A DNA stretch of 64,000 nt from Oceanibacterium hippocampi (GTDB lineage Bacteria > Pseudomonadota > Alphaproteobacteria > Sneathiellales > Sneathiellaceae). The notes under the pieces are model-generated. The model had not been told where the DNA came from. It was given only the letters and a program-made list of their open reading frames with translations, and made no database searches. The DNA is taken from assembly GCF_900172325.1 (NCBI RefSeq), contig NZ_FWFR01000001.1:186001-250000 (forward strand), given 5' to 3'. Shown piece after piece: positions 1 to 64,000 of the stretch; positions within the stretch are counted from its first letter, which is position 1; each line of letters begins with the position of its first letter. The position numbers were made by a program, and so were the translations under genes.

Positions 1-1
1 C

Positions 2-664
2 GACTACAACAACATGCTCGGGGTCATCATCGGCAACCTGGAACTGCTGCAGGACGAACGCCCCGACAACGAGGAGATTCAGGCCGCCATCGAACCGGCA
101 CTCAGGGCCGCCAATCGCGCAACCGAGATGACCCAACGCCTGCTCGCCTTCGGTCGGCGGCAGAATCTGGCACCGCAGCGCATCGATATCGCGTCCGCCC
201 TGCGCGAGGTCGAGCCGCTGCTGCGCCAGGGCCTCGGCGCTCGCCACGACCTGTCCATCGAGACCGAACCCGACCTTTGGCCCTGCCGGATCGACCCGAA
301 CCAGTTCGAACACATGCTGGTCGGGCTGGTCGTGAACGGCCGCGATGCCATGCCGCTCGGCGGCACCCTGCTGATCCGGGCCGCGAACCGCGGATCGATG
401 CGGCACGAGGCGGACGGGACGACGGAGCCCGACGAGGGCGATTTCGTCTGCCTCAGCATCGCTGACAGTGGTCGCGGCATTCCGCAGGACGAGATCGAGC
501 GGATCTTCGAGCCCTATTTCACCACCAAGGGCCGATCCGGCCATCGCGGCCTGGGACTGTCCATGGTGCACGGCTTCGTCAAGCAGTCGGGCGGGCATCT
601 GACCGTGGAGAGCGAGGTCGGGCGCGGCAGTCGCTTCGACATCTACCTGCCCCGGGCAGCCTGA
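2..664 (+). CDS. Sensor histidine kinase, C-terminal part (cut by window start)
   Basis: This is the kinase core of a two-component sensor. The reading frame is open to the first base of the window. Its first residues, DYNNMLGVIIGNLELL, are the helix just after the phospho-acceptor His in HDFNN-type H-boxes, so that His and all sensory domains lie before position 1. The ATPase domain follows: N-box near VVNGRDAM, G1 box IADSGRGIP, and G2 box RGLGLSMVHGFVKQSGG. The protein ends at STOP 662-664 without a receiver domain. The first in-frame ATG, at 14, is inside the H-box region and is not the true start. It probably phosphorylates a separate response regulator, but none is visible in the window. 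The family call is secure; the signal sensed is unknown. Confidence 0.88.
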   Translation, partial: DYNNMLGVIIGNLELLQDERPDNEEIQAAIEPALRAANRATEMTQRLLAFGRRQNLAPQRIDIASALREVEPLLRQGLGARHDLSIETEPDLWPCRIDPNQFEHMLVGLVVNGRDAMPLGGTLLIRAANRGSMRHEADGTTEPDEGDFVCLSIADSGRGIPQDEIERIFEPYFTTKGRSGHRGLGLSMVHGFVKQSGGHLTVESEVGRGSRFDIYLPRAA

Positions 665-716
665 CGCCGGGCACGAGGCCCGGCGCCTGACGTTTCGAGA
701 CCCGCCCTGTGAGTGA

Positions 717-2135
717 TCAGCCCGGGTTGCGCGTCGCCCTGGCGGCCAAGGGAAATTGTGTGATCAGCGTGTCGATGCGGCTCTTCAATCGTGTTGTGAG
801 ACCGACCTTGTCGGCAGCATAGACGGTATCGTTGAGATCATCGGCGGCGACATCAGGTATCACGGCGTCGCGGTTGCATTGCCAGCCGGCACCGGCCGAC
901 TTCTTCGCATAGTATTTGCGCGCCATCACCCTGAGAGGATCGTCGAAGATTCTTTTGTAATTGCCGTTCTGAATTTTCACAGCCGCACGCTCTCGCGTGT
1001 AGTCTGCAGTCAGAATCGGGATATACGGGTCGAGATTACCGAGATACGCGCCGCCGCTCGGCGGTGATAAAGAGTCGCTTCCCCAAACGAAGCGAACCGA
1101 CCAGTCGTTCGTTGGGTCATTCATCGCGGCCAGCCATTCCGTGGTATCGGGTTCGTTTCCAACATCCACCACGTTCGTCAGGAACTTGGCGACATAGTCC
1201 CATGAAATGTCGAACGCGACATGCTTCAAGTCCTGGTCCGCAATGATTTTCTTCAATCGATCGAGATGCTTCGCAACCACCGCCTTCGAACGCGTCTGCG
1301 GTGTGAAGCGGCCGACGCCCGTGTGCGCCCAGATCACGCCAGGCGTCTGGTAATCCGCAAAATACTGTTTCGTCTTCGCGAGAAAGTTGTAGGTCGCGTC
1401 GAAATATGCGGCTGTGTTGACCGCATTGCTGTCAAGGAAGTCGTACATGTCGCTGTGCAGGATCACGACGAGCCCAAGTGCCGCGGCGGATCGGAACACC
1501 TGGTCGAGCGCACCGTCGTCGAAGCTCGGCCGTGCGCCGGCAACCTTTGTCGAGACGACTTCCTTGTGCACGGTGAATTCGCCAATGCCACGGAAGACGC
1601 CGGGATAGACCGCCATCATCCGCATCATGTGGTCCACCGCATGGACGTCGGCCGGGTTGAAGCCGGTAATCATCGGGTCCCAGAATGAGATGCCATTTGG
1701 CCCCGCCGTCAGACCAGTCGTATCCGAGCAATAGGCGGCGGCGATCAACGGATCGACACCGGAATAGTAATAAAGCTCAGGATGGGTATCGAGATAGTAG
1801 AACGGATGTCCAGCGCCGACGTTCGGATCAATATTCGTGGCAGTCCATGTAATGTTCGTCCCCTTGGCCGGCATTCCCGATAGCGCGGACGGGTCCCAGC
1901 GCTGCTGCAGCGGGATACCGAAAAGTGTGGAGCGCGAAATACGGTAGGAAGTGCCATTGATGACTTTCCCGGCCTTCATCGCCTCTCTGAGCGGGCGGAT
2001 CAGCATCCCGCGATCCTGATTGTAATTCAGATAGTGAAAGTGGCTGTCGTAAAGGCTCTGTTGAGCGTTCGCCGATAGCGCTGGTGTTAGTAGAAAGATC
2101 AGGCCCGCAAGCGCCGCAGCGGGGAATTGTTTCAT
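717..2135 (-). CDS. Secreted amidohydrolase-like TIM-barrel protein (paralogue 1)
   Basis: This 472-residue protein has a Sec signal peptide (MKQFPAAALAGLIFLLTPAL, cleavage near ANA-QQ, residue 24), so it should act in the periplasm. Right after the signal comes DSHFHYLNYNQD with an HxH pair (H32, H34). Later candidate metal ligands are H227 (LHSDMYD), H271 (WAHTG) and D354 (WGSDS). That order of HxH, His, His and Asp matches amidohydrolase-2-like metal-dependent hydrolases or decarboxylases. The ATG start is supported by AGGAGG about 7 bases upstream. The next gene upstream (2286-3671) is a close paralogue in the same orientation with a 150-bp gap. The substrate is unknown. Third positions look less GC-rich than in the paralogue. 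Confidence 0.75.
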   Translation of the reverse strand: MKQFPAAALAGLIFLLTPALSANAQQSLYDSHFHYLNYNQDRGMLIRPLREAMKAGKVINGTSYRISRSTLFGIPLQQRWDPSALSGMPAKGTNITWTATNIDPNVGAGHPFYYLDTHPELYYYSGVDPLIAAAYCSDTTGLTAGPNGISFWDPMITGFNPADVHAVDHMMRMMAVYPGVFRGIGEFTVHKEVVSTKVAGARPSFDDGALDQVFRSAAALGLVVILHSDMYDFLDSNAVNTAAYFDATYNFLAKTKQYFADYQTPGVIWAHTGVGRFTPQTRSKAVVAKHLDRLKKIIADQDLKHVAFDISWDYVAKFLTNVVDVGNEPDTTEWLAAMNDPTNDWSVRFVWGSDSLSPPSGGAYLGNLDPYIPILTADYTRERAAVKIQNGNYKRIFDDPLRVMARKYYAKKSAGAGWQCNRDAVIPDVAADDLNDTVYAADKVGLTTRLKSRIDTLITQFPLAARATRNPG

Positions 2136-2285
2136 GGCATCCTCCTGTTACCGGAAGCACGGCGCCGCCGCCGCACAGGAAAACGCTATCCATGATTGAA
2201 TTATTCCGCAAAACTACATTCTTTGGTATGCGGCGAAGACGCCGCCCGAAGGCGGCGTCGATATCGCAATCGGCGGCAGTCTGTT

Positions 2286-3671
2286 CTATTTCACCTGCAC
2301 GGCGCGCACGGCCCGAGGATACAACCCGATGACCTCGTCGACGTCTTTTTCGATCGCTTTCAGCAGTTCCTGGCGCTCTTCCTTCGGGTACAGGTCGTCA
2401 TATCCCTTGAACCAGTCATCGCTGGGGGGCGGTACTACAGTGTCACGTTTGCAATTCCACTTCGTTGCCCCCGTTCTATGGGCGAAATATCCGCGCGCAT
2501 AGCGCCGCAGCGGGTCGTCGAAGATCATCGCGTAATTGTCTCGCTGCATCAGACGCGCGGGCGCCTGCGTGTACGGCACCCGAAAGATGGCGTCATAATC
2601 CTTGATGACGTCCGTGTATTTCTGTTGGTTGGTAGGAGAAAGCGAGTCGCTGCCCCAGACGAAGCGCTTTCCGCGGTTCGCGTTATCATAAAGATTGGCC
2701 CAGCCGGCGGGATTGCCGCGGATGAACCGGGCGACGAAATCCCAGGCGATATCGAATCCGACATGGTTGTAGAGGGGATCGTCCAGGATCCGTTGCAAAC
2801 GGTCGAAATGGGCAAGCTGGATAGTCCGGTCCTTGGGTGCGAATCGGCCGATCCCGGTATGCGCCCAGAGCAGTCCCGGCGTTTTGTAGTTCTTGAAATA
2901 GTGACCGACATCCTTCAGCAGCAGCTTGGTCTCGTCGTAATAGGCCGCGTCCTCCGGTCCCTCGTCGAGCAGCGAATACATGTCGGAATGAAGGATCACG
3001 ACCAGCCCCAGCCGGGAAGCGACATGGATGATCTCGTGCAGTGCCTCGTTGTCGAAGCTCGGCGTCGCGCCGGCAATCTTGGTCGCCACCGCCTCCTTGT
3101 GGATGGTGAATTCGCCGATGGCCCGGAAGATCCCGGGATAGACCGTCATCATGCGGACGATATGGTCGGCGCCATGCACGTCGGCCGGGTTGAAGCCGGT
3201 AATCGACGGATCCCAGAACGGCGCGCCGTCGCGCGCGGTCAGCCCCTCGACATCATCGCAATAGGCTTCCGCGATCAGCGGATCGACGCCGCTGTAATAA
3301 TAGAGCTCGGAATGGGTCGGCAGGTAATAGACGGGCTCGTCATCGGGAATGGAAGGCGCACCCCAGGTGAAGCTGCCGTCCCCGTGACCGGCGTCGCGGG
3401 CGAGCAGGGCCGAGGGGTCCCAGCGCTGCTGCAGGGGGATCCCGAACAGGGTCGAACGGGTGACTGAATAGTCCGTTCGCGAATCTCCCTGAACGCCATG
3501 CGTCATCACACCCCGGACCGTGGCGATCGGCATCCCGAGATCCTGGTTGTAGTTCAGGTAATGGAAATGCGAATCATGCAGCGCCTCCTGCGCGGCGGCC
3601 GGTTCGGCCGCCCACAATCCGCCGGCGGCAAACGCCGCCGCCATGACAAGTCCCCTGAAGCAGCGCGTCAT
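2286..3671 (-). CDS. Secreted amidohydrolase-like TIM-barrel protein (paralogue 2)
   Basis: This is a 461-residue paralogue of the gene at 717-2135; the two align along their whole length, with roughly every second residue the same by eye. Its signal peptide is MTRCFRGLVMAAAFAAGGLW, with cleavage near AAA-QE. It keeps the DSHFHYLNYNQD motif (H35, H37), the LHSDMYS and WAHTGIGRF histidines and the WGSDS aspartate, so both copies look catalytically intact. The ATG is preceded by GGGAGGG. It is probably the promoter-proximal member of a two-gene unit and arose by tandem duplication. A periplasmic hydrolytic or lyase role on a small organic molecule is inferred from the fold; the substrate cannot be read from sequence. 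Confidence 0.75.
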   Translation of the reverse strand: MTRCFRGLVMAAAFAAGGLWAAEPAAAQEALHDSHFHYLNYNQDLGMPIATVRGVMTHGVQGDSRTDYSVTRSTLFGIPLQQRWDPSALLARDAGHGDGSFTWGAPSIPDDEPVYYLPTHSELYYYSGVDPLIAEAYCDDVEGLTARDGAPFWDPSITGFNPADVHGADHIVRMMTVYPGIFRAIGEFTIHKEAVATKIAGATPSFDNEALHEIIHVASRLGLVVILHSDMYSLLDEGPEDAAYYDETKLLLKDVGHYFKNYKTPGLLWAHTGIGRFAPKDRTIQLAHFDRLQRILDDPLYNHVGFDIAWDFVARFIRGNPAGWANLYDNANRGKRFVWGSDSLSPTNQQKYTDVIKDYDAIFRVPYTQAPARLMQRDNYAMIFDDPLRRYARGYFAHRTGATKWNCKRDTVVPPPSDDWFKGYDDLYPKEERQELLKAIEKDVDEVIGLYPRAVRAVQVK

Positions 3672-3753
3672 TCGATCCCTCCCTTGGCCAGGCCGGCGCC
3701 ATGCCGGCGGTCAATGCCCGCATAACTAGCAGTGATAATTTTTATTCTCCAAT

Positions 3754-4515
3754 TTACATACATTGGCACGCGCAGCCCTCGGGCCCCGGCGGCGCGACGG
3801 AGCGCAGCAGGATCGCCTCGACCTGGCAGAGCGGGCGGCCGCTGTCCGCGGCCCAGGCGTTGAAGAGCGCCTGCAGGATGTCCTGCGACGGCCGGGCCGG
3901 CCGGTCGCCCCCGTCGATTTCGACGACGGACCAGTAACGAAGGGCGTCCGCGAGGTCCGGCGTCGGCACGAAACCGTCCTTGCCGATCCGTCGCAGCAGC
4001 AACGCAGCGGAAGCGACCCCGAGAAAGCGGAACTCGGCGGCGAGCCGGTGCCACAGCCCGGTGATGTCGCGGACCGGCCATTCGGCGACGGCCAGCGCCA
4101 GGCCGCCGCGCGCGCGAAGGCGGATCAGGGCCCGCGCGTTGCGCTGCACGGCACGGATCTTCTTCGCATGCCGGATCAGCTTCTCGTCGGCGGCAAGCGC
4201 GTCCAGCCGCGCACCGTCGAAGGCGGCGACCGCGTCCGGGTCGAAGCCCTCGAACGCCGCCTCGAAATCGGGCCATTTCCGCGCCACGACCTCGATACTC
4301 TGGCCGCTTTCGAAGGTCGCGCGGGAAATCAGCGCGAGCCAGCGCCGTTCCGCGACCTCGCGCAGCGCGGCGGCCGGCCGCGGATCGGGCAGGGTCGCCG
4401 CGAGCCGCAACCTGCCGCCGGCGCGACAGGCCGCCTCGGCCCGGATCCTCCGAAAGGCGAGGCGGCCAGGCACCGGTTCAGGCGCGGGGTTGCCGGAAAT
4501 GCGGGGTTCGACCAT
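3754..4515 (-). CDS. DNA-3-methyladenine glycosylase I (Tag)-like protein
   Basis: The middle of this 253-residue protein (about residues 50-125) matches the helix-hairpin-helix core of the Tag family: ERRWLALISRATFESGQSI, then a segment ending DEKLIRHAKKIRAVQRNA. Tag enzymes excise 3-methyladenine from alkylated DNA. The Cys/His zinc site known at the two ends of E. coli Tag is not obvious here, although the C-terminus carries a small CACQC cluster. This may be a divergent Tag-like branch, so base specificity is uncertain. The ATG at 4515 has no clear ribosome-binding site and the real start could be further in. It stands alone, divergent from the hydrolase at 4663. Confidence 0.7.
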   Translation of the reverse strand: MVEPRISGNPAPEPVPGRLAFRRIRAEAACRAGGRLRLAATLPDPRPAAALREVAERRWLALISRATFESGQSIEVVARKWPDFEAAFEGFDPDAVAAFDGARLDALAADEKLIRHAKKIRAVQRNARALIRLRARGGLALAVAEWPVRDITGLWHRLAAEFRFLGVASAALLLRRIGKDGFVPTPDLADALRYWSVVEIDGGDRPARPSQDILQALFNAWAADSGRPLCQVEAILLRSVAPPGPEGCACQCM

Positions 4516-4662
4516 ATGGCAGGGACGATTGGCGGCACGGTTCCGTGAACCCGCCCGCCCGGGTCGGCGGCCCGCGGGCTTGTCGCGCCCCGCCGCTTCG
4601 CCGATAATCGCGCGCCGCGACCGGCCCCGCCCGTTCCGCTACCGAGGTTTCGAGAGTTTGTC

Positions 4663-5307
4663 ATGAGCCAGCCGCTGCAAGCGACGGTCATTCCCGTCAC
4701 GCCGTTCCAGCAGAATTCGACGCTGTTCTGGTGCACCGCGACAAAGCGGGGCGCCGTGGTCGATCCGGGCGGCGATCTCGACCGCATCATGGCGGCGGTC
4801 GAGCAGCATGGCGTGACGCTCGAGAAGATCCTGGTCACGCATGGCCATATCGACCATGCGGGCGGCGTCGCCGAGCTTGCCGAGACCAAGAACCTGCCGA
4901 TCGAGGGGCCGCAGAAGGAAGACAGTTTCTGGATCGACCAGCTGGAGGAACAGGGTCAGCGCTTCGGTTTCGCCGGCGCCCGCGTCTTCACGCCCGATCG
5001 CTGGCTGAACGACGGCGACCGGGTGACGGTGGGCGAGCTCGAACTGTCGGCGATCCACTGTCCCGGGCACACGCCCGGCCATATCGTCTTCTACTATGCC
5101 CCGATGCGGCTTGCGATCGTCGGCGACGTACTGTTCCAGGGATCGATCGGCCGCACCGATTTCCCGCGCGGCGATCACGCTGCGCTGCTGTCCTCGATCA
5201 AGGACAAGCTCTGGCCGCTTGGCAACGATGTCACCTTCATTCCCGGCCACGGGCCGCTGTCGACCTTCGGGGACGAGCGGCGCAGCAACCCCTTCGTGCA
5301 CGATTGA
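4663..5307 (+). CDS. MBL-fold metallo-hydrolase (glyoxalase II / YcbL-like)
   Basis: This 214-residue cytosolic hydrolase of the metallo-beta-lactamase fold has the metal motif THGHIDHAGG (residues about 62-71), the second His at HCPGHTPGH, the bridging Asp in IVGDVLF, and a last His in IPGHGPLS. It lacks the C-terminal helical domain of true GloB, which fits the short YcbL-like group acting on thioesters of glutathione or similar thiols. The specific substrate is inferred only. The ATG at 4663 follows a weak GAGAG. It ends 7 bp from the convergent beta-CASP gene, which has the same fold but is not a close relative. Confidence 0.82.
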   Translation: MSQPLQATVIPVTPFQQNSTLFWCTATKRGAVVDPGGDLDRIMAAVEQHGVTLEKILVTHGHIDHAGGVAELAETKNLPIEGPQKEDSFWIDQLEEQGQRFGFAGARVFTPDRWLNDGDRVTVGELELSAIHCPGHTPGHIVFYYAPMRLAIVGDVLFQGSIGRTDFPRGDHAALLSSIKDKLWPLGNDVTFIPGHGPLSTFGDERRSNPFVHD

Positions 5308-5314
5308 CAGGCCG

Positions 5315-6703
5315 TCAGTCGAGCCGGACGCTGTCGCGGTATTCCGGCACGACGGCGTTCCAGCCGAGCTCCTCCTTGATCCGGTGGCGCAGGGCATCCG
5401 CCGCCGCCGGCTCACCGTGGGTGACGAAGGTCATCGCCGGCGCCGTCTCGAAGCCGCCCAGCCAGGCCATCAGCCCGTCGCTGTCGGCATGTGACGAGAG
5501 CATCTCGAGATTGTGGACCTCGGCTCTGATCGGCACGTAGCCGCCATGGATCTTTACGCTCTCCGCGCCGGCGACGATCGCCGCGCCGCGCGTGCCGCCC
5601 GCCTGGAACCCGGCGAAGACAAGCGCGTTTCGCTCATCGCCGGCGAGATGCTTCAGGTGATGCAGGACCCGCCCGCCGGTCGCCATGCCGCTCGCCGAGA
5701 TGATGATCTTCGGCATCCGGTTGCCGTTGAGCGCGATAGATTCTTCCGCCGTGCGAACATAGCGCGCCACCGCGCAGACGGCGCGGGCCTCGGCAGCGCT
5801 CAGCCGGTGCTCGGCCGAATGGTGGCGGAACAACTCGCTTGCGTCGATGCTCATGGGGCTGTCGAGGAAGACCGGAATATCGGGGATCGCGCCCCGCGCC
5901 TTCAGCCGCTCGAGATGATAGAGCAGGCTCTGCGCCCGCCCGACGGCGAAGGACGGGATCAGCACCGTCCCGCCGCGGCTGGCCACCCGGACGATGATCT
6001 CGCGCAGCGTCTCCTGGGGATCGCCGTCGAGGTGGCGGCGGTCGCCGTAGGTCGATTCGACGACCAGGTAGTCGGCCGCCCGGATCGTCGTCGGCGGCAC
6101 CATGATCGGATCGGCGCGACGTCCGAGATCGCCGCTGAAGACGATTGTCCGGCCGTCGACTTCAAGTTCGACGATCGCGGCGCCGAGGATATGGCCGGCC
6201 GGGCGCAGCCGGAACCGGATCCGTCGGGAGATCCGGCGCCAGTGATCGAATGGCACCGGCAGCAGCCGCTCAAGGGCAACCTCGGCATCGCGCCGGGTGT
6301 AGAGCGGTTTGGCCGGCTTGTGCCGGGAGAACCCGTGCCGGTTGGCGAACTCAGCGTCCTTTTCCTGCAGGAATCCGCTGTCCGGCAGCAGGATCGCGGC
6401 CAGGTCGCAGGTCGCGTCGGTGGCATGGACCGCGCCCCGGAAGCCATCGCGGACGAAGGCCGGCAGATAGCCGCTGTGATCGATATGGGCGTGCGTGAGA
6501 ATGACCGCATCGACCTTGGCCGGGGCGAAGGGAAGCGGCGCCCGATTCCGAAGGCGGAGTTGCTTGAAGCCCTGGAACAGCCCGCAATCGACGAGCACGC
6601 GCTGGCGCCCGACCTCGATCAGGTATTTCGACCCGGTGACGGTGCCGACGGCGCCATGAAAGCCGAGCGTCAGGGAACTGGCGGCTGCGCGCGCCGCGCT
6701 CAC
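5315..6703 (-). CDS. Beta-CASP metallo-beta-lactamase RNA-processing exonuclease-like protein
   Basis: A 462-residue protein. The MBL core has HAHIDH (residues 71-76) and a GDLG metal Asp. The beta-CASP part has PSFAVGRAQSLLYHLERL, SASGMATGGR, a HGGYVPIRAEV segment and the final SSHAD. Relatives (CPSF73-like, RNase J-like, YsjA types) act on RNA. The start is GTG at 6701-6703, whose GTGA overlaps the TGA stop of the upstream lysE gene by 4 bp, implying translational coupling. An open frame continues upstream to 7345, but that stretch is only the lysE gene in another frame and has no protein character. The nuclease role is inferred from the family. Confidence 0.85.
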   Translation of the reverse strand: MSAARAAASSLTLGFHGAVGTVTGSKYLIEVGRQRVLVDCGLFQGFKQLRLRNRAPLPFAPAKVDAVILTHAHIDHSGYLPAFVRDGFRGAVHATDATCDLAAILLPDSGFLQEKDAEFANRHGFSRHKPAKPLYTRRDAEVALERLLPVPFDHWRRISRRIRFRLRPAGHILGAAIVELEVDGRTIVFSGDLGRRADPIMVPPTTIRAADYLVVESTYGDRRHLDGDPQETLREIIVRVASRGGTVLIPSFAVGRAQSLLYHLERLKARGAIPDIPVFLDSPMSIDASELFRHHSAEHRLSAAEARAVCAVARYVRTAEESIALNGNRMPKIIISASGMATGGRVLHHLKHLAGDERNALVFAGFQAGGTRGAAIVAGAESVKIHGGYVPIRAEVHNLEMLSSHADSDGLMAWLGGFETAPAMTFVTHGEPAAADALRHRIKEELGWNAVVPEYRDSVRLD

Positions 6704-7326
6704 CGGGCCTGCCTGAGCGCCACGGTGACGATGCCCGCGCCGATTAGCGCCGTGCCGCCCAGGCGATTGAAGATCCTGATCGCCCGCGGCGTGCCGAGAA
6801 AGCGGCGGGCACCGCCGGCGGCCATCGCGTAGGCAGCCGCGTTGAGCGTCGCCAGCCCGACGAAGGTCGCCGCGATGATCGCGGCCTGCGGCACCGGCGG
6901 CGCCGACGGGCTCATGAACTGCGGCAGGAAGGCGATGAAGAAGGCGATGCTCTTCGGGTTCGTCGCGGTCACCGCATAGGCGTGCCAGAGCATTGCCCGG
7001 CCGCTTTTCCGCGATGTCGCCGGATCTCCCGCCGGGCTTTCCGGGCGGGCCCGCCAGAGCCGGACGCCGAGATAGACCAGATAGGCGGCACCGACGATTT
7101 TCAGCAACGTGAAGAGGCTGGCAGAGGCGGCGAGCAGCGCGCCGAGCCCGGCGAGCGCCAGACTGATCGATGTCAGGTCGCCGAGCGCCACACCGCTGAC
7201 CGTGTGCAGCGCCGCCCGTCGCCCCTGACCCAGCGCATAGGCAACGACGAGCAATATCGTCGGGCCGGGAATCAGCAGGACGATCTCGGTCGCGACGACG
7301 AAGGCAATCCAGGTTTCGAGCGGCAT
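6700..7326 (-). CDS. LysE/RhtB-family amino-acid exporter
   Basis: A 208-residue inner-membrane protein with about six hydrophobic helices. It has the LysE N-terminal signature: a helix around residues 5-27, then PGPTILLVVAYALGQGRRAA, and a conserved TNPKSIAFFIAFLPQF segment in the middle. The family exports amino acids or homoserine-lactone-like molecules by proton exchange. The TGA stop overlaps the GTG start of the downstream beta-CASP gene, so the two are co-translated even though their functions seem unrelated. A strong hairpin at 7425-7450 separates it from the cold-shock gene upstream. The exported substrate cannot be read from the sequence. Confidence 0.85.
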   Translation of the reverse strand: MPLETWIAFVVATEIVLLIPGPTILLVVAYALGQGRRAALHTVSGVALGDLTSISLALAGLGALLAASASLFTLLKIVGAAYLVYLGVRLWRARPESPAGDPATSRKSGRAMLWHAYAVTATNPKSIAFFIAFLPQFMSPSAPPVPQAAIIAATFVGLATLNAAAYAMAAGGARRFLGTPRAIRIFNRLGGTALIGAGIVTVALRQAR

Positions 7327-7424
7327 CGGCGTCCCCCCGGCTCAAGTTGGCACAACCCCGAGCCTAGCGCCGACGCGAGCCACGCGCGAGGCGTGAAATC
7401 GACCGTAGTGACGCGCGAACGAAA

Positions 7425-7450
7425 AAGGCGGCCCCCTGGGGGGCCGCCTT
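7425..7450 (-). terminator. Intrinsic terminator after the cold-shock gene
   Basis: A perfect 11-bp stem (AAGGCGGCCCC / GGGGCCGCCTT, 4-base loop) ends, on the minus strand, in a run of T complementary to AAAAA at 7422-7426. It lies 76 bp past the cold-shock stop and isolates that gene from lysE. Confidence 0.8.
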
Positions 7451-7490
7451 CATCGCGGTATCGAGACCGTTCGGTCAGATCGCCTGTGCC

Positions 7491-7517
7491 GGCCGCCTGC
7501 GCAAGGCGCGGGCGGCC
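7491..7517 (-). ncRNA. GC-rich hairpin in the cold-shock mRNA 3' end
   Basis: GGCCGCC at 7491-7497 pairs with GGCGGCC at 7511-7517, and an inner GCGC / GCGC stem closes an AAG loop. It lies just 9 bp past the cold-shock stop and before the terminator at 7425-7450. It may protect the mRNA from 3' exonucleases. It could also be a chance product of high GC; its function is inferred. Confidence 0.4.
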
Positions 7518-7525
7518 GAGGGCAA

Positions 7526-7732
7526 TCAGACGGTCTTGAGATTGGTCGCGGCTTCCTTGCCGTTGCGGCCCGTCTCCAGCTCGTAGCGGACCTTCTGGCC
7601 CTCATCGAGGCTGGAAAGACCGGCCTGCTCGACGGCCGAGATATGCACGAACACATCCTTCGAACCATCTTCCGGCGTGATGAAGCCATAGCCTTTGACG
7701 GCGTTGAACCACTTGACGGTTCCAGTATCCAT
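7526..7732 (-). CDS. cspA: Cold-shock protein (CspA family)
   Basis: A 68-residue single OB-fold protein. RNP1 is KGYGFITPE (residues about 13-21) and RNP2 is DVFVHISAV (about 27-35). These bind single-stranded RNA or DNA and keep mRNA unfolded in the cold or in stationary phase. Length and motifs are standard for the family. It is monocistronic: a terminator at 7425-7450 follows and a 624-bp gene-free stretch precedes it. The long leader with a strong hairpin near the start codon (7762-7784) is like other csp genes, whose 5' leaders control translation by temperature. Which Csp paralogue this is cannot be decided here, so the symbol is generic. Confidence 0.93.
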
Positions 7733-8356
7733 AGTGTGTCTCTTTTTCGATCAATGTCAGGCCCCTCCGCCACCGACGGAGGGGTGTCTTTGCGCTGAAT
7801 TCCTGGGGGCATGAGGCTTGGTCGCGATGACGAAGCGGAAGACGCCGGGTCTTCAAAGCTGACCGCGTATGTAGTGAGCCACAGCAAAAGGGCAATCGAA
7901 AAATCGAATATGCCTGCATTTCAGGCGGCGCTATGGCTGTGGCGCCACAGTCCGCGTCCGGCCCGCCCGGGTCCGGCGAGGCCGGTTGGCGACCGGACGG
8001 ACGGCCTTCGATCAGGGATCCCGGACACGCCTGTTCCGCCTTCCGTCATGTGACGGCGGCCGCATCTTTAATCGCAATTCTCGCATTTAGCAGGACGTAA
8101 AGGAATGCTCGGGTTAAATTGGTTCGGTCGCGTCCGCCGCTTCTGACGCCCGATCGGTCTATGGAGAAACGGCCCCGGTCGACAAGGCGACGGCGGCATC
8201 CTGAACAGGGTCCCTGGCAGGGGGCGAACTGAAATACGCAGCAAGGGAGCAACATCTCCCCCCTCCGTCGCCGGGTCCGCGATCCGGGGGCAAACAACCA
8301 TAAGCCACTATCCGCAAACGATCCCGAAAACGGGACGAATCAGCGAGGAGAGAAAA
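7733..8356. other. Gene-free region between cspA and gdhA
   Basis: A 624-bp divergent intergenic region. The cspA side holds a leader with an 8-bp hairpin (7762-7784). A possible minus-strand promoter is TTGCCC, 16 bp, TACATA, at about 7866-7893. The gdhA side (8060-8130) is locally AT-richer and probably holds the gdhA promoter. The small open frames here have no ribosome-binding site or recognisable protein character. Confidence 0.6.
7762..7784 (-). promoter_or_regulatory. Hairpin in the cspA 5' leader
   Basis: CCCCTCCG at 7762-7769 is perfectly complementary to CGGAGGGG at 7777-7784 with a 7-base loop. The stem sits about 30 bases before the cspA ATG. On the mRNA it exposes or hides a purine-rich CGGAGGGG, which resembles a Shine-Dalgarno sequence, so a thermosensing or attenuating role is possible. 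That role is inference. Confidence 0.45.
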
Positions 8357-9712
8357 ATGGCGGTTTCCGATCACGTCGATATTGATCAATTCATGGCAGG
8401 CCTGAAACGGCGCAACCCGGGCGAGACCGAGTTTCATCAGGCGGTCTACGAAGTGGCCATGAATGTCTATGACTATATTCAGGACAAGGAAAAGTATCAT
8501 CAATGGCAGATCCTGCGGCGGATCGCCGAGCCCGACCGGATCATCATCTTCCGGGTCTGCTGGGAGGACGATAACGGCAATATCCGCGTCAATCGCGGCT
8601 ACCGCGTCCAGAACAACAATTCGATCGGCCCCTACAAGGGCGGGATCCGCTTCCATCCGAGCGTCAATCTCAGCATCCTCAAGTTCCTGGCCTTCGAGCA
8701 GACCTTCAAGAACAGCCTGACCGGTCTGCCGATGGGCGGCGGCAAGGGCGGCTCGGACTTCAACCCGAAGGGCAAGTCCGACAACGAGGTCATGCGTTTC
8801 TGCCAGGCCTTCATGAGCGAGCTGTATCGCCATATCGGCGAGGACACCGACGTTCCGGCCGGCGACATCGGCGTGGGTGCCCGCGAGATCGGCTACATGT
8901 TCGGCCAGTACAAGCGTCTCAAGAACAGCTTCGTCGGCGTGCTCACCGGAAAGGGCATGGAGTTCGGCGGCAGCCCGATCCGCACCGAGGCGACGGGCTA
9001 CGGCACGGTCTATTTCATGCAGGACATGCTGGCCCACCAGAAGAACGCGATCGAGGGCAAGACCTGTCTCGTATCCGGCTCGGGCAATGTCGCGACCTAT
9101 GCGACCGAGAAGCTGACCCAGCTTGGCGGCAAGGTGGTGACGCTCTCCGATTCGACCGGCTTCATCTACGACAAGGAGGGCATCGACAAGGACAAGCTTG
9201 CCTTCATCGTCGATCTGAAGGGTCGGCGCCGGGGCCGCATCGAGGAAGCGGCGAAGGAATTCGGCTGCGAGTTCCATGCCGGGAAACGGCCCTGGAGCGT
9301 GCCTTGCGATCTGGCCTTCCCCTGCGCGACGCAGAACGAGATCAGCACCAAGGAAGCCCACACGCTGATCGAGAACGGCTGCCAGGGCGTGTCGGAAGGC
9401 GCCAACATGCCGACCGAGCAGGAGGGCATCCACGCCTTCACCGCGGCCAAGATCCTGTTCGCGCCGAGCAAGGCGGCCAATGCCGGCGGCGTCGCCGTTT
9501 CCGGCCTCGAGATGAGCCAGAACTCGGCCCGGATCACCTGGAAGGAAGCGGAACTGCAACAGCTGCTCCGCGACATCATGCAGGGCATCCACGATCAGTG
9601 CCTGCAGTATGGCAAGTCGAAGGACAGCGACTATGTCGACTATGTGAAGGGCGCGAATATCGCCGGCTTCACCAAGGTCGCCGATGCCATGATCGCCTAC
9701 GGCGTGCTCTGA
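8357..9712 (+). CDS. gdhA: NADP-type glutamate dehydrogenase
   Basis: This 451-residue hexameric-type enzyme catalyses reversible amination of 2-oxoglutarate to glutamate and so assimilates ammonium in the cytosol. The substrate domain has KGGIRFHPSVN and the catalytic-lysine segment PMGGGKGGSDFNPKGKS (about residues 125-145). The Rossmann domain has VSGSGNVATYATEKL (about 238-252). The ending SQNSARITW and the sequence around EGANMPT are typical of the 450-residue NADP group (E. coli GdhA-like). The start is ATG 8357 after AGGAG. A strong terminator follows at 9737-9765. Confidence 0.96.
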   Translation: MAVSDHVDIDQFMAGLKRRNPGETEFHQAVYEVAMNVYDYIQDKEKYHQWQILRRIAEPDRIIIFRVCWEDDNGNIRVNRGYRVQNNNSIGPYKGGIRFHPSVNLSILKFLAFEQTFKNSLTGLPMGGGKGGSDFNPKGKSDNEVMRFCQAFMSELYRHIGEDTDVPAGDIGVGAREIGYMFGQYKRLKNSFVGVLTGKGMEFGGSPIRTEATGYGTVYFMQDMLAHQKNAIEGKTCLVSGSGNVATYATEKLTQLGGKVVTLSDSTGFIYDKEGIDKDKLAFIVDLKGRRRGRIEEAAKEFGCEFHAGKRPWSVPCDLAFPCATQNEISTKEAHTLIENGCQGVSEGANMPTEQEGIHAFTAAKILFAPSKAANAGGVAVSGLEMSQNSARITWKEAELQQLLRDIMQGIHDQCLQYGKSKDSDYVDYVKGANIAGFTKVADAMIAYGVL

Positions 9713-9736
9713 CGCCCGATCGCGACCATCGACGGA

Positions 9737-9765
9737 GGGCCGCGCCGGCAACGGCGCGGCCCTTT
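9737..9765 (+). terminator. Intrinsic terminator after gdhA
   Basis: A perfect 10-bp GC stem (GGGCCGCGCC / GGCGCGGCCC, loop GGCAAC) is followed by TTT. It lies 25 bp past the gdhA stop and between convergent genes, so it may also work on the opposite strand. Confidence 0.8.
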
Positions 9766-9780
9766 CCGTTCCGGGTGGCT

Positions 9781-11703
9781 TCAGGCAATGAGGAAATCGT
9801 CGAAGTCGGGCTCGGCGGTCATCTCCCAGTAATCGACCAGCCGCCAGGGCGAGTTGGTGATGATCCGTCCCCCGCTGTTCTTGTACCAGTTCCCCATGCC
9901 GGGATGAGCCCAGGCCATCCGGGCATTGGCTGCATCGACGCGGTCGTTGTAGGCGTCATGCACTTCAGTCCGGCATTCCAGGCTCCGGTACCCCTTCTCC
10001 AGCAACTCGCGCAGGCAGCGCAGCACGTAGCGGACCTGGCATTCGCTGTGGAAGATGATGCCGCCGCCATGCGCCAGGTTGGTATTCGGCCCGTAGATCA
10101 TGAACAGGTTCGGATAACCCGGCGCGGTGATCCCGAGATAGGCGCGCGGATCCTCCGCGCCCCATTCGTCGCGGAGCCGACGGCCGCCGCGGCCTGTGAT
10201 CTCCAGCGGCGCAAGCATCCGCCCGGCCTCGAAACCGGTCGCGAAGACGATCGCCTCGACCGCATGACGGCTGCCGTCACGCGTGACGATGGCGCCAGCC
10301 TCGAGCCGGTCGATCCCTTCCGTCACCAGTTCGACATTCGGGTGCTTCAGCATCTTGTACCAGTGATTGTCGATCAGGATCCGCTTGTCATAGGGCGGGT
10401 AGTCGGGCGTCACCTTGGCCAGCAGTTCCCGGTCGTCGCCGATCTCGCGCGCGATATGGCGCAACAGCCCCCGGCGATGGCGCTCGTTCAGGGCGTTGAG
10501 CGAGCGCTCCGGATGCGGCCAGGCCGGATCCATCGTGAGCGCCTGGTGGAGGCCGTCGGCGAAGGCCCAGAAAAGCTGGAATCGATACCAGGCCGCGTAC
10601 CAGGGCAGATGCCTGAGCGCCCATTTCTTGCCCGGGCCGACCGCGCGATGATAGTTCGGATTCGGCACCACCCAATGGGGCGAACGCTGAAAGATCGTCA
10701 GATGGCCGACCTTCTGGGCGAGCGCCGGTCCGGCCTGCATGCCGCTCGCCCCGGTGCCGATCATGGCGACACGCCGCCCTTCGAGATCGGCGTCCGCCGG
10801 CCAGCGCGCCGTGTGGAAGGCCGGCCCAGCGAACGTATCGAGGCCGTTCAGCGCCGGCACCTTCGGCCGGTTGAGTTGGCCGACCGCGGTGATCAGCGCG
10901 TTGGCCGAAAGCACTTCCCGCGCGCCGTCGGCTGCGCGGATCGCGATCCGCCAGAGGCCCGCGGCCTCGTCGTACCGCGCCACCGTCGCCTCGGTCCGGA
11001 AGCGGATCAGCCGGTCCAGACCGAAGCGGCCTGCGCAGCGCTCGAAATAGGCGAACAGTTCGTCGCGCCGTGAGAAGAAGTCCGGCCAGTCGTGATTGGG
11101 CGCGAACGAATAGGAATAGAAATGGTTCGGCGTGTCGACACCGCAGCCCGGGTAGCGGTTCTCGTACCAGGTGCCGCCGACCCGGTCGTTCTTCTCGACG
11201 ATCGTGAAGCGGATCCCGGCTTCCTGGAGGCGCACGGCGGCGCACAGACCCGACATTCCGGCACCGACGATGACCACGTGAAAATCGCCGAGCGCCGCCG
11301 GGTCAGGCTGCTTGCGCCAGCAGATGCCACGCGGATCCGGTTCGAGGAAACCCAGGTCCTCGCGCATCATCGGCACATACTCGTCGGCCACGGCCTCGCC
11401 GACCCCGACACTCATCATCTTCTGCAGGAGCGTCGCGTCCGGCGGCGGCCGGAACGGGCGGCCGCTCGCCGCATGATCCGTCAGCACCGCCGCGAGGCGG
11501 CCGCGGATCCCGGCCTTGCCGTCCTCGGGGATCGATTCGGAATAATCCCACGGCCCCTTGATGTAACCGCCGAATCGGTCGAGCAGCGCCGCATCGCCGG
11601 TCAGCTGGACAAGGACCATCAGCAATGTCGTGATATCGGCTTCGGCCAGAGCCGCCTCGAGCCGCTCCCCCTTGGCCGCGATCGCCGCGAAATCGAAGCC
11701 CAT
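9781..11703 (-). CDS. Baeyer-Villiger monooxygenase, 4-hydroxyacetophenone monooxygenase (HAPMO)-like
   Basis: A 640-residue FAD/NADPH enzyme that inserts oxygen next to a ketone. The first Rossmann motif is GAGMSG (147-152) and the second is GTGASG (316-321). Between them is a perfect Baeyer-Villiger fingerprint F-x-G-x3-H-x3-W-P (FAGPAFHTARWP, 291-302). Before the FAD domain there is an N-terminal helical extension of about 140 residues. That extension and the 640-residue length match the HAPMO group rather than cyclohexanone-type enzymes, so an aryl or alkyl ketone is the likely substrate. The start is ATG at 11703; the longer open frame upstream runs into the divergent ligase. It is divergent from the acyl-CoA ligase at 11857 and probably shares control with it. 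Confidence 0.85.
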   Translation of the reverse strand: MGFDFAAIAAKGERLEAALAEADITTLLMVLVQLTGDAALLDRFGGYIKGPWDYSESIPEDGKAGIRGRLAAVLTDHAASGRPFRPPPDATLLQKMMSVGVGEAVADEYVPMMREDLGFLEPDPRGICWRKQPDPAALGDFHVVIVGAGMSGLCAAVRLQEAGIRFTIVEKNDRVGGTWYENRYPGCGVDTPNHFYSYSFAPNHDWPDFFSRRDELFAYFERCAGRFGLDRLIRFRTEATVARYDEAAGLWRIAIRAADGAREVLSANALITAVGQLNRPKVPALNGLDTFAGPAFHTARWPADADLEGRRVAMIGTGASGMQAGPALAQKVGHLTIFQRSPHWVVPNPNYHRAVGPGKKWALRHLPWYAAWYRFQLFWAFADGLHQALTMDPAWPHPERSLNALNERHRRGLLRHIAREIGDDRELLAKVTPDYPPYDKRILIDNHWYKMLKHPNVELVTEGIDRLEAGAIVTRDGSRHAVEAIVFATGFEAGRMLAPLEITGRGGRRLRDEWGAEDPRAYLGITAPGYPNLFMIYGPNTNLAHGGGIIFHSECQVRYVLRCLRELLEKGYRSLECRTEVHDAYNDRVDAANARMAWAHPGMGNWYKNSGGRIITNSPWRLVDYWEMTAEPDFDDFLIA

Positions 11704-11856
11704 GCCACACCGCTGTCCGAATGCACGTTTGGTCAAGTCTGCTGGCAAATCGAACGGTGGGCAAGCCCGCCACACTTGCAGTCCGGGCACCGCTCCGGAA
11801 AGATGGCGGCAACGAAAGATCCGGACGAACACGGACAAGGGGGAGGAACCGGGATC

Positions 11857-13410
11857 ATGCTGACCGGCGACATGCTGCGGCGCTCGGCCGCGCGCTTTCC
11901 TGACAAGACCGCCGTCATCTGGGGCGAGAGCCGGCTGCGCTATCGGGACTTCGACACGGCCGCGAACCGGTTGGCCCATGCCCTCCTCGACCTCGGACTC
12001 GCGAAAGGCGCCAAGGTCGCGATTCTCTCACGGAACCGGACCGAGTACGCGATCGCCTTCTTCGGCAGCGCCCGGGCGGGCACCGTGCTGGTCAATGTCT
12101 CGGTGCTCTACGCGCCGGCCGAGTTGGCCTACGTGCTCGACAAGGCGGATGCGGAGGTCCTGATCTTCGAGGACCTGTTCGCCGAGAAGGTCGCCGAGGT
12201 TCGCGACGCGCTACCCGGGATCCGCCACTATGTCGTGCTCGGCGACAGCCGATCCGGACGCCTCGCGGGCGGCGCCCGCAGTTTCGACGACCTGCTGAAA
12301 GGCCGCCCGGGCGACGAGCCGAAGATCGCGATCGACGAACGCGACCCGTTCTGCATGACCTATACCGGCGGCACGACTGGCCGGCCCAAGGGCGTTCTGG
12401 TAAGCCATCGCGCCCGCGCGGTCACCGCGCACACGGTCGTCGTCGAGGAGCGGCTGGAAAGCCGCGACGTGGTGGCGATCGTCACGCCGATGTTCCATGT
12501 CGCGGCACTCAACATCATGTTCCAGCCGGCAATCCTGGTCGGCGCCACCGTCAGCCTGCTCGCGAAATGGGACGTCGCGGATTTCCGCCGACTCGTCGCG
12601 CGCGACCGGGTGACGGCCGCCTTCATGGTCCCGACCCAGGCGACGATGCTGGTGCAGGCAGCCGAATTCGATGCCGCCGAACTCGCAAGCTGGCGCAAGC
12701 TCTCTTTCGCCGGGGCGCCGATGCCGGATTGGGTGCAACGTGCCCTGATGGAAAAGCTGCCCGGGCTCCGCCTGACCCAGATCTACGGTCAGTCGGAGAT
12801 GGGGGTGATCGCCGCCCTGCCCCACTGGCGGCTTCCCGAGAAGCTCGGCAGTGTCGGCCGCATGCCCTTCAACGCCGACATCGCCTGCGTCGATCCGGAC
12901 GGGCGGCCCGTACCGCCTGGCGAGATCGGTGAACTGGTCTCGCGCGGCGACAACCTGATGATCGAATATTACGGAGAGCCGGAGCAGACCGCAGCCTTCT
13001 TCCGTCACGGCGACGGATGGGGCTGGTCGGGCGACCTCGGGACCATCGACGCGGATGGCTTCGTCACGCTGATCGATCGCTCCAAGGAGATGATCATCTC
13101 CGGCGGCGAGAATATCTATCCGAAGGAAATCGAGAACGCGCTCTACGAACATCCGTCGGTCGCCGAATGCGCCGTCTTCGGCATTCCGGACGACCATTTC
13201 GGCGAGGTCCCCGCCGCCCATGTCGCGCTGAAAAGCGGCGCCGGCACGAGCGTCGGCGAACTCGAAGCCCATTGCACAAGCCGGCTGGCGCGCTTCAAGC
13301 GGCCGCGCCTGATCGTCTTCGTCGAGACCTTCCCGAAGACCGCGATCGGCAAGATCCAGAAGACCGTGATCCGGGATGCCTACTGGCAGGGTCGCGACCG
13401 GGAAATATGA
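11857..13410 (+). CDS. Acyl-CoA synthetase / AMP-dependent ligase
   Basis: A 517-residue enzyme of the ANL superfamily that activates a carboxylic acid to its CoA thioester through an acyl-AMP. Visible motifs are the P-loop-like YTGGTTGRPKG (about residues 169-179), QIYGQSEMG (A5), GWGWSGDLG (A7), the hinge DRSKEMIISGGENIYP (A8) and the catalytic Lys in KTAIGKIQK (A10). The start is ATG 11857 after GGGAGGAACC; the longer upstream frame overlaps the divergent monooxygenase. The context, beside a HAPMO-like oxygenase and an AtuA/enoyl-CoA hydratase operon, suggests it feeds acids from ketone or terpenoid breakdown into beta-oxidation. The exact acid is unknown. Confidence 0.9.
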   Translation: MLTGDMLRRSAARFPDKTAVIWGESRLRYRDFDTAANRLAHALLDLGLAKGAKVAILSRNRTEYAIAFFGSARAGTVLVNVSVLYAPAELAYVLDKADAEVLIFEDLFAEKVAEVRDALPGIRHYVVLGDSRSGRLAGGARSFDDLLKGRPGDEPKIAIDERDPFCMTYTGGTTGRPKGVLVSHRARAVTAHTVVVEERLESRDVVAIVTPMFHVAALNIMFQPAILVGATVSLLAKWDVADFRRLVARDRVTAAFMVPTQATMLVQAAEFDAAELASWRKLSFAGAPMPDWVQRALMEKLPGLRLTQIYGQSEMGVIAALPHWRLPEKLGSVGRMPFNADIACVDPDGRPVPPGEIGELVSRGDNLMIEYYGEPEQTAAFFRHGDGWGWSGDLGTIDADGFVTLIDRSKEMIISGGENIYPKEIENALYEHPSVAECAVFGIPDDHFGEVPAAHVALKSGAGTSVGELEAHCTSRLARFKRPRLIVFVETFPKTAIGKIQKTVIRDAYWQGRDREI

Positions 13411-13433
13411 AGGGCGCCACGAGGGCGCCCTTC
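13409..13433. terminator. Bidirectional terminator between ligase and PEP-CTERM gene
   Basis: A 10-bp inverted repeat (GAAGGGCGCC / GGCGCCCTTC, 5-base loop) begins inside the ligase stop codon and lies between two convergent genes. It lacks a long T run, so efficiency is uncertain. Confidence 0.6.
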
Positions 13434-13461
13434 ACAATCAGACCGAAACCGGGGCCGGCTA

Positions 13462-14103
13462 TCAGGCCGCGCGGCGCCTCAATGCGAGGCCGAGACCGGC
13501 GAGCGCGAAGCCGAAGACCAGAGCCGACATCGGCTCCGGCACGTCGACGGTCACGCTGGCGACCCGGAAACCGCTTTCCGGATTGCCGGTCGAGACGACG
13601 AGCCACGGCGCGCCGGCAAGATCCACGGCCTGGCTCTGCGGGTTGACCGCGCTCGACCCGACGAGCGTGCCCAGGAAGGTGAAGGCGCCGGAGAAATCGG
13701 CCGCCTGCTGCGCCCAGAAATCGGCCTCTTCACCGTTGTTGAGCTGCCAGATATCGACCGAGACGACCTTGCCGAGATCGGTGAAGAAGGACAGCCATTC
13801 GGCGGTCGGCGGCAGCCCGCCCGGATTGTTGATCTGCGTGCTGCCGTTGCCTTCCGCGCCGAGGCCGTTGGCATTGGTACGGATGTCGACCGAGTTGACC
13901 GTGGTCAGGAAGTCCGGTGTGGCGAAAGCCTCGACCGTGAGGTTTGCCCCACCCTGGCTGTAGGTGAAGGAATGCTGGTTCTGACCCTGGTTCCCGAACG
14001 GGCCCGAACTGGTGAAATCGAAGGTGACGAGCGCGGCATGCGCCGTGCCTACCATCGCCATCGTCGCCAACGCACCGACCAGAAGTCCGCGTAATGCCTT
14101 CAT
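13462..14103 (-). CDS. PEP-CTERM sorting-domain protein
   Basis: A 213-residue exported protein. The N-terminus is a Sec signal peptide (MKALRGLLVGALATMAMVGT, cleavage after AHA, residue 23). The C-terminus is a classic PEP-CTERM tail: VPEP (188-191), one hydrophobic helix, then RRRAA. Exosortase normally cuts such tails after moving the protein to the envelope, often in exopolysaccharide producers. The mature region is rich in Thr, Asn, Gly and Ser, like many such surface proteins. The ATG at 14103 has AAGGAGG 6 bases upstream; the longer frame to 14181 lacks this. No exosortase or second PEP-CTERM gene is visible here. Its function is unknown. Confidence 0.85.
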   Translation of the reverse strand: MKALRGLLVGALATMAMVGTAHAALVTFDFTSSGPFGNQGQNQHSFTYSQGGANLTVEAFATPDFLTTVNSVDIRTNANGLGAEGNGSTQINNPGGLPPTAEWLSFFTDLGKVVSVDIWQLNNGEEADFWAQQAADFSGAFTFLGTLVGSSAVNPQSQAVDLAGAPWLVVSTGNPESGFRVASVTVDVPEPMSALVFGFALAGLGLALRRRAA

Positions 14104-14274
14104 GTTCGCCTCCTTGTTATTGTAAGGGTGCGCGGCGCCAACCGCAGCGTTCCCCCGTGCCGACTCGGACGCAAGAAACAAGCCAAATTCGACTTAGTTA
14201 ATATTAATGATTAAACCGGCAGTTTGGAATCGTTCGAACGGGATCTGTCAAGAAATCCGACGAATCGACCCCGA

Positions 14275-16095
14275 TCACACGGCGCTGGCGCGGTCCCGTT
14301 CGAGGGTGTAACGCGCCGGCCAGTCGGCCGGAACGGACACCGGGATATCGAGCAGCATCTGCGCCAATCCCTTGCCCAGCGGGTCGTTACGCAACGAGGC
14401 CATGCCACCGCCGCCGAGTGCGCCCTGCATCAGGAAATTGAGGCCGTGTACGCCCGGCACGTCGAAACGTTCCACGTCGCCGGCCACCAGGTGGGCGAAA
14501 TAGGCGGCGACCCGCGCCGCGGTCAGTTCGCGTTTCAGCAGCGGCAGGAACTCCGGGCGCCGGGCAATGACCCCGATATTGGCGCTGTCGCCCTTGTCGC
14601 CACTCCGCGCCCAGGCCAGCGCGATCAGCGGCACCGTCACCGTCGGCCCTTTCCCGGCTGCGCGGGGCGTCACGACGGGGATGTCCGCCGGTCGCGCCAT
14701 CGCGGACCCGCCCGCGACCGGGAGTGCGACCGGATACCCGCCACCGTCCATTGTCACCGTGACCGCAATCGTCGCCTTGTCGAGCAGGAAGGAGAAGAGC
14801 CGGACGACCGGCTGCACCTTCGGCCGGCCGCCGCCTGCGCCGGTCGTGCCCGGCGACCACGAGGTTCCGGCCGGGGCGATCTCGCGTACGAACAGCTCGA
14901 GCGCCTGTCTGTCGTCATGGGTGACGGCAAGCCACATCACGCATTCCCGGGCGTCGCGGGCCCGGCTGTGCGGGCCGTACGCCGCCTCGCCGCCCAGGAT
15001 CTCGACATGGCTGGCGCTGTAGTCGCCGAGATTGAGCGTGCGGAACAGCGCCCGCGTCCGGTCGAGGATCGCCGTTGCCGTGCGCTCCGCCTTGCGGACC
15101 GCGTCGATGCCGAGAATGGTGAGTTGCGCCGTCGCGCGATATCCGTCCAGGTAAGTTGCGGAGACCTTGTAGGTCGCGGTCGGGGGCAAGCCCCGCGCGC
15201 CGGCGACCAGCACCCGGTCGGCGCCCGCCTGTTCCATCGTCACGGCACGGAAATCGCAGACCACGTCGGGCAGGATATAGGCGCCCGGATCTCCGACCTC
15301 GTAGAGCATCTGCTCGGCGACGACCGCGGGCGTGACGAGCCCCCCGGTACCGGCCGGCTTGGTGACCACGAAGCGGCCGTCGGCCCGGCATTCGGCGATC
15401 GGATAGCCGATATCCTCCCAGCCTTCGACCTGCTCCCAGTCGGTGTGCAACCCGCCGGTCGCCTGACAGCCGCATTCAAGAATATGACCGGCCAGGCTGC
15501 CTGCCGCCAGGCGGTCGTAGTCATCTGCCGCCCAGCCGAACTCGTGGATCAGCGCACCGAGGGTCAGCGCACTGTCGACGGACCGCCCGGTAATCACGAC
15601 CTGCGCACCCTCCGCCAGGGCCCGGGCGACCGGCAGCGCCCCCAGATAGGCATTCGCGCTGATCACCGCATCGGGCAGCGGCGCGCCGGTGGCCATCTCG
15701 GCAATCCCGTCGCGAAGCTCGGGCAGCAGCGGCATGACGTCGTCGCCCTCGACCACGGCGATCCTCAAATCGACGCCGAGCTCGCGCGCAAGCGCCGCCA
15801 GTGCCGCGCCGCAGGCCCGCGGATTGACCCCGCCGGCATTGCTAAGGACGCGGATCCCGGCCGACGCCACCTCGCGCAGCACCGAGCGCATGGCAACGTT
15901 GACGAAATCGACCGCGTAACCCTGGTCCGGCGACTTCGCGCGCATGCGGGCGAGGATCGACATGGTGAGCTCGGCGAGATAGTCGAAGACGAGATAATCG
16001 ACCTCGCCGCGGCGGACGAGCTGCGGCGCGCCGACGGCGCTGTCGCCCCAGAAGCCCGAGGCCCCACCGATCCGGACGATCCGCTCCGCCGTCAT
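14275..16095 (-). CDS. AtuA-like acyclic terpene utilization family protein
   Basis: A 606-residue protein of the AtuA (DUF1446) family. The N-terminal domain starts RIVRIGGASGFWGDS and includes YLVFDYLAELTMSIL and LSNAGGVNPRAC. The last 110 residues form the usual AtuA-like alpha/beta tail with LAWARSGDKGDSANIGV. AtuA is required for citronellol/geraniol catabolism in Pseudomonas, but its chemistry is not well defined. Here it is the last gene of a minus-strand operon after an enoyl-CoA hydratase (18-bp gap) and two SDRs. No geranyl-CoA carboxylase (AtuC/AtuF) is present in the window, so the substrate may differ from acyclic terpenes. The family assignment is strong; the role is uncertain. 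Confidence 0.85.
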   Translation of the reverse strand: MTAERIVRIGGASGFWGDSAVGAPQLVRRGEVDYLVFDYLAELTMSILARMRAKSPDQGYAVDFVNVAMRSVLREVASAGIRVLSNAGGVNPRACGAALAALARELGVDLRIAVVEGDDVMPLLPELRDGIAEMATGAPLPDAVISANAYLGALPVARALAEGAQVVITGRSVDSALTLGALIHEFGWAADDYDRLAAGSLAGHILECGCQATGGLHTDWEQVEGWEDIGYPIAECRADGRFVVTKPAGTGGLVTPAVVAEQMLYEVGDPGAYILPDVVCDFRAVTMEQAGADRVLVAGARGLPPTATYKVSATYLDGYRATAQLTILGIDAVRKAERTATAILDRTRALFRTLNLGDYSASHVEILGGEAAYGPHSRARDARECVMWLAVTHDDRQALELFVREIAPAGTSWSPGTTGAGGGRPKVQPVVRLFSFLLDKATIAVTVTMDGGGYPVALPVAGGSAMARPADIPVVTPRAAGKGPTVTVPLIALAWARSGDKGDSANIGVIARRPEFLPLLKRELTAARVAAYFAHLVAGDVERFDVPGVHGLNFLMQGALGGGGMASLRNDPLGKGLAQMLLDIPVSVPADWPARYTLERDRASAV

Positions 16096-16113
16096 CGCGC
16101 GCGCACCCTCCCG

Positions 16114-16914
16114 TCAGCCCCCTGTCGCCTTTGGCCAGACGAAGCGCGCCGGCTCCTTGGCGACGAAGCGGCGCACGGCCTCCCGGTGGGCTTCCGATTC
16201 CATGCAGATGCCCTGACCGGACGCTTCCATCTCGAGGATCTGCCGGAGGTCGGAGGAGAAACTCTGATTGAGGATTCCCTTCGCCACGCCGATCGCCACC
16301 GGCGAGGCATGGAGGAAGCGCCCGGCGAGCGCCCGCGCCGCCTCTGCCAGATCCTCAGCGGGAACGATGTCGTAGACGAGACCGAGATCCTTCGCCTCTT
16401 CCGCGCCGATTTCCCGGGCAGAGAAGATCAGTTCCTTCGCCTTCTGCATGCCGACGATACGCGGCAGGGAATAGAAGCCCGCGAAATCCGGCACCAGGCC
16501 GACCCTGCCGAAGGACTGGCAGAACCGGGCACGCGGGGTGGCGAGCACGAAGTCGGCCATCAGCGCGAGGTTGAACCCGGCACCGTAGGCGACCCCGTCC
16601 ACGGCGGCGATCACCGGCTTGTCGATGGTCATGAAGCGAACGATCCAGTCGATGCCGCCGCGCAGCCGTCGCCGTCCGTCATTGGCAGAGCGCTTGTCCT
16701 GCATCGACTTCAGATCGCCCCCGGAACAGAAGTCGCCGCCCGCCCCGGTGAAGACGATTGCCCGGATGTCGGTGTCGGTGTCGAGCCGGTCGACGGCGTC
16801 GCGAAGCTCGCCCCGCATCACCAGGTCGAGGGCGTTCTTCGCCTTCGGCCGGTCGAGGGTCAGCGTGGCGATGCCGTCGGCGATCTCCAGGCGGATGGTT
16901 TCATAGGCGGGCAT
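16114..16914 (-). CDS. Enoyl-CoA hydratase/isomerase family protein
   Basis: A 266-residue crotonase-fold enzyme acting on CoA thioesters. The oxyanion-hole segments are TGAGGDFCSGGDLKSM (about residues 54-69) and AAVDGVAYGAGFNLALMADF (about 102-121). A Glu-type catalytic residue of classical hydratases is not certain in the second loop (FGRVGLVPDFAG has Asp in its place), so isomerase, hydrolase or lyase activity is possible. It is the fourth gene of the VOC-SDR-SDR-ECH-AtuA operon. Its position suggests hydration or bond cleavage of a branched CoA ester made by the pathway. Confidence 0.88.
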   Translation of the reverse strand: MPAYETIRLEIADGIATLTLDRPKAKNALDLVMRGELRDAVDRLDTDTDIRAIVFTGAGGDFCSGGDLKSMQDKRSANDGRRRLRGGIDWIVRFMTIDKPVIAAVDGVAYGAGFNLALMADFVLATPRARFCQSFGRVGLVPDFAGFYSLPRIVGMQKAKELIFSAREIGAEEAKDLGLVYDIVPAEDLAEAARALAGRFLHASPVAIGVAKGILNQSFSSDLRQILEMEASGQGICMESEAHREAVRRFVAKEPARFVWPKATGG

Positions 16915-16964
16915 TCAACACTCCCATTGCACGATGGCCGGCACATCCGGCCAGACTAGCCTGT

Positions 16965-17717
16965 TCAGGTTCGAAGCGTCAGGCCCCCGTCGACGACAAG
17001 GCCGTGACCGGTCACGAAGGCCGAATCGTCGGACGCGAGGAAAAGCGCCGCCCGGGCGATATCCTCGGGCGCGCCGAGCCGGCGGAGTGCCGCCTTCTTT
17101 GCCCAGATCGCCGCGATGTCGGGCTGAGAGAGGGTTGTCTCCGTCATCCCGGTCAGGATCGCCCCGGGTTCGATGTGATTGACGGTGATTCCGTACTTGC
17201 CGAGATCGAGGGCGAGCGCCCGGGTCATGCCGGCGACGCCGGATTTGGACGCGCAATAGGCGACGAGGCCGTAATCGGTCATCCGCGCCATGACCGACGC
17301 GGTATTGATGATGCGTGGCGCGCTGGATTGCCTGAGCGCATCGATCGCCGCACGGGCAAGGCGGAACTGGGCGGAGAGATTGACCGCCAGCGTCTCGTCC
17401 CAGTCCGCATCGGTAAGTTCGGCCGCCATCGCGTGCCGCGAGATACCGGCGTTGTTGAACAGGATATCGAGGCCGCCGAAGCGCGTTTCGGCCATGCCCA
17501 CGATCGCTTCTGCCGCGCCGGGTGCGGCAACATCCATCGGAAAGCCGAGGATGCCGTCCTCGGCTTCCGGAAGCGGTGCGCCGGGCCGGTCGACGGCCAG
17601 CACCATTGCCCCCTCTGCGGCGAACAGCCGGGCCGATGCGAGCCCGATCCCGGACGCGGCGCCGGTCACGATCGTCCGCCGCCCGGCCAGTCGGCCGCTC
17701 GACCCGGTTCCGCTCAC
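16965..17717 (-). CDS. Short-chain dehydrogenase/reductase (SDR)
   Basis: A 250-residue classical SDR with a single Rossmann domain: cofactor motif TGAASGIG near residue 18, NNAG at NNAGIS, and catalytic Tyr/Lys in YCASKSG. The C-terminal VTGHGLVVDGG is typical. It oxidises or reduces an alcohol/ketone with NAD(P). The start is GTG at 17715-17717, which overlaps the upstream SDR stop as GTGA, so the two are translationally coupled. The long open frame running to 18101 is the neighbouring SDR read in another frame. It is part of the AtuA operon; the substrate is likely a hydroxyacyl intermediate. Confidence 0.87.
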   Translation of the reverse strand: MSGTGSSGRLAGRRTIVTGAASGIGLASARLFAAEGAMVLAVDRPGAPLPEAEDGILGFPMDVAAPGAAEAIVGMAETRFGGLDILFNNAGISRHAMAAELTDADWDETLAVNLSAQFRLARAAIDALRQSSAPRIINTASVMARMTDYGLVAYCASKSGVAGMTRALALDLGKYGITVNHIEPGAILTGMTETTLSQPDIAAIWAKKAALRRLGAPEDIARAALFLASDDSAFVTGHGLVVDGGLTLRT

Positions 17718-18451
17718 AGGACCAGTCCGCCGTCGACGGAGATCGTCTGGCCGACGACGTAGCCGGCCATCGGCGAGGCAAGGAAGAGCGCGACATGGCC
17801 CATGTCCGCCGGCGTGCCCAGCCGACCAACGGGAATCTGCCGCAACGTCTGTTCCAGCCGCCTCGGGTTCCCGGTCGTCACCCTGGTGAGCTTGGTATCG
17901 ACGAAACCGGGTGCGATGCCGTTCACCCGGATGCCGTCGCCGGCCCAGGCCTGGCCGAGGGTGCGTGTCAGCCCGTAGGCGCCGGTTTTCGAGGCGTTGT
18001 AGGCCGGGTTGCCGCGCGTTGCATGAAAAGCGGCGGTCGAACTGACAATGATCAGCGAGCCCCGCGCGGCGGCGAGCAGATCGTGGAACGCGGCGGCGCA
18101 AGCCATCAGGCTGTTGAGATTGACCTCGACAACCTTGCGAAAGCCCTCGATAGCGAATTCCGCCCGGTCGTAAAGAACGGTGCCCTGCGAGAGCACGAGG
18201 ATGTCGAGCCGGGAAAAACCGCGCGCCGCGGCCGCGACCGCATCGGCGTCGGAGACGTCGACCCGATCATAGGCGAGACCCTCGAGGTCGGCACCCTCCT
18301 CGCCCGCATAGTCGGCCGCGGACGGCCGGGTTCCCCAGACATGAACATCGGCGCCAGCGGTCCGGAAAGCCAGCGCGATGCCGTTGCCGATGCCGCTGGA
18401 CCCGCCCACGACGAGCGCCGTCCTGCCAGTGAAGTCGAGACGCATATCCAT
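17714..18451 (-). CDS. Short-chain dehydrogenase/reductase (SDR)
   Basis: A 245-residue classical SDR. The cofactor site is VGGSSGIGNG (residues about 15-24), the NAG-like motif is replaced by LSQGT (usual NNAG/NSAG), the catalytic Ser is in IIVSSTAAF, and Tyr/Lys are in YNASKTG. It ends with YVVGQTISVDGG. The changed NAG motif may alter dimer or active-site geometry but occurs in some family members. It overlaps the next SDR by 4 bp. With its neighbour it probably performs successive or alternative redox steps on the same CoA-linked substrate. Confidence 0.87.
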   Translation of the reverse strand: MDMRLDFTGRTALVVGGSSGIGNGIALAFRTAGADVHVWGTRPSAADYAGEEGADLEGLAYDRVDVSDADAVAAAARGFSRLDILVLSQGTVLYDRAEFAIEGFRKVVEVNLNSLMACAAAFHDLLAAARGSLIIVSSTAAFHATRGNPAYNASKTGAYGLTRTLGQAWAGDGIRVNGIAPGFVDTKLTRVTTGNPRRLEQTLRQIPVGRLGTPADMGHVALFLASPMAGYVVGQTISVDGGLVL

Positions 18452-18477
18452 CGGCCTCTCCCCCTGTCGGGTCGCAC

Positions 18478-19245
18478 TCAGATCAGGGTAACGGTGACCC
18501 CGGCGAGGCGCATCTGGTTGTCGCCGGTCCGCAGCCCCCTGGCCTCGGCCGCCGCGAGGATCGCGTTGCGGTCCTGCGGCAGGATATCGACACCGGTGAT
18601 GCCGTGACAGCTCTCATCCTGGGCTTCGACGAACCGGACCGTGATATTGTCGAAGGCGATAGCCGGCGCACCGTTTGCCGAACGGCCGAGCGGACGTTCG
18701 AAGACGTCCGACCAGCGCGCGCCGAGCGCGCCCGGATCCTCGGCCCGGATCTCGACTGCGGCGAGCGCCTGAACGCGCTCGGTCGCGACATGCTGGCGCC
18801 ACGCCGGACCCGCCCACTTCCAGTCGGCCAGTTCCTTGTGCCAGTCACCGGCGTGGGACATCGAATCGATGGAGACGATGGCCCCCGGCAGATCCTGAGG
18901 GTGGTAATGGGTGGCGACACAATCCGGCTCGTCATGGCACCAGACGGCCCGCAGCCCCTTCGCCAGCAAACGTTCGCGCACGGCGGCCGCATCGTCGCAC
19001 TGGAACAGCAGCATGTAGCCGCCGGCACCGCCCCGCCGCTCCAGGTAACGGCCGGCGGTCGTTCCCTCCTTCGTTGGTGAAACGACTTCAAGGAAGTTTC
19101 CATTGACCGGCAGCAGGGCATTCTCGAGCCCGAACTCCGCGACGCCGGGGTCCCTGAAACAGATGTCGAGGCCGAGCACGTCCCGCAATTCGTCCACCGC
19201 CGGCTGCAGTGCGCCCGCGACGAACACTACTTGTCTCATTCGCAT
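18478..19245 (-). CDS. VOC-family (glyoxalase-like) protein
   Basis: A 255-residue protein with two betaalphabetabetabeta modules of the vicinal-oxygen-chelate fold. Module 1 (residues about 1-115) has VVFVAGALQPAVDELRDVLG and a Glu in NFLEVVSP. Module 2 begins near TERVQALAAVEIRAEDP. VOC proteins bind a divalent metal and act as isomerases, epimerases, lyases or dioxygenases. A methylmalonyl-CoA-epimerase-like role would fit a CoA pathway but is a guess. The start is uncertain: ATG 19245 lies 4 bases after GGGGGG, ATG 19239 is also possible, and the longer frame begins with TTG at 19257. It is first in the operon with two SDRs, an enoyl-CoA hydratase and AtuA. Confidence 0.75.
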   Translation of the reverse strand: MRMRQVVFVAGALQPAVDELRDVLGLDICFRDPGVAEFGLENALLPVNGNFLEVVSPTKEGTTAGRYLERRGGAGGYMLLFQCDDAAAVRERLLAKGLRAVWCHDEPDCVATHYHPQDLPGAIVSIDSMSHAGDWHKELADWKWAGPAWRQHVATERVQALAAVEIRAEDPGALGARWSDVFERPLGRSANGAPAIAFDNITVRFVEAQDESCHGITGVDILPQDRNAILAAAEARGLRTGDNQMRLAGVTVTLI

Positions 19246-19335
19246 GGATCCCCCCAAACGCTCGTTTGCCTGAAACCCTACTTGCGGGCATGAACCTCTA
19301 GCAAGTGTCGGAAATGGGTCAGGCGGTGCCGAACG

Positions 19336-19692
19336 TCACAATTCCGCACGGGCGACGGAATTCGCGCAATCGACACATAGCGGCGTTGCCGGGTCGAGGC
19401 GAAGCCGGGCGGCGGCGATTTCCTCGCCGCAGCGCTGGCAGTACCCGTATTCGTCCTCGCCCATGCGGGCCAGCGCCGCCTCGATCCTGTGACGCTCGTT
19501 CCGCCGCCGTTCCTCCGTTGCCTGGGCCATGGCCTGCCCCTGCAGGGCGTCCATGCGCGACAGGCGTCCGACTTTCGACTGGTCGAGCTCGACGGCAGCA
19601 CGCGACGACGAGGACGACGCACTGAGGCCCTCCAGCTCGGCCCGACGGGCGAGCAGCAGGCGACGATATTCCTCGATTGCCTTCGCATCCAT
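19336..19692 (-). CDS. TraR/DksA-type zinc-finger protein
   Basis: A 118-residue protein with an N-terminal coiled coil (residues about 1-75) and a C-terminal four-Cys zinc finger, CQRC ... CVDC (about 84-108). The pattern is that of the short DksA/TraR group. These proteins enter the RNA polymerase secondary channel and can act with ppGpp. The tip residues of DksA needed for ppGpp synergy (DxxDxA) are not obvious; the coiled coil has a Ser-rich stretch, LSASSSSS, instead. It is therefore more likely a DksA-like accessory factor than the primary DksA. It seems monocistronic. Confidence 0.85.
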   Translation of the reverse strand: MDAKAIEEYRRLLLARRAELEGLSASSSSSRAAVELDQSKVGRLSRMDALQGQAMAQATEERRRNERHRIEAALARMGEDEYGYCQRCGEEIAAARLRLDPATPLCVDCANSVARAEL

Positions 19693-19739
19693 GACGGCAT
19701 TCTAACCCGCGAACGCGGCAGCTGCCAAAGATTGTACGC

Positions 19740-20975
19740 TCAGCGGTTGAGACGATGGCGCAGGAAATCCCGGATCCACTCAAGCTTGCGGTTGTCGAAC
19801 TGGCTGCCGATCAGCGCCATCCGCTCACCGTCGCCCTCGATCAGCAGCCGAGGATGAACGGTGCCGCCGCCCCTGTCCCGGGACCGGTGGGCGGTATAGC
19901 TGTCGACCCGGATCCTGCGGACAGAACCGAGCGCCATCTCCCGTACCGGATGGGCCGGCTCAGCGTCGGCAGCGCCCGCGACTCGTTGAAACTGTTCCAG
20001 CGTCGCCTCGGCGAGCGCCGACCGTTTCATGTCCGGGACGATCACGCGGACCGTCTCGCCGTCGATCTCGATCCCCCGATCGGACTGGTCGTCACGCCGG
20101 TTGAGCAGCGCGCCGACCCCGAACACCAGCAGCATCAGGGCAAGTATCGCGCCGAAGATGTAGGGGGCGACCTCCGGCTCGATATTCCAGACGATCCAGC
20201 CGAAGGTCGCCGGCACCCCGAAGATCATCAGGAAGCGCGATACCGCCACGGCCAGCCCGCCGCCGACCGTAATCCGCGTGACCCCGCCCCGATCGCGCAG
20301 CCGAATGCCGGCGGGCGGGCGCCCGGGATCGGACGCGGGCGCCGGCACGGCCCCGCCGTCGCCCGTGCGCGGATCGCTGTCGGCGCCGGTCGCAATCAGA
20401 TCGCCGCTGTCCGGCAACAACGCCGGCAAGCCGAAGCGGTCGGCAAAGGCCTGGTGGATGTCCGACGGCGGCGAGACATCCTCGCTCACATGGAGCGGCA
20501 GGGTCCGCGCCGGATCGTCGTGCAGCAACTCGATCACCTGGTAGGTCTTCGTGCTCGGGATGTTGCCGACTCCCTGGTCACGGACATGGGCCTCGCGGAG
20601 CAGGACGCCGCGATAGTTGGCGATCCGCTCCTGCCAAGCATTGTTGCGGAACAGGCTGCGCGTCCGGACATGGACGCTGTCGCCAGTCATCGTCATCTGC
20701 ATCGTGAAGCGGCTCTGTATCAGCCCCAGGACAAGATTGACGAGGGCGAAAAAGCCGAACCCTCCCATGACCAGCGTCAGGATGTCACCATCACCGAAGA
20801 AATGGATGACCGTCGCCGCGATCGCCAGCACGACCGTCCCGACGATCAGGCGGAGTTGGATCTCGCCCCGGGACGGCGTGAAATCGAGCGAGATGATCGA
20901 GGCGGCCGGATCGAGTGCCGGCTTCATGGCAATCCAGTCACCGGGATCGAACAGCCGCCGCAGCGGGTTGGTCAT
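19740..20975 (-). CDS. Uncharacterised integral membrane protein with four predicted helices
   Basis: I do not recognise this 411-residue protein. It has two hydrophobic pairs: helices near residues 42-60 and 66-85, then after a 140-residue soluble stretch, helices near 250-270 and 280-300. The soluble parts contain beta-strand-rich segments such as VHVRTRSLF. The protein ends basic (FLRHRLNR). The layout of helix pair, beta domain, helix pair, beta domain suggests an internal repeat. The ATG at 20975 overlaps no neighbour. Its genomic partners (DksA-like and CopD-like genes) do not suggest a function. It is likely real, because codon usage is regular and the hydrophobic segments are well formed. 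Confidence 0.6.
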   Translation of the reverse strand: MTNPLRRLFDPGDWIAMKPALDPAASIISLDFTPSRGEIQLRLIVGTVVLAIAATVIHFFGDGDILTLVMGGFGFFALVNLVLGLIQSRFTMQMTMTGDSVHVRTRSLFRNNAWQERIANYRGVLLREAHVRDQGVGNIPSTKTYQVIELLHDDPARTLPLHVSEDVSPPSDIHQAFADRFGLPALLPDSGDLIATGADSDPRTGDGGAVPAPASDPGRPPAGIRLRDRGGVTRITVGGGLAVAVSRFLMIFGVPATFGWIVWNIEPEVAPYIFGAILALMLLVFGVGALLNRRDDQSDRGIEIDGETVRVIVPDMKRSALAEATLEQFQRVAGAADAEPAHPVREMALGSVRRIRVDSYTAHRSRDRGGGTVHPRLLIEGDGERMALIGSQFDNRKLEWIRDFLRHRLNR

Positions 20976-21100
20976 GATACGGCCTCCGGATCCTTCATGC
21001 TCAGTCGTTGCAATGACCGCGTGGCGCAGAACGACGGAAGATTATGGGAAACGGATGCAAATCGGAAGCGTCCGGCAGCCGGCCGGTCCGCAAGCCAGCC

Positions 21101-21523
21101 CTAGAACGGCTTGGTCACCGCGAGCAGAACGACCAGCAGCACCGCCGCAAGGGCGAGCGGCGCCGAGATGCGGAGCGGCCCCGATACGCTTCCCTCCGGC
21201 TTGCCGGCCAGCCGGCGCAGATTGCCTGCCTGCATGCCATGCAGTGTCGAGACTCCGATGACGATGGCAACCTTGACCCAGAGCCAGGGCGATGTGAGCC
21301 AGTCCGACCAGACTGCCATCGTGATGCCGAGCAGCCAGACGAGTCCCATCGCAGGCGAGGTAACCCGGCGGTCCCAACGGGCGACACCGGAAAGCATCGC
21401 CGCGCGGCCGTCACCCGGAACGGCCGTGGCGAGCCTGAGCGCGATGCCGTTCGCGACCATGCCGCCGATCCAGGTGATGACGGCCGCGATATGGATCGCC
21501 TTGACGAGAAAATAGAGCGACAT
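21101..21523 (-). CDS. CopD/HemJ-like four-helix membrane protein
   Basis: This 140-residue protein has four hydrophobic helices. The start, FLVKAIHIAAVITWIGGM, and the middle, WLWVKVAIVIGVSTLHGM, carry the histidines conserved in the CopD/HemJ superfamily, which bind haem or metals. HemJ is a protoporphyrinogen IX oxidase of similar length, but its conserved motifs are only partly matched here, so a general CopD-family label is safer. It lies 18 bp after the antiporter gene stop and probably shares its transcript, which hints at a membrane-energetics or metal-homeostasis link. Confidence 0.7.
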   Translation of the reverse strand: MSLYFLVKAIHIAAVITWIGGMVANGIALRLATAVPGDGRAAMLSGVARWDRRVTSPAMGLVWLLGITMAVWSDWLTSPWLWVKVAIVIGVSTLHGMQAGNLRRLAGKPEGSVSGPLRISAPLALAAVLLVVLLAVTKPF

Positions 21524-21541
21524 GGCAATATCTCCGATGGC

Positions 21542-22735
21542 TCAGGAGCCGTCTTTCGAGGCGATGCCGAGCCAACGCGCGGACGGGGCGACCGTCCAGC
21601 CCTGGAAGACCAGGGAAGCGGCAACGATGACGAAGACGATATTGAAGAATTCCACGGTGATCGGTCCGGGCGTGATCACCGGGACGATGGCGAGGAAGAT
21701 CGGCACGGCGCCGCGCAACCCGACCCAGCTCAGATAAAGCTGTTCGCGCATCGGAAAGCGGAACGGTACAACACAGGTCATCACGGCAAGCGGACGCGCC
21801 ACGAGCATCAGGACGACCGAAACGGCGAGAGCCTGTGGCAGCATGTCGACAAGCGCGCTTGGCGTCACCAGCAGGCCGAGCATGAGGAAGAGCGCGATCT
21901 GGCTGAGCCATTGCAGGCCCTCGCAGAAATTTCGCACCCGCCCGATCGGCGTCTTCAGGCGCGCCGCGAGCACCAGTCCGCAGAGGTAGATCGCCAGGAA
22001 GCCGCTGCCGCCCATGACGGCTGTCAGGGCATAGAGGCTGAGCGCGCCGGCGAGCGCCATCGGCGGATAGAGCCCGTCGGGGAGCGTGAGATTGTCGAGC
22101 AGATAGGTGAGCGCCCAGCCGCCGGCCAGCCCGGCGACGGTACCGAGCCCGATCTGCAGGACGAGCAGCGGCAGGAAGCCGCCGAGCGCGCCGAGCGAGA
22201 AGCCTTCGCCCAGGTTGACGAGAGAGGTCAGCGCGATGGTCAGGAAGATCGCCATCGGATCGTTGAGGCCGGATTCGAGGACCAGCGTGTTCTGCAGGCG
22301 CGGCGGCAGGCCGATGCGGCCCTGCTGGATCAGCAGGAAGGTCGCGGCCGCGTCGGTCGATCCGACCACCGCGCCCAGCAGCAGGCCCTGCTCCAGCGGC
22401 ATGTCCAGAATGAAACTCGCGGCAACGCCGACGATGCCGGCGGTCCCTATCACACCAAGGGTCGCGAGCAGGAGCGACGGTATCCGGGCCCCCCGCAGCT
22501 TCCGGATATCGGTTTCGAGTCCGCCCGCGAACAGGATCACGGCAAGCGCGATGCTCCCCAACGCATAGGCGGCGGAAAAATCGTCGAAGCGTACCTGGCC
22601 CGGACCATCCTCGCCGACCAGCATGCCGCCCAGCAACACGAGCAGAAGTATCGGCGCCCCAAGTTTCCGGGACACGGGGATAAGAAGAAATCCCATGAAA
22701 ATGAGGAGACAGACGAATAGTAGGACCTGCTCCAT
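21542..22735 (-). CDS. Monovalent cation:proton antiporter (CPA1, CvrA/NhaP2-like), short form
   Basis: A 397-residue inner-membrane antiporter with about 12 helices. Family motifs are ILFAGGLETD (near residue 68), GAVVGSTDAAAT (near 120) with the transport Asp, and LESGLNDPMAIFLT (near 153) with the second acidic residue. These match CvrA-like K+/H+ antiporters. CvrA-like proteins normally carry C-terminal TrkA_C and CorC-type regulatory domains; this protein ends right after the membrane part (GIASKDGS), so it lacks the nucleotide-binding tail. It probably runs with the CopD-like gene downstream. Confidence 0.85.
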   Translation of the reverse strand: MEQVLLFVCLLIFMGFLLIPVSRKLGAPILLLVLLGGMLVGEDGPGQVRFDDFSAAYALGSIALAVILFAGGLETDIRKLRGARIPSLLLATLGVIGTAGIVGVAASFILDMPLEQGLLLGAVVGSTDAAATFLLIQQGRIGLPPRLQNTLVLESGLNDPMAIFLTIALTSLVNLGEGFSLGALGGFLPLLVLQIGLGTVAGLAGGWALTYLLDNLTLPDGLYPPMALAGALSLYALTAVMGGSGFLAIYLCGLVLAARLKTPIGRVRNFCEGLQWLSQIALFLMLGLLVTPSALVDMLPQALAVSVVLMLVARPLAVMTCVVPFRFPMREQLYLSWVGLRGAVPIFLAIVPVITPGPITVEFFNIVFVIVAASLVFQGWTVAPSARWLGIASKDGS

Positions 22736-23193
22736 CTCAGCCCGCAGATACAGTCATGGAATCCCCTGTCGTCATCGTATCCGGTCTGGTGCTAGCTTCG
22801 TCGCAAGTCCCTGTCGAAGCGCCTGTCCCGGATCACATCGACGGAACCCGTAACGAACCATGCTGCGCTCTGCGGAGATCACCTCACTGAAGGAAAATAT
22901 GATCGAGTTCAGCAGAATTCAAAGGCATATCGCCGACTGTAAGGCTGAAGAATCCAAGACGGGTAAAAATCGGGGCAATCCGGCTGTCGAGTTTCCCGAG
23001 GTCGAAAATGGAAAATACAAAACGACAAATTCTTTTGGAAAAATTTTATCAGAAACAGATAATGATGAGTTCGAAGCGCGATGACTTGCCGAAATATACC
23101 CTGGACATATCTCTACCTCACCGTCATGTCGATTTGGCCGCAGGCGTAACACGGGCAACCCTGTTTTCCCAGACACGGCACTCCGCCCCCCGG
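22736..23193. other. Gap with low-GC core between antiporter and marR
   Basis: A 458-bp stretch. Positions about 22890-23110 are clearly AT-richer than the surroundings (long A and T runs at 22893-22899 and 23024-23060). Besides the weak small frame at 22899-23084, nothing recognisable is seen. It also holds the promoter of the antiporter (minus strand). Confidence 0.6.
22899..23084 (+). CDS. Possible small protein in a low-GC patch
   Basis: A 61-residue frame from ATG 22899, with AAGGAA 5 bases upstream. It is strongly hydrophilic, with many Lys, Glu, Asp and Asn, no membrane segment and no family I recognise. The base composition is much lower in GC than the neighbours. A longer frame starts at 22860 without a ribosome site. 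It may be a recently acquired or lineage-specific small gene, or simply an AT-rich non-coding patch. Confidence 0.25.
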   Translation: MIEFSRIQRHIADCKAEESKTGKNRGNPAVEFPEVENGKYKTTNSFGKILSETDNDEFEAR

Positions 23194-23640
23194 TCAACCT
23201 GAAACGCCCGATTTCGCCTTCCACAGGAGCCGCGCAAGACATTCGAGTTCTTCCCCCGAGAAGACCGTTTCGAATTGCCTGGCAAGCTCGGCGCCATAGA
23301 TCGGCCACATCGATCGTCGCGCCCGTCGCCCGGCGGGGGTGATCCGGACCAGCAGGCCGCGGCCGTCTTCCGCACAGTTTCGCTTCTCGATCAGGCCGGC
23401 GGCGGCGATACGGTCGAGAAGGCGGGACATTCCGTACTGGGGCAGCAGCAGCCGCTCCTTCAACGCGAAGGGACGAATACCGTCCGCTCCGGCCCTCTCG
23501 ATTTCCAGCAGTGCATCGTACCAGGCAAGCGGCGGCAACCCCGCCGCCTTCAATGCCCCCTCGACCCGTTCGAGCAGGACACGGCTCGCCGTCTGCAGCG
23601 CCGTCCAGGCGGCAATCGTTTCAGGGCGCGGGACGGTCAT
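23194..23640 (-). CDS. MarR-family transcriptional regulator
   Basis: A 148-residue winged-helix repressor. The wHTH spans about residues 45-110: RPFALKERLLLPQYGMSRLL (recognition helix region), then the wing with DGRGLLVRITPAGRRA. Flanking N- and C-terminal helices form the dimer. The start is ATG 23640 after CCGGAGA; the longer frame to 23733 overlaps the operator. It is divergent from the glutathione S-transferase gene. Two copies of ATGCA-N2-TGCAT in the shared promoter region (23661-23672, 23718-23729) are the likely operators. It is probably autorepressed and induced by an electrophile or phenolic ligand. Confidence 0.88.
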   Translation of the reverse strand: MTVPRPETIAAWTALQTASRVLLERVEGALKAAGLPPLAWYDALLEIERAGADGIRPFALKERLLLPQYGMSRLLDRIAAAGLIEKRNCAEDGRGLLVRITPAGRRARRSMWPIYGAELARQFETVFSGEELECLARLLWKAKSGVSG

Positions 23641-23660
23641 GGTCTCCGGATAGCAGAAAG

Positions 23661-23672
23661 ATGCACTTGCAT
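23661..23672. promoter_or_regulatory. Candidate MarR operator 1
   Basis: ATGCACTTGCAT, a 12-bp inverted repeat (central two bases unpaired), lies just upstream of a TTGACA (23678-23683) that may be the -35 of the GST gene, and 21 bases before the marR start on the other strand. Confidence 0.6.
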
Positions 23673-23677
23673 CAAGA

Positions 23678-23707
23678 TTGACATGCCGCGCGCGGCTTCC
23701 ATATCGA
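23678..23707 (+). promoter_or_regulatory. Candidate promoter of the GST gene
   Basis: A consensus -35, TTGACA (23678-23683), is followed after 18 bp by TATCGA (23702-23707), a weak -10. The second palindrome begins 10 bp past it, where a bound repressor would block initiation. Confidence 0.4.
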
Positions 23708-23717
23708 GATGATGTCG

Positions 23718-23729
23718 ATGCAATTGCAT
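23718..23729. promoter_or_regulatory. Candidate MarR operator 2
   Basis: ATGCAATTGCAT is a perfect 12-bp palindrome with the same half-site as operator 1, 57 bp away (between five and six helical turns). It sits between the putative promoter and the GST start codon at 23781. Confidence 0.65.
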
Positions 23730-23780
23730 TCACCTTGGCGCTGGCTTCCGCGTTGCCGCGCCGACAAACGGAGACGATCC

Positions 23781-24437
23781 ATGACCCTGGAACTGATGAG
23801 TCATCATCTCTGCCCCTACGTACAGCGCGCGGTGATCGCCCTCACCGAAAAGGGGGTGCAGTTCGAGCGGACCTACATCGACCTCGCGAACAAGCCCGCC
23901 TGGTTCCGCGATGTGTCACCCCTCGGCAAGACGCCGGTGCTGCTGGTCGACGGCACCCCGATCTTCGAATCGGCCGTGATCCTCGAGTATCTCGAGGAAA
24001 CTCAACCCAATCGGCTCCACCCCGCCGATCCGCTCGATCGGGCGCGCCACCGGGCATGGATCGAATTCGGTTCGACCGTGCTTAACGACATTGCCGGATT
24101 CTATTCGGCCAGGGACGAGGGCGCCTTCCGCGCCAGGACTGACGGGCTGACGGAAAAGTTCGCCCGGCTCGAAGACGAGTTGGATGACGACCCCTGGTTC
24201 GCCGGCACGACCTTCAGTCTCGTCGACGCGGTCTTCGGACCGGTCTTCCGCTATTTCGACACCTTCGAGACAATCGGCGACTTCGGCATTCTCGCCAACA
24301 GGCCCCGGATCGGGCGCTGGCGCCGGGCGCTCGCCGCGCGTCCGTCGATCGCCGGCGCGGTCACCACCGACTATCCCGAACGGCTTCGGGACTTCCTCGT
24401 CCGACGAGGTTCCCATCTCAGCGCGCTCATGACCTGA
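23781..24437 (+). CDS. Glutathione S-transferase family protein
   Basis: A 218-residue GST. The thioredoxin-fold N-terminal domain has the active-site-like SHHLCPYVQRAVIAL (Cys-Pro near residues 10-11, an omega-like/dehydroascorbate-reductase-like CPY motif), a cis-Pro in GKTPVLLVDG and ESAVILEYLEE for glutathione binding. The helical domain has FAGTTFSLVDAVFGPVF. The likely role is conjugation or deglutathionylation of electrophiles. The start is ATG 23781 after GGAG; the longer frame would run through the second palindrome. It is divergent from marR and probably repressed by it. Confidence 0.88.
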   Translation: MTLELMSHHLCPYVQRAVIALTEKGVQFERTYIDLANKPAWFRDVSPLGKTPVLLVDGTPIFESAVILEYLEETQPNRLHPADPLDRARHRAWIEFGSTVLNDIAGFYSARDEGAFRARTDGLTEKFARLEDELDDDPWFAGTTFSLVDAVFGPVFRYFDTFETIGDFGILANRPRIGRWRRALAARPSIAGAVTTDYPERLRDFLVRRGSHLSALMT

Positions 24438-24546
24438 CCTCGCCGGCCGCGTCTCGCAACGATTTGTGCTGACAAGGCCGAGATCATGATTTTTACTCCG
24501 GCGCCATCCGGCTGGCCGGAAGGCTGCGGAATGTGTTGCGAGTAAC

Positions 24547-24585
24547 GTTTGCGCGATGTCGCAAACCCGCCCCGACACGGGGCGG
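24547..24585 (+). promoter_or_regulatory. Two adjacent inverted repeats upstream of the first TRAP operon
   Basis: GTTTGCG / CGCAAAC (24547-24553 and 24560-24566) is an operator-like repeat. Next to it, CCGCCCC / GGGGCGG (24567-24573 and 24579-24585, loop GACAC) forms a GC hairpin. They lie 72-110 bp before dctQ. The first may bind a regulator; the second may end GST transcription or attenuate the TRAP operon. No T run follows. Confidence 0.4.
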
Positions 24586-24657
24586 TTGCCGTAGGGGGTT
24601 GCAATACGCGGCGATCCGTTAGAAAGCTGCACGCGGAAAAGAAGGGGGAGGGGAAGC

Positions 24658-25230
24658 ATGCGGGCCGTCGCAAGCTGCATTCAGTTCATCAGCCTGATCA
24701 ATCTCGGGATCGGAAAGCTGTTTTCGTGGTTGTCGCTCGGTATCGTCGCGGTTTGCTTTACCGTGGTGGTGCAGCGCTATGTCTTCGCGACCAGCTATGT
24801 CTGGATGCAGGATCTCTATATCTGGCTGAATGGCGCGATGTTCACTGCTGTGGCCGGATTCGCATTGCTGCGGGACGATCACGTCCGGGTCGACATTTTC
24901 TATCGGCCCGCGAGCATCCGGCGCAAGGCGGTGGTCGATCTCATCGGCGTCTGCGCCTTCCTGCTGCCCTTCACCTGGATCGTCTACAGCTACTCCATGC
25001 CGTTTGTCCGCCGCGCCTGGACCTACTTCGAGGCGTCGGCGAACGTGGGCGGCATGCCGGGGCTTTTCATCCTCAAGTCCTTCATCATCGGCTTCGCCGC
25101 CCTGCTGGCACTTCAGGGTGTCGCCATGGCCCTGCGCTCGATCCTCATACTGGCGGGACGATCCGACCTGGTGCCACCGCGCATGCAGTATTCCGCGCCC
25201 GAGAAACCCGAAGCGGGAGCGGTACTCTGA
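24658..25230 (+). CDS. dctQ: TRAP transporter small permease (DctQ), system 1
   Basis: A 190-residue membrane subunit with four helices (about residues 20-42, 55-78, 92-115, 138-162). The Trp/Gln-rich YVWMQDLYIWLNGAMF segment is typical of DctQ proteins paired with 2-oxo-acid or mannitol/chloroaromatic-type DctM. It works with DctM in sodium- or proton-driven import of a carboxylate brought by DctP. The start ATG has an excellent GGGGGAGGGG site. The stop TGA overlaps the dctM ATG by one base (TGATG). Confidence 0.88.
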   Translation: MRAVASCIQFISLINLGIGKLFSWLSLGIVAVCFTVVVQRYVFATSYVWMQDLYIWLNGAMFTAVAGFALLRDDHVRVDIFYRPASIRRKAVVDLIGVCAFLLPFTWIVYSYSMPFVRRAWTYFEASANVGGMPGLFILKSFIIGFAALLALQGVAMALRSILILAGRSDLVPPRMQYSAPEKPEAGAVL

Positions 25231-26621
25231 TGGAAGCGGCAGTGATCGGAGAGTTGCTTTCGGGACTGATGTTCTTCGGTATCATCGGTTTTCTGCTGCT
25301 GGGCTTCCCCGTGGCCTTCACGCTGGCCGGTGTATCGCTGATGTTCGGCCTGGTCGGCCTGGCTTTCGGGGTCTTCGACCTGTCCAATTTCGGCTCCCTG
25401 CCCAACCGCTACATCGGCTTCATGACCAACGAGGTACTGGTCGCGGTGCCGCTGTTCATCTTCATGGGCGTGATGCTGGAACGCTCCAACATCGCGGAGC
25501 AGTTGCTGCTGACCATGGGCAAGCTGTTCGGCAACCTGCGGGGCGGACTCGGCTTCTCGGTCATCATCGTCGGCGCGCTGCTGGCCGCCTCGACCGGGGT
25601 CGTCGGGGCGACCGTCGTGACCATGGGGCTGATCTCGCTGCCGGCCATGTTGCGTGCCGGCTACGACCCACGCCTCGCGACCGGGGTGATCTGCGCCAGC
25701 GGCACGCTGGGGCAGATCGTGCCGCCGTCCACGGTCCTGATCTTCATGGGCGACATGCTGTCGGGGATCAATTCCCAGGTGCAGATGGCCAAGGGCAATT
25801 TCGCGCCGGTGCCGGTGTCGGTCGGGGACCTGTTCGCCGGGGCCCTGCTGCCCGGAATGCTGCTTGTCGGGCTTTATCTAGCGTATACGGCCTTCAAGGC
25901 GACGATCAACCCGGAATCATGTCCCGCGGTGCCGGCGCCGCCGGAGGACGAGGGCAATCTCTTCCGCGAGGTCCTGACCGCGCTGGTCCCGCCGCTGCTG
26001 CTGATCCTCGCCGTACTGGGCTCCATTCTGGGCGGCATCGCGACCCCGACCGAGGCCGCATCGGTCGGCGCGATCGGCGCCATGATCCTCGCAGCCCTGC
26101 GCTGGCGCCTGTCCTTCGAGGTGCTGCGGGAAACGGTCGTGTCGACGGCGACCATCACCAGCATGGTCTTCGTCATCCTGCTCGGCGCCTCGGTCTTCTC
26201 GGTGGTCTTCCGCCTGATGGGCGGCGACAACCTGGTGCACGAGTTCCTCGGCAACCTGCCCGGCGGTCAGGTCGCGGCGGTCGCCGTCGTGATGGCGATC
26301 ATGTTCGTTCTCGGGTTCATCCTGGACACCTTCGAGATCATCTTCATCGTCATCCCGATCACCGCGCCGATCCTGTTGGCCCTCGACGTCGATCCGGTCT
26401 GGCTGGGCGTGATCGTGGGTGTGAACCTGCAGACCTCGTTCCTCACGCCACCTTTCGGTTTCGCGCTGTTCTACCTGCGCGGCGTGGCCCCGGCGGAGCT
26501 GCCGACCTCGGCGATCTACAAGGGCATCCTGCCCTTCGTCGCGCTGCAGATCGTCGCCATCGCGACGCTGTTCATCTTTCCGGGCATCGTTACCTGGCTG
26601 CCGCGGGTGGTGGCGGGCTAG
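25230..26621 (+). CDS. dctM: TRAP transporter large permease (DctM), system 1
   Basis: A 463-residue membrane subunit with about 12 helices that forms the transport channel. Characteristic segments are LLLGFPVAFTLAGVSLMFGL, GASTGVVGATVVTMGL-like repeats, IPPSTVLIFMGD-like GQIVPPSTVL, and TPTEAASVGA in the second half. The start is ATG 25230, overlapping the dctQ stop. The longer upstream frame (from 24549) is dctQ in another frame. The matching binding protein lies just downstream on the opposite strand, with a shared terminator between. Confidence 0.9.
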   Translation: MEAAVIGELLSGLMFFGIIGFLLLGFPVAFTLAGVSLMFGLVGLAFGVFDLSNFGSLPNRYIGFMTNEVLVAVPLFIFMGVMLERSNIAEQLLLTMGKLFGNLRGGLGFSVIIVGALLAASTGVVGATVVTMGLISLPAMLRAGYDPRLATGVICASGTLGQIVPPSTVLIFMGDMLSGINSQVQMAKGNFAPVPVSVGDLFAGALLPGMLLVGLYLAYTAFKATINPESCPAVPAPPEDEGNLFREVLTALVPPLLLILAVLGSILGGIATPTEAASVGAIGAMILAALRWRLSFEVLRETVVSTATITSMVFVILLGASVFSVVFRLMGGDNLVHEFLGNLPGGQVAAVAVVMAIMFVLGFILDTFEIIFIVIPITAPILLALDVDPVWLGVIVGVNLQTSFLTPPFGFALFYLRGVAPAELPTSAIYKGILPFVALQIVAIATLFIFPGIVTWLPRVVAG

Positions 26622-26646
26622 GAAACCCGCCACCGGCAGAACGAAA

Positions 26647-26670
26647 AAGCCCGGGCCAAGGCCCGGGCTT
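26647..26670. terminator. Bidirectional terminator between dctM and dctP
   Basis: A perfect 10-bp stem (AAGCCCGGGC / GCCCGGGCTT, loop CAAG) lies between convergent genes. AAAAA at 26644-26648 gives a T run on the minus strand (for dctP); the plus strand has only TT. Confidence 0.8.
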
Positions 26671-26691
26671 CGCCATTCCCTGCCTTGAGGG

Positions 26692-27786
26692 TCAGATGTC
26701 GAAATACTTCTCACGCGCCTGAACGAAGGCGCCGTCGGTATCGCGCGAACGCGTCCGCACGATATTGAGCGACTCGACGAAGCTCTCGGCAGTCTTCTTG
26801 ACCAGCGCGTCGCCGGAATCGCGGAGGCTGGTCATCACCTCCTTCGCGGCGTCGGCACCGGCCTTCAGGATCTCCTCCGGGAACTGCCGCACGTTGACGC
26901 CGTGATCGTTCACGAGCGTCTTGAGCGCGCGCGGGTCGTTGGCATAGAAGTCGGAAGCGACCTGATCGTACTCCGCCTGCGCGACGTCCCTGATGAGCGC
27001 CTGGAGATCGGCCGGCAGTTCCTGATACTTCTTCTTGTCGACGACCAGCTCGGTTGCCAGGCCCGGCTCCACGAAGCTCGGGAAATAGTAGTTCTTGGCC
27101 ACCTGGTAGAAGCCGAGCGCCAGGTCGTTGTAGGGCCCGACGAACTCGGCCGCGTCGAGCGTGCCCGACTGCAGGGCCTGGAAGATCTCGCCGGCCGCCA
27201 GGTTGGTGACGGTCGCGCCGAGCTTCTCCCATACGCGGCCGCCGAGGCCGGGCGTGCGGAATCGCAGGCCCTTGACGCTGTCGACGCCGGTCAGCTCGTT
27301 GCGGAACCAGCCGCCGGCCTGCGTGCCGGTATCGCCGGACAGAAAGCCCTGAACGCCGAACTGGTCGTAGATCTCGTCCCAGATTTCCTGGCCGCCCATG
27401 TAGCGGACCCAGGCGGTCAGCTCGCGCGAGGTCATGCCATAGGGCACGCCGGTGAAGAAGGAGAGCGCCGGGGATTTGTTCTGCCAGTAATAGGCGGCGC
27501 CGTGGCTCATCTCGGCCGTACCGTCGATCACCGCGTCCAGCGACTGCAGCGGCGGCACCAGTTCGCCGGCGGAATAGACCTGAACCGTCAGGCGGCCACC
27601 GGAGGCGGCGGTGATGCGGTCAGCCAGACGCTGCGCGCCGACGCCGAGGCCGGGGAAGTTCTTGGGCCAGGTGGTGACCATGCGCCAGGTGACGTTGCCC
27701 TTGGCAATGGCAGGCGCCGCCAGGGTAGCGGCTGCGGCGCCAACGCCGAGTGCACCGGACTTGACAATAAAGGAACGGCGATCCAC
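26692..27786 (-). CDS. dctP: TRAP transporter substrate-binding protein (DctP, TakP-like), system 1
   Basis: A 364-residue periplasmic binding protein. The N-terminus, MDRRSFIVKSGALGVGAAAA, is a Tat-like leader (DRRSFIVK, then Ala-rich region, cleavage near AIA). The mature protein starts TWRMVTTWPKNFPG, with a conserved basic/aromatic region GLRFRTPGLGG and the GPYNDLALGFYQVAKNYYFP segment seen in TakP-like proteins that bind 2-oxo acids or aromatic/mannitol-type ligands. The start is GTG 27784-27786 after AAAGGAGACC; a longer frame to 27957 has no site. The gene is convergent to dctQM, an uncommon layout. The ligand is unknown. Confidence 0.87.
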   Translation of the reverse strand: MDRRSFIVKSGALGVGAAAATLAAPAIAKGNVTWRMVTTWPKNFPGLGVGAQRLADRITAASGGRLTVQVYSAGELVPPLQSLDAVIDGTAEMSHGAAYYWQNKSPALSFFTGVPYGMTSRELTAWVRYMGGQEIWDEIYDQFGVQGFLSGDTGTQAGGWFRNELTGVDSVKGLRFRTPGLGGRVWEKLGATVTNLAAGEIFQALQSGTLDAAEFVGPYNDLALGFYQVAKNYYFPSFVEPGLATELVVDKKKYQELPADLQALIRDVAQAEYDQVASDFYANDPRALKTLVNDHGVNVRQFPEEILKAGADAAKEVMTSLRDSGDALVKKTAESFVESLNIVRTRSRDTDGAFVQAREKYFDI

Positions 27787-28142
27787 TGGTGGTCTCCTTT
27801 GTCTGATTGTTTTTGCCAGGGTCAGAACGACCCCTTTGCTTGCGAGCGTTTCAGCCCAACGGAATAGATGCAAATATTCCCGACTGTTTCCACCACAAAC
27901 GAAAGGCGGAACGTGGTCGCGCCGCAGTTTCGCGGCGGGCTGAAAATGCGCGCACATGTGTCCTCACGGGCGCTTTCCGGCGCTTGCGAAATTGTCTCGG
28001 CGATGGCGGCATAGCAGTCCACTACCCAGCGCAAAGATCGCGCTTTCCCGGCATGCCGGGAAACGCAAAGCATCTTCGCGGAGAGTGCGAAAATCAGGCT
28101 GTTCGCGAGATTGAAACGGTTACAAAGCAGCCGGGCAGGCGC
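27787..28142. other. Gap between dctP (system 1) and the ferredoxin reductase gene
   Basis: A 356-bp gene-free stretch, both flanking genes on the minus strand. It must hold the dctP promoter and the end of the long catabolic transcript. The notable content is the 20-bp perfect palindrome at 28044-28063. The open frames crossing it have no start signal. Confidence 0.6.
28044..28063. promoter_or_regulatory. Perfect 20-bp palindrome upstream of dctP
   Basis: TTTCCCGGCATGCCGGGAAA reads the same on both strands, with no central spacer, and is bracketed by CGCAAAG repeats (at 28031 and 28064). It is 80 bp past the reductase stop and 258 bp before the dctP start. The shape suits a dimeric repressor operator; without a T run it is a poor terminator. 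Confidence 0.5.
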
Positions 28143-29411
28143 TCAGTCCGGCTTCCCGTTCGCCGCCGCCTCTTTCGCGAGCCGTTTCAGCGGTGTGTCC
28201 GGATCAGCAAGGGCTCTCGGATCCACGATGGCGCGCAGCTCGATCAATTGCTTCAGGGGCCGACGTTCGCGACCGGCATTGAACAGGGCCGCCATCGCGA
28301 TCCGCCCCTCGCTAAGGCCCAAAGTCAGGAAGCTGCCGCTTTCCGGATCGCAACGTACCAGGACACGCTCGACGGGTTGCTTCAGACCGAGCAATTGCAG
28401 ATTGAGGTCGTACTGATCGGTCCAGAACCAAGGCACGCCGCCATAACCTTCCGGGGCGCCGAGGATCGCCTTCGCGGCCGCCTGCGGGGCCAGTTCCGCG
28501 TTCTCCCACGATTCCAGGCGTACCGGTCGGCCAAGCCACGCATCATCGAAGCGCGCGCAGTCGCCGACCGCATAGACATCGTCCGCCACCCGGCAGTGAC
28601 TGTCGGTCAGGATCCCGCCCACACCTGCCGTGTCGCAGGACAGTCCAGCCGCCTGCGCCAGTTCGACATTGGGGATGCCGCCAACGCCGACCACGGCCAC
28701 ATCCGCGGGCAGACAGCTGCCATCCGCCAGTCGCACGGCGCGGAGGCGACCAATCCGGCCCTCGAACGCGACGACACGCGCGCCAAGCCGGATGTCGACG
28801 CCACGATGCCGGTGCCGACGGGCAAGATGGTCGGCAACATGCGACGACACGGCGCGCTCCAGAAGCTGGGTCTGCGTTTCCAGAACGGTGACCCGACAGC
28901 CCCTGGCAACCGCGCTGGCGGCAACCTCGAGGCCGATGAAACCGCCCCCCACCAGCACAACATCTCCGCCGGAACCCAGCAGGTGCTCAAGACGCCTTGC
29001 GTCGCGGGCGGTACGCAGGGAAAGCACGCCTTCCAGCCCGGTGCCGGGGCAATCGACCGTTCGCGCCCGGCATCCGGTTGCCAGAACCAGGATGTCGAAA
29101 TTCTCGGCGCTCCCTCCCCCGCTGACAATTCTGCGAGCGCCGATTTCCAGCGTCTCGACCCGCGCCGACGTGCGCAGTTCGATCGCGTTGTCGGCATACC
29201 ATTCCGGCCCGTATATGCGGCCGTTCTCCGGGCTGGTCGATCCGGCCAGCACGTCCTTCGACAGTGGCGGGCGCTCATAGGGAGGATCGGGCTCGTCGCC
29301 CAGCAGCAATATGCGGTCCTGCCAGCCCTGCTTGCGCAAGGCGGCCGCCGTGCGGGCGCCGGCTTGCCCGGCCCCGACGATCACGGCGCTTCGAGTGGCC
29401 ATGCTACCCAT
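28143..29411 (-). CDS. Ferredoxin reductase (FAD/NAD, rubredoxin-reductase type) of the Rieske system
   Basis: A 422-residue flavoprotein. The FAD-binding motif is VIVGAGQAGARTAAALRKQG near the start. ERPPLSKD follows, as in BphA4/putidaredoxin-reductase-type enzymes. The NAD-binding motif is VLVGGGFIGLEVAA (about residues 148-161), and the second FAD motif is DVYAVGDCARF. It passes electrons from NADH to the Rieske ferredoxin encoded 46 bp upstream. It is the last gene of the minus-strand catabolic run. The start could be ATG 29411 or ATG 29402; neither has a strong ribosome site. Confidence 0.88.
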   Translation of the reverse strand: MGSMATRSAVIVGAGQAGARTAAALRKQGWQDRILLLGDEPDPPYERPPLSKDVLAGSTSPENGRIYGPEWYADNAIELRTSARVETLEIGARRIVSGGGSAENFDILVLATGCRARTVDCPGTGLEGVLSLRTARDARRLEHLLGSGGDVVLVGGGFIGLEVAASAVARGCRVTVLETQTQLLERAVSSHVADHLARRHRHRGVDIRLGARVVAFEGRIGRLRAVRLADGSCLPADVAVVGVGGIPNVELAQAAGLSCDTAGVGGILTDSHCRVADDVYAVGDCARFDDAWLGRPVRLESWENAELAPQAAAKAILGAPEGYGGVPWFWTDQYDLNLQLLGLKQPVERVLVRCDPESGSFLTLGLSEGRIAMAALFNAGRERRPLKQLIELRAIVDPRALADPDTPLKRLAKEAAANGKPD

Positions 29412-29457
29412 GGACCGGACGGACCGGCCCGGTATCGCCGCGCAAGTGGCCGGTCAT

Positions 29458-29769
29458 CTAGATTTCGACCAGCAGGTCGTCACCCTCGATCCTGACCGTG
29501 AAGGTGCGAACGTCGTCCTCGACGGGGCCGCTTTCGGCCTTGCCCGTACGGATGTCGAAGATCCCCTGATGCAGGGGGCACTCGATCTTCCCGTCCTCCA
29601 CATATCCGTCGGAAAGAAGGGCGAAGGCATGGGTGCAGATATTGTGGGTGGCGAAAAACTCCCCGTCCACGTTGTAGACGGCCAGCGGCACGCCCTCGAC
29701 TTCCACGCCCATCACCTCCCCGTCGGAGAGATCCGACTTCGTACCAATCTTGCACCAGGGCATCATCAC
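29458..29769 (-). CDS. Rieske-type ferredoxin of the ring-hydroxylating system
   Basis: A 103-residue soluble [2Fe-2S] protein. The two cluster motifs are C45-x-H47 (NICTHAF) and C64-x2-H67 (ECPLHQG), spaced as in NahAb/BphA3-type ferredoxins. It shuttles electrons from the FAD reductase (next gene) to the terminal oxygenase alpha/beta pair encoded 5 kb upstream in the same orientation. The protein begins MMMPWCKIG, and any of the three Met codons could be the start. Its presence completes a three-component (class II/III-like) dioxygenase system. Confidence 0.92.
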   Translation of the reverse strand: MMMPWCKIGTKSDLSDGEVMGVEVEGVPLAVYNVDGEFFATHNICTHAFALLSDGYVEDGKIECPLHQGIFDIRTGKAESGPVEDDVRTFTVRIEGDDLLVEI

Positions 29770-29857
29770 CTCGATTTCTTCGCCATTTCGTTCAATCTAC
29801 ATACTGCAACCTACTGCCGACCGCCGCCGGCCGACATCGCAAGCTGCACGCCCGGGC

Positions 29858-30778
29858 CTATTCGGCGGCATTCTCCCGCAGCAGCCCCGCGCGCTGCAGG
29901 ACGGTGTCGAGACGCTGCTCGAGGTCAGACGCGGCCGGCATCATCGGCAGGCGGTGCGTGTTCAGGGGCAACAGGCCGAGCTTTCGCATCATGCTCTTGA
30001 CGGGGATCGGGTTGGTATCGAAGAAGACCGCCTTGTTCAGTTCCCACAGCCGGTAGTGAAGCGCGCGGCCCCGCGCCAGGTCGCCCGCGGCAACCGACTC
30101 GTAGAGATCCGCCACCGCCTCTGGCCAGACATTGGCGACCGCGTTCATCATGCCGGCCGCACCGAGACACAGCATGGGAAAACTCAGTTCCTCCAGCCCG
30201 ACGAAAATCCGGAATTCCTCGCCGAAGGTCTGCAACATCTCGCTGACGAGAGCCAGGTCGTTCACCGCATGCTTAATGCCGACAAAGTCGTCCGACGCGG
30301 CGGTAACGTCCTTCAGCGTGTCGAGCGTTACCGCGACCGCTGTCCGGCCGGGAATGTGATAGATCATCCAGGGCTTGTCGGTACGCTTGGAGAGTTCCGT
30401 GTAGTAGGCCGTCAGCCCGCGCTGCGGCGGCCGGATATAGTAGGGCGTGACGATCAGCAGCGCGTCGGCACCGGCTTTGGTCGCATGCTCGGTCAGTTCG
30501 GCCGACTCGACAAAGCTCTGCGATCCGGTCGCGGCGACCACCGGAACGCGTCCCGCGGCGGCATCGATGCCGACGTCGACCAGCCTGTTCCGTTCGTCGA
30601 CGGTTAGGGTCGAGGGTTCCGCACTGGTTCCGTTGATGACGATGCCGTGTGTCCCGGCCTGGATCTGCGAATCGACCAGACGCGCATAGGCGTCGTAATC
30701 GACCGCGCCGTCGGCGCCGAACGGGGTGACCAGTGGCGGGTAGCTGCCCCGCAGGAAATCGTTGGAAAGGCTACGCAT
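29858..30778 (-). CDS. DapA/NAL-family Schiff-base aldolase or hydratase-aldolase
   Basis: A 306-residue TIM-barrel protein of the dihydrodipicolinate-synthase superfamily. Y140 (IYHIPGRT) and the Schiff-base Lys K169 (FVGIKHA) are in the expected places, and R145 fits the pyruvate-carboxylate-binding Arg. The usual GTTGE signature reads GTSAE (50-54), which differs from housekeeping DapA. The family also includes trans-o-hydroxybenzylidenepyruvate hydratase-aldolase (NahE) and sugar-acid lyases. Here it lies inside an aromatic catabolic run, between a CMD-like protein and the Rieske ferredoxin. A pyruvate-releasing lyase step is therefore more likely than lysine synthesis. The substrate is inferred only. 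Confidence 0.82.
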   Translation of the reverse strand: MRSLSNDFLRGSYPPLVTPFGADGAVDYDAYARLVDSQIQAGTHGIVINGTSAEPSTLTVDERNRLVDVGIDAAAGRVPVVAATGSQSFVESAELTEHATKAGADALLIVTPYYIRPPQRGLTAYYTELSKRTDKPWMIYHIPGRTAVAVTLDTLKDVTAASDDFVGIKHAVNDLALVSEMLQTFGEEFRIFVGLEELSFPMLCLGAAGMMNAVANVWPEAVADLYESVAAGDLARGRALHYRLWELNKAVFFDTNPIPVKSMMRKLGLLPLNTHRLPMMPAASDLEQRLDTVLQRAGLLRENAAE

Positions 30779-30899
30779 CTTGCATCCCCCTGTGGGCTGA
30801 ATTCAGTTGACGAACATGCCCCTGCGCCACCACCCGGCTCCGTCCCTGCCGACCGTCGATGGATTGGCAAGGGCTCATCGCGGGCCGGGCCGCGCCGGT

Positions 30900-31454
30900 T
30901 CAGGCCTCTGCGTCGAATATCGACGGGACCGGCAGTTTCATTGCGAAGGCGTTGTTGAGAGTAGCGATCAGCGAGAAGCGCGTGATCTGCAGCATCGCCG
31001 CCACGGTCTTCTCCTCATCCAGACACGCGCGGACAGCGCGCAGTTCGGCATCAACGTCGACGCCGCGACGTTCGACGACTGCAAGGGCGAGATTCCGCAA
31101 CGCCTTGTCCTCGTCCGTCAGCAGGTCTTCATCCGCGTCGGCGCGACCGGTGAGGGCGGCAATCCATGCCTTGTCGAGTCCCAGCCGCACGGACAGCCGT
31201 TCGTGCTGGATGCGTTCGTAATCGCCGCCGAGCGCGGCGCACACGGTCAGCGCGAGGAGCTCGTTCTGCCGATCCGACAGCGGCGCCTTCACGGCCGCCG
31301 TGAACTTCATGAAGGTCGTTATCGATTCGGGCACGTGGCCGGCGACCTGGAAGAACTCCCCGAAATAGCCGAGCCGCTCCACGGTCGGCCGAAGGAAATC
31401 CTGCAGTTCCCGGTCGCATTGTTCCAGCTCCAGCCGCCGGATACCGTCAGACAT
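30900..31454 (-). CDS. Carboxymuconolactone decarboxylase/AhpD-like protein
   Basis: A 184-residue all-helical protein of the CMD superfamily. The core LSDRQNELLALTVCAALGGDY ... QHE (residues about 60-85) holds a Cys and, 12 residues later, a His, instead of the CxxC-x3-H of AhpD peroxidase reductants. It therefore resembles the non-redox carboxymuconolactone decarboxylase branch. That enzyme acts in protocatechuate catabolism, but several CMD-like proteins of unknown chemistry sit in other aromatic clusters. It is placed directly after dctM (42-bp gap). A role in lactone or keto-acid processing is plausible but unproven. Confidence 0.75.
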   Translation of the reverse strand: MSDGIRRLELEQCDRELQDFLRPTVERLGYFGEFFQVAGHVPESITTFMKFTAAVKAPLSDRQNELLALTVCAALGGDYERIQHERLSVRLGLDKAWIAALTGRADADEDLLTDEDKALRNLALAVVERRGVDVDAELRAVRACLDEEKTVAAMLQITRFSLIATLNNAFAMKLPVPSIFDAEA

Positions 31455-31496
31455 GAGAAACCTCGCTTGGTCGTCCTGTTGGGGCGTTGGCCGGGC

Positions 31497-32795
31497 TCAG
31501 AGCAAGCTCGGCAGGAAGGTGATGAGCCTGGGGACTGCCCAGAGCAGCGTCATCGCGATGAGGAAGATCAGCACGACCGGCCACGCGCTGCGAAAGACAA
31601 CCGCTGTCGACAACAGGTCGGTCGACCCTTTCAGGGCAAAGAGCGCATAGCCGAACGGCGGGGTAATGCCGCCCACGGTGATGTTCAGCAGAAAGATCGT
31701 CCAGAACCAGACCGGGTCGAAACCGAGGATCGGAAGCAGCGGCGCGTATACCGGAATGACCACCAGCATCAGCGCGATCTGGTCGACGAACATGCAGAGA
31801 ATGAACGGCGCCAGCATCATCAGCAGGAACATGACGCTCGGATCGAGCGAGGTGGCCGTCACCGCCTCGATGACGCCGCGCGTCGCCCCCGTGTAGGCGA
31901 GCAGCTGCGTGAACATCTTCGAGCTTGCCATGATCACGAGAATCATGGCGCTGATCCCGGCCGCGCTGACAAGTGAATCGCGGATCATCGCAAAGTTGAG
32001 ACAGCGGTTGAAGGCCGCCGCCAGCACGGCCGCGCCGACGCCGGTCGCCGCCGCTTCGGTCGGCGTGGCGATGCCCATCAGGATGAAGCCCATGACCGAG
32101 AAGATGATCAGGGTGAAGGGCAGGATCTGCAGAACGGCGCGGCCCTTCTCGCCCAGGCTCGACGGATCGACGCGGTCGTCGTAGCGTTCGCGACGCAGGC
32201 TGAGGCGGCCATAGACATAGGCAATGAACATGAGGGCGAGCAGGATGCCGGGGATGATCCCCGCGACCAGCAGTGCCGCGATCGAGGTGTCCGACAGCGT
32301 GCCGATGATGATGACCAGAATGCTGGGCGGAATGATCGGCGCCAGCGAGCAGCCTCCCAGGATGAGCCCCGATGACATCGTCTTGTCGTAGCCGCGGCTG
32401 ACCATGATCGGCAGCACCGAGCGGCCCATCATCGCGGCGACCGCCATGCCGGCCCCCGACAGCGCGCCGAGCAGCACCGAGAGATTGATGACGACCAGGT
32501 ACTGGCGCCCGCGAACCCGCCCGGTGAGCTTGTCGACCGCGTTGAAAAGCACGTCCATCGTGCCGGAGCGGAACAGGATTTCGCCGAGCAGGATGAACAG
32601 CGGGATTGTCACCAGCGGGACACTGGTCGTGGTCTCGAAGATCGAATTCGCGAACATGCCGAACCCGCGGGTCCCGATCAGGACCCAGGTGCCGACGATA
32701 TTGATCAGGAAGAACGCGACAAATACCGGGACCCCGAACATGAAAAGCGCGAACAGGGCAGCGAAACCGACCGGCAGAACAAGGGTCCAGTCCAT
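31497..32795 (-). CDS. dctM: TRAP transporter large permease (DctM), system 2
   Basis: A 432-residue membrane subunit with about 12 helices, including GVPVFVAFFLINIVGTWVLI near the N-terminus, GAGMAVAAMMGRSVLPIM, a SLAPIIPPSILVIIIG signature and TPTEAAATGVGA in the second half. It is the channel subunit of the TRAP importer inside the Rieske cluster. It starts 3 bp after the dctQ stop, so the two are co-translated. With the binding protein 33388-34374 this is a complete PQM set. It probably imports the aromatic acid that the cluster degrades. Confidence 0.9.
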   Translation of the reverse strand: MDWTLVLPVGFAALFALFMFGVPVFVAFFLINIVGTWVLIGTRGFGMFANSIFETTTSVPLVTIPLFILLGEILFRSGTMDVLFNAVDKLTGRVRGRQYLVVINLSVLLGALSGAGMAVAAMMGRSVLPIMVSRGYDKTMSSGLILGGCSLAPIIPPSILVIIIGTLSDTSIAALLVAGIIPGILLALMFIAYVYGRLSLRRERYDDRVDPSSLGEKGRAVLQILPFTLIIFSVMGFILMGIATPTEAAATGVGAAVLAAAFNRCLNFAMIRDSLVSAAGISAMILVIMASSKMFTQLLAYTGATRGVIEAVTATSLDPSVMFLLMMLAPFILCMFVDQIALMLVVIPVYAPLLPILGFDPVWFWTIFLLNITVGGITPPFGYALFALKGSTDLLSTAVVFRSAWPVVLIFLIAMTLLWAVPRLITFLPSLL

Positions 32796-32798
32796 CGC

Positions 32799-33305
32799 TC
32801 AGCCCACCTGCTGTTCGGGACCGCGTCCCATCGCCTGGCTCACAAGATGGCGCAGAAAATAGAGGGCGGTGCTGGCGAAGCCGTAGGTGATGAAGACCGA
32901 TATCCACCATTTCGGGATCGGATTGGCGGCGAGCGTCATGAGGCCGCGATCGAACTGGCGGAAATTCTCGTTGAGGCTGATCCATGCACCGATCAGGCAC
33001 ACCAGGAAGCTGATGCAATAGACGAACAGCCGCGAGAGCCGGCGGCTCCGGGGCCCGAGCGATTCCTGCAGGAACTCGATCGCGATATGGCTGTGCGTCC
33101 GGGCCAGGCGGGGAACCAGCAGGAAGGTGCCGACGCACAGCATGTAGGCACTCAGATCGCTGGCCCATGTCGTCGGGCTGTTGAAGAAATAGCGCGACGT
33201 GACCTCGAAGATGTAGCCGAGTGCGATTGCGCCAAGCGCCGCGGCACCGAGCAGCGTGCCCCATTCCGTCAGCGTGTCATGCGCCCGCAGAACCGCTCTG
33301 ATCAT
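32799..33305 (-). CDS. dctQ: TRAP transporter small permease (DctQ), system 2
   Basis: A 168-residue, four-helix membrane subunit (MIRAVLRAHDTLTEWG, helices about residues 16-38, 50-70, 88-110, 130-150). The conserved FEVTSRYFFNSPTTWASDLS segment between helices 1 and 2 is typical. The start chosen is ATG 33305; a GTG nine codons upstream (33332) is an alternative. It lies between dctP (82-bp gap) and dctM (3-bp gap) in the standard P-Q-M order. Confidence 0.86.
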   Translation of the reverse strand: MIRAVLRAHDTLTEWGTLLGAAALGAIALGYIFEVTSRYFFNSPTTWASDLSAYMLCVGTFLLVPRLARTHSHIAIEFLQESLGPRSRRLSRLFVYCISFLVCLIGAWISLNENFRQFDRGLMTLAANPIPKWWISVFITYGFASTALYFLRHLVSQAMGRGPEQQVG

Positions 33306-33387
33306 GTTCCCATCGCCCCCGGTGAGGTGCACGTGACGATCGAGGGGCAGCCCGTTGCGGGTTGCCCCTCGACACGGATTTCCCGCC

Positions 33388-34374
33388 TCATTCGGCAGGG
33401 GCGAACAGGAGGTCGTTCGCGGCGGCGATCTTGTACAGCTCGGCTGTCAGGTCCGGATCACGCTTGCCCGCGATGGCCCAGTAGCCCTCGGATTGCGCCT
33501 TGATCTCGCGAGCGGCGACATCGGGGGCAAAATCGATGCGCTTCATGCCCAGTTCGACCAGCTTCTTTTCCTCTTCCGCTTCCCAGACATCGAACCGCTG
33601 GCGCACATCCAGTTCGAGCTGCTTGCCCTGCTCGGCGAGGATCGCCTGTTCATCGGCGGACAACGCGTTCCAGGTATCGAGGTTGATCAGGATCGGGTGC
33701 GTCGTATTGCCGATCGCCGGCCGGGTGAAACCCTTCGCGACCTCGTACCACTTGAAGGCCACGGCACCCAGCACCGGCCAGTTGGCGCCGTCGACCACGC
33801 CCCGTTCCAGTGACGTGTAGATCTCGCCGCCGGGCAACACGACCGGCGAACCGCCCAGCGCCTTGATGGTCGAATGGATCGGCGGTGTCCCGCGGATCTT
33901 CATGCCGTCGAAGTCACCCGCCGGCGACAGGCCTTCGCGCATGAGAAAATGGATGCCGCCGCTTGCCGGAAGGGATAGCAGCTTGAGGCCAAGCGTCTGA
34001 TAATGCTTGTCGACGAACTCGAAAACGCCGGCGCTGCGCCGCCGAGCCGGATCGTTGACCATGGCATCGACGGCGATGTTCATCGTCGTCGCGCCGGCAT
34101 GGTAGGCCGTGTGCGTGAACAGCATGTCGAAAACACCGGCCTGAACGGGTTCGAGCTGCTCGAACGGCGGAACCGTTTCCGGACCGGCCACGCGGAAGGT
34201 TATCTTGCCGTTGGAGGCTTTCGTGACCAGGTCGACATAGGCTTCGGCCATGCCTTCGGTGCCACGGTAGTTCGAGTTCCAGCTTGTGAGGAAGCTGAGC
34301 TCGGTTGCCTGCGCCGGCGCCCCCGCGAGCATCGCCACGCCCACCGCCGCCAGAATTGTGTTCACATATTTCAT
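33388..34374 (-). CDS. dctP: TRAP transporter substrate-binding protein (DctP), system 2
   Basis: A 328-residue periplasmic binding protein with a Sec signal (MKYVNTILAAVGVAMLAGAP, cleavage after AQA). The mature part begins TELSFLTSWNSNYRGTE and contains the DctP hallmark region GMKIRGTPPIHSTIKALGG, with the Arg (in KIRG) that normally contacts the ligand carboxylate, and ERGVVDGANWPV. The start is ATG 34374 after GGAGGAAA; the longer frame to 34557 is unsupported. Its cluster position, just downstream of the Rieske oxygenase, suggests an aromatic carboxylate ligand; the known p-coumarate TRAP protein TarP is a precedent for that type. Confidence 0.9.
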   Translation of the reverse strand: MKYVNTILAAVGVAMLAGAPAQATELSFLTSWNSNYRGTEGMAEAYVDLVTKASNGKITFRVAGPETVPPFEQLEPVQAGVFDMLFTHTAYHAGATTMNIAVDAMVNDPARRRSAGVFEFVDKHYQTLGLKLLSLPASGGIHFLMREGLSPAGDFDGMKIRGTPPIHSTIKALGGSPVVLPGGEIYTSLERGVVDGANWPVLGAVAFKWYEVAKGFTRPAIGNTTHPILINLDTWNALSADEQAILAEQGKQLELDVRQRFDVWEAEEEKKLVELGMKRIDFAPDVAAREIKAQSEGYWAIAGKRDPDLTAELYKIAAANDLLFAPAE

Positions 34375-34684
34375 CTCGTTTCCTCCGATGCGGTCCTGTG
34401 CTTCAGGAACATTTTCTGGGTGCGTCGGCCAGCCGCCATGGCGGCTTGCGCGATGCTCCATCGTCATGCCTTGTCGTCGCCCTCGTTTACGTCCGTCACA
34501 GCGGGCGTTTATATCGTTGCCGCGGAAGAGATCAGCGGACTCCCCGCGCCGGAACACTGAATATTCGTCTGACCGAAAATCGAAGTATTATTTCCAGGGT
34601 CGAAATCTAGTGAACAATCTTCGATAAGACGACAGAAACAACTACACGCCAACGTTGCCTCTCTATTTCAGAGGCCGACTTCCA
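34375..34684. other. Gap between the Rieske oxygenase genes and TRAP system 2
   Basis: A 310-bp stretch between genes of the same (minus) strand. The part at 34560-34660 is AT-rich and contains an inverted repeat TCGAA-N15-TTCGA around 34602-34626, so an internal promoter for the TRAP genes is likely here. A hairpin (34657-34675) sits just past the oxygenase alpha stop. No gene is seen. Confidence 0.5.
34657..34675 (-). terminator. Weak hairpin after the oxygenase alpha gene
   Basis: A GCCTCT / AGAGGC stem with a 7-base loop, 10 bases past the stop on the minus strand. No T run follows, so it may be a stabilising or partial-termination element that lowers TRAP expression relative to the oxygenase. 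Confidence 0.35.
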
Positions 34685-35923
34685 TCAATAGCCCATTTCC
34701 TTGCGGTAGAACTTGTAGAAGCCCCGTATCATTACTTCCGTCACCATGTGGTCCTGCGGTTCCGTTTCCTTGCCACCCATTTCGAGGACTGCCGCCGCAT
34801 TGCCGGCCGTCGACGCGCCGAACTGGCATTGGGCAAGCACTTCGCTGTCGTCCACGGAGACGAAGCCGGAAGGCCCCATGAGGTTGGCATGTCGCAGTCT
34901 CAGCCGGCGGAGTTCGGGGGTGTCGTCGGCATAGCCGAAGAAGTGCCAGGAAATTTCCGTCTGCCCCGGCCCTTTCGGAATGATGTGCCGCATGGCGAGG
35001 GTGTTGGCCTGTTGCTGCAGCACGACGCTCGGGAACAGCGTTATGCCGGCCACCTCCCTGTCTGCGAATTCCGGCGCCGGCGTCACGCTGTCCTTGTCGT
35101 TCATCTCGAGGCTGTCGGCGAAGCGCGCCATTTCCTTGGTTGCGCCGGTCGTCTTCTTGCCTTCGTTGCGCGACACCATCACCCCGTGCCGGCCGTCCCC
35201 GTCACACGATGAATGGGATTTCGAATCCGCCCGCCAGAGGCCGAAGGTGATGAAGAACGCGTGCAGCAGGGTGGCGTGGTACGGGTCCTTCAGATTCTCG
35301 AAGTACATCTTCCAATTGCAGGGAATGATCTGCCGGCTGTAACCGAGGAGCTCCAGTTCGCGCCCGGGGAAAAGACGGTCGACATAGTGGAGCGCGTCTG
35401 GCCCGCAATAGCTTTCGAAGTCAGGAACATCCGGATCGTAGCTCGCCCAGATCACACCGCCGCGCTCGTGAACCTTCAGCTTGCGGAGGCCATGCCGGGA
35501 ATTGTCGAAGTCACGCGGCATACCCCCCTTGCCGAGCGCCCCGCGTTTCAGCGGCACGCCGGTCAGGTTGCCCTTCAGGTCGTAGCTCCACTGGTGATAA
35601 GGGCAGATCAGGTCCTTCGCGGTACCGCGATCCTGCCAGCAGACCAGCGCCCCCTTGTGCGCGCACCGGTTCTCCAGGACGTTCGCGACGCCGTCCTTGT
35701 CCCGCGTCACGACGACCTGGCGGGTGCCGACCCAGCTGCGCTTGAAGTCCCCCGGGTTCGGGATTTCGCAGGACAGCCCGACGAAGCACCAGGACGCCCC
35801 CCAGAACAGACGCTCCATCTCGCGGTCGAAAACGTCCTGGTCGGTGTAGACCCAGTACGGGATCCGGGTGAAACCTTCCGCCGGCCAGCGGCGCTCGGCG
35901 GATTTGTCTACAAGCGAACTCAT
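34685..35923 (-). CDS. Rieske aromatic-ring-hydroxylating dioxygenase, alpha subunit (salicylate 5-hydroxylase/anthranilate-dioxygenase-like)
   Basis: A 412-residue catalytic subunit. The Rieske motifs are C87-x-H89 (NRCAHKGALV) and C107-x2-H110 (ICPYHQWSYDLKG). The mononuclear iron site is in EN-x2-DPYHATLLH: H216 and H221, with bridging D213. The third ligand is probably D358 or D359 (VSVDDSEV). The stretches GVPLKRGALGKGGMP and NWKMYFENLKDPYHATLLH resemble NagG (salicylate 5-hydroxylase) and AndAc (anthranilate dioxygenase) more than naphthalene-type enzymes. The substrate is thus likely an ortho-substituted benzoate. The ring substituent cannot be told from sequence. The gene is 47 bp after its beta subunit. 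Confidence 0.88.
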   Translation of the reverse strand: MSSLVDKSAERRWPAEGFTRIPYWVYTDQDVFDREMERLFWGASWCFVGLSCEIPNPGDFKRSWVGTRQVVVTRDKDGVANVLENRCAHKGALVCWQDRGTAKDLICPYHQWSYDLKGNLTGVPLKRGALGKGGMPRDFDNSRHGLRKLKVHERGGVIWASYDPDVPDFESYCGPDALHYVDRLFPGRELELLGYSRQIIPCNWKMYFENLKDPYHATLLHAFFITFGLWRADSKSHSSCDGDGRHGVMVSRNEGKKTTGATKEMARFADSLEMNDKDSVTPAPEFADREVAGITLFPSVVLQQQANTLAMRHIIPKGPGQTEISWHFFGYADDTPELRRLRLRHANLMGPSGFVSVDDSEVLAQCQFGASTAGNAAAVLEMGGKETEPQDHMVTEVMIRGFYKFYRKEMGY

Positions 35924-35970
35924 GGCTTATCGCCTCCTGCTCTCGGTCGCATGCGGGCGCGACGACGGCA

Positions 35971-36495
35971 TCACAACGGCCAGACCAGCGTGTTGATGAC
36001 GCGGTAATTGTCGTAAACCGCGCAATGCTCCCGGAACCGAAAGCCGCTGTCGTCCCGGACGACCCTGTCGATGTAGCGGCCCACGCTGAAGACCACCGGG
36101 TCACGGTTCGACAGCGCCTCGGTGACCAGGTAGTTGGCCTGCACGAGGATCGTTCCATCGGCTTCCGTTCCGCGAAGTCGCACGCCGCTGACAAAATGGC
36201 GCTGCGAGCGGGGTTCGAAGACGGCGGTCTCCCGGATCGCCTGGACCCGGTCTTTCAGCATCGCCATCCCGTCGCAGTACATCGTGGCGAGCGGCAGAGA
36301 CAGATCCCAGTTTTCCCGGGAGATCGCCTTGTAGACAGCGTCGTCGGTGAAGAATTCGAGCCACGTCTCCAGCTCGTTCTCATCGATCGCGAGCGTGTAT
36401 TCCTCATAGAAATCCCGGAGATCCCGGCGCAAATCCCGCAACTCCCGGCTCTCGGACTGCCGCCCGCGATAGACCCTCGTCACGTTCTCCTTCAT
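35971..36495 (-). CDS. Aromatic-ring-hydroxylating dioxygenase, beta subunit
   Basis: A 174-residue small subunit of the SnoaL/NTF2-like fold, required for alpha3beta3 assembly and some specificity. Recognisable parts are LRDFYEEYTLAIDENELETW near the start, LFTDDAVY-like EFFTDDAVY, the RDRVQAIR-like LKDRVQAIRETAVFEP, and the C-terminal FREHCAVYDNYRVINTLVWP. The start is ATG 36495, with GGGGGG 8 bases upstream; a GTG at 36510 is an alternative. It is followed by the alpha gene; this beta-before-alpha order is the reverse of the usual arrangement. Confidence 0.88.
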   Translation of the reverse strand: MKENVTRVYRGRQSESRELRDLRRDLRDFYEEYTLAIDENELETWLEFFTDDAVYKAISRENWDLSLPLATMYCDGMAMLKDRVQAIRETAVFEPRSQRHFVSGVRLRGTEADGTILVQANYLVTEALSNRDPVVFSVGRYIDRVVRDDSGFRFREHCAVYDNYRVINTLVWPL

Positions 36496-36516
36496 GACCC
36501 GTCCCCCCACCGTCGG

Positions 36517-37620
36517 TCAGCGCGCCGCCGCCAGTTCGGCCCGGTTGGTCTGGGCGCCGTACTGGGAACCGAGATTGACGATCGGTGCCTTCAGGGTCTC
36601 CTGCCAGATGAGGGAGTCGGCCGCGATATGCATCGGGTGGTCCTGGACGGTCAGGGCGTAGAAACCCTGGTCCCGGGATGCGTGGTTATGCACTGCCCAG
36701 CCTGGCGCGGACAGCATCAGATCACCCGCCTCCCAGACGAACTTGCGACCTGCGACGGTGCTGCGACCGTTGCCCGCGAAGTAGTAGTTGATCGCGGCAG
36801 AGGCATGGCGATGCGGCTGGTCCACGGTGTTCGGCGGATATTTCGCGATGGTGGCGAAGAAACTGTGCGTCGTGCCATTGCGGCCGAGTGTCGCCGGGTT
36901 GTAGAGCAGGTAGAGCCGCCGGCCGGTATAATCCTTGCCGAGTTCCGCGACCCGGCTCAGCCGGCTTTCGACCTCCTGCCACGGAAACAGCAGCGGCGGG
37001 TTCGGAACGACGTCGGGGTCAATCAGAAACTCGTAACCCCGCAGCCGCGCGCCATCGCTGCCGATCGGGATGTCGTCGGCGGAATCGCGGGCCCGCTTGC
37101 CGGCCGCATCGTTCCCCGGCGCTGCCGCATCCGGAATCTGGACGCTCGGCTCGTCTTCCACATAGTGGACTTCCAGCAGTTCCAGCAGCGGCGCGTTGGA
37201 ATAGGAAAAGAAGACCTGCAGGTCCGGGCCGTCGTTGCGATAGCGATAGGTTGCCAGGCCCGGCGTGGTCCAGAGATCGTACCGGCCGAAGGCGATGTCG
37301 CGATCGCCGATCCGTGCCTTGCCGCTACCGGCAATACACATGGTGACCTGCGAGGAGTTGTGACGGATTGGCGCCGTTTCCTCGCCGGGCTTGAGGACGT
37401 TGATCGTCACGTCGATTCCCGGCGCCAGCCCCTGCCCGACCCGCGCCATGGGGTGAACGACCTTCGAGGCGCGCCGCCCATGGGCCGGCCGGTCGATATC
37501 GGCCAGGCGCTCGATCTCGCGGTCGATCTCGGCCCTGGGGACGACGAGCGCAGGCCATTCCTCGTTTTCGCGACGTTCGCCATTGCTGACATCGACGAAA
37601 TTTGCCTTCAATTCAGTCAT
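36517..37620 (-). CDS. Two-cupin ring-cleavage dioxygenase candidate (gentisate 1,2-dioxygenase-like)
   Basis: A 367-residue protein with two cupin domains, like gentisate and salicylate dioxygenases. The N-terminal cupin (about residues 70-150) has only one His in the first motif (IRHNSSQVTMCIAG, H87). The C-terminal cupin has the full set: H270 and H272 (PHRHASAAINYYFAG) and H311/H313 (WAVHNHAS). In characterised gentisate dioxygenases the catalytic iron is bound in the N-terminal cupin, so here the site seems moved to the C-terminal one. This suggests a diverged function, perhaps a hydroxylated amino-aromatic. The start is ATG 37620 after AGGAG. It lies between the cyclodeaminase-like gene and the oxygenase beta gene. 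Confidence 0.75.
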   Translation of the reverse strand: MTELKANFVDVSNGERRENEEWPALVVPRAEIDREIERLADIDRPAHGRRASKVVHPMARVGQGLAPGIDVTINVLKPGEETAPIRHNSSQVTMCIAGSGKARIGDRDIAFGRYDLWTTPGLATYRYRNDGPDLQVFFSYSNAPLLELLEVHYVEDEPSVQIPDAAAPGNDAAGKRARDSADDIPIGSDGARLRGYEFLIDPDVVPNPPLLFPWQEVESRLSRVAELGKDYTGRRLYLLYNPATLGRNGTTHSFFATIAKYPPNTVDQPHRHASAAINYYFAGNGRSTVAGRKFVWEAGDLMLSAPGWAVHNHASRDQGFYALTVQDHPMHIAADSLIWQETLKAPIVNLGSQYGAQTNRAELAAAR

Positions 37621-37643
37621 CGGAATTGCTCCTGTCCTGCGGG

Positions 37644-38663
37644 CTACTGCGCCGCCTGCGTACCGGTCGCCCGCCGCCACTGCGGGGCAACCCGGACCGG
37701 CGATGGAATCTTCAGGCCGAGCCGCTGCTTGACGGCCCGCTCATACGCGGCCTTGGCGATGCAGAGATCCGAGATGCCCATGCCCATCGCCTTGAAGATC
37801 GAGAGATCGGCCGTGGCCGGCCGCGTCAGCCCCTCGACAATCGCCGCGCTCAACGTGCGCACCTTCTGCCAGTCGCCGGGCCCCTTTTCGAAGCGATCGA
37901 TGAATTCGCTGGATGCCAGTTTGGCATTCGGCAGGTTGTCGACGATCACCAGATCGGCGCGATCGAAGACGTCCTGCGTGAATTCGGCCTTTTGCGGAAG
38001 AATGGCGCCGACGGCATTCAGATGGGTGCCGCGGGCCAGCATGTCCGCGGTCAGGAACGGGTCGCTCGACCGGGTGATCGTGGTGACGATCGGCTGATCG
38101 GCGACGCAGGCCTCGACCGAGCCTGCTTCCTCGATCGCGAAGGGGAATGCCTCACGCGCCCTGGCAACGAAGGCCTGGCGCTTCTCCGCCGTCGGCGAGA
38201 ACACCTTCAGGCATTTCAGCGGACGGACCGCGTTCACCGCGGCGACCTGCGTTATCGCCTGCGCCCCGGTCCCGATCAGCGCCATGGTATCGGCATCTTC
38301 GGCGGCCATTCTCCTCGTCGCGACACCGCTTATTCCCGAGGTGCGGAGCTGGCCGAGCACGGCGGCCTCCATCGCCGCCAGCAACCGACCGTTGTCGGCG
38401 TCGAACAGGTTGAAGACCGCTGTCGCGCCCCGCTTCGTGTTCGCCCAGGTCTTGAAGCCGACGTAACCGTCCTTCGGGAACATCGAACCCAGCGCATGCA
38501 TCGAGCTGCCGTCGCCCCAGACGCCAAGCGCCTTGGGCACGTTGTAGGCACGCTCCCTGGCCTCGAGCGCCAGCCCTGTTTCCAACGCTTCGATCGCGTC
38601 GTCGAGGTCCACGAGTTCAGCGATCTCGGCCTCGTTCAGCCAGATGAGGTTGTCGTTCGACAC
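37644..38663 (-). CDS. Ornithine cyclodeaminase/mu-crystallin-family protein with altered catalytic site
   Basis: A 339-residue NAD(P)-dependent protein. The substrate domain has K71 (GFKTWANT) and R107 (QLRTSGISG), which bind the amino-acid carboxylate. The Rossmann motif is LIGTGAQA (129-136). In true ornithine cyclodeaminase a catalytic Asp follows NAVGA; here the sequence is NAVGAILPQK, with I221 in its place. It is therefore unlikely to deaminate ornithine. The family also includes imine reductases, alanine dehydrogenase and NAD-oxidising steps in opine-like metabolism. Its place between the FAH hydrolase and the cupin suggests handling of an imine, enamine or amino intermediate from the ring-cleavage product. 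Confidence 0.82.
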   Translation of the reverse strand: MSNDNLIWLNEAEIAELVDLDDAIEALETGLALEARERAYNVPKALGVWGDGSSMHALGSMFPKDGYVGFKTWANTKRGATAVFNLFDADNGRLLAAMEAAVLGQLRTSGISGVATRRMAAEDADTMALIGTGAQAITQVAAVNAVRPLKCLKVFSPTAEKRQAFVARAREAFPFAIEEAGSVEACVADQPIVTTITRSSDPFLTADMLARGTHLNAVGAILPQKAEFTQDVFDRADLVIVDNLPNAKLASSEFIDRFEKGPGDWQKVRTLSAAIVEGLTRPATADLSIFKAMGMGISDLCIAKAAYERAVKQRLGLKIPSPVRVAPQWRRATGTQAAQ

Positions 38664-38715
38664 GCGCTCTGCTCCTGTCCTGTTTGTCTTCTTTCCGGGA
38701 CCGTCGGTGACCGGA

Positions 38716-39537
38716 TTATTCTGCGATGATGGGATTGCTGAGGGTTCCGACGCCCTCGATCTGGACTTCGAAAACGTCGCCCGGCTTCATGAATACCGGC
38801 GGTTTCCGCGTGAAGCCGACGCCCGATGGCGTCCCGGTCACGATGACATCGCCGGGCAGGAGTTCCGCCCATGTCGAGACGTAGGCAATGAGTTGCGGGA
38901 TCGAGAAGATCATGTCGGCCGTCGTTTCACGCTGCATGACCTCGCCGTTCAAACGGCTTTCGAGCATCAGGGCGTGTGGATCGGCGATCTCGTCGGCGGT
39001 CGTCAACCACGGGCCGAAGGCGCCGCTGGCAGAAAAGTTCTTTCCGGCCGTCGCCTGGGTTCCATGCTTCTGGAAGTCGCGTACGGAATTCTCCGCGAAA
39101 CAGGCATAGCCCGCGACGTGGTCCATCGCCCGTGCTTCAGTAATATTGCGTCCGGCCCGGCCGACGATCACGGCCAGTTCACCCTCGAAGTCGAATTCGG
39201 GACTGGCATTCGGTGCGACAACCGGAACGCCGTGGCCGACCTGCGAGCCGTTGAACCGGCAGAATATCGAGGGACGCGACGGCAACGCCATGCCGGCCTC
39301 TTCCGCATGCTTGCGGTAGTTGAGGCCGATACAGAGTATCTTGTCCGCAGTCGGGATTGGCGGCAGGAATTCGATCTCGTCCAGCGGCATGGCCGCGCCG
39401 CTCGGCTGCGTCGGAATGCCATGGCCGAGGGCGGTCCTGAGGTCGGGAATGTCGGCTGTCTCGAGCGGGATCGCCGTTTGATCCTCGATCCGGGCGAACC
39501 CGGTTCGGCCGTTGCCGCGATAACTGGCCAGTCGCAT
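38716..39537 (-). CDS. Fumarylacetoacetate hydrolase (FAH)-family hydrolase
   Basis: A 273-residue hydrolase. H77 lies in CIGLNYRKHAEEAG, and the metal site has E118 and E120 in PEFDFEGELAVIVG with an Asp in RAMDHVAGY. GDVIVTGTPSGVGFTRKPP at the C-terminus is the usual FAH signature. Family members include maleylpyruvate and fumarylpyruvate hydrolases, which act right after gentisate cleavage; that fits the neighbouring cupin. The start is ATG 39537 with AGGAGGAAGG upstream; the frame to 39612 is not supported. It is the first gene of the long minus-strand run and is divergent from the LysR gene. Confidence 0.88.
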   Translation of the reverse strand: MRLASYRGNGRTGFARIEDQTAIPLETADIPDLRTALGHGIPTQPSGAAMPLDEIEFLPPIPTADKILCIGLNYRKHAEEAGMALPSRPSIFCRFNGSQVGHGVPVVAPNASPEFDFEGELAVIVGRAGRNITEARAMDHVAGYACFAENSVRDFQKHGTQATAGKNFSASGAFGPWLTTADEIADPHALMLESRLNGEVMQRETTADMIFSIPQLIAYVSTWAELLPGDVIVTGTPSGVGFTRKPPVFMKPGDVFEVQIEGVGTLSNPIIAE

Positions 39538-39620
39538 GGCCTTCCTCCTGTTGCCGCCTTGAGTACAGCGTTTTCGACTGTTGTTTCGTCGTTGTTGACC
39601 GAGCCTAGCCAACCGCTACA

Positions 39621-39642
39621 ATTTCGGAAATAGCTAAGTTAG
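39621..39642. promoter_or_regulatory. Candidate LysR operator in the divergent promoter
   Basis: Two inverted repeats, ATTTCGGAAAT (39621-39631) and CTAAGTTAG (39634-39642), lie in an AT-rich stretch between the FAH operon (start 39537) and the LysR gene (start 39670). The first matches the T-N11-A type of LysR site. It probably binds the product of the adjacent gene. Confidence 0.5.
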
Positions 39643-39669
39643 AAATTTAATTTTCTCGTTTTGGAAAAA

Positions 39670-40590
39670 ATGAACCTGTTCGAAGCGATGCGGATTTTCA
39701 GCGCTGTCGTCGAGGCGGGCAGCCTTTCGGAGGCTGGCCGGCGCCTGAACATTTCGACGTCGACCATCAGCAAGACACTGACGGCGCTGGAGGAGCGGGT
39801 GAAGGTGACGCTGATAAGCCGGACCACCCGCCAGCTTTCCGTCACCGAGATCGGCCAGAGCTTCTATCGCCGTTGTTCGCAGATCCTCGAGGACGTCGAA
39901 TCCGCCGAATCCGCGCTATCCGAATGGACCGCGGCGCCGCGGGGATCGCTGCGCGTCACCGCCCCGACCGTGCTGTCGCTGTGGCACATATCGTCCCGCC
40001 TCGCCCGCTTCGCGGAACTCTATCCGCATATCCGCCTCGACATCGTGCTGAGCAACGAGAACTTCGACCTGATCCATGAAGGGATCGACGTCGGCATCCG
40101 GATCGCGGCCGAACCGGATCCGGCATTGACCGCCATCATGCTGACAGAGACGAGGCGAGCATTCTGTGCGTCGCCCGACTATCTCGCGAGGAAGGGTATT
40201 CCGACCACGCCTCAGGAGCTGCAGAGCCACAACTGCCTGATAGCCACCGGCCAGACTCAGAACCGATGGCCCTACAGGGAGCATGGCCGGACCCGGCACG
40301 TGCTGGTTCAGGGCAATTTCGTCGCCAACAATCCGGACGTCATTCGAAACGCGGCGATCCGCGGCCTGGGGGTCGCCATGCTGCCAACCTGGCTGATCAA
40401 CGGCGACTTGCGCAGCGGCACGCTGCAACCGGTTCTTGCGGGGTACGAACCGTCGCCGAACGGCCTTTATATCGTGACCCCCACACGCCGCTTCCTGCCC
40501 ATGAAAACGCGCTGCTTCATCGAGTTCATGCAGGCAGAATTCGACGGACTGCCGCCATGGGAACGGCCGGACGAACAACCCGGTTCCTGA
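39670..40590 (+). CDS. LysR-family transcriptional regulator
   Basis: A 306-residue regulator. The wHTH is in the first 60 residues (MNLFEAMRIFSAVVEAGSLS through TISKTLTALEERVKVTLISR). The effector domain follows from about residue 90 (RGSLRVTAPTVLSLWHIS). ATG 39670 is chosen over the TTG at 39661, because the ATG gives the standard family N-terminus. It is divergent from the catabolic run and is likely its activator or repressor, responding to the aromatic acid or a ring-cleavage product. A hairpin covers its stop (40589-40606). Confidence 0.92.
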   Translation: MNLFEAMRIFSAVVEAGSLSEAGRRLNISTSTISKTLTALEERVKVTLISRTTRQLSVTEIGQSFYRRCSQILEDVESAESALSEWTAAPRGSLRVTAPTVLSLWHISSRLARFAELYPHIRLDIVLSNENFDLIHEGIDVGIRIAAEPDPALTAIMLTETRRAFCASPDYLARKGIPTTPQELQSHNCLIATGQTQNRWPYREHGRTRHVLVQGNFVANNPDVIRNAAIRGLGVAMLPTWLINGDLRSGTLQPVLAGYEPSPNGLYIVTPTRRFLPMKTRCFIEFMQAEFDGLPPWERPDEQPGS

Positions 40591-40606
40591 CGCCGAACGC
40601 GGCGTC
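40589..40606. terminator. Hairpin at the end of the LysR gene
   Basis: GACGCCG / CGGCGTC, loop AACG, begins in the stop codon. A second small stem, GTCGT / ACGAC, follows. The neighbouring gene is convergent; no T run is seen, so it is a weak terminator candidate. Confidence 0.4.
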
Positions 40607-40660
40607 GTCAGCGACGACGGCTCTCGGAAGACGGGCTCCCGAAAGCCGCCGCCGGCGTCC

Positions 40661-41353
40661 TCAATACTCGTCGTGCAGCTTCAGCCAACTCATCGTACCG
40701 CCGGTCTCGTTGCGGCCCTTGGGCACGAGGTCGAGCCAGTTGAACGCCCCCATCAGCAACTCGTTGCCCCGATGATAGGTCGAGTAGCAGTGGAAGATCG
40801 CGCCGTCCTCGTCCTTCGCGAAAATGCTCGTCCCGAACATGTCCTCGCTGTTCCGGATCACCGTGCCGTAGTTGTAGATGGCCCGGCCGGCGGCGATGTC
40901 CTCCCTGTTGAACGACACGCCGAAATCGTAGTTGAAGTCGCTGTCGCCCGCCGAGACCCAAGGGAAGGTCCAACCCATGCGCCTCCTAACCGCCTCGATC
41001 CGCTCGATCGGCGCCCGCGCGACGGCGGCGAAGGCGAGATCGGCTTGCTCGAAATGCCGGCGCGCGGCGTCGACATGGTCGGCGATGAACGAGCATCCTT
41101 CGCAGATATGCTCCGAGCCCGGCGACAGCATGAAATGATAGACGGCGAGCTGGCTGTGGTTGCCAAACAGGTCACCCAGCGTGCGTACGCCGTCCGGGCC
41201 CTTGAAGACATAGGACTTCTCGACCCTGACCCAGGGCAGTTGACGGCGCTCGGCGCGCAATTCATCGAGGGCGTGGGTCATCGCCCGCTCCCTGGCAAGA
41301 AGCGTCTTGCGGGCGATGAGCCATTCTTCCCGGGAAACGACGGGATGGGGCAT
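40661..41353 (-). CDS. DUF899-family thioredoxin-fold protein
   Basis: A 230-residue DUF899 protein with a thioredoxin-like fold. The family hallmarks are LPWVRVEKSYVFKGPDG, the Cys pair CEGC in HICEGCSFIADHVD (residues about 83-86), GWTFPWVSAGDSDFNYDFGV and STYHRG. No enzymatic role is established for the family, but the CxxC suggests thiol chemistry. It starts 2 bp after the small membrane protein gene. Nearby genes on the opposite strand encode a winged-helix regulator and a beta-propeller protein. Confidence 0.88.
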   Translation of the reverse strand: MPHPVVSREEWLIARKTLLARERAMTHALDELRAERRQLPWVRVEKSYVFKGPDGVRTLGDLFGNHSQLAVYHFMLSPGSEHICEGCSFIADHVDAARRHFEQADLAFAAVARAPIERIEAVRRRMGWTFPWVSAGDSDFNYDFGVSFNREDIAAGRAIYNYGTVIRNSEDMFGTSIFAKDEDGAIFHCYSTYHRGNELLMGAFNWLDLVPKGRNETGGTMSWLKLHDEY

Positions 41354-41355
41354 GA

Positions 41356-41658
41356 TCAGTCTCCTTCTTTACGGGCAATGGGGGATTGGGTGCGGTCAAT
41401 CGTACGCAGGTGGCCGGAAACGAGATTCAGCCAGGGCGACAGGTGGAAAAGGCTCATGAGCAGATACATCCAGGTCATGCCGCCGATTGGCGGAAACCCG
41501 GAAGTCGGAGCGCAAAGCGGCATGCCGGACGCCTCACTGGCGGAGAACCACGCCATCATCAAGAAGGTCGGCGAGGCCGCCAGAGTCAGCCAGTCGCCCG
41601 GGCGGCCCTGATGCAGACGTTGCGCCTTTCTTGTCCCGGCGGCGATGCATATCGTCAT
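41356..41658 (-). CDS. Small membrane protein upstream of DUF899 gene
   Basis: A 100-residue protein with two predicted helices (about residues 25-42, WLTLAASPTFLMMAWFSA, and 58-80, GGMTWMYLLMSLFHLSPWL). The start is ATG 41658 with GGGAG 8 bases upstream; the longer frame to 42045 overlaps the divergent regulator gene and has no such site. It ends 2 bp before the DUF899 gene, so the two are co-translated. I do not recognise a family. The tight coupling suggests a membrane partner or anchor for the DUF899 protein. Confidence 0.65.
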   Translation of the reverse strand: MTICIAAGTRKAQRLHQGRPGDWLTLAASPTFLMMAWFSASEASGMPLCAPTSGFPPIGGMTWMYLLMSLFHLSPWLNLVSGHLRTIDRTQSPIARKEGD

Positions 41659-41764
41659 TTTCCGGCTCCCGATCGAAGTTGCCTTGTTCCGGCCACTGCC
41701 GAAACCAGCACAGAGGTAAGGCCGGAGAAGCGAGGACGAGAGTGACAATTGTGACGGGATTTCG

Positions 41765-42985
41765 GTGGACTCGCTGATCACGGCCGCGGCCCGCGCGCTT
41801 GCCGCCGGCGATCCCCTGGCGGCATTGAAGCAGGTCGCGCTTCGCAACGATGCGCCGGCGCTGGCCTTGCGGGGCATCGCGATGGCGCAGCTCGGCGACT
41901 TGGCCCGCGCCCGTGACCTGCTGCGCCGAGCGGCGCGAACTTTCGGTCCCGAGGAACCGTTGGCCCGTGCGCGCTGCGCCGTCGCCGAGGCCGAGATCGC
42001 ACTTGTCTCGCGCGACCTGGGCCAGCCCTTGCAGGCGCTGGGCACGGCACGGGCGACGCTCGAGACATCCGGCGACCTGGCGAATGCGGCGCATGCCGCC
42101 TATCTCATGGCCCGGCATCGTCTCCTGATCGGGCAACTCGACGCGGCCGAACAGATGCTCGCCGGGATCGATCTCGGGGCGCTGCCGCCCGCATCACGGG
42201 CGGGACACGCGCTGGTCGCTGCCGGCATCGCAATGCGGCGCGTCCGGTCGGCGCCGGCGCGCGCGGCGCTCGGGCAGGCGCGACGCGCGGCGAATGTTGC
42301 CGGAATTCCGGCACAGATGGCCGAGGTCGAGCGGGCCGAACGCCTGTTGAACGCGCCCGCCGGCCGCCTGATCGCCGACGGGCGGGAGCGGCAGGCCAGG
42401 CTCGATGAGGTCGAGGCCCTGTTCCAATCGCCGACCATGATCGTCGATGCCTGCCGCCATGTGGTGCGCGCCGGCCCGACGCTGATTCCGCTTTCCGGCC
42501 GCCCGGTTCTCTTCGCGCTGGCGCGAACGCTCGCCGAGGCCTGGCCCGGCGACGTGTCACGCGAAGCGCTACTCGCGCGCGCCTTCCGTGCCCGCCAGGC
42601 CGACGAATCCCATCGTGCGCGGCTCCGCGTCGAGATTGGCCGGCTTCGCAAGGCGCTCCAGCCGCTTGCCGACCTGACCGCGACGCGGCGCGGCTTCCTG
42701 CTGGGACCCCATGGCCGGTCTGCGATAGCCGTACTGGCGCCGCCGGTCGAGGGCAATCACGCGGAGATACTCGCGCTGCTCGCCGACGGCGAGGCCTGGT
42801 CGAGCTCGGCGCTGGCGCAGGCACTCGGCGTCAGCCCGCGCACCGTCCTGCGCGCGCTCGACGCCCTGGCGCGGGCCGACAAGGTCGAATCCTTCGGCCG
42901 GGGCCGCGCCTGCCGCTGGACGATGCCGAGCGTGCCCGGTTTCCCGACAAGCTTGTTACTCCCCGCGCCGCCGCCAAACGGCTAG
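41765..42985 (+). CDS. Winged-helix regulator with TPR-like N-terminal region
   Basis: A 406-residue protein. Residues 1-180 are Ala/Leu-rich helical repeats resembling TPR pairs (LAALKQVALRNDAPALALRG and on). The C-terminal half has an OmpR/PhoB-like winged-helix segment (LRVEIGRLRKALQPLADLTA, about 275-310), and a second small HTH near the end (ALAQALGVSPRTVLRALDAL, about 350-370). The start is GTG 41765. It is divergent from the small membrane protein/DUF899 pair, with a 106-bp gap that would hold both promoters. The beta-propeller gene follows. It is probably the local regulator of this four-gene module. Confidence 0.7.
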   Translation: MDSLITAAARALAAGDPLAALKQVALRNDAPALALRGIAMAQLGDLARARDLLRRAARTFGPEEPLARARCAVAEAEIALVSRDLGQPLQALGTARATLETSGDLANAAHAAYLMARHRLLIGQLDAAEQMLAGIDLGALPPASRAGHALVAAGIAMRRVRSAPARAALGQARRAANVAGIPAQMAEVERAERLLNAPAGRLIADGRERQARLDEVEALFQSPTMIVDACRHVVRAGPTLIPLSGRPVLFALARTLAEAWPGDVSREALLARAFRARQADESHRARLRVEIGRLRKALQPLADLTATRRGFLLGPHGRSAIAVLAPPVEGNHAEILALLADGEAWSSSALAQALGVSPRTVLRALDALARADKVESFGRGRACRWTMPSVPGFPTSLLLPAPPPNG

Positions 42986-42994
42986 GATGCCGAC

Positions 42995-43648
42995 ATGAAA
43001 CGCGAAACCGCCGAGATCATCCGCGAATACGGCCCCTTTGCCGGGACAGGGGGCGTGAACGGGGTCAGCTACGACGGCCGGCAGGTCTGGATGGCCACCG
43101 GCGAGCGGCTGGACGCACTCGATCCGGAAAGCGGCGAGATCCGGCGCTCGCTCGACGTCGCCGCCGATGCCGGCACCGCCTTCGATGGAACGCATCTCTA
43201 CCAGATCGCCGAAGCGGTGATCCGCAAGATCGATCCCGAGACCGGCGCTGTTCTAAGCACGATCCCGGCCCCCGACGGCGACGGGGATTCAGGGCTCGCC
43301 TGGGCGGAAGGATCGCTCTGGGTCGGGCAGTATCGGGGCCGCAGGATCCACCAGATCGACCCGGAAACCGGGGCGGTGCTCCGCACGATCGAATCCGACC
43401 GGTTCGTCACCGGTGTGACCTGGGTCGACGGCGAACTCTGGCACGGCACCTGGGAGGAGGAGCATAGCGATCTGCGGCGCATCGATCCGGTGACGGGCGC
43501 GGTGCTGGAACGCCTCGACATGCCCGCCGGAACCGCCGTCTCGGGGCTCGAGTCGGACGGCGGCGAGCGTTTCTACTGCGGCGGCGGGAACAGCGGCAAG
43601 CTCCGCGTCATCCGTCGGCCGGGCCGCGCCGGCTCCGGTCAGCGCTAG
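42995..43648 (+). CDS. Beta-propeller repeat protein (glutamine cyclotransferase-like)
   Basis: A 217-residue protein built from repeats of about 42 residues that include (I/L)DPxTGAVL at residues 42, 79, 121 and 163, and matching DG-x-LW strands. These are short propeller blades, as in glutaminyl-peptide cyclotransferase-like and SMP-30-like proteins. There is no signal peptide, so it should be cytosolic. The start is ATG 42995, 9 bp after the regulator stop. It probably forms a functional unit with the regulator and the DUF899 pair; enzymatic activity is not evident. Confidence 0.7.
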   Translation: MKRETAEIIREYGPFAGTGGVNGVSYDGRQVWMATGERLDALDPESGEIRRSLDVAADAGTAFDGTHLYQIAEAVIRKIDPETGAVLSTIPAPDGDGDSGLAWAEGSLWVGQYRGRRIHQIDPETGAVLRTIESDRFVTGVTWVDGELWHGTWEEEHSDLRRIDPVTGAVLERLDMPAGTAVSGLESDGGERFYCGGGNSGKLRVIRRPGRAGSGQR

Positions 43649-43690
43649 GTAATCAAAAGGTGTCGTTGCGCCCGAACGGTCCGGATCGAT

Positions 43691-44521
43691 TCAATTGAAA
43701 CTCGCCTGGAAAGTCGTCGGGGTCAGCGAGACATGAGCATCGAGCGGCGGGCGCAACTCGAATGCCTTCGGCTCACGCGTGAAATTCCACAGCCTGAGCA
43801 GACACCAGTGCTCCCGGCGCGCCTCGGCCACGGCAAGCTCATTGCGCGTGATGTGAAAAGGCGTGCGCTCCCAGCCATTGGTCGTCTTCACCTCGATGAG
43901 CCGTGGCTGGCCGTCCCGCGCGAAACTCGCGATGTCGTAACCGGCCCCGTCGCCGTCTTCCACTGAAACCCAACGGACGCGCCTGGCCAGATCGTTGCGA
44001 CCTTGCAGCTTCAGTGTCGCCCGCTCATGGCCAAACACTAGTTCTTCCCCCGCCTTGCCCAGAATTCGGTTGCGCTCATCCCGCTCGGCTGCATTGAACC
44101 TTCGCGCGACAGCGAGCATCTGCTCGAGTTCTTGCGGTGGAGGCTGATTGCTCAGTGTTGGCGGCGGACCGATCCAGAGCGGCGCAGGGTCGTGAAACGC
44201 ATTCGTCGGGCCAATGGACAGCCGGGCTCGCCATTCCGAATTGCGGTCAAGCCAGCGCTCGACCGCGTCGGCGAGCGCCATTTGAAAATTGAACGCCGGT
44301 TTGTAGCCGAGGATCCAATCCTCGCCGAGTGCCTTCAAGACCGCGCTGATGTTCTGGTGCTTGTATTCGACCGACCCAGTCGACCGGCCAATGCTGTCTC
44401 GGAGGACCCGATTATGCTCGGACTTGTTGTAGGGCCGGCCAGCAAGGTCATCGGCCAGCATCGCGAAATAATCCGCGACGATCAGGTCGTTCTCCTCGTC
44501 TGTCCATGGTCGGGTCGGCAT
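43691..44521 (-). CDS. DUF3883-domain protein, PD-(D/E)XK nuclease-like
   Basis: A 276-residue protein. The C-terminal half has a PD-(D/E)XK-type core: E160 in AGEELVFGHE, D196 in GAGYDIASF, and E210-x-K212 in LIEVKTTNG. This is the DUF3883 pattern, often found in restriction-like or defence-linked proteins. The N-terminal 110 residues (MPTRPWTDEENDLIVADYFA) are a separate alpha-helical module, which in other proteins seems to be DNA-binding. All catalytic residues are in place, so nuclease activity is plausible. It is convergent with the propeller gene. GC seems a little lower than the flanking core genes. The target and role are unknown. Confidence 0.78.
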   Translation of the reverse strand: MPTRPWTDEENDLIVADYFAMLADDLAGRPYNKSEHNRVLRDSIGRSTGSVEYKHQNISAVLKALGEDWILGYKPAFNFQMALADAVERWLDRNSEWRARLSIGPTNAFHDPAPLWIGPPPTLSNQPPPQELEQMLAVARRFNAAERDERNRILGKAGEELVFGHERATLKLQGRNDLARRVRWVSVEDGDGAGYDIASFARDGQPRLIEVKTTNGWERTPFHITRNELAVAEARREHWCLLRLWNFTREPKAFELRPPLDAHVSLTPTTFQASFN

Positions 44522-44607
44522 CGCGCCAGGCTAGCCGCGCAAGAATCCCTTGTCATCAATCGCGCTTGCGGAAAAGCCGTTTGCCAAGACCGCCCCTATT
44601 GATGCCC

Positions 44608-45120
44608 TCAGGTCCGCGACGCGATGTAGTCGGTAATCCTGGCGATGCAGTCCGCGATCGGGAGTTCGGTAGTGTCCAGCGTCAACCGGTCGCCCATCCA
44701 TGGCTCGAAACGGCGCCCCTGGACCGCATCCCAGTCGGGCAGCGAGAGCCCCGCGATATCGCTCTTGCGGCTTTCGACGCGCCGGCGGTGCTCGCCGGCA
44801 TCGGAACAGACCACTTCCACATTGACCAGCCTTGCGCCGGCTTCCGCGGCAATGGCCGCCCACAAGGCCCTCGTTTCCCGGACGGGATTGACCGTGTCGG
44901 CGACGACATCCAGGCCGATCGTCAGATTGTCCCGGGCGACGGCCGCCGCGGCGCGGTAGCCTGCATCCTCGGCCGGGTGGATTATAAGGACACTTGCCTT
45001 GAGGGCGGCCTCGACGGCGTCCACCCGCACATAAACGGCCTGGATCCGTTCGGACAGCGCCCGGGCGATCGTCGACTTCCCGACGCCGGGCAGGCCGGAG
45101 AAGGCGATCAGCGACGGCAT
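44608..45120 (-). CDS. P-loop AAA/zeta-toxin-like kinase
   Basis: A 170-residue P-loop NTPase with the Walker A motif GLPGVGKST (residues 9-17) at the N-terminus, the core Asp in VVADTVNP (about 68-75), and an R-rich lid (RRRVESRKSD). Its size and layout fit small-molecule kinases (shikimate, gluconate, chloramphenicol 3-O-phosphotransferase-like) or zeta-like toxins. There is no antitoxin gene nearby, so a toxin role is not supported. It lies between two nuclease-like genes on the same strand but with separate promoters likely (86-bp and 69-bp gaps). Confidence 0.72.
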   Translation of the reverse strand: MPSLIAFSGLPGVGKSTIARALSERIQAVYVRVDAVEAALKASVLIIHPAEDAGYRAAAAVARDNLTIGLDVVADTVNPVRETRALWAAIAAEAGARLVNVEVVCSDAGEHRRRVESRKSDIAGLSLPDWDAVQGRRFEPWMGDRLTLDTTELPIADCIARITDYIASRT

Positions 45121-45189
45121 CAGATAGGGCCTGTTCCACGGAAGTTTTCAGCCGAGGCCGCGCGAAAGCGCTTCAACTGGAAATGGATA

Positions 45190-46290
45190 TTAGGCAATAG
45201 CTAGCAAGCGCGAGAGCCAGCCTTCCACCTGCGACGCACGGGCGCGATCTGCCAACAGTTCGACCTTGAACGCCGGGTAACCCTTGAGATTGGATGTCGT
45301 CATCGACCCGACGATGCCCACCAGCCCATCCAGCAGCCCCTGACGCGTTGTCTCGTCCTGGAATGCCGGACGTTGGTACAGCCAACGAAAAGTCAGCGAC
45401 ACCTGCCTGCCCTCCGCCCAAAGGTGGAGCGGATAGAAAGTCTTGCCTGAGGTGGGCCTGAACGCAGCGAATATCGATCCCTGCCGGGACGCGACGCCGG
45501 CTTCGCCGCCAAGCTTCTCCACCATCGCGATATAGGCACGAGCGCCCGCGAGCGCTTCTTCGCCCGCCGGCGCGATATGCTTCAACAGCCATTCCTCGCG
45601 CGAGATCGGCTCGGGCGACGAAGGCGCGCGCTTGATGGCCGCCGTCCGCTCGGTCTCGCCGATCACCCGGGGGCTGAGCGTGGTTTCGCCACCCTCGCCG
45701 GCGAACCAGCGGAGCTCGACTGCGCGAACATCGGCACGCATCTGGTCATTGAGGAACTCGACGACGCGCGCGAGTTCGCGCGGGATTTCATCGGCAACAA
45801 ATACCAATTTGATCCGACCTGCCTTGAAGTTCGCGTCCACCTGATTCCAGAACGCACTGGTTTCCTGCTCGCCGACGAATTCTTCGAGAGTCGATTCGGG
45901 GTCCAGGCCGGCGTCCTCGGCCGTCGCCGTGAAACTGTCCGCGATACGCCCAGCCTGCCAGTAGGCAGTTGAGTTCGCTGCATAGTCCAGCATCTGACCG
46001 ACAACCTCGCGCCGTAGGCGGCTGTCGGCAGCCCGCTTCAATTCGACCAGCACAGGCACAGCTTCGCGTGTGACGAACAGGTGATCGAGAGACCAGCGGC
46101 CGCCGCCATCTTCACTGTCAGCGATCGACTGCTCGCGGCGGATCAGAAGCAGATCGCCATCGCCATCAGATATGAGCTCGGGGTACCGGGCAACGAGCGT
46201 CTGCATTCGGTCCTCGCTCTCCGGCGCGGATGGCATCATCCGCCTCAGGCTGCCGTCCTTCTCGACCATATAGATATGATCTCGGCTCAT
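45190..46290 (-). CDS. PD-(D/E)XK nuclease-like protein of unknown role
   Basis: A 366-residue protein. The N-terminal domain has a PD-(D/E)XK-type core: D69 in RWSLDHLFV, then E83-x-K85 in VPVLVELKRA, followed by R94 and Q99 in RREVVGQMLDYAA. That fold is used by restriction-like and repair nucleases. The C-terminal half (from about 195) contains strands such as PLHLWAEGRQVSLTFRWLY and has no family I recognise. The start is ATG 46290 with GGGGAGGGGG upstream; the longer frame begins at TTG 46374. It is next to tRNA-Ser on the 3' side of the tRNA. A defence or DNA-repair role is possible. Confidence 0.7.
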   Translation of the reverse strand: MSRDHIYMVEKDGSLRRMMPSAPESEDRMQTLVARYPELISDGDGDLLLIRREQSIADSEDGGGRWSLDHLFVTREAVPVLVELKRAADSRLRREVVGQMLDYAANSTAYWQAGRIADSFTATAEDAGLDPESTLEEFVGEQETSAFWNQVDANFKAGRIKLVFVADEIPRELARVVEFLNDQMRADVRAVELRWFAGEGGETTLSPRVIGETERTAAIKRAPSSPEPISREEWLLKHIAPAGEEALAGARAYIAMVEKLGGEAGVASRQGSIFAAFRPTSGKTFYPLHLWAEGRQVSLTFRWLYQRPAFQDETTRQGLLDGLVGIVGSMTTSNLKGYPAFKVELLADRARASQVEGWLSRLLAIA

Positions 46291-46512
46291 CGCCCCCTCC
46301 CCGACCTGCTCTACCCCGCCGCGCGCAAGTCTCATGATCAGCGCAACGTTATCGGGAAAGGGGTCCGCCGACAAACCGCAGAGTTGCCTCGCCTACCAAT
46401 GACGCAGTTTGCCGGACCCGGCGAAGAGCTGAACGGCGCATAGCGAAGCCGCGGAAGCTCACCGGGAATCAGAGCGTCAGGCCATATCGAGGGGAATAGC
46501 GGGGGAGGATAG

Positions 46513-46601
<89 letters not shown>

Positions 46602-46689
46602 GCGACCTGCGGCTTGTAGCCGAAGGTACCCCTTGGCCGCAAGCCCGGATTCGCCCGTTTGCTCCCGCTCGCGGGCCATGCTTTGGCGG

Positions 46690-46717
46690 TTGACAGCGTA
46701 CCGCCCATGACTATAGT
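46690..46717 (+). promoter_or_regulatory. Promoter of the rplU-rpmA operon
   Basis: A near-perfect sigma-70 promoter: TTGACA (46690-46695), 16-bp spacer, TATAGT (46712-46717). It lies about 80 bp upstream of rplU. Such strong promoters are typical for ribosomal-protein operons. Confidence 0.75.
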
Positions 46718-46794
46718 TCGGCGCTTCTGTTCGGGCGCTTCCCTCGAAGCGGCCCCGCAGGCCTGTCTTTTATACCGACACGAATAGGTCGACG

Positions 46795-47208
46795 ATGTAC
46801 GCAGTCATCCGGACCGGCGGCAAGCAATACCGGGTCGCCGAGAATGACGTGATCCGCGTGGAGCGCCTTACCGGCGATGCGGGCGAAGAAGTTTCGCTCG
46901 GAGACGTCCTGGCAATCGGCGGCGACGATGGCGCGCTGACGATCGGCAGCCCCACCGTTGGCGGTGCCTCGGTTTCGGCAACCGTGCTGGAGCAGGCCCG
47001 CGCCGACAAGATCACCGTCTTCAAGAAGAAGCGGCGGCAGAACTACCGTCGCAAGAAGGGCCACCGTCAGGACCTGACGGTGCTCCGGATCACCGGGATT
47101 TCGGCTGCCGGCCAGAAGGCGGCCAAGAAAGCCGCCAAGCCGAAAGCCGAGGCGAAGGCGGCACCGGCCGCGGAGCCCGCGGCCGAGTCCAAGGCGAGCG
47201 AGGAGTAA
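46795..47208 (+). CDS. rplU: 50S ribosomal protein L21
   Basis: A 137-residue protein of the large ribosomal subunit that binds 23S rRNA. It begins with [20 protein letters not shown], typical for L21. The RNA-binding core [20 protein letters not shown] lies near residues 76-95. The C-terminus (from about 103) is an Ala/Lys/Glu-rich tail that alphaproteobacterial L21 proteins often have. It is followed by rpmA with a 6-bp gap, the common L21-L27 pair. Confidence 0.97.
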
Positions 47209-47214
47209 CAAACC

Positions 47215-47472
47215 ATGGCGCACAAGAAGGCAGGCGGCAGCTCCCGCAACGGTCGCGATTCGGCGGGCCGGCGGCTGGGCGTCAAGAAATACGGCGGCGA
47301 GGCCGTCATCCCCGGCAACATCATCATCCGCCAGCGCGGAACGAAGTGGCATCCGGGTGACAATGTCGGTCTCGGCAAGGATCACACCATTTTCGCACTG
47401 GTCCCCGGTCAGGTCGCCTTCCGCAAGTCGCGCGGCGGACGGACCTTTGTCTCGGTGGTGCCGGCAGCGTAA
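47215..47472 (+). CDS. rpmA: 50S ribosomal protein L27
   Basis: An 85-residue protein near the peptidyl-transferase centre. [20 protein letters not shown] at the start and [16 protein letters not shown] in the middle are the L27 signatures. There is no N-terminal cleavable extension of the Firmicutes kind. The ribosome site GAGGAG is in the end of rplU. A strong terminator follows at 47501-47530. Confidence 0.97.
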
Positions 47473-49787
<2,315 letters not shown>

Positions 49788-49800
49788 CGGGAGTGAACAG

Positions 49801-51096
49801 GTGAACCCCGCGATCGCTGCAAGCCCGCTTCGGGACGACGATATCGACGCCCTAATGACCGGCATCGGGCGCGCCGCGCGCACCGCCGCGACCGCTCTCG
49901 GCCGCGCCGGCCGCGCCGAGAAGGACGCCGCCCTGCACGCCGCCGCCCGGTCGCTGCGGAATTCGGTACCGGCAATCCGCGCCGCCAACGAGATGGACAT
50001 GTCGGCCGGCCGCGCGCGTCAACTCACGCCCGCGCTGCTCGACCGCCTGATGCTCGACGAGAAGCGCATCGAGGCGATGGCGAAAGGGCTCGAGGATATC
50101 GCGGCCCTGCCCGACCCGGTCGGCCGGATCCTGGCCGAATGGACACGACCGAACGGGCTCCGCATCGCCCGGAAATCGACCCCGCTCGGCGTCATCGGCA
50201 TCATCTACGAGTCGCGCCCGAACGTGACCGCCGACGCGGGCGCCCTCTGCCTCAAGTCCGGCAACGCGGCGATCCTGCGCGGCGGCTCCGAAAGCTATCA
50301 TTCGAGCCGGGCGATCTGGGACTGCCTTCAGGCCGGGCTCGAGGAGGCCGGGCTGCCGCGCGAGGCGATCCAGATGGTGCCGACGACCGATCGCGCGGCG
50401 GTCGGCAAGCTGCTCGCCATGACCGATTACGTCGACGTCATCGTGCCGCGCGGCGGCCGTTCGCTGATCGAACGCGTGCAGGCCGATGCCCGCGTGCCGG
50501 TCTTCGCCCATCTCGAGGGGCTGGTGCACATGTATCTGGATCGCGCCGCCGATCCGGCGATGGCGACCGAGCTTGTCGTCAATGCCAAGATGCGGCGGCC
50601 GGGGATCTGCGGCGCGCTCGAAACCCTGCTGGTCCATCGGGACTGCCTGACGACCATACTGCCCGGCATCCTCGAGAAACTGCTCGCGGCCGGCTGCGAG
50701 ATCCGCGGCGATGATACCGTGCGGGCCCTCGACAACCGGGTCGTTCCGGCCACGGAATTAGACTGGCGCACCGAGTATCTGGACGCGATCCTGTCAGTCA
50801 AGGCGGTGGCGGACCTGGACGAGGCGACCGATTTCATCGAGGCGCACGGATCCCACCACACCGAATCGATCGTGACCGACGATCAGGTCGCCGCCGACGC
50901 CTTTCTCGATCGGGTCGACAGTGCCATCGTCATGCACAATGCCTCAACCCAGTTCGCCGACGGCGGCGAGTTCGGCATGGGCGCGGAGATCGGCATTTCG
51001 ACAGGCCGGATGCACGCCCGCGGGCCGGTCGGGCTTGAACAGCTCACGAGCTTCAAATACGTCATCCGCGGCAGCGGCCAGGCACGCCCATCCTGA
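49801..51096 (+). CDS. proA: Gamma-glutamyl-phosphate reductase
   Basis: A 431-residue NADPH enzyme that makes glutamate-5-semialdehyde, the second step of proline synthesis. The aldehyde-dehydrogenase-like fold has [20 protein letters not shown] and the catalytic Cys in [15 protein letters not shown]. It ends with [14 protein letters not shown], the typical ProA tail. The start is GTG 49801, with GGGAG upstream; the longer frame from 49768 overlaps proB. Downstream nadD starts 22 bp after the stop. Confidence 0.95.
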
Positions 51097-51118
51097 TCGG
51101 CGGCCAACACGGGGCCTG

Positions 51119-51814
51119 GTGACCAATTTGCGTATCGGACTCCTCGGCGGCTCCTTCAATCCGGCCCATGACGGTCACAGGCTGATCTCGCTCATGGCGC
51201 TGCGGCGGCTCGGCCTGGACCAGGTCTGGTGGCTGGTTTCGCCGCAGAATCCGCTGAAACCGGTCGCCGGCATGGCGCCTTTCCGGACCCGCGTCGCCGG
51301 CGCCCGCCTCGTCGCCCGTCATCCCCGGATCAAGGTCAGCGACCTGGAAAGCCGGTTTCCGTCGCGCTACACGGCCGATGTCCTGCCGGCGATCGCGCGC
51401 AGCCATCGCCAGCATCGCTTCGTCTGGCTGATGGGCGCCGACAACCTGATCCAGATCCGCCACTGGCAGCGCTGGACCGAGATCTTCGAGGCCATGCCGA
51501 TTGCCGTCTTCAACCGGCCGGGCTATGCCTACCGCGCGCTGGCCGGCCTCGCGGCGAAGCGTTTCGCCCGCGCCCGCCTGACGCCAAGCGGCTCGACCGC
51601 CGCCGCAAGGCGGCTGGTCAACTGCCGCCCGCCGGCCTGGCTGTTCCTGCCGGAACCACACTGCACGCTCTCGGCGACCGGCCTTCGCAACGGCGAAATC
51701 ATGGCGGCAACAGCCACCGAACGGCCATCGAAGCGCGCACGGACGGTTGCGGCAAATGGCGCCAATCACCACGTGGCGCTTGATGAAGGGGCCGGTCTTC
51801 GCCATGTTGATTAG
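51119..51814 (+). CDS. nadD: Nicotinate-nucleotide adenylyltransferase
   Basis: A 231-residue enzyme that adenylates nicotinate mononucleotide in NAD synthesis. The nucleotidyltransferase motif is GGSFNPAHDGHRL (residues about 10-22); WLMGADNL and the C-terminal LSATGLRNG (usual SSTxIR) are also present. About 25 residues follow that motif, a slightly long tail. The start is GTG 51119 or possibly TTG 51128; the longer frame lies in proA. Its end almost meets rsfS, 13 bp away. Confidence 0.9.
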   Translation: MTNLRIGLLGGSFNPAHDGHRLISLMALRRLGLDQVWWLVSPQNPLKPVAGMAPFRTRVAGARLVARHPRIKVSDLESRFPSRYTADVLPAIARSHRQHRFVWLMGADNLIQIRHWQRWTEIFEAMPIAVFNRPGYAYRALAGLAAKRFARARLTPSGSTAAARRLVNCRPPAWLFLPEPHCTLSATGLRNGEIMAATATERPSKRARTVAANGANHHVALDEGAGLRHVD

Positions 51815-51827
51815 CAGACGGTCGATT

Positions 51828-52226
51828 ATGACCTCATTGACAGGAGTGTACCCAATACCCACCGCGAACACGCAGCAAGCCACGGTCCGGGAACTTCACG
51901 GGCTGGTTCTGGCTTCTCTGGAGGACGACAAGGCAGAAGATGTCGTCTCCATCGATCTCTCGGGCAAGACGTCCTTTGCCGACTACATGGTCATTGCAAG
52001 CGGTCGTTCCAGCCGACAGGTAGGCGCCATCGCCGATCACCTGTCCCGCCGCGTCAAGGAAGCGGGCGCCGGCAAGCCGGTCCTCGAGGGCCAGTCGAAC
52101 TGCGACTGGGTGCTCGTCGATCTGGGCGACGTGATCGTCCATATCTTCCGGCCCGAGGTCCGCAATTTCTATGCGCTGGAAAAGATGTGGGGCGCGGACC
52201 TGCCGGCCGAACAGGCGGCCGTCTGA
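51828..52226 (+). CDS. rsfS: Ribosomal silencing factor RsfS
   Basis: A 132-residue protein that binds L14 and blocks 30S-50S joining in starvation. The RsfS/DUF143 core runs from VRELHGLVLASLEDDKAEDV through SIDLSGKTSFADYMVIASG and WVLVDLGDVIVHIFRPEVR. The start is ATG 51828, though the ribosome site is weak; an in-frame ATG 51747 upstream is inside nadD. It is between nadD and rlmH, the usual order. Confidence 0.94.
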   Translation: MTSLTGVYPIPTANTQQATVRELHGLVLASLEDDKAEDVVSIDLSGKTSFADYMVIASGRSSRQVGAIADHLSRRVKEAGAGKPVLEGQSNCDWVLVDLGDVIVHIFRPEVRNFYALEKMWGADLPAEQAAV

Positions 52227-52272
52227 GCCAGGCGCCTTTCGTTCGCCCGGTTACGATCGCCGCCGACAGGCT

Positions 52273-52734
52273 ATGAAGCTGACCATCCTGAGCATCGGCC
52301 GGGCCCGCAAGGGTCCGGTGCCGGAACTCTTCGAAACCTATCGCCGTCGGCTGCCCTGGCCGATGGAGATACGCGAGTTCGAGGTGAAACGCGCCATGCC
52401 CGAGGCCCGGCGCGGCGAGGCCGAAGGCGCGCTGCTGCTCGATGCGGTTCCGGCCGGCGCCCATGTGGCGGCGCTCGACGGTCGCGGCACCGCCTACGAA
52501 AGCGAGGATTTCGCCCGCTGGATCCGCAAGGTCGAAACGGTCGAGCAACGGGATATCGCCTTCCTGATCGGCGGCGCGAGCGGGCATGGCGAGGCGCTGC
52601 GCGACCGCGCCGACAGCCTGCTCTCGCTCGGCCCGCCGACCTGGCCACATCTGCTGGTCCGCGTGCTGCTGGCGGAACAGATCTACCGGGCGAGCAGCAT
52701 TCTCTCCGGTCATCCCTATCACAAGGGTGACTGA
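52273..52734 (+). CDS. rlmH: 23S rRNA pseudouridine-1915 N3-methyltransferase
   Basis: A 153-residue SPOUT methyltransferase (formerly YbeA). It starts MKLTILSIGRARKGPVPELF. The SAM-binding knot is FLIGGASGHGEALRDRADSL and the ending LLAEQIYRASSILSGHPYH. Its length and order in the cluster match the family. It is followed by gpmI after 58 bp. Confidence 0.96.
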   Translation: MKLTILSIGRARKGPVPELFETYRRRLPWPMEIREFEVKRAMPEARRGEAEGALLLDAVPAGAHVAALDGRGTAYESEDFARWIRKVETVEQRDIAFLIGGASGHGEALRDRADSLLSLGPPTWPHLLVRVLLAEQIYRASSILSGHPYHKGD

Positions 52735-52792
52735 CGCCACAAAAGCGCCAAACCTTGCACAAAAATTTACCGGCCTGGAGTATAACCGCGCC

Positions 52793-54403
52793 ATGTCCGA
52801 CAAGATTCACAGCCCCGCCACGCCCCATTCGCGACGACCCGTCGTGCTCTGCATCCTGGATGGCTGGGGTGCCCGCGAGGACAGCCCCGACAACGCCATC
52901 GCGATGGCCGCGACGCCGAACTGGGACAGGCTGATCGGCAACGCCCCGCACAGCCTGCTCGACACCTCCGGCGAGGCGGTCGGCCTGCCGGCCGGCCAGA
53001 TGGGCAATTCCGAAGTCGGGCACATGAATATCGGCGGCGGCCGGGTGGTGATGCAGGACCTGCCGCGGATCGACAAGGCGGTCGCGGACGGCTCTCTCGC
53101 CGGCATGCCGGCGCTTCGGCAACTGATCGCGACATTGCGCGAAAGCGGCGGCGCCTGCCACATGATGGGCCTGGTCTCGCCGGGCGGCGTACATGCGCAC
53201 CAGGATCACATGCTGGCCCTTGCCGGCTGCCTCGACGCGGCCGGAATCCCGGTCCGCATCCATGCCTTTCTCGACGGCCGCGACACGCCGCCCAGAAGCG
53301 CCATGGAATATCTGCAGCGGTTCGAGACCGGGCTCGCCGCCCTGAAGGATTCCAGGATCGCGACTGTCGCCGGACGCTACTATGCGATGGACCGTGACAA
53401 GCGCTGGGAACGCGTCTCGCGCGCCTACGAAACGATGGTCGATGCCGCGGGCGAACGCCAGGACAGCGCCGGCGCGATGATCGAGGCGTCCTATCGGGCG
53501 GACGTCGGCGACGAGTTCGTCGAGCCGGCGCCAATCGGCGACTATGCCGGCATGCGCGACGGCGACGGCCTCCTGATGGCGAATTTCCGCGCCGACCGGG
53601 CCCGCGAGATCCTCACCGCCCTGCTCGACCCCGCCTTCGACGGCTTCCGCCCGTCCCGCCGTGTCGCCTTTGCGGCAACCCTTGGGCTGGTTGCCTATTC
53701 GGATGCCCTCGATCCCTTCATCGCGCCGCTGTTCCCGTCGGTCGCCGTCGAGAATGCACTCGGCGAGGTGGTCTCCCGGGCCGGCCGACGCCAGCTTCGC
53801 ATCGCCGAGACCGAGAAATATGCCCACGTCACCTTCTTCCTCAATGGTGGCGAGGAACGGGTCTTCGACGGCGAGGACCGGATACTGGTACCGAGCCCGA
53901 AGGTCGCGACATACGATCTGCAGCCGGAAATGTCGGCCCCGGAAGTCACCGACAGGCTGGTCGAGGCGATCGACAGCGGGCGTTATGACCTGATCGTCGT
54001 CAACTATGCCAATCCGGACATGGTCGGTCACACCGGCAAGCTCGACGCCGCCGTCCGGGCCGTCGAATGCATCGACGGCATTCTGGGCCGGTTGCACGAC
54101 GCCGTCGCTCGCGCCGGCGGCGCGCTCCTGGTCACCGCCGACCACGGCAATATCGAGCAGATGAGCGCCGCGGAAGGTGGTGCGCCACATACCGCGCACA
54201 CCACCAACCGCGTGCCTTTCGTGCTCGCCGACGCGGCCGGCGAAAGCTGGACGCTCGAAGACGGGCGGCTCGCCGACATCGCGCCCACCATTCTTGCCCT
54301 GATGGGCCTGAAGGCGCCGGCGGAGATGACAGGCCATTCCCTGGCGAGCCCCGCCGCGCGGCCGGCCCGGGCCGCCGAGCTCCGTCGCAACGCCGGTGCC
54401 TGA
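52793..54403 (+). CDS. gpmI: 2,3-bisphosphoglycerate-independent phosphoglycerate mutase
   Basis: A 536-residue glycolytic enzyme that interconverts 3- and 2-phosphoglycerate using two metal ions. It has the alkaline-phosphatase-like core: D23 in VVLCILDGWGAR and the phospho-Ser S73 in GQMGNSEVGHMNIGGGR. The metal-binding C-terminal part is in VNYANPDMVGHTG and VTADHGNIEQM. The start is ATG 52793. Its stop overlaps the next gene (envC) by 8 bp, so they are coupled. Confidence 0.95.
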   Translation: MSDKIHSPATPHSRRPVVLCILDGWGAREDSPDNAIAMAATPNWDRLIGNAPHSLLDTSGEAVGLPAGQMGNSEVGHMNIGGGRVVMQDLPRIDKAVADGSLAGMPALRQLIATLRESGGACHMMGLVSPGGVHAHQDHMLALAGCLDAAGIPVRIHAFLDGRDTPPRSAMEYLQRFETGLAALKDSRIATVAGRYYAMDRDKRWERVSRAYETMVDAAGERQDSAGAMIEASYRADVGDEFVEPAPIGDYAGMRDGDGLLMANFRADRAREILTALLDPAFDGFRPSRRVAFAATLGLVAYSDALDPFIAPLFPSVAVENALGEVVSRAGRRQLRIAETEKYAHVTFFLNGGEERVFDGEDRILVPSPKVATYDLQPEMSAPEVTDRLVEAIDSGRYDLIVVNYANPDMVGHTGKLDAAVRAVECIDGILGRLHDAVARAGGALLVTADHGNIEQMSAAEGGAPHTAHTTNRVPFVLADAAGESWTLEDGRLADIAPTILALMGLKAPAEMTGHSLASPAARPARAAELRRNAGA

Positions 54404-55724
54404 GCGCGGCGCTATCATCCTGCCGATGGCCCTGACCATCGGCCTCGTGATGGGCGTCGGTTCGCTGTTGACCGCAACTCCGGCGTTCGCCGATGCGACC
54501 GACGATCTCCGCCAGGTGCGCGAGGCGATCAGCGAGGGCGAGAGCCGGGATGCGGCACTGAAGGCGCGGGCCGAGGAGATCCGCCGCGAACTCGACGACC
54601 TGCGTCGCCAGTCGGTTGCCGCCGTGGCCAGCGCCCGGGAGGCCGATGCGCGGCTCGACCTGCTGGAACGCGAGCTGGAGGCGATCGCCAGCGTGGAGGC
54701 GGAAACGATCCGCGACCTCGGCGCCCGCGAACAGCAGGCGGCAAGCACCGTCGCGGCGATGATCCGGCTCCGCCGCAGGCCGCCCGAGAGCATGATCGCC
54801 CATCCGCAATCACTCGCCGACAGCTTCCGCTCGAGCCGCCTGATGGCAGCGATTTTCCCGGTGATACGCGACGACGCGACCGCCCTGTCCGAGCAGCTCG
54901 ACAGCCTGCGGGAGCTTCGCGAGCAGCGCATCACCACGTTCGAGCGCCAGCGCGCGGCACGCGATGCGCTGGCCGCCGAACAGGCCCAGGTGAATCGCTT
55001 GGTGGCGCTCAAATCGGGCCTTGAGGCCGAACTCGCCCGCCAGCGCGGCGAAACCCGGGGCCGTCTTGCGAGCCTCGCCGAGAAGGCGGAGAACCTGCAG
55101 GACCTGATCGCCCGGCTCGAAGCCGAAGCGCGCGAGCGCGAAATCGCCCGCAAGAAGGCCGAGGCGCTTGCGATGGCGCGACAGGCGGCACGCCCGGTGC
55201 CGCGGACCGGGCCCGGGGACGACGCCGGCCAGGCCGCCCGGGATGAGGCGCCGCTCGCCCCGCGCGCCGCACGGCCCTTGCCCTCGGCGCCGCAGTCCGC
55301 CGCTTTCGCCACGGTCCGGGGCCGATTGCCGTTGCCGGTTCCGGGGCGGATCGTCCGGATGTTCGGCCGCCCGACGGTCGGCGGCGAAAGCCCGCTCGCC
55401 TCGGACAAGGGAATCGGCGTCGCTGCCCGCCCGTCGGCGATCGTCGCCGCGCCGTACGATGGCGAAATCGTGTTTGCCGGACCGTTCCGGAAATACGGGC
55501 TGCTCTTGATCATTGCCCACGGCGATGGATATCATAGCTTGATTGCAGGGATATCCCGCATAGACGGCACCGTCGGACAGCGGTTATTGGCAGGGGAGCC
55601 TGTGGCTCAGATGGCGTCCGACACGGCGACGCAGCCTATCCTGTATTTCGAATTGCGCCGTAATGGCGCCCCTATCAACCCGCTGCCCTGGTTGGCGGCA
55701 AGGGAAAATGAGGTCAGCGGCTGA
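54396..55724 (+). CDS. envC: EnvC-type murein hydrolase activator (degenerate LytM domain)
   Basis: A 442-residue envelope protein. It has a signal peptide (core MALTIGLVMGVGSLLTATPAFA) and a long coiled coil from about residue 35 to 250. A Pro/Ala-rich linker leads to a C-terminal LytM domain (about 310-440) with SDKGIGVAA, LLIIAHGDGYHSLIAG and ILYFELRRNGAPINPLPWL. The zinc-binding His/Asp set of active LytM peptidases (HxxxD, HxH) is incomplete, so it should act as an activator of amidases rather than cut peptidoglycan itself. The GTG start overlaps gpmI; ATG 54426 is an alternative. CtpA and YibQ follow, the usual partners. Confidence 0.9.
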   Translation: MPERGAIILPMALTIGLVMGVGSLLTATPAFADATDDLRQVREAISEGESRDAALKARAEEIRRELDDLRRQSVAAVASAREADARLDLLERELEAIASVEAETIRDLGAREQQAASTVAAMIRLRRRPPESMIAHPQSLADSFRSSRLMAAIFPVIRDDATALSEQLDSLRELREQRITTFERQRAARDALAAEQAQVNRLVALKSGLEAELARQRGETRGRLASLAEKAENLQDLIARLEAEAREREIARKKAEALAMARQAARPVPRTGPGDDAGQAARDEAPLAPRAARPLPSAPQSAAFATVRGRLPLPVPGRIVRMFGRPTVGGESPLASDKGIGVAARPSAIVAAPYDGEIVFAGPFRKYGLLLIIAHGDGYHSLIAGISRIDGTVGQRLLAGEPVAQMASDTATQPILYFELRRNGAPINPLPWLAARENEVSG

Positions 55725-57019
55725 TGCGTAAATTCCTACTTGCCGGGACGGTCGCGACCGTCACCGTGGCCGTGGCAGGCGTAGCCTGGCTCGGCGCGCC
55801 GGAGAAGAGCGTCGCGGCCAGTTCCGAGACATATCGCCAGCTCAATCTGTTCGGTGACGTATTCGAGCGCATCCGCAAGGATTACGTGGAGGAAGTCGAC
55901 GACTCCGCCCTGATCGAGGCGGCGATCAACGGCATGCTGTCCTCGCTGGACCCGCATTCGAGCTACCTCAACGCCAAGAACTACGACAACATGAAGGTGC
56001 AGACGCGCGGCACCTTCGGTGGGCTCGGGATCGAGGTCACGATGGAGAACGGCCTCGTCAAGGTGGTGACGCCGATCGACGATACCCCGGCGGCAATCGC
56101 CGGGGTCGAGCCGGGCGATCTCATTACCCATCTCGACGGCGAACCGGTGCTTGGCCTGACGCTCGGCGAGGCGGTCGAGAAGATGCGGGGGCCGATCGAT
56201 TCTCCGATCCTCCTGACCATCGCCCGCAAGGGACAGGAGAAGCCGCTGGAGATCAAGGTCACGCGGGCCCTGATCACCGTCCAGTCGGTGCGCAGCCGGA
56301 TGATCGACGACATCGTCTATGTCCGCGTCTCCAGCTTCTCGGAACAGACCGAGATCGGCATCAAGCGGGCGCTCGACAAGGCGCGCCAGTCGAGCAACCG
56401 GCTCCGCGGCCTGGTTCTCGATCTGCGCAACAACCCGGGCGGTCTGCTCGACCAGGCCGTCGCGGTCAGCGATCTCTTCCTCGAACGCGGCGAGATCGTC
56501 TCCACCCGAGGCCGGCGGCCAGACGATTCGCAACGCTACAATGCCCATGCGGGCGACGCCATGAACGCGCTCCCGATCATCGTCCTGATCAATGGCGGCT
56601 CGGCGAGTGCGTCGGAGATCGTCGCCGGCGCCCTGCAGGACCATGGCCGGGCCATCGTCATGGGGACCCAGAGCTTCGGCAAGGGTTCGGTTCAGACCAT
56701 CGTTCCGCTGCAGGCGAACGGCGCCATGCGCCTGACCACGGCGCGTTACTACACGCCGTCGGGAACCTCGATCCAGGCCAAGGGCATTACTCCGGACATT
56801 GACGTCCAGCAGGCCCGTCTGGAAGTCATCGAGAATGGCAGCGCCCGCACCGAAGCCAGCCTGCGCAACCACCTGACGACGGGCAACGAGGAGGCAACTG
56901 ACGATTCGGAAGACCCGAACGAGGCGAAGGCCGGCGGCGTCGAGGATTACCAGCTGCAGCGCGCCGTCGATCTTCTGAAGGGCATTTCGCTTTACGCGAA
57001 ACGGGAAACGACGAACTAG
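55724..57019 (+). CDS. ctpA: C-terminal processing peptidase (S41 family) CtpA
   Basis: A 431-residue periplasmic or membrane-anchored serine protease. An N-terminal hydrophobic helix comes first, then a PDZ domain (about residues 95-180) and the S41 catalytic core. The Ser is in GSASASEI (292-299), with the catalytic Lys K320 in QSFGKGSVQT. CtpA trims C-termini of envelope proteins, among them peptidoglycan hydrolases and their regulators. The ATG overlaps the envC stop (TGATG), giving translational coupling and suggesting that it works with EnvC. Confidence 0.95.
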   Translation: MRKFLLAGTVATVTVAVAGVAWLGAPEKSVAASSETYRQLNLFGDVFERIRKDYVEEVDDSALIEAAINGMLSSLDPHSSYLNAKNYDNMKVQTRGTFGGLGIEVTMENGLVKVVTPIDDTPAAIAGVEPGDLITHLDGEPVLGLTLGEAVEKMRGPIDSPILLTIARKGQEKPLEIKVTRALITVQSVRSRMIDDIVYVRVSSFSEQTEIGIKRALDKARQSSNRLRGLVLDLRNNPGGLLDQAVAVSDLFLERGEIVSTRGRRPDDSQRYNAHAGDAMNALPIIVLINGGSASASEIVAGALQDHGRAIVMGTQSFGKGSVQTIVPLQANGAMRLTTARYYTPSGTSIQAKGITPDIDVQQARLEVIENGSARTEASLRNHLTTGNEEATDDSEDPNEAKAGGVEDYQLQRAVDLLKGISLYAKRETTN

Positions 57020-57050
57020 TCCGGCTAGATCCGGTTGCATCGAACGCCCG

Positions 57051-58544
57051 GTGGCACGATCAGAAAAACGGTCAGTCGCTAGCAAGAACAGTCGGGAAGA
57101 TCCGGTACAGGGTCGCTCGCTCGCGCTCCCGCTCGCTTTCCTCGCACTCGTCGTCGCACTCGGCGGGCTCGCCGGCTGGCTGACCGCCACCTATGATTCC
57201 GATGCGGAGGCGCTGAAGAGCGGCGAAGCCGCCATCGCCTCCATCGCCGTCCTCGAGGGCGCGACCGACGTGCCTGCCGAGGCGGCACCCGTTCCCGAAC
57301 CCGATCCGGTATCCGGTTCGTCGCCCGCCGGACGCGGCGAGGAAGCGACCCAGCCTCCGCCGGGCGATCCCGACCGGCCAGCCGCCACCGAGATGCCGGC
57401 ACCGGCGCCGCCGGCCGCAAGCCCCGGCCAGCCGCAGGAGGCAGCCGCCGATCACGGCCCGGAACGGACCGCCGGGCCCGCACCTGCCCCGGGGCCCGTC
57501 CAGACACCGGCGCCGACATCGCCAACGACACCGCCGCCGGCATTGCCAGCGACACCTGCCCCCGACCAGGTCGCGGCCCTGCCTCCGGAACAGACGGCGC
57601 CCAGCCGCGAGGTTCCGGCCGCTGCCGGCCCGCCGCCTTCGACGGCACCGAGCGCCGAGCGGGAAACGACGCTGGCCGCGCTCCCGCCGCAGAACAGTGT
57701 CACCGCGCGCCCGCCGCCACCTGACGATGTCGGGGCTCTCGGCGGGCCGGTTCCCGATCCGGAGCTCGTCTTCCATACCGACTTCGGGCCCCTGCCGATC
57801 ATCGGCGCGGACGGCCGCCAGTCCTGGCAGGTCTACGCCCGGCCCTTCGAGGACCCGCATCAGCGACCGCGGATCGCCATCGTGGTGAGCGACATGGGGC
57901 TCAGCCAGAGCGCCACCAACACTGCCATCCAGCAGCTGCCGGGAACGATCACGCTCGCCTTCGCCCCGTTCGCGAAGAACCTGCAGGAATGGATCCTGGC
58001 AGCCCGTGCGGCCGGGCACGAAACACTGCTGCAGATTCCGATGGAGCCGTACGACTATCCCGACAACGATCCCGGGCCCTATACGCTGCTCACCAATCTC
58101 ACCCCCGGCGACAATATCCAGCGGCTTGAGTATCTGCTCAGCCGGGCATCCGGCTATGCCGGCATCACCAGCTTCATGGGTGCCCGGTTCACCAGTTCGG
58201 AAGACGATATGCGACCGGTAATCAAGGCCCTGCACGATCGGGGCCTGATGCTGCTCGACAGCCGTGCCTCGCGGTTCAGCGTTGCCGGTCGGGTTGCCAC
58301 CGAGATCGGCGCCCATCGCGCACTGAACAACCGCTTCATCGATTCGGAACCGAACCGAACGGCGATTGACGGGCGACTTCACGACCTGGAACGGATCGCG
58401 GCCGCCGAGGGCAGTGCGATCGGGATCGCGCTCGGCTACCCAGTAACGATCGAGCGACTGGCCGAATGGGCCGCCACGCTGAACGAGAAGGGGCTCGTGC
58501 TGGCGCCGGTTTCGGCGCTCGTCGACAGGCAGGAAGTCGAATAG
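57051..58544 (+). CDS. yibQ: Divergent polysaccharide deacetylase (YibQ-like)
   Basis: A 497-residue protein. One membrane helix (about residues 23-46, SLALPLAFLALVVALGGLAG) anchors it. A Pro/Ala-rich linker of about 140 residues (85-225) follows, and the C-terminal domain (from about 260) is the YibQ/DUF610 NodB-like fold: RIAIVVSDMGLSQSATNTAI, MEPYDYPDNDPGPYTL, FMGARFTSSEDDM. The linker reaches into the periplasm. The start is GTG 57051. It has a fixed place after envC-ctpA in alphaproteobacteria. Its enzymatic activity is unclear in the family. Confidence 0.9.
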   Translation: MARSEKRSVASKNSREDPVQGRSLALPLAFLALVVALGGLAGWLTATYDSDAEALKSGEAAIASIAVLEGATDVPAEAAPVPEPDPVSGSSPAGRGEEATQPPPGDPDRPAATEMPAPAPPAASPGQPQEAAADHGPERTAGPAPAPGPVQTPAPTSPTTPPPALPATPAPDQVAALPPEQTAPSREVPAAAGPPPSTAPSAERETTLAALPPQNSVTARPPPPDDVGALGGPVPDPELVFHTDFGPLPIIGADGRQSWQVYARPFEDPHQRPRIAIVVSDMGLSQSATNTAIQQLPGTITLAFAPFAKNLQEWILAARAAGHETLLQIPMEPYDYPDNDPGPYTLLTNLTPGDNIQRLEYLLSRASGYAGITSFMGARFTSSEDDMRPVIKALHDRGLMLLDSRASRFSVAGRVATEIGAHRALNNRFIDSEPNRTAIDGRLHDLERIAAAEGSAIGIALGYPVTIERLAEWAATLNEKGLVLAPVSALVDRQEVE

Positions 58545-58548
58545 GAAC

Positions 58549-59064
58549 ATGACCGGAAACAGCCATCCCGTGGACCTCAGTCACCTGCCGTATCGCCCTT
58601 GCGTCGCAGTCATGCTGCTCAACCAAGCCGGCCAGGTTTTCGTTGCCCAGCGGATCGACCAGACGGCCGAGGCCTGGCAGATGCCCCAGGGCGGTATCGA
58701 CGCCGGCGAAACGCCCCGTCAGGCCCTCTTTCGTGAACTGGAAGAGGAAATCGGCACCTGCAACGCCGAGATCCTTGCCGAGAGCGCCGGCTGGTACGAC
58801 TACGACCTGCCGGCGGAGATCGCGGCCAGGGTCTGGCAGGGACGCTACCGGGGGCAGCGCCAGAAATGGTTCGCCATGCGCTTTCTCGGCACCGATTCGG
58901 AGATCCGGCTGGATACGCCCCATCCGGAGTTTCGCGAATGGTGCTGGCTCGACATCGCCGAGGCCATTGATCGCGGCGTTTCGTTCAAGCGTGACATATA
59001 TGCCCGGGTCGCGCAGGAGTTCCAACATCTGGTGCGAACGGAACCGGAACCCACCGCCATTTAG
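58549..59064 (+). CDS. rppH: RNA pyrophosphohydrolase
   Basis: A 171-residue Nudix hydrolase that removes pyrophosphate from the 5' triphosphate end of mRNA, starting decay. The Nudix box is GGIDAGETPRQALFREL with the EEEIGT that completes it (GX5EX7REUXEEXGU). The conserved front, LPYRPCVAVMLLNQAGQVFV, and WYDYDLP are typical of RppH. It begins 4 bp after yibQ, so it closes the operon. The gap after it is 275 bp. Confidence 0.95.
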   Translation: MTGNSHPVDLSHLPYRPCVAVMLLNQAGQVFVAQRIDQTAEAWQMPQGGIDAGETPRQALFRELEEEIGTCNAEILAESAGWYDYDLPAEIAARVWQGRYRGQRQKWFAMRFLGTDSEIRLDTPHPEFREWCWLDIAEAIDRGVSFKRDIYARVAQEFQHLVRTEPEPTAI

Positions 59065-59193
59065 GCGTTACCCGCGACAATAGGTTACCGCTTGTTCGCG
59101 CATCGCGACGGCTGTCCGGGTCGTACGCGAGAGCCTTTGATTGCGCGCTACGCGGGAAATGGTTGTCTTGTCTTTATTTCTTAATTTAGTTTG

Positions 59194-59209
59194 TTAAGAC
59201 TTTGTTAAC
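59194..59209 (+). promoter_or_regulatory. CtrA-type binding site upstream of the PilZ-methyltransferase gene
   Basis: TTAAGACTTTGTTAAC fits the alphaproteobacterial CtrA consensus TTAA-N7-TTAAC exactly. It lies in an AT-rich patch (59163-59215), 131 bp before the ATG at 59340. A second TTAA (59181-59184) is 9 bp upstream of the first half. Confidence 0.55.
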
Positions 59210-59339
59210 CGTAACAAACTGCGCTGACGATTCTGGGCAGGAGTGGACGGTGCCAGGGGAGGGGAAGACCGCTGGCTTGGCATCGCGTCGGTCGGCACTC
59301 GCCGGACTTCGGGCGAGCACCTTAGGGGGCTTTCGAGTC

Positions 59340-60794
59340 ATGAAGCACTATGAGGATCTCGTTGGCGGAAAGGGCCGCCAGATCTTTTATCGTGCCGAAC
59401 GTTATCGGGCCGATGATCTACTGAAGGAACTCCCGGCGCTCGTCAGGGTCGACGACGACGCGTTCGCGATACACGACCTGTCGATGAGCGGCATCAGTTT
59501 CGTGACCCGCTCCGCCCAGGACTGGATCGATGGCATCGGTCGGCAGATCCCGCTCAACCTGATGCTGGGGGACGTTCCTGTTTTCGAGGGCCAGGGCAAG
59601 GTGTGCCGGGTCGAGCCGACCCAAGGCGGCAGCAAGGTCGCGTTACAGCTGACCAGCGGCTATCTCGACGTCCGTGACCTGATCGCGCGCCATGACGCGC
59701 TGTCCGTCGACCTGCATATCGGGCGCGGCATCGAGAACCAGATTCATCTGGTGCACCCCGAGTATCGCCGGATCTGCGCCGACGGGCTCTACGCGCTGCG
59801 CCAGTGCCGCGAGGTGCTGGACCGTTTCGATCGCCTGCACCAGGGAAACGAGCTTCGCGACAATGCCCGTCTGGACGACATCGCCCACCATTGCGAGACC
59901 CGGCTTTTCCCGGAATGGTGGGCGCTGAACCGTCAGGCCCAGGAGATTCTTCGCACGGTGCGCAATGATCCCGAACGGCTGCGCGCCACCAAGAGCTTTA
60001 CCGAGCATGTCCTGACGCCGGAACTCAATCTCGGGGCAATCTGGAACCGTTCCTACACCAAGCCGCTCGGCTATCCGGGCGACTTCCAGGTCATGAACTA
60101 CGTCTACAGCCGGCGGCCGGAAGGCGAAACGGCGACCGCCCGCCTCTATCACAAGCTCGGGCTCGAGATCGGCGAGTTCGTCGCCACGCGCATGATCATG
60201 ATGCAGCGGACGATCGGTGCGGCGATTGCCCGGGGCCGGCCCGATGGCGGCCCGGTCCGCATTGCCAGCCTCGGCTGCGGCCCGGCCCAGGAGGCAGCCA
60301 ATTACCTCCGTCTCAAGGAACTGCCGAATCCGGTCGACCTGACCCTGATCGACCAGGATCACGATGCGCTCGGCCATGCCTACGAGGCGATCTACCCGCA
60401 GGTCATGCGGCACGGCAATCGCGCCGCCGTGCATTGCCTGCATGCCTCCTTCAGCGAACTACTGACTGCCGGGCGGCTGTTTCGCAAGATCCCGCCGCAG
60501 GACCTGATCTACTCGGTCGGACTGGTCGACTATCTTAGCCAGAAGCGCGCCTGCAAGCTGGTCGCCGCGCTTTACGAGCATCTGACGCCCGGCGGCACGA
60601 TCGTCATCGGCAACATGAAGGACGGCCCCGAGGCGGTCGAATGGCCGCTCGAATTCGTCGCCGACTGGAGCCTGATCTACCGGACCGAGGACGACATGCG
60701 AGACATGGCCCGCCTCGTCGAGCCGGCCGAGATCCGCGTAAAGGCCGATCCGACCGATAGGGTCTACATGCTCTACGTGACCAAGCCGGAATAG
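59340..60794 (+). CDS. PilZ domain-SAM methyltransferase fusion protein
   Basis: A 484-residue cytosolic protein with two domains. The N-terminal PilZ domain (about 15-120) has DLSMSG (46-51), the second half of the c-di-GMP motif; an RxxxR-like run (RAERYR) lies nearby. The C-terminal part (about 255-480) is a class I methyltransferase with the SAM motif IASLGCGPAQEA and the acidic loop LTLIDQDHDAL. A linker helix joins them. The start is ATG 59340; the longer frame from TTG 59202 would run through the CtrA site. It may couple c-di-GMP level to methylation of a signalling or envelope target, but that target is unknown. Confidence 0.8.
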   Translation: MKHYEDLVGGKGRQIFYRAERYRADDLLKELPALVRVDDDAFAIHDLSMSGISFVTRSAQDWIDGIGRQIPLNLMLGDVPVFEGQGKVCRVEPTQGGSKVALQLTSGYLDVRDLIARHDALSVDLHIGRGIENQIHLVHPEYRRICADGLYALRQCREVLDRFDRLHQGNELRDNARLDDIAHHCETRLFPEWWALNRQAQEILRTVRNDPERLRATKSFTEHVLTPELNLGAIWNRSYTKPLGYPGDFQVMNYVYSRRPEGETATARLYHKLGLEIGEFVATRMIMMQRTIGAAIARGRPDGGPVRIASLGCGPAQEAANYLRLKELPNPVDLTLIDQDHDALGHAYEAIYPQVMRHGNRAAVHCLHASFSELLTAGRLFRKIPPQDLIYSVGLVDYLSQKRACKLVAALYEHLTPGGTIVIGNMKDGPEAVEWPLEFVADWSLIYRTEDDMRDMARLVEPAEIRVKADPTDRVYMLYVTKPE

Positions 60795-60803
60795 ATCCCG
60801 CGG

Positions 60804-62252
60804 CTAGTTGCTGACGGCCGATGGGAGATCGATCTCGGCGTTCTGCGGACAGACGGTTCGATCTGCCGGGAAGCGGGCGACGACCGTCGTGCCAACCCCC
60901 AGCTCACTCTCTATCGTCAGGGAGCCTCCGTGCAACTCGAGGATGTTCTTGGTCAGCGGAAGGCCGAGGCCGGTTCCCTCATGGGCACGATTGAGAGCGC
61001 TTTCGACCTGAACGAAGGGCGCGATGACCTTCGGGATATCATCCTTGGCAATGCCGATGCCAGTGTCATTGAAGCAGAGATAGATCGCGCCGTCGCCGGA
61101 CAGGCCCGCCTCGACGGTCACGACGCCGCCCCGCGGCGTGAACTTCACCGCGTTGGAAAGCAGGTTCAGGATGACCTGGGTCAGCAGGCGCCGATCGCAG
61201 CGCAACGCCGGCAGGTCGTTCGGAACCTCGAAAGCGACCCGAACCCCGCCCTGGGCGGCCTTGTCGCGGATGATCCGGAGTCCCTGGTTCAGCATGTCGC
61301 AGACGTCGATATCCTCTTCCTCGAGCGTCAGCTTCCCTGCTTCCGCCTTCGATAGGTCAAGGATGTCGTTGATGATGTCGAGCAGGTGGGTGCCGCTGAC
61401 ATGAACGTCGGTGGCATAGTCGCGATAGCGTGGCGCGCCGAGGGGGCCGAACAGCTCCTTCGACAGGATTTCCGAGAAGCCGATGATCGCGTTGAGCGGG
61501 GTACGCAGCTCATGGCTCATGACGGCGAGGAATTCCGACTTCGCGTGATTGGCCGCCTCGGCCTTCTCGCGAAGGTCTTCCGACCGCTTCTTTTCCTCGC
61601 TCAGCAGGGAATTGATGTAGAAGTCGCGGCGCAGTGCCAGTTCCTGGAAGTAGCTCGAATAGATGCCGAGCGCGAGTGTCGACAGGAGGAAGGCATTGTT
61701 GCTGAGCAGCGTCAGATGCGGGATCGGGTTGACGATGATCGCGCCGTACTCGTAACAGGCGACGAGCGTGATCGAGGTCGCCGCCGCGTGCCAGAAGCGG
61801 AGCGGCAACAGGTTGCAGCAGTAGATCAGGACCGGAATCAGCCCGGCGTAGTAGTAGGAGGCACCGATTTCGCCGGCCGCCATGGTCATGTAGACGATCG
61901 AGAAGCCGGTCGCGAACATGCAGATCGCCATGACCCACTGCGCCTGGCGGGCAAAGGCGCTGGAATAGGTCGCAAGCATCGAGATCATGAAGACCGGACA
62001 AACCACGCCGTATCGGCTGATCCAGGCGGCGGTCAGGATCTCGGGAACGACGAAGAGATCGAGGATGCCGAACATGGCGTAGATCAGCATCCCGACGAAG
62101 AGAGAGAGGCGGACCAGGAACATCGACTGGCGAATGTTTTGCGCCTCGAATCGCTCCTCAAGCTCGTGATCGTCGAACCGTAGCGTCCAGCGATTGATCG
62201 GCGGCGACTCCCCCCGCTCGATGCTCGCCGATGTTGGCGGATCGATCAGCAT
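60804..62252 (-). CDS. Membrane sensor histidine kinase with six-helix N-terminal domain
   Basis: A 482-residue sensor. Residues about 45-205 form six hydrophobic helices, without a periplasmic domain. A short coiled coil (210-240) leads to HisKA with H247 in FLAVMSHELRTPLNAIIG, then the HATPase domain: N-box LTQVILNLLSNAVKFTPRGG and G boxes DTGIGIAKDD and GTGLGLPL. No receiver domain or response regulator is next to it, so it is an orphan kinase. The start is ATG 62252, with AAAGG upstream. The promoter region has a near-match to the CtrA site on its strand (62340-62354). It is convergent with the PilZ-methyltransferase gene, with a 9-bp gap. Confidence 0.9.
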   Translation of the reverse strand: MLIDPPTSASIERGESPPINRWTLRFDDHELEERFEAQNIRQSMFLVRLSLFVGMLIYAMFGILDLFVVPEILTAAWISRYGVVCPVFMISMLATYSSAFARQAQWVMAICMFATGFSIVYMTMAAGEIGASYYYAGLIPVLIYCCNLLPLRFWHAAATSITLVACYEYGAIIVNPIPHLTLLSNNAFLLSTLALGIYSSYFQELALRRDFYINSLLSEEKKRSEDLREKAEAANHAKSEFLAVMSHELRTPLNAIIGFSEILSKELFGPLGAPRYRDYATDVHVSGTHLLDIINDILDLSKAEAGKLTLEEEDIDVCDMLNQGLRIIRDKAAQGGVRVAFEVPNDLPALRCDRRLLTQVILNLLSNAVKFTPRGGVVTVEAGLSGDGAIYLCFNDTGIGIAKDDIPKVIAPFVQVESALNRAHEGTGLGLPLTKNILELHGGSLTIESELGVGTTVVARFPADRTVCPQNAEIDLPSAVSN

Positions 62253-62339
62253 TCAGCCTTTCGCACCCTCTCCGCACCCGATCGGGCGCCATTCTCCCGG
62301 TGCCCTCGGTTTTCTGCGGAAATATTAGATTCAGACTGG

Positions 62340-62354
62340 TAAACAGGTGGTTAA
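62340..62354 (-). promoter_or_regulatory. Near-match CtrA-type site in the divergent promoter
   Basis: On the minus strand TTAA-CCACCTG-TTTA follows the CtrA pattern with one changed base in the second half (TTTA for TTAA), followed by C. It lies 88 bp before the histidine-kinase ATG and 36 bp before the alpha/beta-hydrolase ATG. Confidence 0.35.
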
Positions 62355-62390
62355 TTTTTGCTCTTGTTGCGTGTAACAGCGAGCCCCGCG

Positions 62391-63149
62391 ATGACCAATA
62401 CTGCTGTAATGATTCATGGCGCGTTCTGCGGCGCCTGGTGTCTTGCGGATTTTGCGGGAAACTTCAACCGACGTGGCTGGCGCTGCATCGTTCCGGACCT
62501 CCCCAAACACGGGGAAGGAACGGGAGAGGACGAGCTCGCCCGCCTGAGCCTGGCCGACTACCGACGCGCCATGATCGACCTCGTCGGCTCCCTCGACACA
62601 CCGCCGGTCATCGTCGGTCATTCGATGGGCGGCCTGATCGCCCAGCAGGTCGCCGCCACGGTACCGGTCCGGGGGCTGGTGCTGCTCGCCCCCGCCTCCC
62701 CCTGGGGCGTGGCGCCCACCTCCGAGCACGAGATTGCCGCCGCCAAGGGACTTCTCACGGCCGGCGCGTTCTGGGAACGGGGCTTGAGTCCGGTATTCGA
62801 GATTGCCGCGGGCAATTCACTGGACCGGATCCCCGCGCATCGGCAACGGGAACTGTTTGATCGTTTCGGCCCGGAGTCCGGTCAGGCGCTTTTCGAGAGC
62901 ATGTTGTGGCCACTCGATCTGGCGCGCGCCTCGGCACTTGACCCCGAGGCCGTCCGCTGCCCGACCCTATGGTTCGCCGGCGCGGACGACAAGGTCACGG
63001 CCGCCGCGACGATCCAGGCTTCTGCCGATCGTTACGAGCGCGACATACAGGTCAAAGTTCTGCCCGGGCACAGCCATTTCCTGATCGCGGAACCCGGATG
63101 GGAACGGATCGCCGACCAAGCCGAGAGATGGGCCGCGGCGCTGCCCTGA
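62391..63149 (+). CDS. Alpha/beta-hydrolase fold protein
   Basis: A 252-residue hydrolase. The oxyanion region is VMIHGAFCGAWC (HG near residues 9-10), the nucleophile Ser is in VGHSMGGLIA (about 76-85), the acid is in FAGADDKVT and the His is in LPGHSHFL. The catalytic triad is complete, so esterase, lipase or hydroxynitrile-lyase-like activity is possible; the substrate is unknown. The start is ATG 62391; the longer frame begins at 62358. It is divergent from the histidine kinase. Confidence 0.85.
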   Translation: MTNTAVMIHGAFCGAWCLADFAGNFNRRGWRCIVPDLPKHGEGTGEDELARLSLADYRRAMIDLVGSLDTPPVIVGHSMGGLIAQQVAATVPVRGLVLLAPASPWGVAPTSEHEIAAAKGLLTAGAFWERGLSPVFEIAAGNSLDRIPAHRQRELFDRFGPESGQALFESMLWPLDLARASALDPEAVRCPTLWFAGADDKVTAAATIQASADRYERDIQVKVLPGHSHFLIAEPGWERIADQAERWAAALP

Positions 63150-63164
63150 TGCGGGCTGATCCGG

Positions 63165-63986
63165 TCAGGCTGCGATCCGGGCCTCGAGCCGCCGGTTCCG
63201 CCAGCAGACACCCTGCCAGACCAGCTTGGCAAGCAGCCGGCTGAGCCGCCCCTGCGGGGCGACGTCACAGGCCTTGAGGATCATGGCGACCGCGCGGGCG
63301 ACATGCCCGTAACGATAGACCCGGCCGGAATAGAGCATGTGCAGGCGGGAATTGCGCTCGCGGTCGTAGGCCGCGTCGGCGTCATTGGCGCTGTAATAGG
63401 CATAGGCGATCTCGTCGTCGCCGCTTTCGCGCACGCGAGTAAAGGCAACCCACAACCGCCTGGCCAGGTTCAGCGGCTCGCGTTCACGATAGCGCTTGTA
63501 GAACCGGTAGAAGAGTTGGTAGTGGCGGAATTCATCGCCTGCAATGCGGTGGCACAGATCCTTCAGAACCGGCTCGTCTGTGGCATCGCGAATGGCGCTG
63601 TAGAAGGACGAGGTCCCGCATTCGACGACACAGCGCGCGATCAGTTCGGCCGACCGGCTGCCCCGGACCGACGTCTCGCTGTCGAGCGCGATCCTGAAAC
63701 CGTCACGGAAACGGCGCAGACTGTCCTCGAAATTGAAGGATGGATCGGCAAGTTCGGCCCACCGGCCGAGCGCGCGGCCGTGCTGTTCCTCTTCCTCGCC
63801 CCAGTTTCGCGCCGCGTCACGAAACGCGACGTCGTCCCGGAAGACAGTGTCAAGATAGCGCACGTAATCGGACGAGTTGACCTCGACCAGGGCCGCTGCC
63901 TTGACGATCGACAGGACGTCATTGTCTATCTTGCCGGCATCGAACCGATCCCAGGGAATCGTCTCGAGTGTCCAGTGCTTATCCAT
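63165..63986 (-). CDS. Ferritin-like domain protein
   Basis: A 273-residue helical protein with ferritin-like di-iron motifs: E/H ligands in EEEEQHGRALG (about 64-74), another Glu in VECGTSSFYSAI (about 120-131) and DEFRHYQLFYRFY (about 150-162). This E-x2-H pattern, found twice, is that of soluble di-iron ferritin-like or acyl-ACP desaturase-like proteins. The C-terminal helical tail is basic (RNRRLEARIAA). The start is ATG 63986 near the window end. Its function is unknown; an oxygenase or oxidase role is possible. Confidence 0.75.
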   Translation of the reverse strand: MDKHWTLETIPWDRFDAGKIDNDVLSIVKAAALVEVNSSDYVRYLDTVFRDDVAFRDAARNWGEEEEQHGRALGRWAELADPSFNFEDSLRRFRDGFRIALDSETSVRGSRSAELIARCVVECGTSSFYSAIRDATDEPVLKDLCHRIAGDEFRHYQLFYRFYKRYREREPLNLARRLWVAFTRVRESGDDEIAYAYYSANDADAAYDRERNSRLHMLYSGRVYRYGHVARAVAMILKACDVAPQGRLSRLLAKLVWQGVCWRNRRLEARIAA

Positions 63987-64000
63987 AGCCTGTGTATACT

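Follow-up and report, generated by a model that had tools for sequence, protein, structure and literature searches.

The bicupin gene at positions 36517–37620 of the window (the whole 64,000-nucleotide stretch of Oceanibacterium hippocampi DNA analyzed here) raises a simple question. In an enzyme that resembles gentisate and salicylate dioxygenases, which of the two cupins carries the metal, and what does the answer imply for its chemistry and its history?

Metal-Binding Residues of the Two Cupins

The gene lies on the minus strand, with its ATG at 37620 and its stop at 36517, and translates to 367 amino acids; an alternative GTG reading gives 387. The ATG lies 23 bases beyond 37644, where the preceding gene stops, has an AGGAG ∼9 bases on its 5′ side, and reproduces the numbering of H87, H270/H272, and H311/H313. 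A frame or start error was ruled out by the translation of this reading together with the AGGAG. Cupin_2 (PF07883) was matched by Pfam in two stretches of the protein (50.8 bits against a gathering cut-off of 27.2), in place of the single-cupin architecture found in 5-nitrosalicylate 1,2-dioxygenase.

An earlier note on this DNA had placed H270/H272 and H311/H313 in the second cupin, and this was borne out: the C-terminal cupin contains HRH at 270–272 and HNH at 311–313. The same note had remarked on a lone H87 where the first cupin should have an HxH. This too holds in the alignment, in which H87 corresponds to the second histidine of the first HxH and I85 to its first position, while Y125 occupies the third-ligand position and Y127 the second-shell position. 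The N-terminal cupin has IRH (85–87) and YRY (125–127) where a metal site needs two HxH motifs, and only one of its three ligand positions (I85, H87, and Y125) is kept. Translation, the two Cupin_2 matches, the family alignment, and a model with its fold search describe a putative bicupin dioxygenase gene with H270, H272, and H311 as ligands, H313 in the second shell, and a degenerate N-terminal cupin.

Conservation was assessed in an alignment of 20 proteins: the window protein, the products of 13 loci, two copies from a Hyphomonadaceae MAG (L007), and four plasmid-borne homologs (H1, H4, H7, and H8, drawn from eight close plasmid relatives) of Paraburkholderia, Cupriavidus, and two Rhodococcus. 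The 19 others share 36%–53% identity with the window protein. H270, H272, H311, and H313 are histidine in 20/20. Position 85 is histidine in none of the 20, H87 in 10, position 125 in 6, and position 127 in 8, and a complete N-terminal metal triad is absent from all 20 homologs aligned. With all four C-terminal histidines fixed and histidine absent from position 85 throughout, the pattern is not a product of chance. As far as the residues tell, no examined member has a complete metal site in its N-terminal half, and strong constraint acts on the C-terminal site. The L007 contig encodes two diverged bicupin paralogs, at 5381–6517 (plus strand) and 8657–9778 (minus strand), which are ∼45% and 36% identical to the window protein, and both carry the C-terminal site.

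A sample of 385 genomes from the window's bacterial class contained the family in 12, the window's own genome among them. Within its own family and order, only the window's genome had it (1/25), and a phylum sample gave 2 genomes in 398, both among those already found. Eight plasmids carry relatives with 44%–54% identity over 97%–98% of the query, and Cupriavidus necator N-1 has a homolog on pBB1; no relative was found among the viral contigs searched with the family alignment. Such a rare and scattered distribution suggests an accessory catabolic gene.

Relationship to Gentisate and Salicylate Dioxygenases

The window protein scored 68.6 bits against TIGR02272 (gentisate 1,2-dioxygenase, GDO; cut-off 442.1 bits) and 75 bits against NF049978 (5-aminosalicylate 1,2-dioxygenase MabB; cut-off 650 bits). 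Membership of either family was ruled out by these curated cut-offs and by the pocket residues described below. When the PDB was searched with the family profile at E 0.001, only GDO, salicylate 1,2-dioxygenase (SDO), and 5-nitrosalicylate dioxygenase (5NSDO) were matched; a single-sequence search additionally gave one uncharacterized cupin (E 0.019). Structure prediction and alignment with GDO, as proposed in the earlier note, returned a fold of the GDO/SDO type; by sequence, its N-terminal site is incomplete. The AlphaFold model, which was built from a three-sequence alignment and has a mean pLDDT of only 58.4 (pTM 0.66), gave VIA-align Z scores of 24.2–26.9 for SDO and GDO across both cupins, the next unrelated fold reaching 19.4. 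The top match of this low-confidence model was 2phd (Z 26.9, 265 residues, rmsd 3.1), and Foldseek concurred.

The starting premise, that characterized GDO and SDO bind iron in the first cupin, stood in part. For SDO and E. coli GDO, a working N-terminal cupin and a vestigial C-terminal cupin are described in passages of PMC10306065, and all 29 readable GDO-type proteins have an intact HxH...HxH in the N-terminal half. (There are 29 N-terminal rows and 30 C-terminal rows because one GDO row, L070, comprises the C-terminal half only, owing to an internal stop.) The premise does not extend to the whole class: the C-terminal half also has HxH...HxH in 6/30 GDO-type proteins, and S. pomeroyi GDO is reported in the same passages of PMC10306065 to have two ferrous centers. 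The portion of PMC4019311 that deals with the latter enzyme differs, describing only the N-terminal site. The C-terminal-only site of the window protein is therefore reversed relative to SDO and E. coli GDO, in both of which the N-terminal cupin does the work. The further proposal of a separate subfamily is upheld by scores far below the curated cut-offs, by invariant pocket residues of the family's own, and by a gene neighborhood of its own. Judged by residues and scores, the family of the window protein uses the opposite half from GDO and SDO and is a distinct subfamily.

A C-terminal site is known from other bicupins. The C-terminal cupin is described as the active site in homogentisate dioxygenase (sections of PMC4019311 and PMC2684688), and KduI, a bicupin that is not a dioxygenase, is described with a C-terminal-only site (section of PMC2684688). 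As far as our searches go, the reversal is new for the gentisate/salicylate class, but not for bicupins generally. No published description of the present bicupin family was found in the literature searched, which lay mostly outside subscription papers.

Origin of the Switched Site

Two histories, both compatible with dioxygenase function, could have produced the reversal, and we regard the balance between them as about even. According to the first, which comes close to an even chance, a collinear ancestor with two sites, similar to S. pomeroyi GDO, gave rise to both groups by complementary loss: GDO and SDO lost the C-terminal site and the window family the N-terminal one. Such losses would fit the structural match to SDO and GDO, which runs collinearly over the full length, although a collinear alignment is expected of any bicupin regardless of the ancestry of its domains. 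Homologs with two sites do exist (the 6/30 GDO-type proteins), their C-terminal sites resemble that of the family (HRH...HEH), and rearrangement is not needed. Crosswise profile matches and a single-domain tree lean the opposite way, without significance.

According to the second, which we place a little short of evens, the order of the domains was exchanged by circular permutation or fusion. The N-terminal cupin would derive from the vestigial GDO C-terminal cupin, and the C-terminal cupin from a catalytic N-terminal cupin or a monocupin; the active half would have changed position only. For 2d40 and SDO, the matches in PDB profile searches are crosswise: the family's C-terminal cupin falls on their N-terminal cupins, and its N-terminal cupin on their C-terminal ones. 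In profile-profile comparison, the N-terminal cupin scored 85.2 against the GDO C-terminal cupin and 63.8 against the GDO N-terminal cupin. However, the N-terminal cupin profile alone matches many GDO N-terminal cupins better than GDO C-terminal cupins, and the profile-profile scores of the C-terminal cupin tie (99.5 against GDO N-terminal and 99.6 against GDO C-terminal cupins).

A similar ambivalence was met in the trees and the models. In the single-domain tree (100 domain rows, reduced to 68 at 80% identity), the family's C-terminal cupin, the monocupin, and the GDO N-terminal cupins fell on one side (97/80), and the N-terminal cupin fell with the GDO C-terminal cupins. Support for an exchange-type split in the quick tree was only 58. 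Against the exchange, both cupins of 3bu7 match the family's C-terminal cupin, and kinship can be mimicked by a shared loss of metal ligands. A model of the N-terminal cupin alone (pLDDT 73.9) fitted several SDO/GDO chains over ranges that extend to their C-terminal ends, which no more than suggests a match to their C-terminal cupin; these fits were tied with 5NSDO.

Constrained-topology tests rejected none of exchange, collinear descent, and independent duplication. Collinear descent had a p-AU of 0.68 in one test, in which the constrained collinear tree stood 4.1 log units above the quick free tree; a second test gave 0.38 with all columns and 0.44 without the ligand columns. One monocupin and a long-branch paralog (the N-terminal cupin of L007:8657–9778) were excluded from these tests, and for the second the GDO C-terminal cupins were thinned to 14. 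A firm claim of domain-order exchange was withdrawn because the topology tests did not separate the three histories.

The window's own genome has other cupin genes as well. At C7:628338–628751 (L005), a monocupin ends in SLFWEEP, which resembles SLIWQET of the window C-terminal cupin; it groups with the C-terminal half of the window family in the tree, but on a long branch. At C11:21534–22550 (L071), a GDO-like bicupin has complete histidine motifs in both cupins, and the genome additionally encodes an ordinary GDO with an N-terminal site.

Catalytic Pocket and Substrate

Pocket positions were assigned by aligning the C-terminal cupin, without gaps, to the motif regions of GDO N-terminal cupins, and SDO numbering was counted from the alignment given by a PDB search and from the residue names given in parts of PMC10306065 and PMC11264262. 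The equivalents are R234 (Arg83 in SDO), F255 (Trp104), N278 (Arg127), H313 (His162), and T324 (Asp174), each of which is found in 20/20 members of the family. At the R234, H313, N278, and T324 positions, GDO-type N-terminal cupins have R, H, R, and D, respectively, in 29/29 readable proteins. The equivalents of Arg127 and Asp174 are thus missing from the intact site of the window protein. The first motif, HRHASAAIN, has no carboxylate, which indicates a 3-His site that is GDO-like and unlike that of homogentisate dioxygenase. Identity with the latter enzyme was ruled out by the HxH plus H311 and by the lack of Glu in the first motif.

In SDO, changing Arg127 abolishes activity (excerpt of PMC11264262); this residue has been proposed to supply the proton, and gentisate is bound at its 5-hydroxyl by Asp174 (excerpts of PMC10306065 and PMC11264262). 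Because Arg127 is essential there, Asn278 could mean a different reaction. The position can nevertheless change, as 5NSDO demonstrates: it has Tyr104 at the Arg127 position and is reported to refuse gentisate (excerpt of PMC10306065). The invariant Asn278 and Thr324 are the best evidence that the sequence offers for a different substrate or proton-transfer route. The two replacements argue against gentisate as the substrate, and gentisate is also unlikely because the host has an ordinary GDO gene (C16:384177–385181; 569.9 bits against the cut-off of 442.1).

Gene Neighborhood

The bicupin gene is part of a same-strand run that extends from 39612 to 26692 on the minus strand. The run opens with an FAA hydrolase family protein (38716–39612; Pfam FAA_hydrolase, 223.8 bits), a candidate hydrolase for a ring-cleavage product, and an ornithine cyclodeaminase (OCD)/mu-crystallin family protein (37644–38663; Pfam OCD_Mu_crystall, 157.7 bits). 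The bicupin is followed by the beta subunit (35971–36510; Pfam Ring_hydroxyl_B, AndAd-like) and the alpha subunit (34685–35923) of a Rieske oxygenase, the nearest solved structure to the latter being salicylate 5-hydroxylase 7c8z (E 7.4e-137). Then come a TRAP transporter, consisting of the solute-binding protein DctP (33388–34557) and the small permease DctQ (32799–33332), both recognized by Pfam, and the large permease DctM (31497–32795; family profiles), and a carboxymuconolactone-decarboxylase (CMD)-like protein (30900–31454; Pfam CMD, 27.9 bits). The remaining genes, all assigned from family profiles, encode a DHDPS-family pyruvate aldolase that is HpaI-NOT-DapA-like (29858–30778), an AndAb-like Rieske-type ferredoxin (29458–29769), an AndAa/HcaD-like ferredoxin reductase (28143–29411), and a second DctP (26692–27957). 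The last of these precedes a terminator-like stem at 26671–26646, which is among 9 stems found by a terminator scan against 10.8 expected, i.e., at chance level; a sigma-70 promoter scan was also at chance level (3 found, 2.1 expected). A LysR-family regulator (39661–40590, plus strand; family profiles) diverges from the run, and a 75% identical copy is present in locus L021.

All four Rieske components are encoded in the run; the wider family of the alpha subunit includes several clusters of unknown substrate (passages of PMC4250580). Only one DctQM pair (31497–33332) was recognized, and the two DctP proteins may share it. The lysine of the aldolase GIKHA motif, which we take to be the Schiff-base residue, is kept in 8/8 proteins aligned.

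Neighbors were surveyed in 18 related loci, in stretches of 11–25 kb, some of them ended by contig ends; eight neighbors were sought at set bit cut-offs. The aldolase is the most constant companion, with a homolog no more than 300 bp from the cupin gene at 12 of the 18. Within 5 kb, an OCD homolog was found in 7/18 and a CMD-like homolog in 6/18. The FAA hydrolase has a homolog in three loci, one of them within 5 kb. Rieske alpha lies within 5 kb in four loci and anywhere in the stretch in only five; its association with the bicupin is therefore not obligate. Neither the aldolase nor OCD occurs within 5 kb in five loci (L030, L031, L033, L036, and L037). Two of these, L030 and L031, gave no hit above the bit cut-offs to any of the eight neighbors, and L033 gave only an OCD homolog, 7.6 kb away. 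The annotation of a Paraburkholderia plasmid contains the set of bicupin, pyruvate-aldolase, CMD-like protein, and OCD; a "hypothetical protein" of this plasmid is 42% identical to the window CMD-like gene product. Between the window and L021, the aldolases are 81% identical, the LysR regulators 75%, and the reductases 63%, and the bicupins only ∼51%–52%. The aldolase, the reductase, and LysR may have a different history from that of the bicupin.

The ornithine cyclodeaminase family handles imines and amino acids, and several models of this kind were matched in the profile search. The OCD/mu-crystallin neighbor may thus hint at a nitrogen-containing substrate.

Proposed Function

The reversal of the site, its invariance, and the neighbors can be read from the DNA itself. 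We consider it likely that the bicupin, as the representative of a distinct subfamily, is a ring-cleaving dioxygenase for an aromatic acid and acts within the proposed pathway of the gene run. It probably depends on iron and opens aromatic rings, and the conserved gene set probably breaks down an aromatic acid. We infer Fe(II) as the metal, ring cleavage beside the carboxylate, hydroxylation upstream, and a downstream hydrolytic or aldol step that yields a pyruvate unit. The TRAP system would import the aromatic acid, and the four-component, salicylate-5-hydroxylase-like Rieske oxygenase of the run would hydroxylate the ring first. The substrate would chelate the metal at H270/H272/H311, where H313 and R234 would stand in for His162 and Arg83 of SDO. 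O2 would be inserted, and the bicupin would cleave the ring between the carboxylate-bearing carbon and the adjacent carbon that bears a hydroxyl (or amino) group. The oxo-acid product could then be cut by the FAA hydrolase, the DHDPS-family pyruvate aldolase, or both. The phenanthrene route may offer a parallel to this gene set, with a bicupin 1-hydroxy-2-naphthoate dioxygenase followed by a DHDPS-family hydratase-aldolase.

Use of the GDO fold for other chemistry, as an isomerase, decarboxylase, or hydrolase of a ring-cleavage product, would suit the Asn at the Arg127 position, the Thr at the Asp174 position, and the C-terminal-only sites described for bicupins outside the dioxygenases, such as KduI (section of PMC2684688), but appears improbable, given that ring-cleaving dioxygenases are nearest in both sequence and fold, that no other ring-cleavage gene was recognized among the annotated genes of the run, and that the Rieske oxygenase, FAA hydrolase, and aldolase bracket the missing ring-cleavage step.

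We therefore favor the ring-cleaving dioxygenase. A fuller version of this reading is doubtful, and we put it forward only tentatively: a GDO-type enzyme with exchanged cupins (vestigial GDO C-terminal cupin first, catalytic GDO N-terminal cupin or monocupin second) would head a dispersed, conserved pathway that degrades a possibly nitrogen-containing aromatic acid through cleavage of the ring and then by the pyruvate aldolase.

The C-terminal cupin has been described as vestigial in the gentisate/salicylate class, and a subfamily that uses this half alone would show that either half can carry the site. Its members found here come from Burkholderiales and Rhodococcus as well as from the bacterial class of the window, and the subfamily is a natural test of which features of a non-catalytic cupin are scaffold. 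The conserved gene set, in turn, probably marks an aromatic-acid pathway of which no description was found in the literature searched, again mostly outside subscription papers.

Comparison with Known Systems

The closest systems are SDO of Pseudaminobacter salicylatoxidans (2PHD) and GDO (TIGR02272; 2D40), which share with the window protein a bicupin architecture, a 3-His site, and a fold that matches over the full length. Arg83 and His162 of SDO have equivalents in R234 and H313 by sequence alignment. Unlike in these enzymes, the predicted metal site falls in the other half of the protein, Arg127 is replaced by Asn278 and Asp174 by Thr324, and the TIGR02272 score is 68.6 bits against 442.1. 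Silicibacter (Ruegeria) pomeroyi GDO (3BU7) belongs to the same bicupin class (Z 25.0), and its C-terminal HRH...HEH resembles the motifs of the window protein; sites are reported in both of its cupins (passages of PMC10306065), whereas the N-terminal cupin of the window protein lacks one.

Homogentisate 1,2-dioxygenase, likewise a ring-cleaving bicupin, has a C-terminal active site (section of PMC4019311), in the half where H270/H272/H311 are invariant in the window family. It differs in having a 2-His-1-carboxylate set, and no sequence match to the window protein was seen. 5NSDO (8CH4) is a 3-His enzyme that matches the C-terminal cupin (profile positions 210–346) and that, according to passages of PMC10306065, also lacks equivalents of Arg127 and Asp174. 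In contrast to the window protein, it has one cupin, with Tyr, Trp, and Val where the window family has Asn, His, and Thr.
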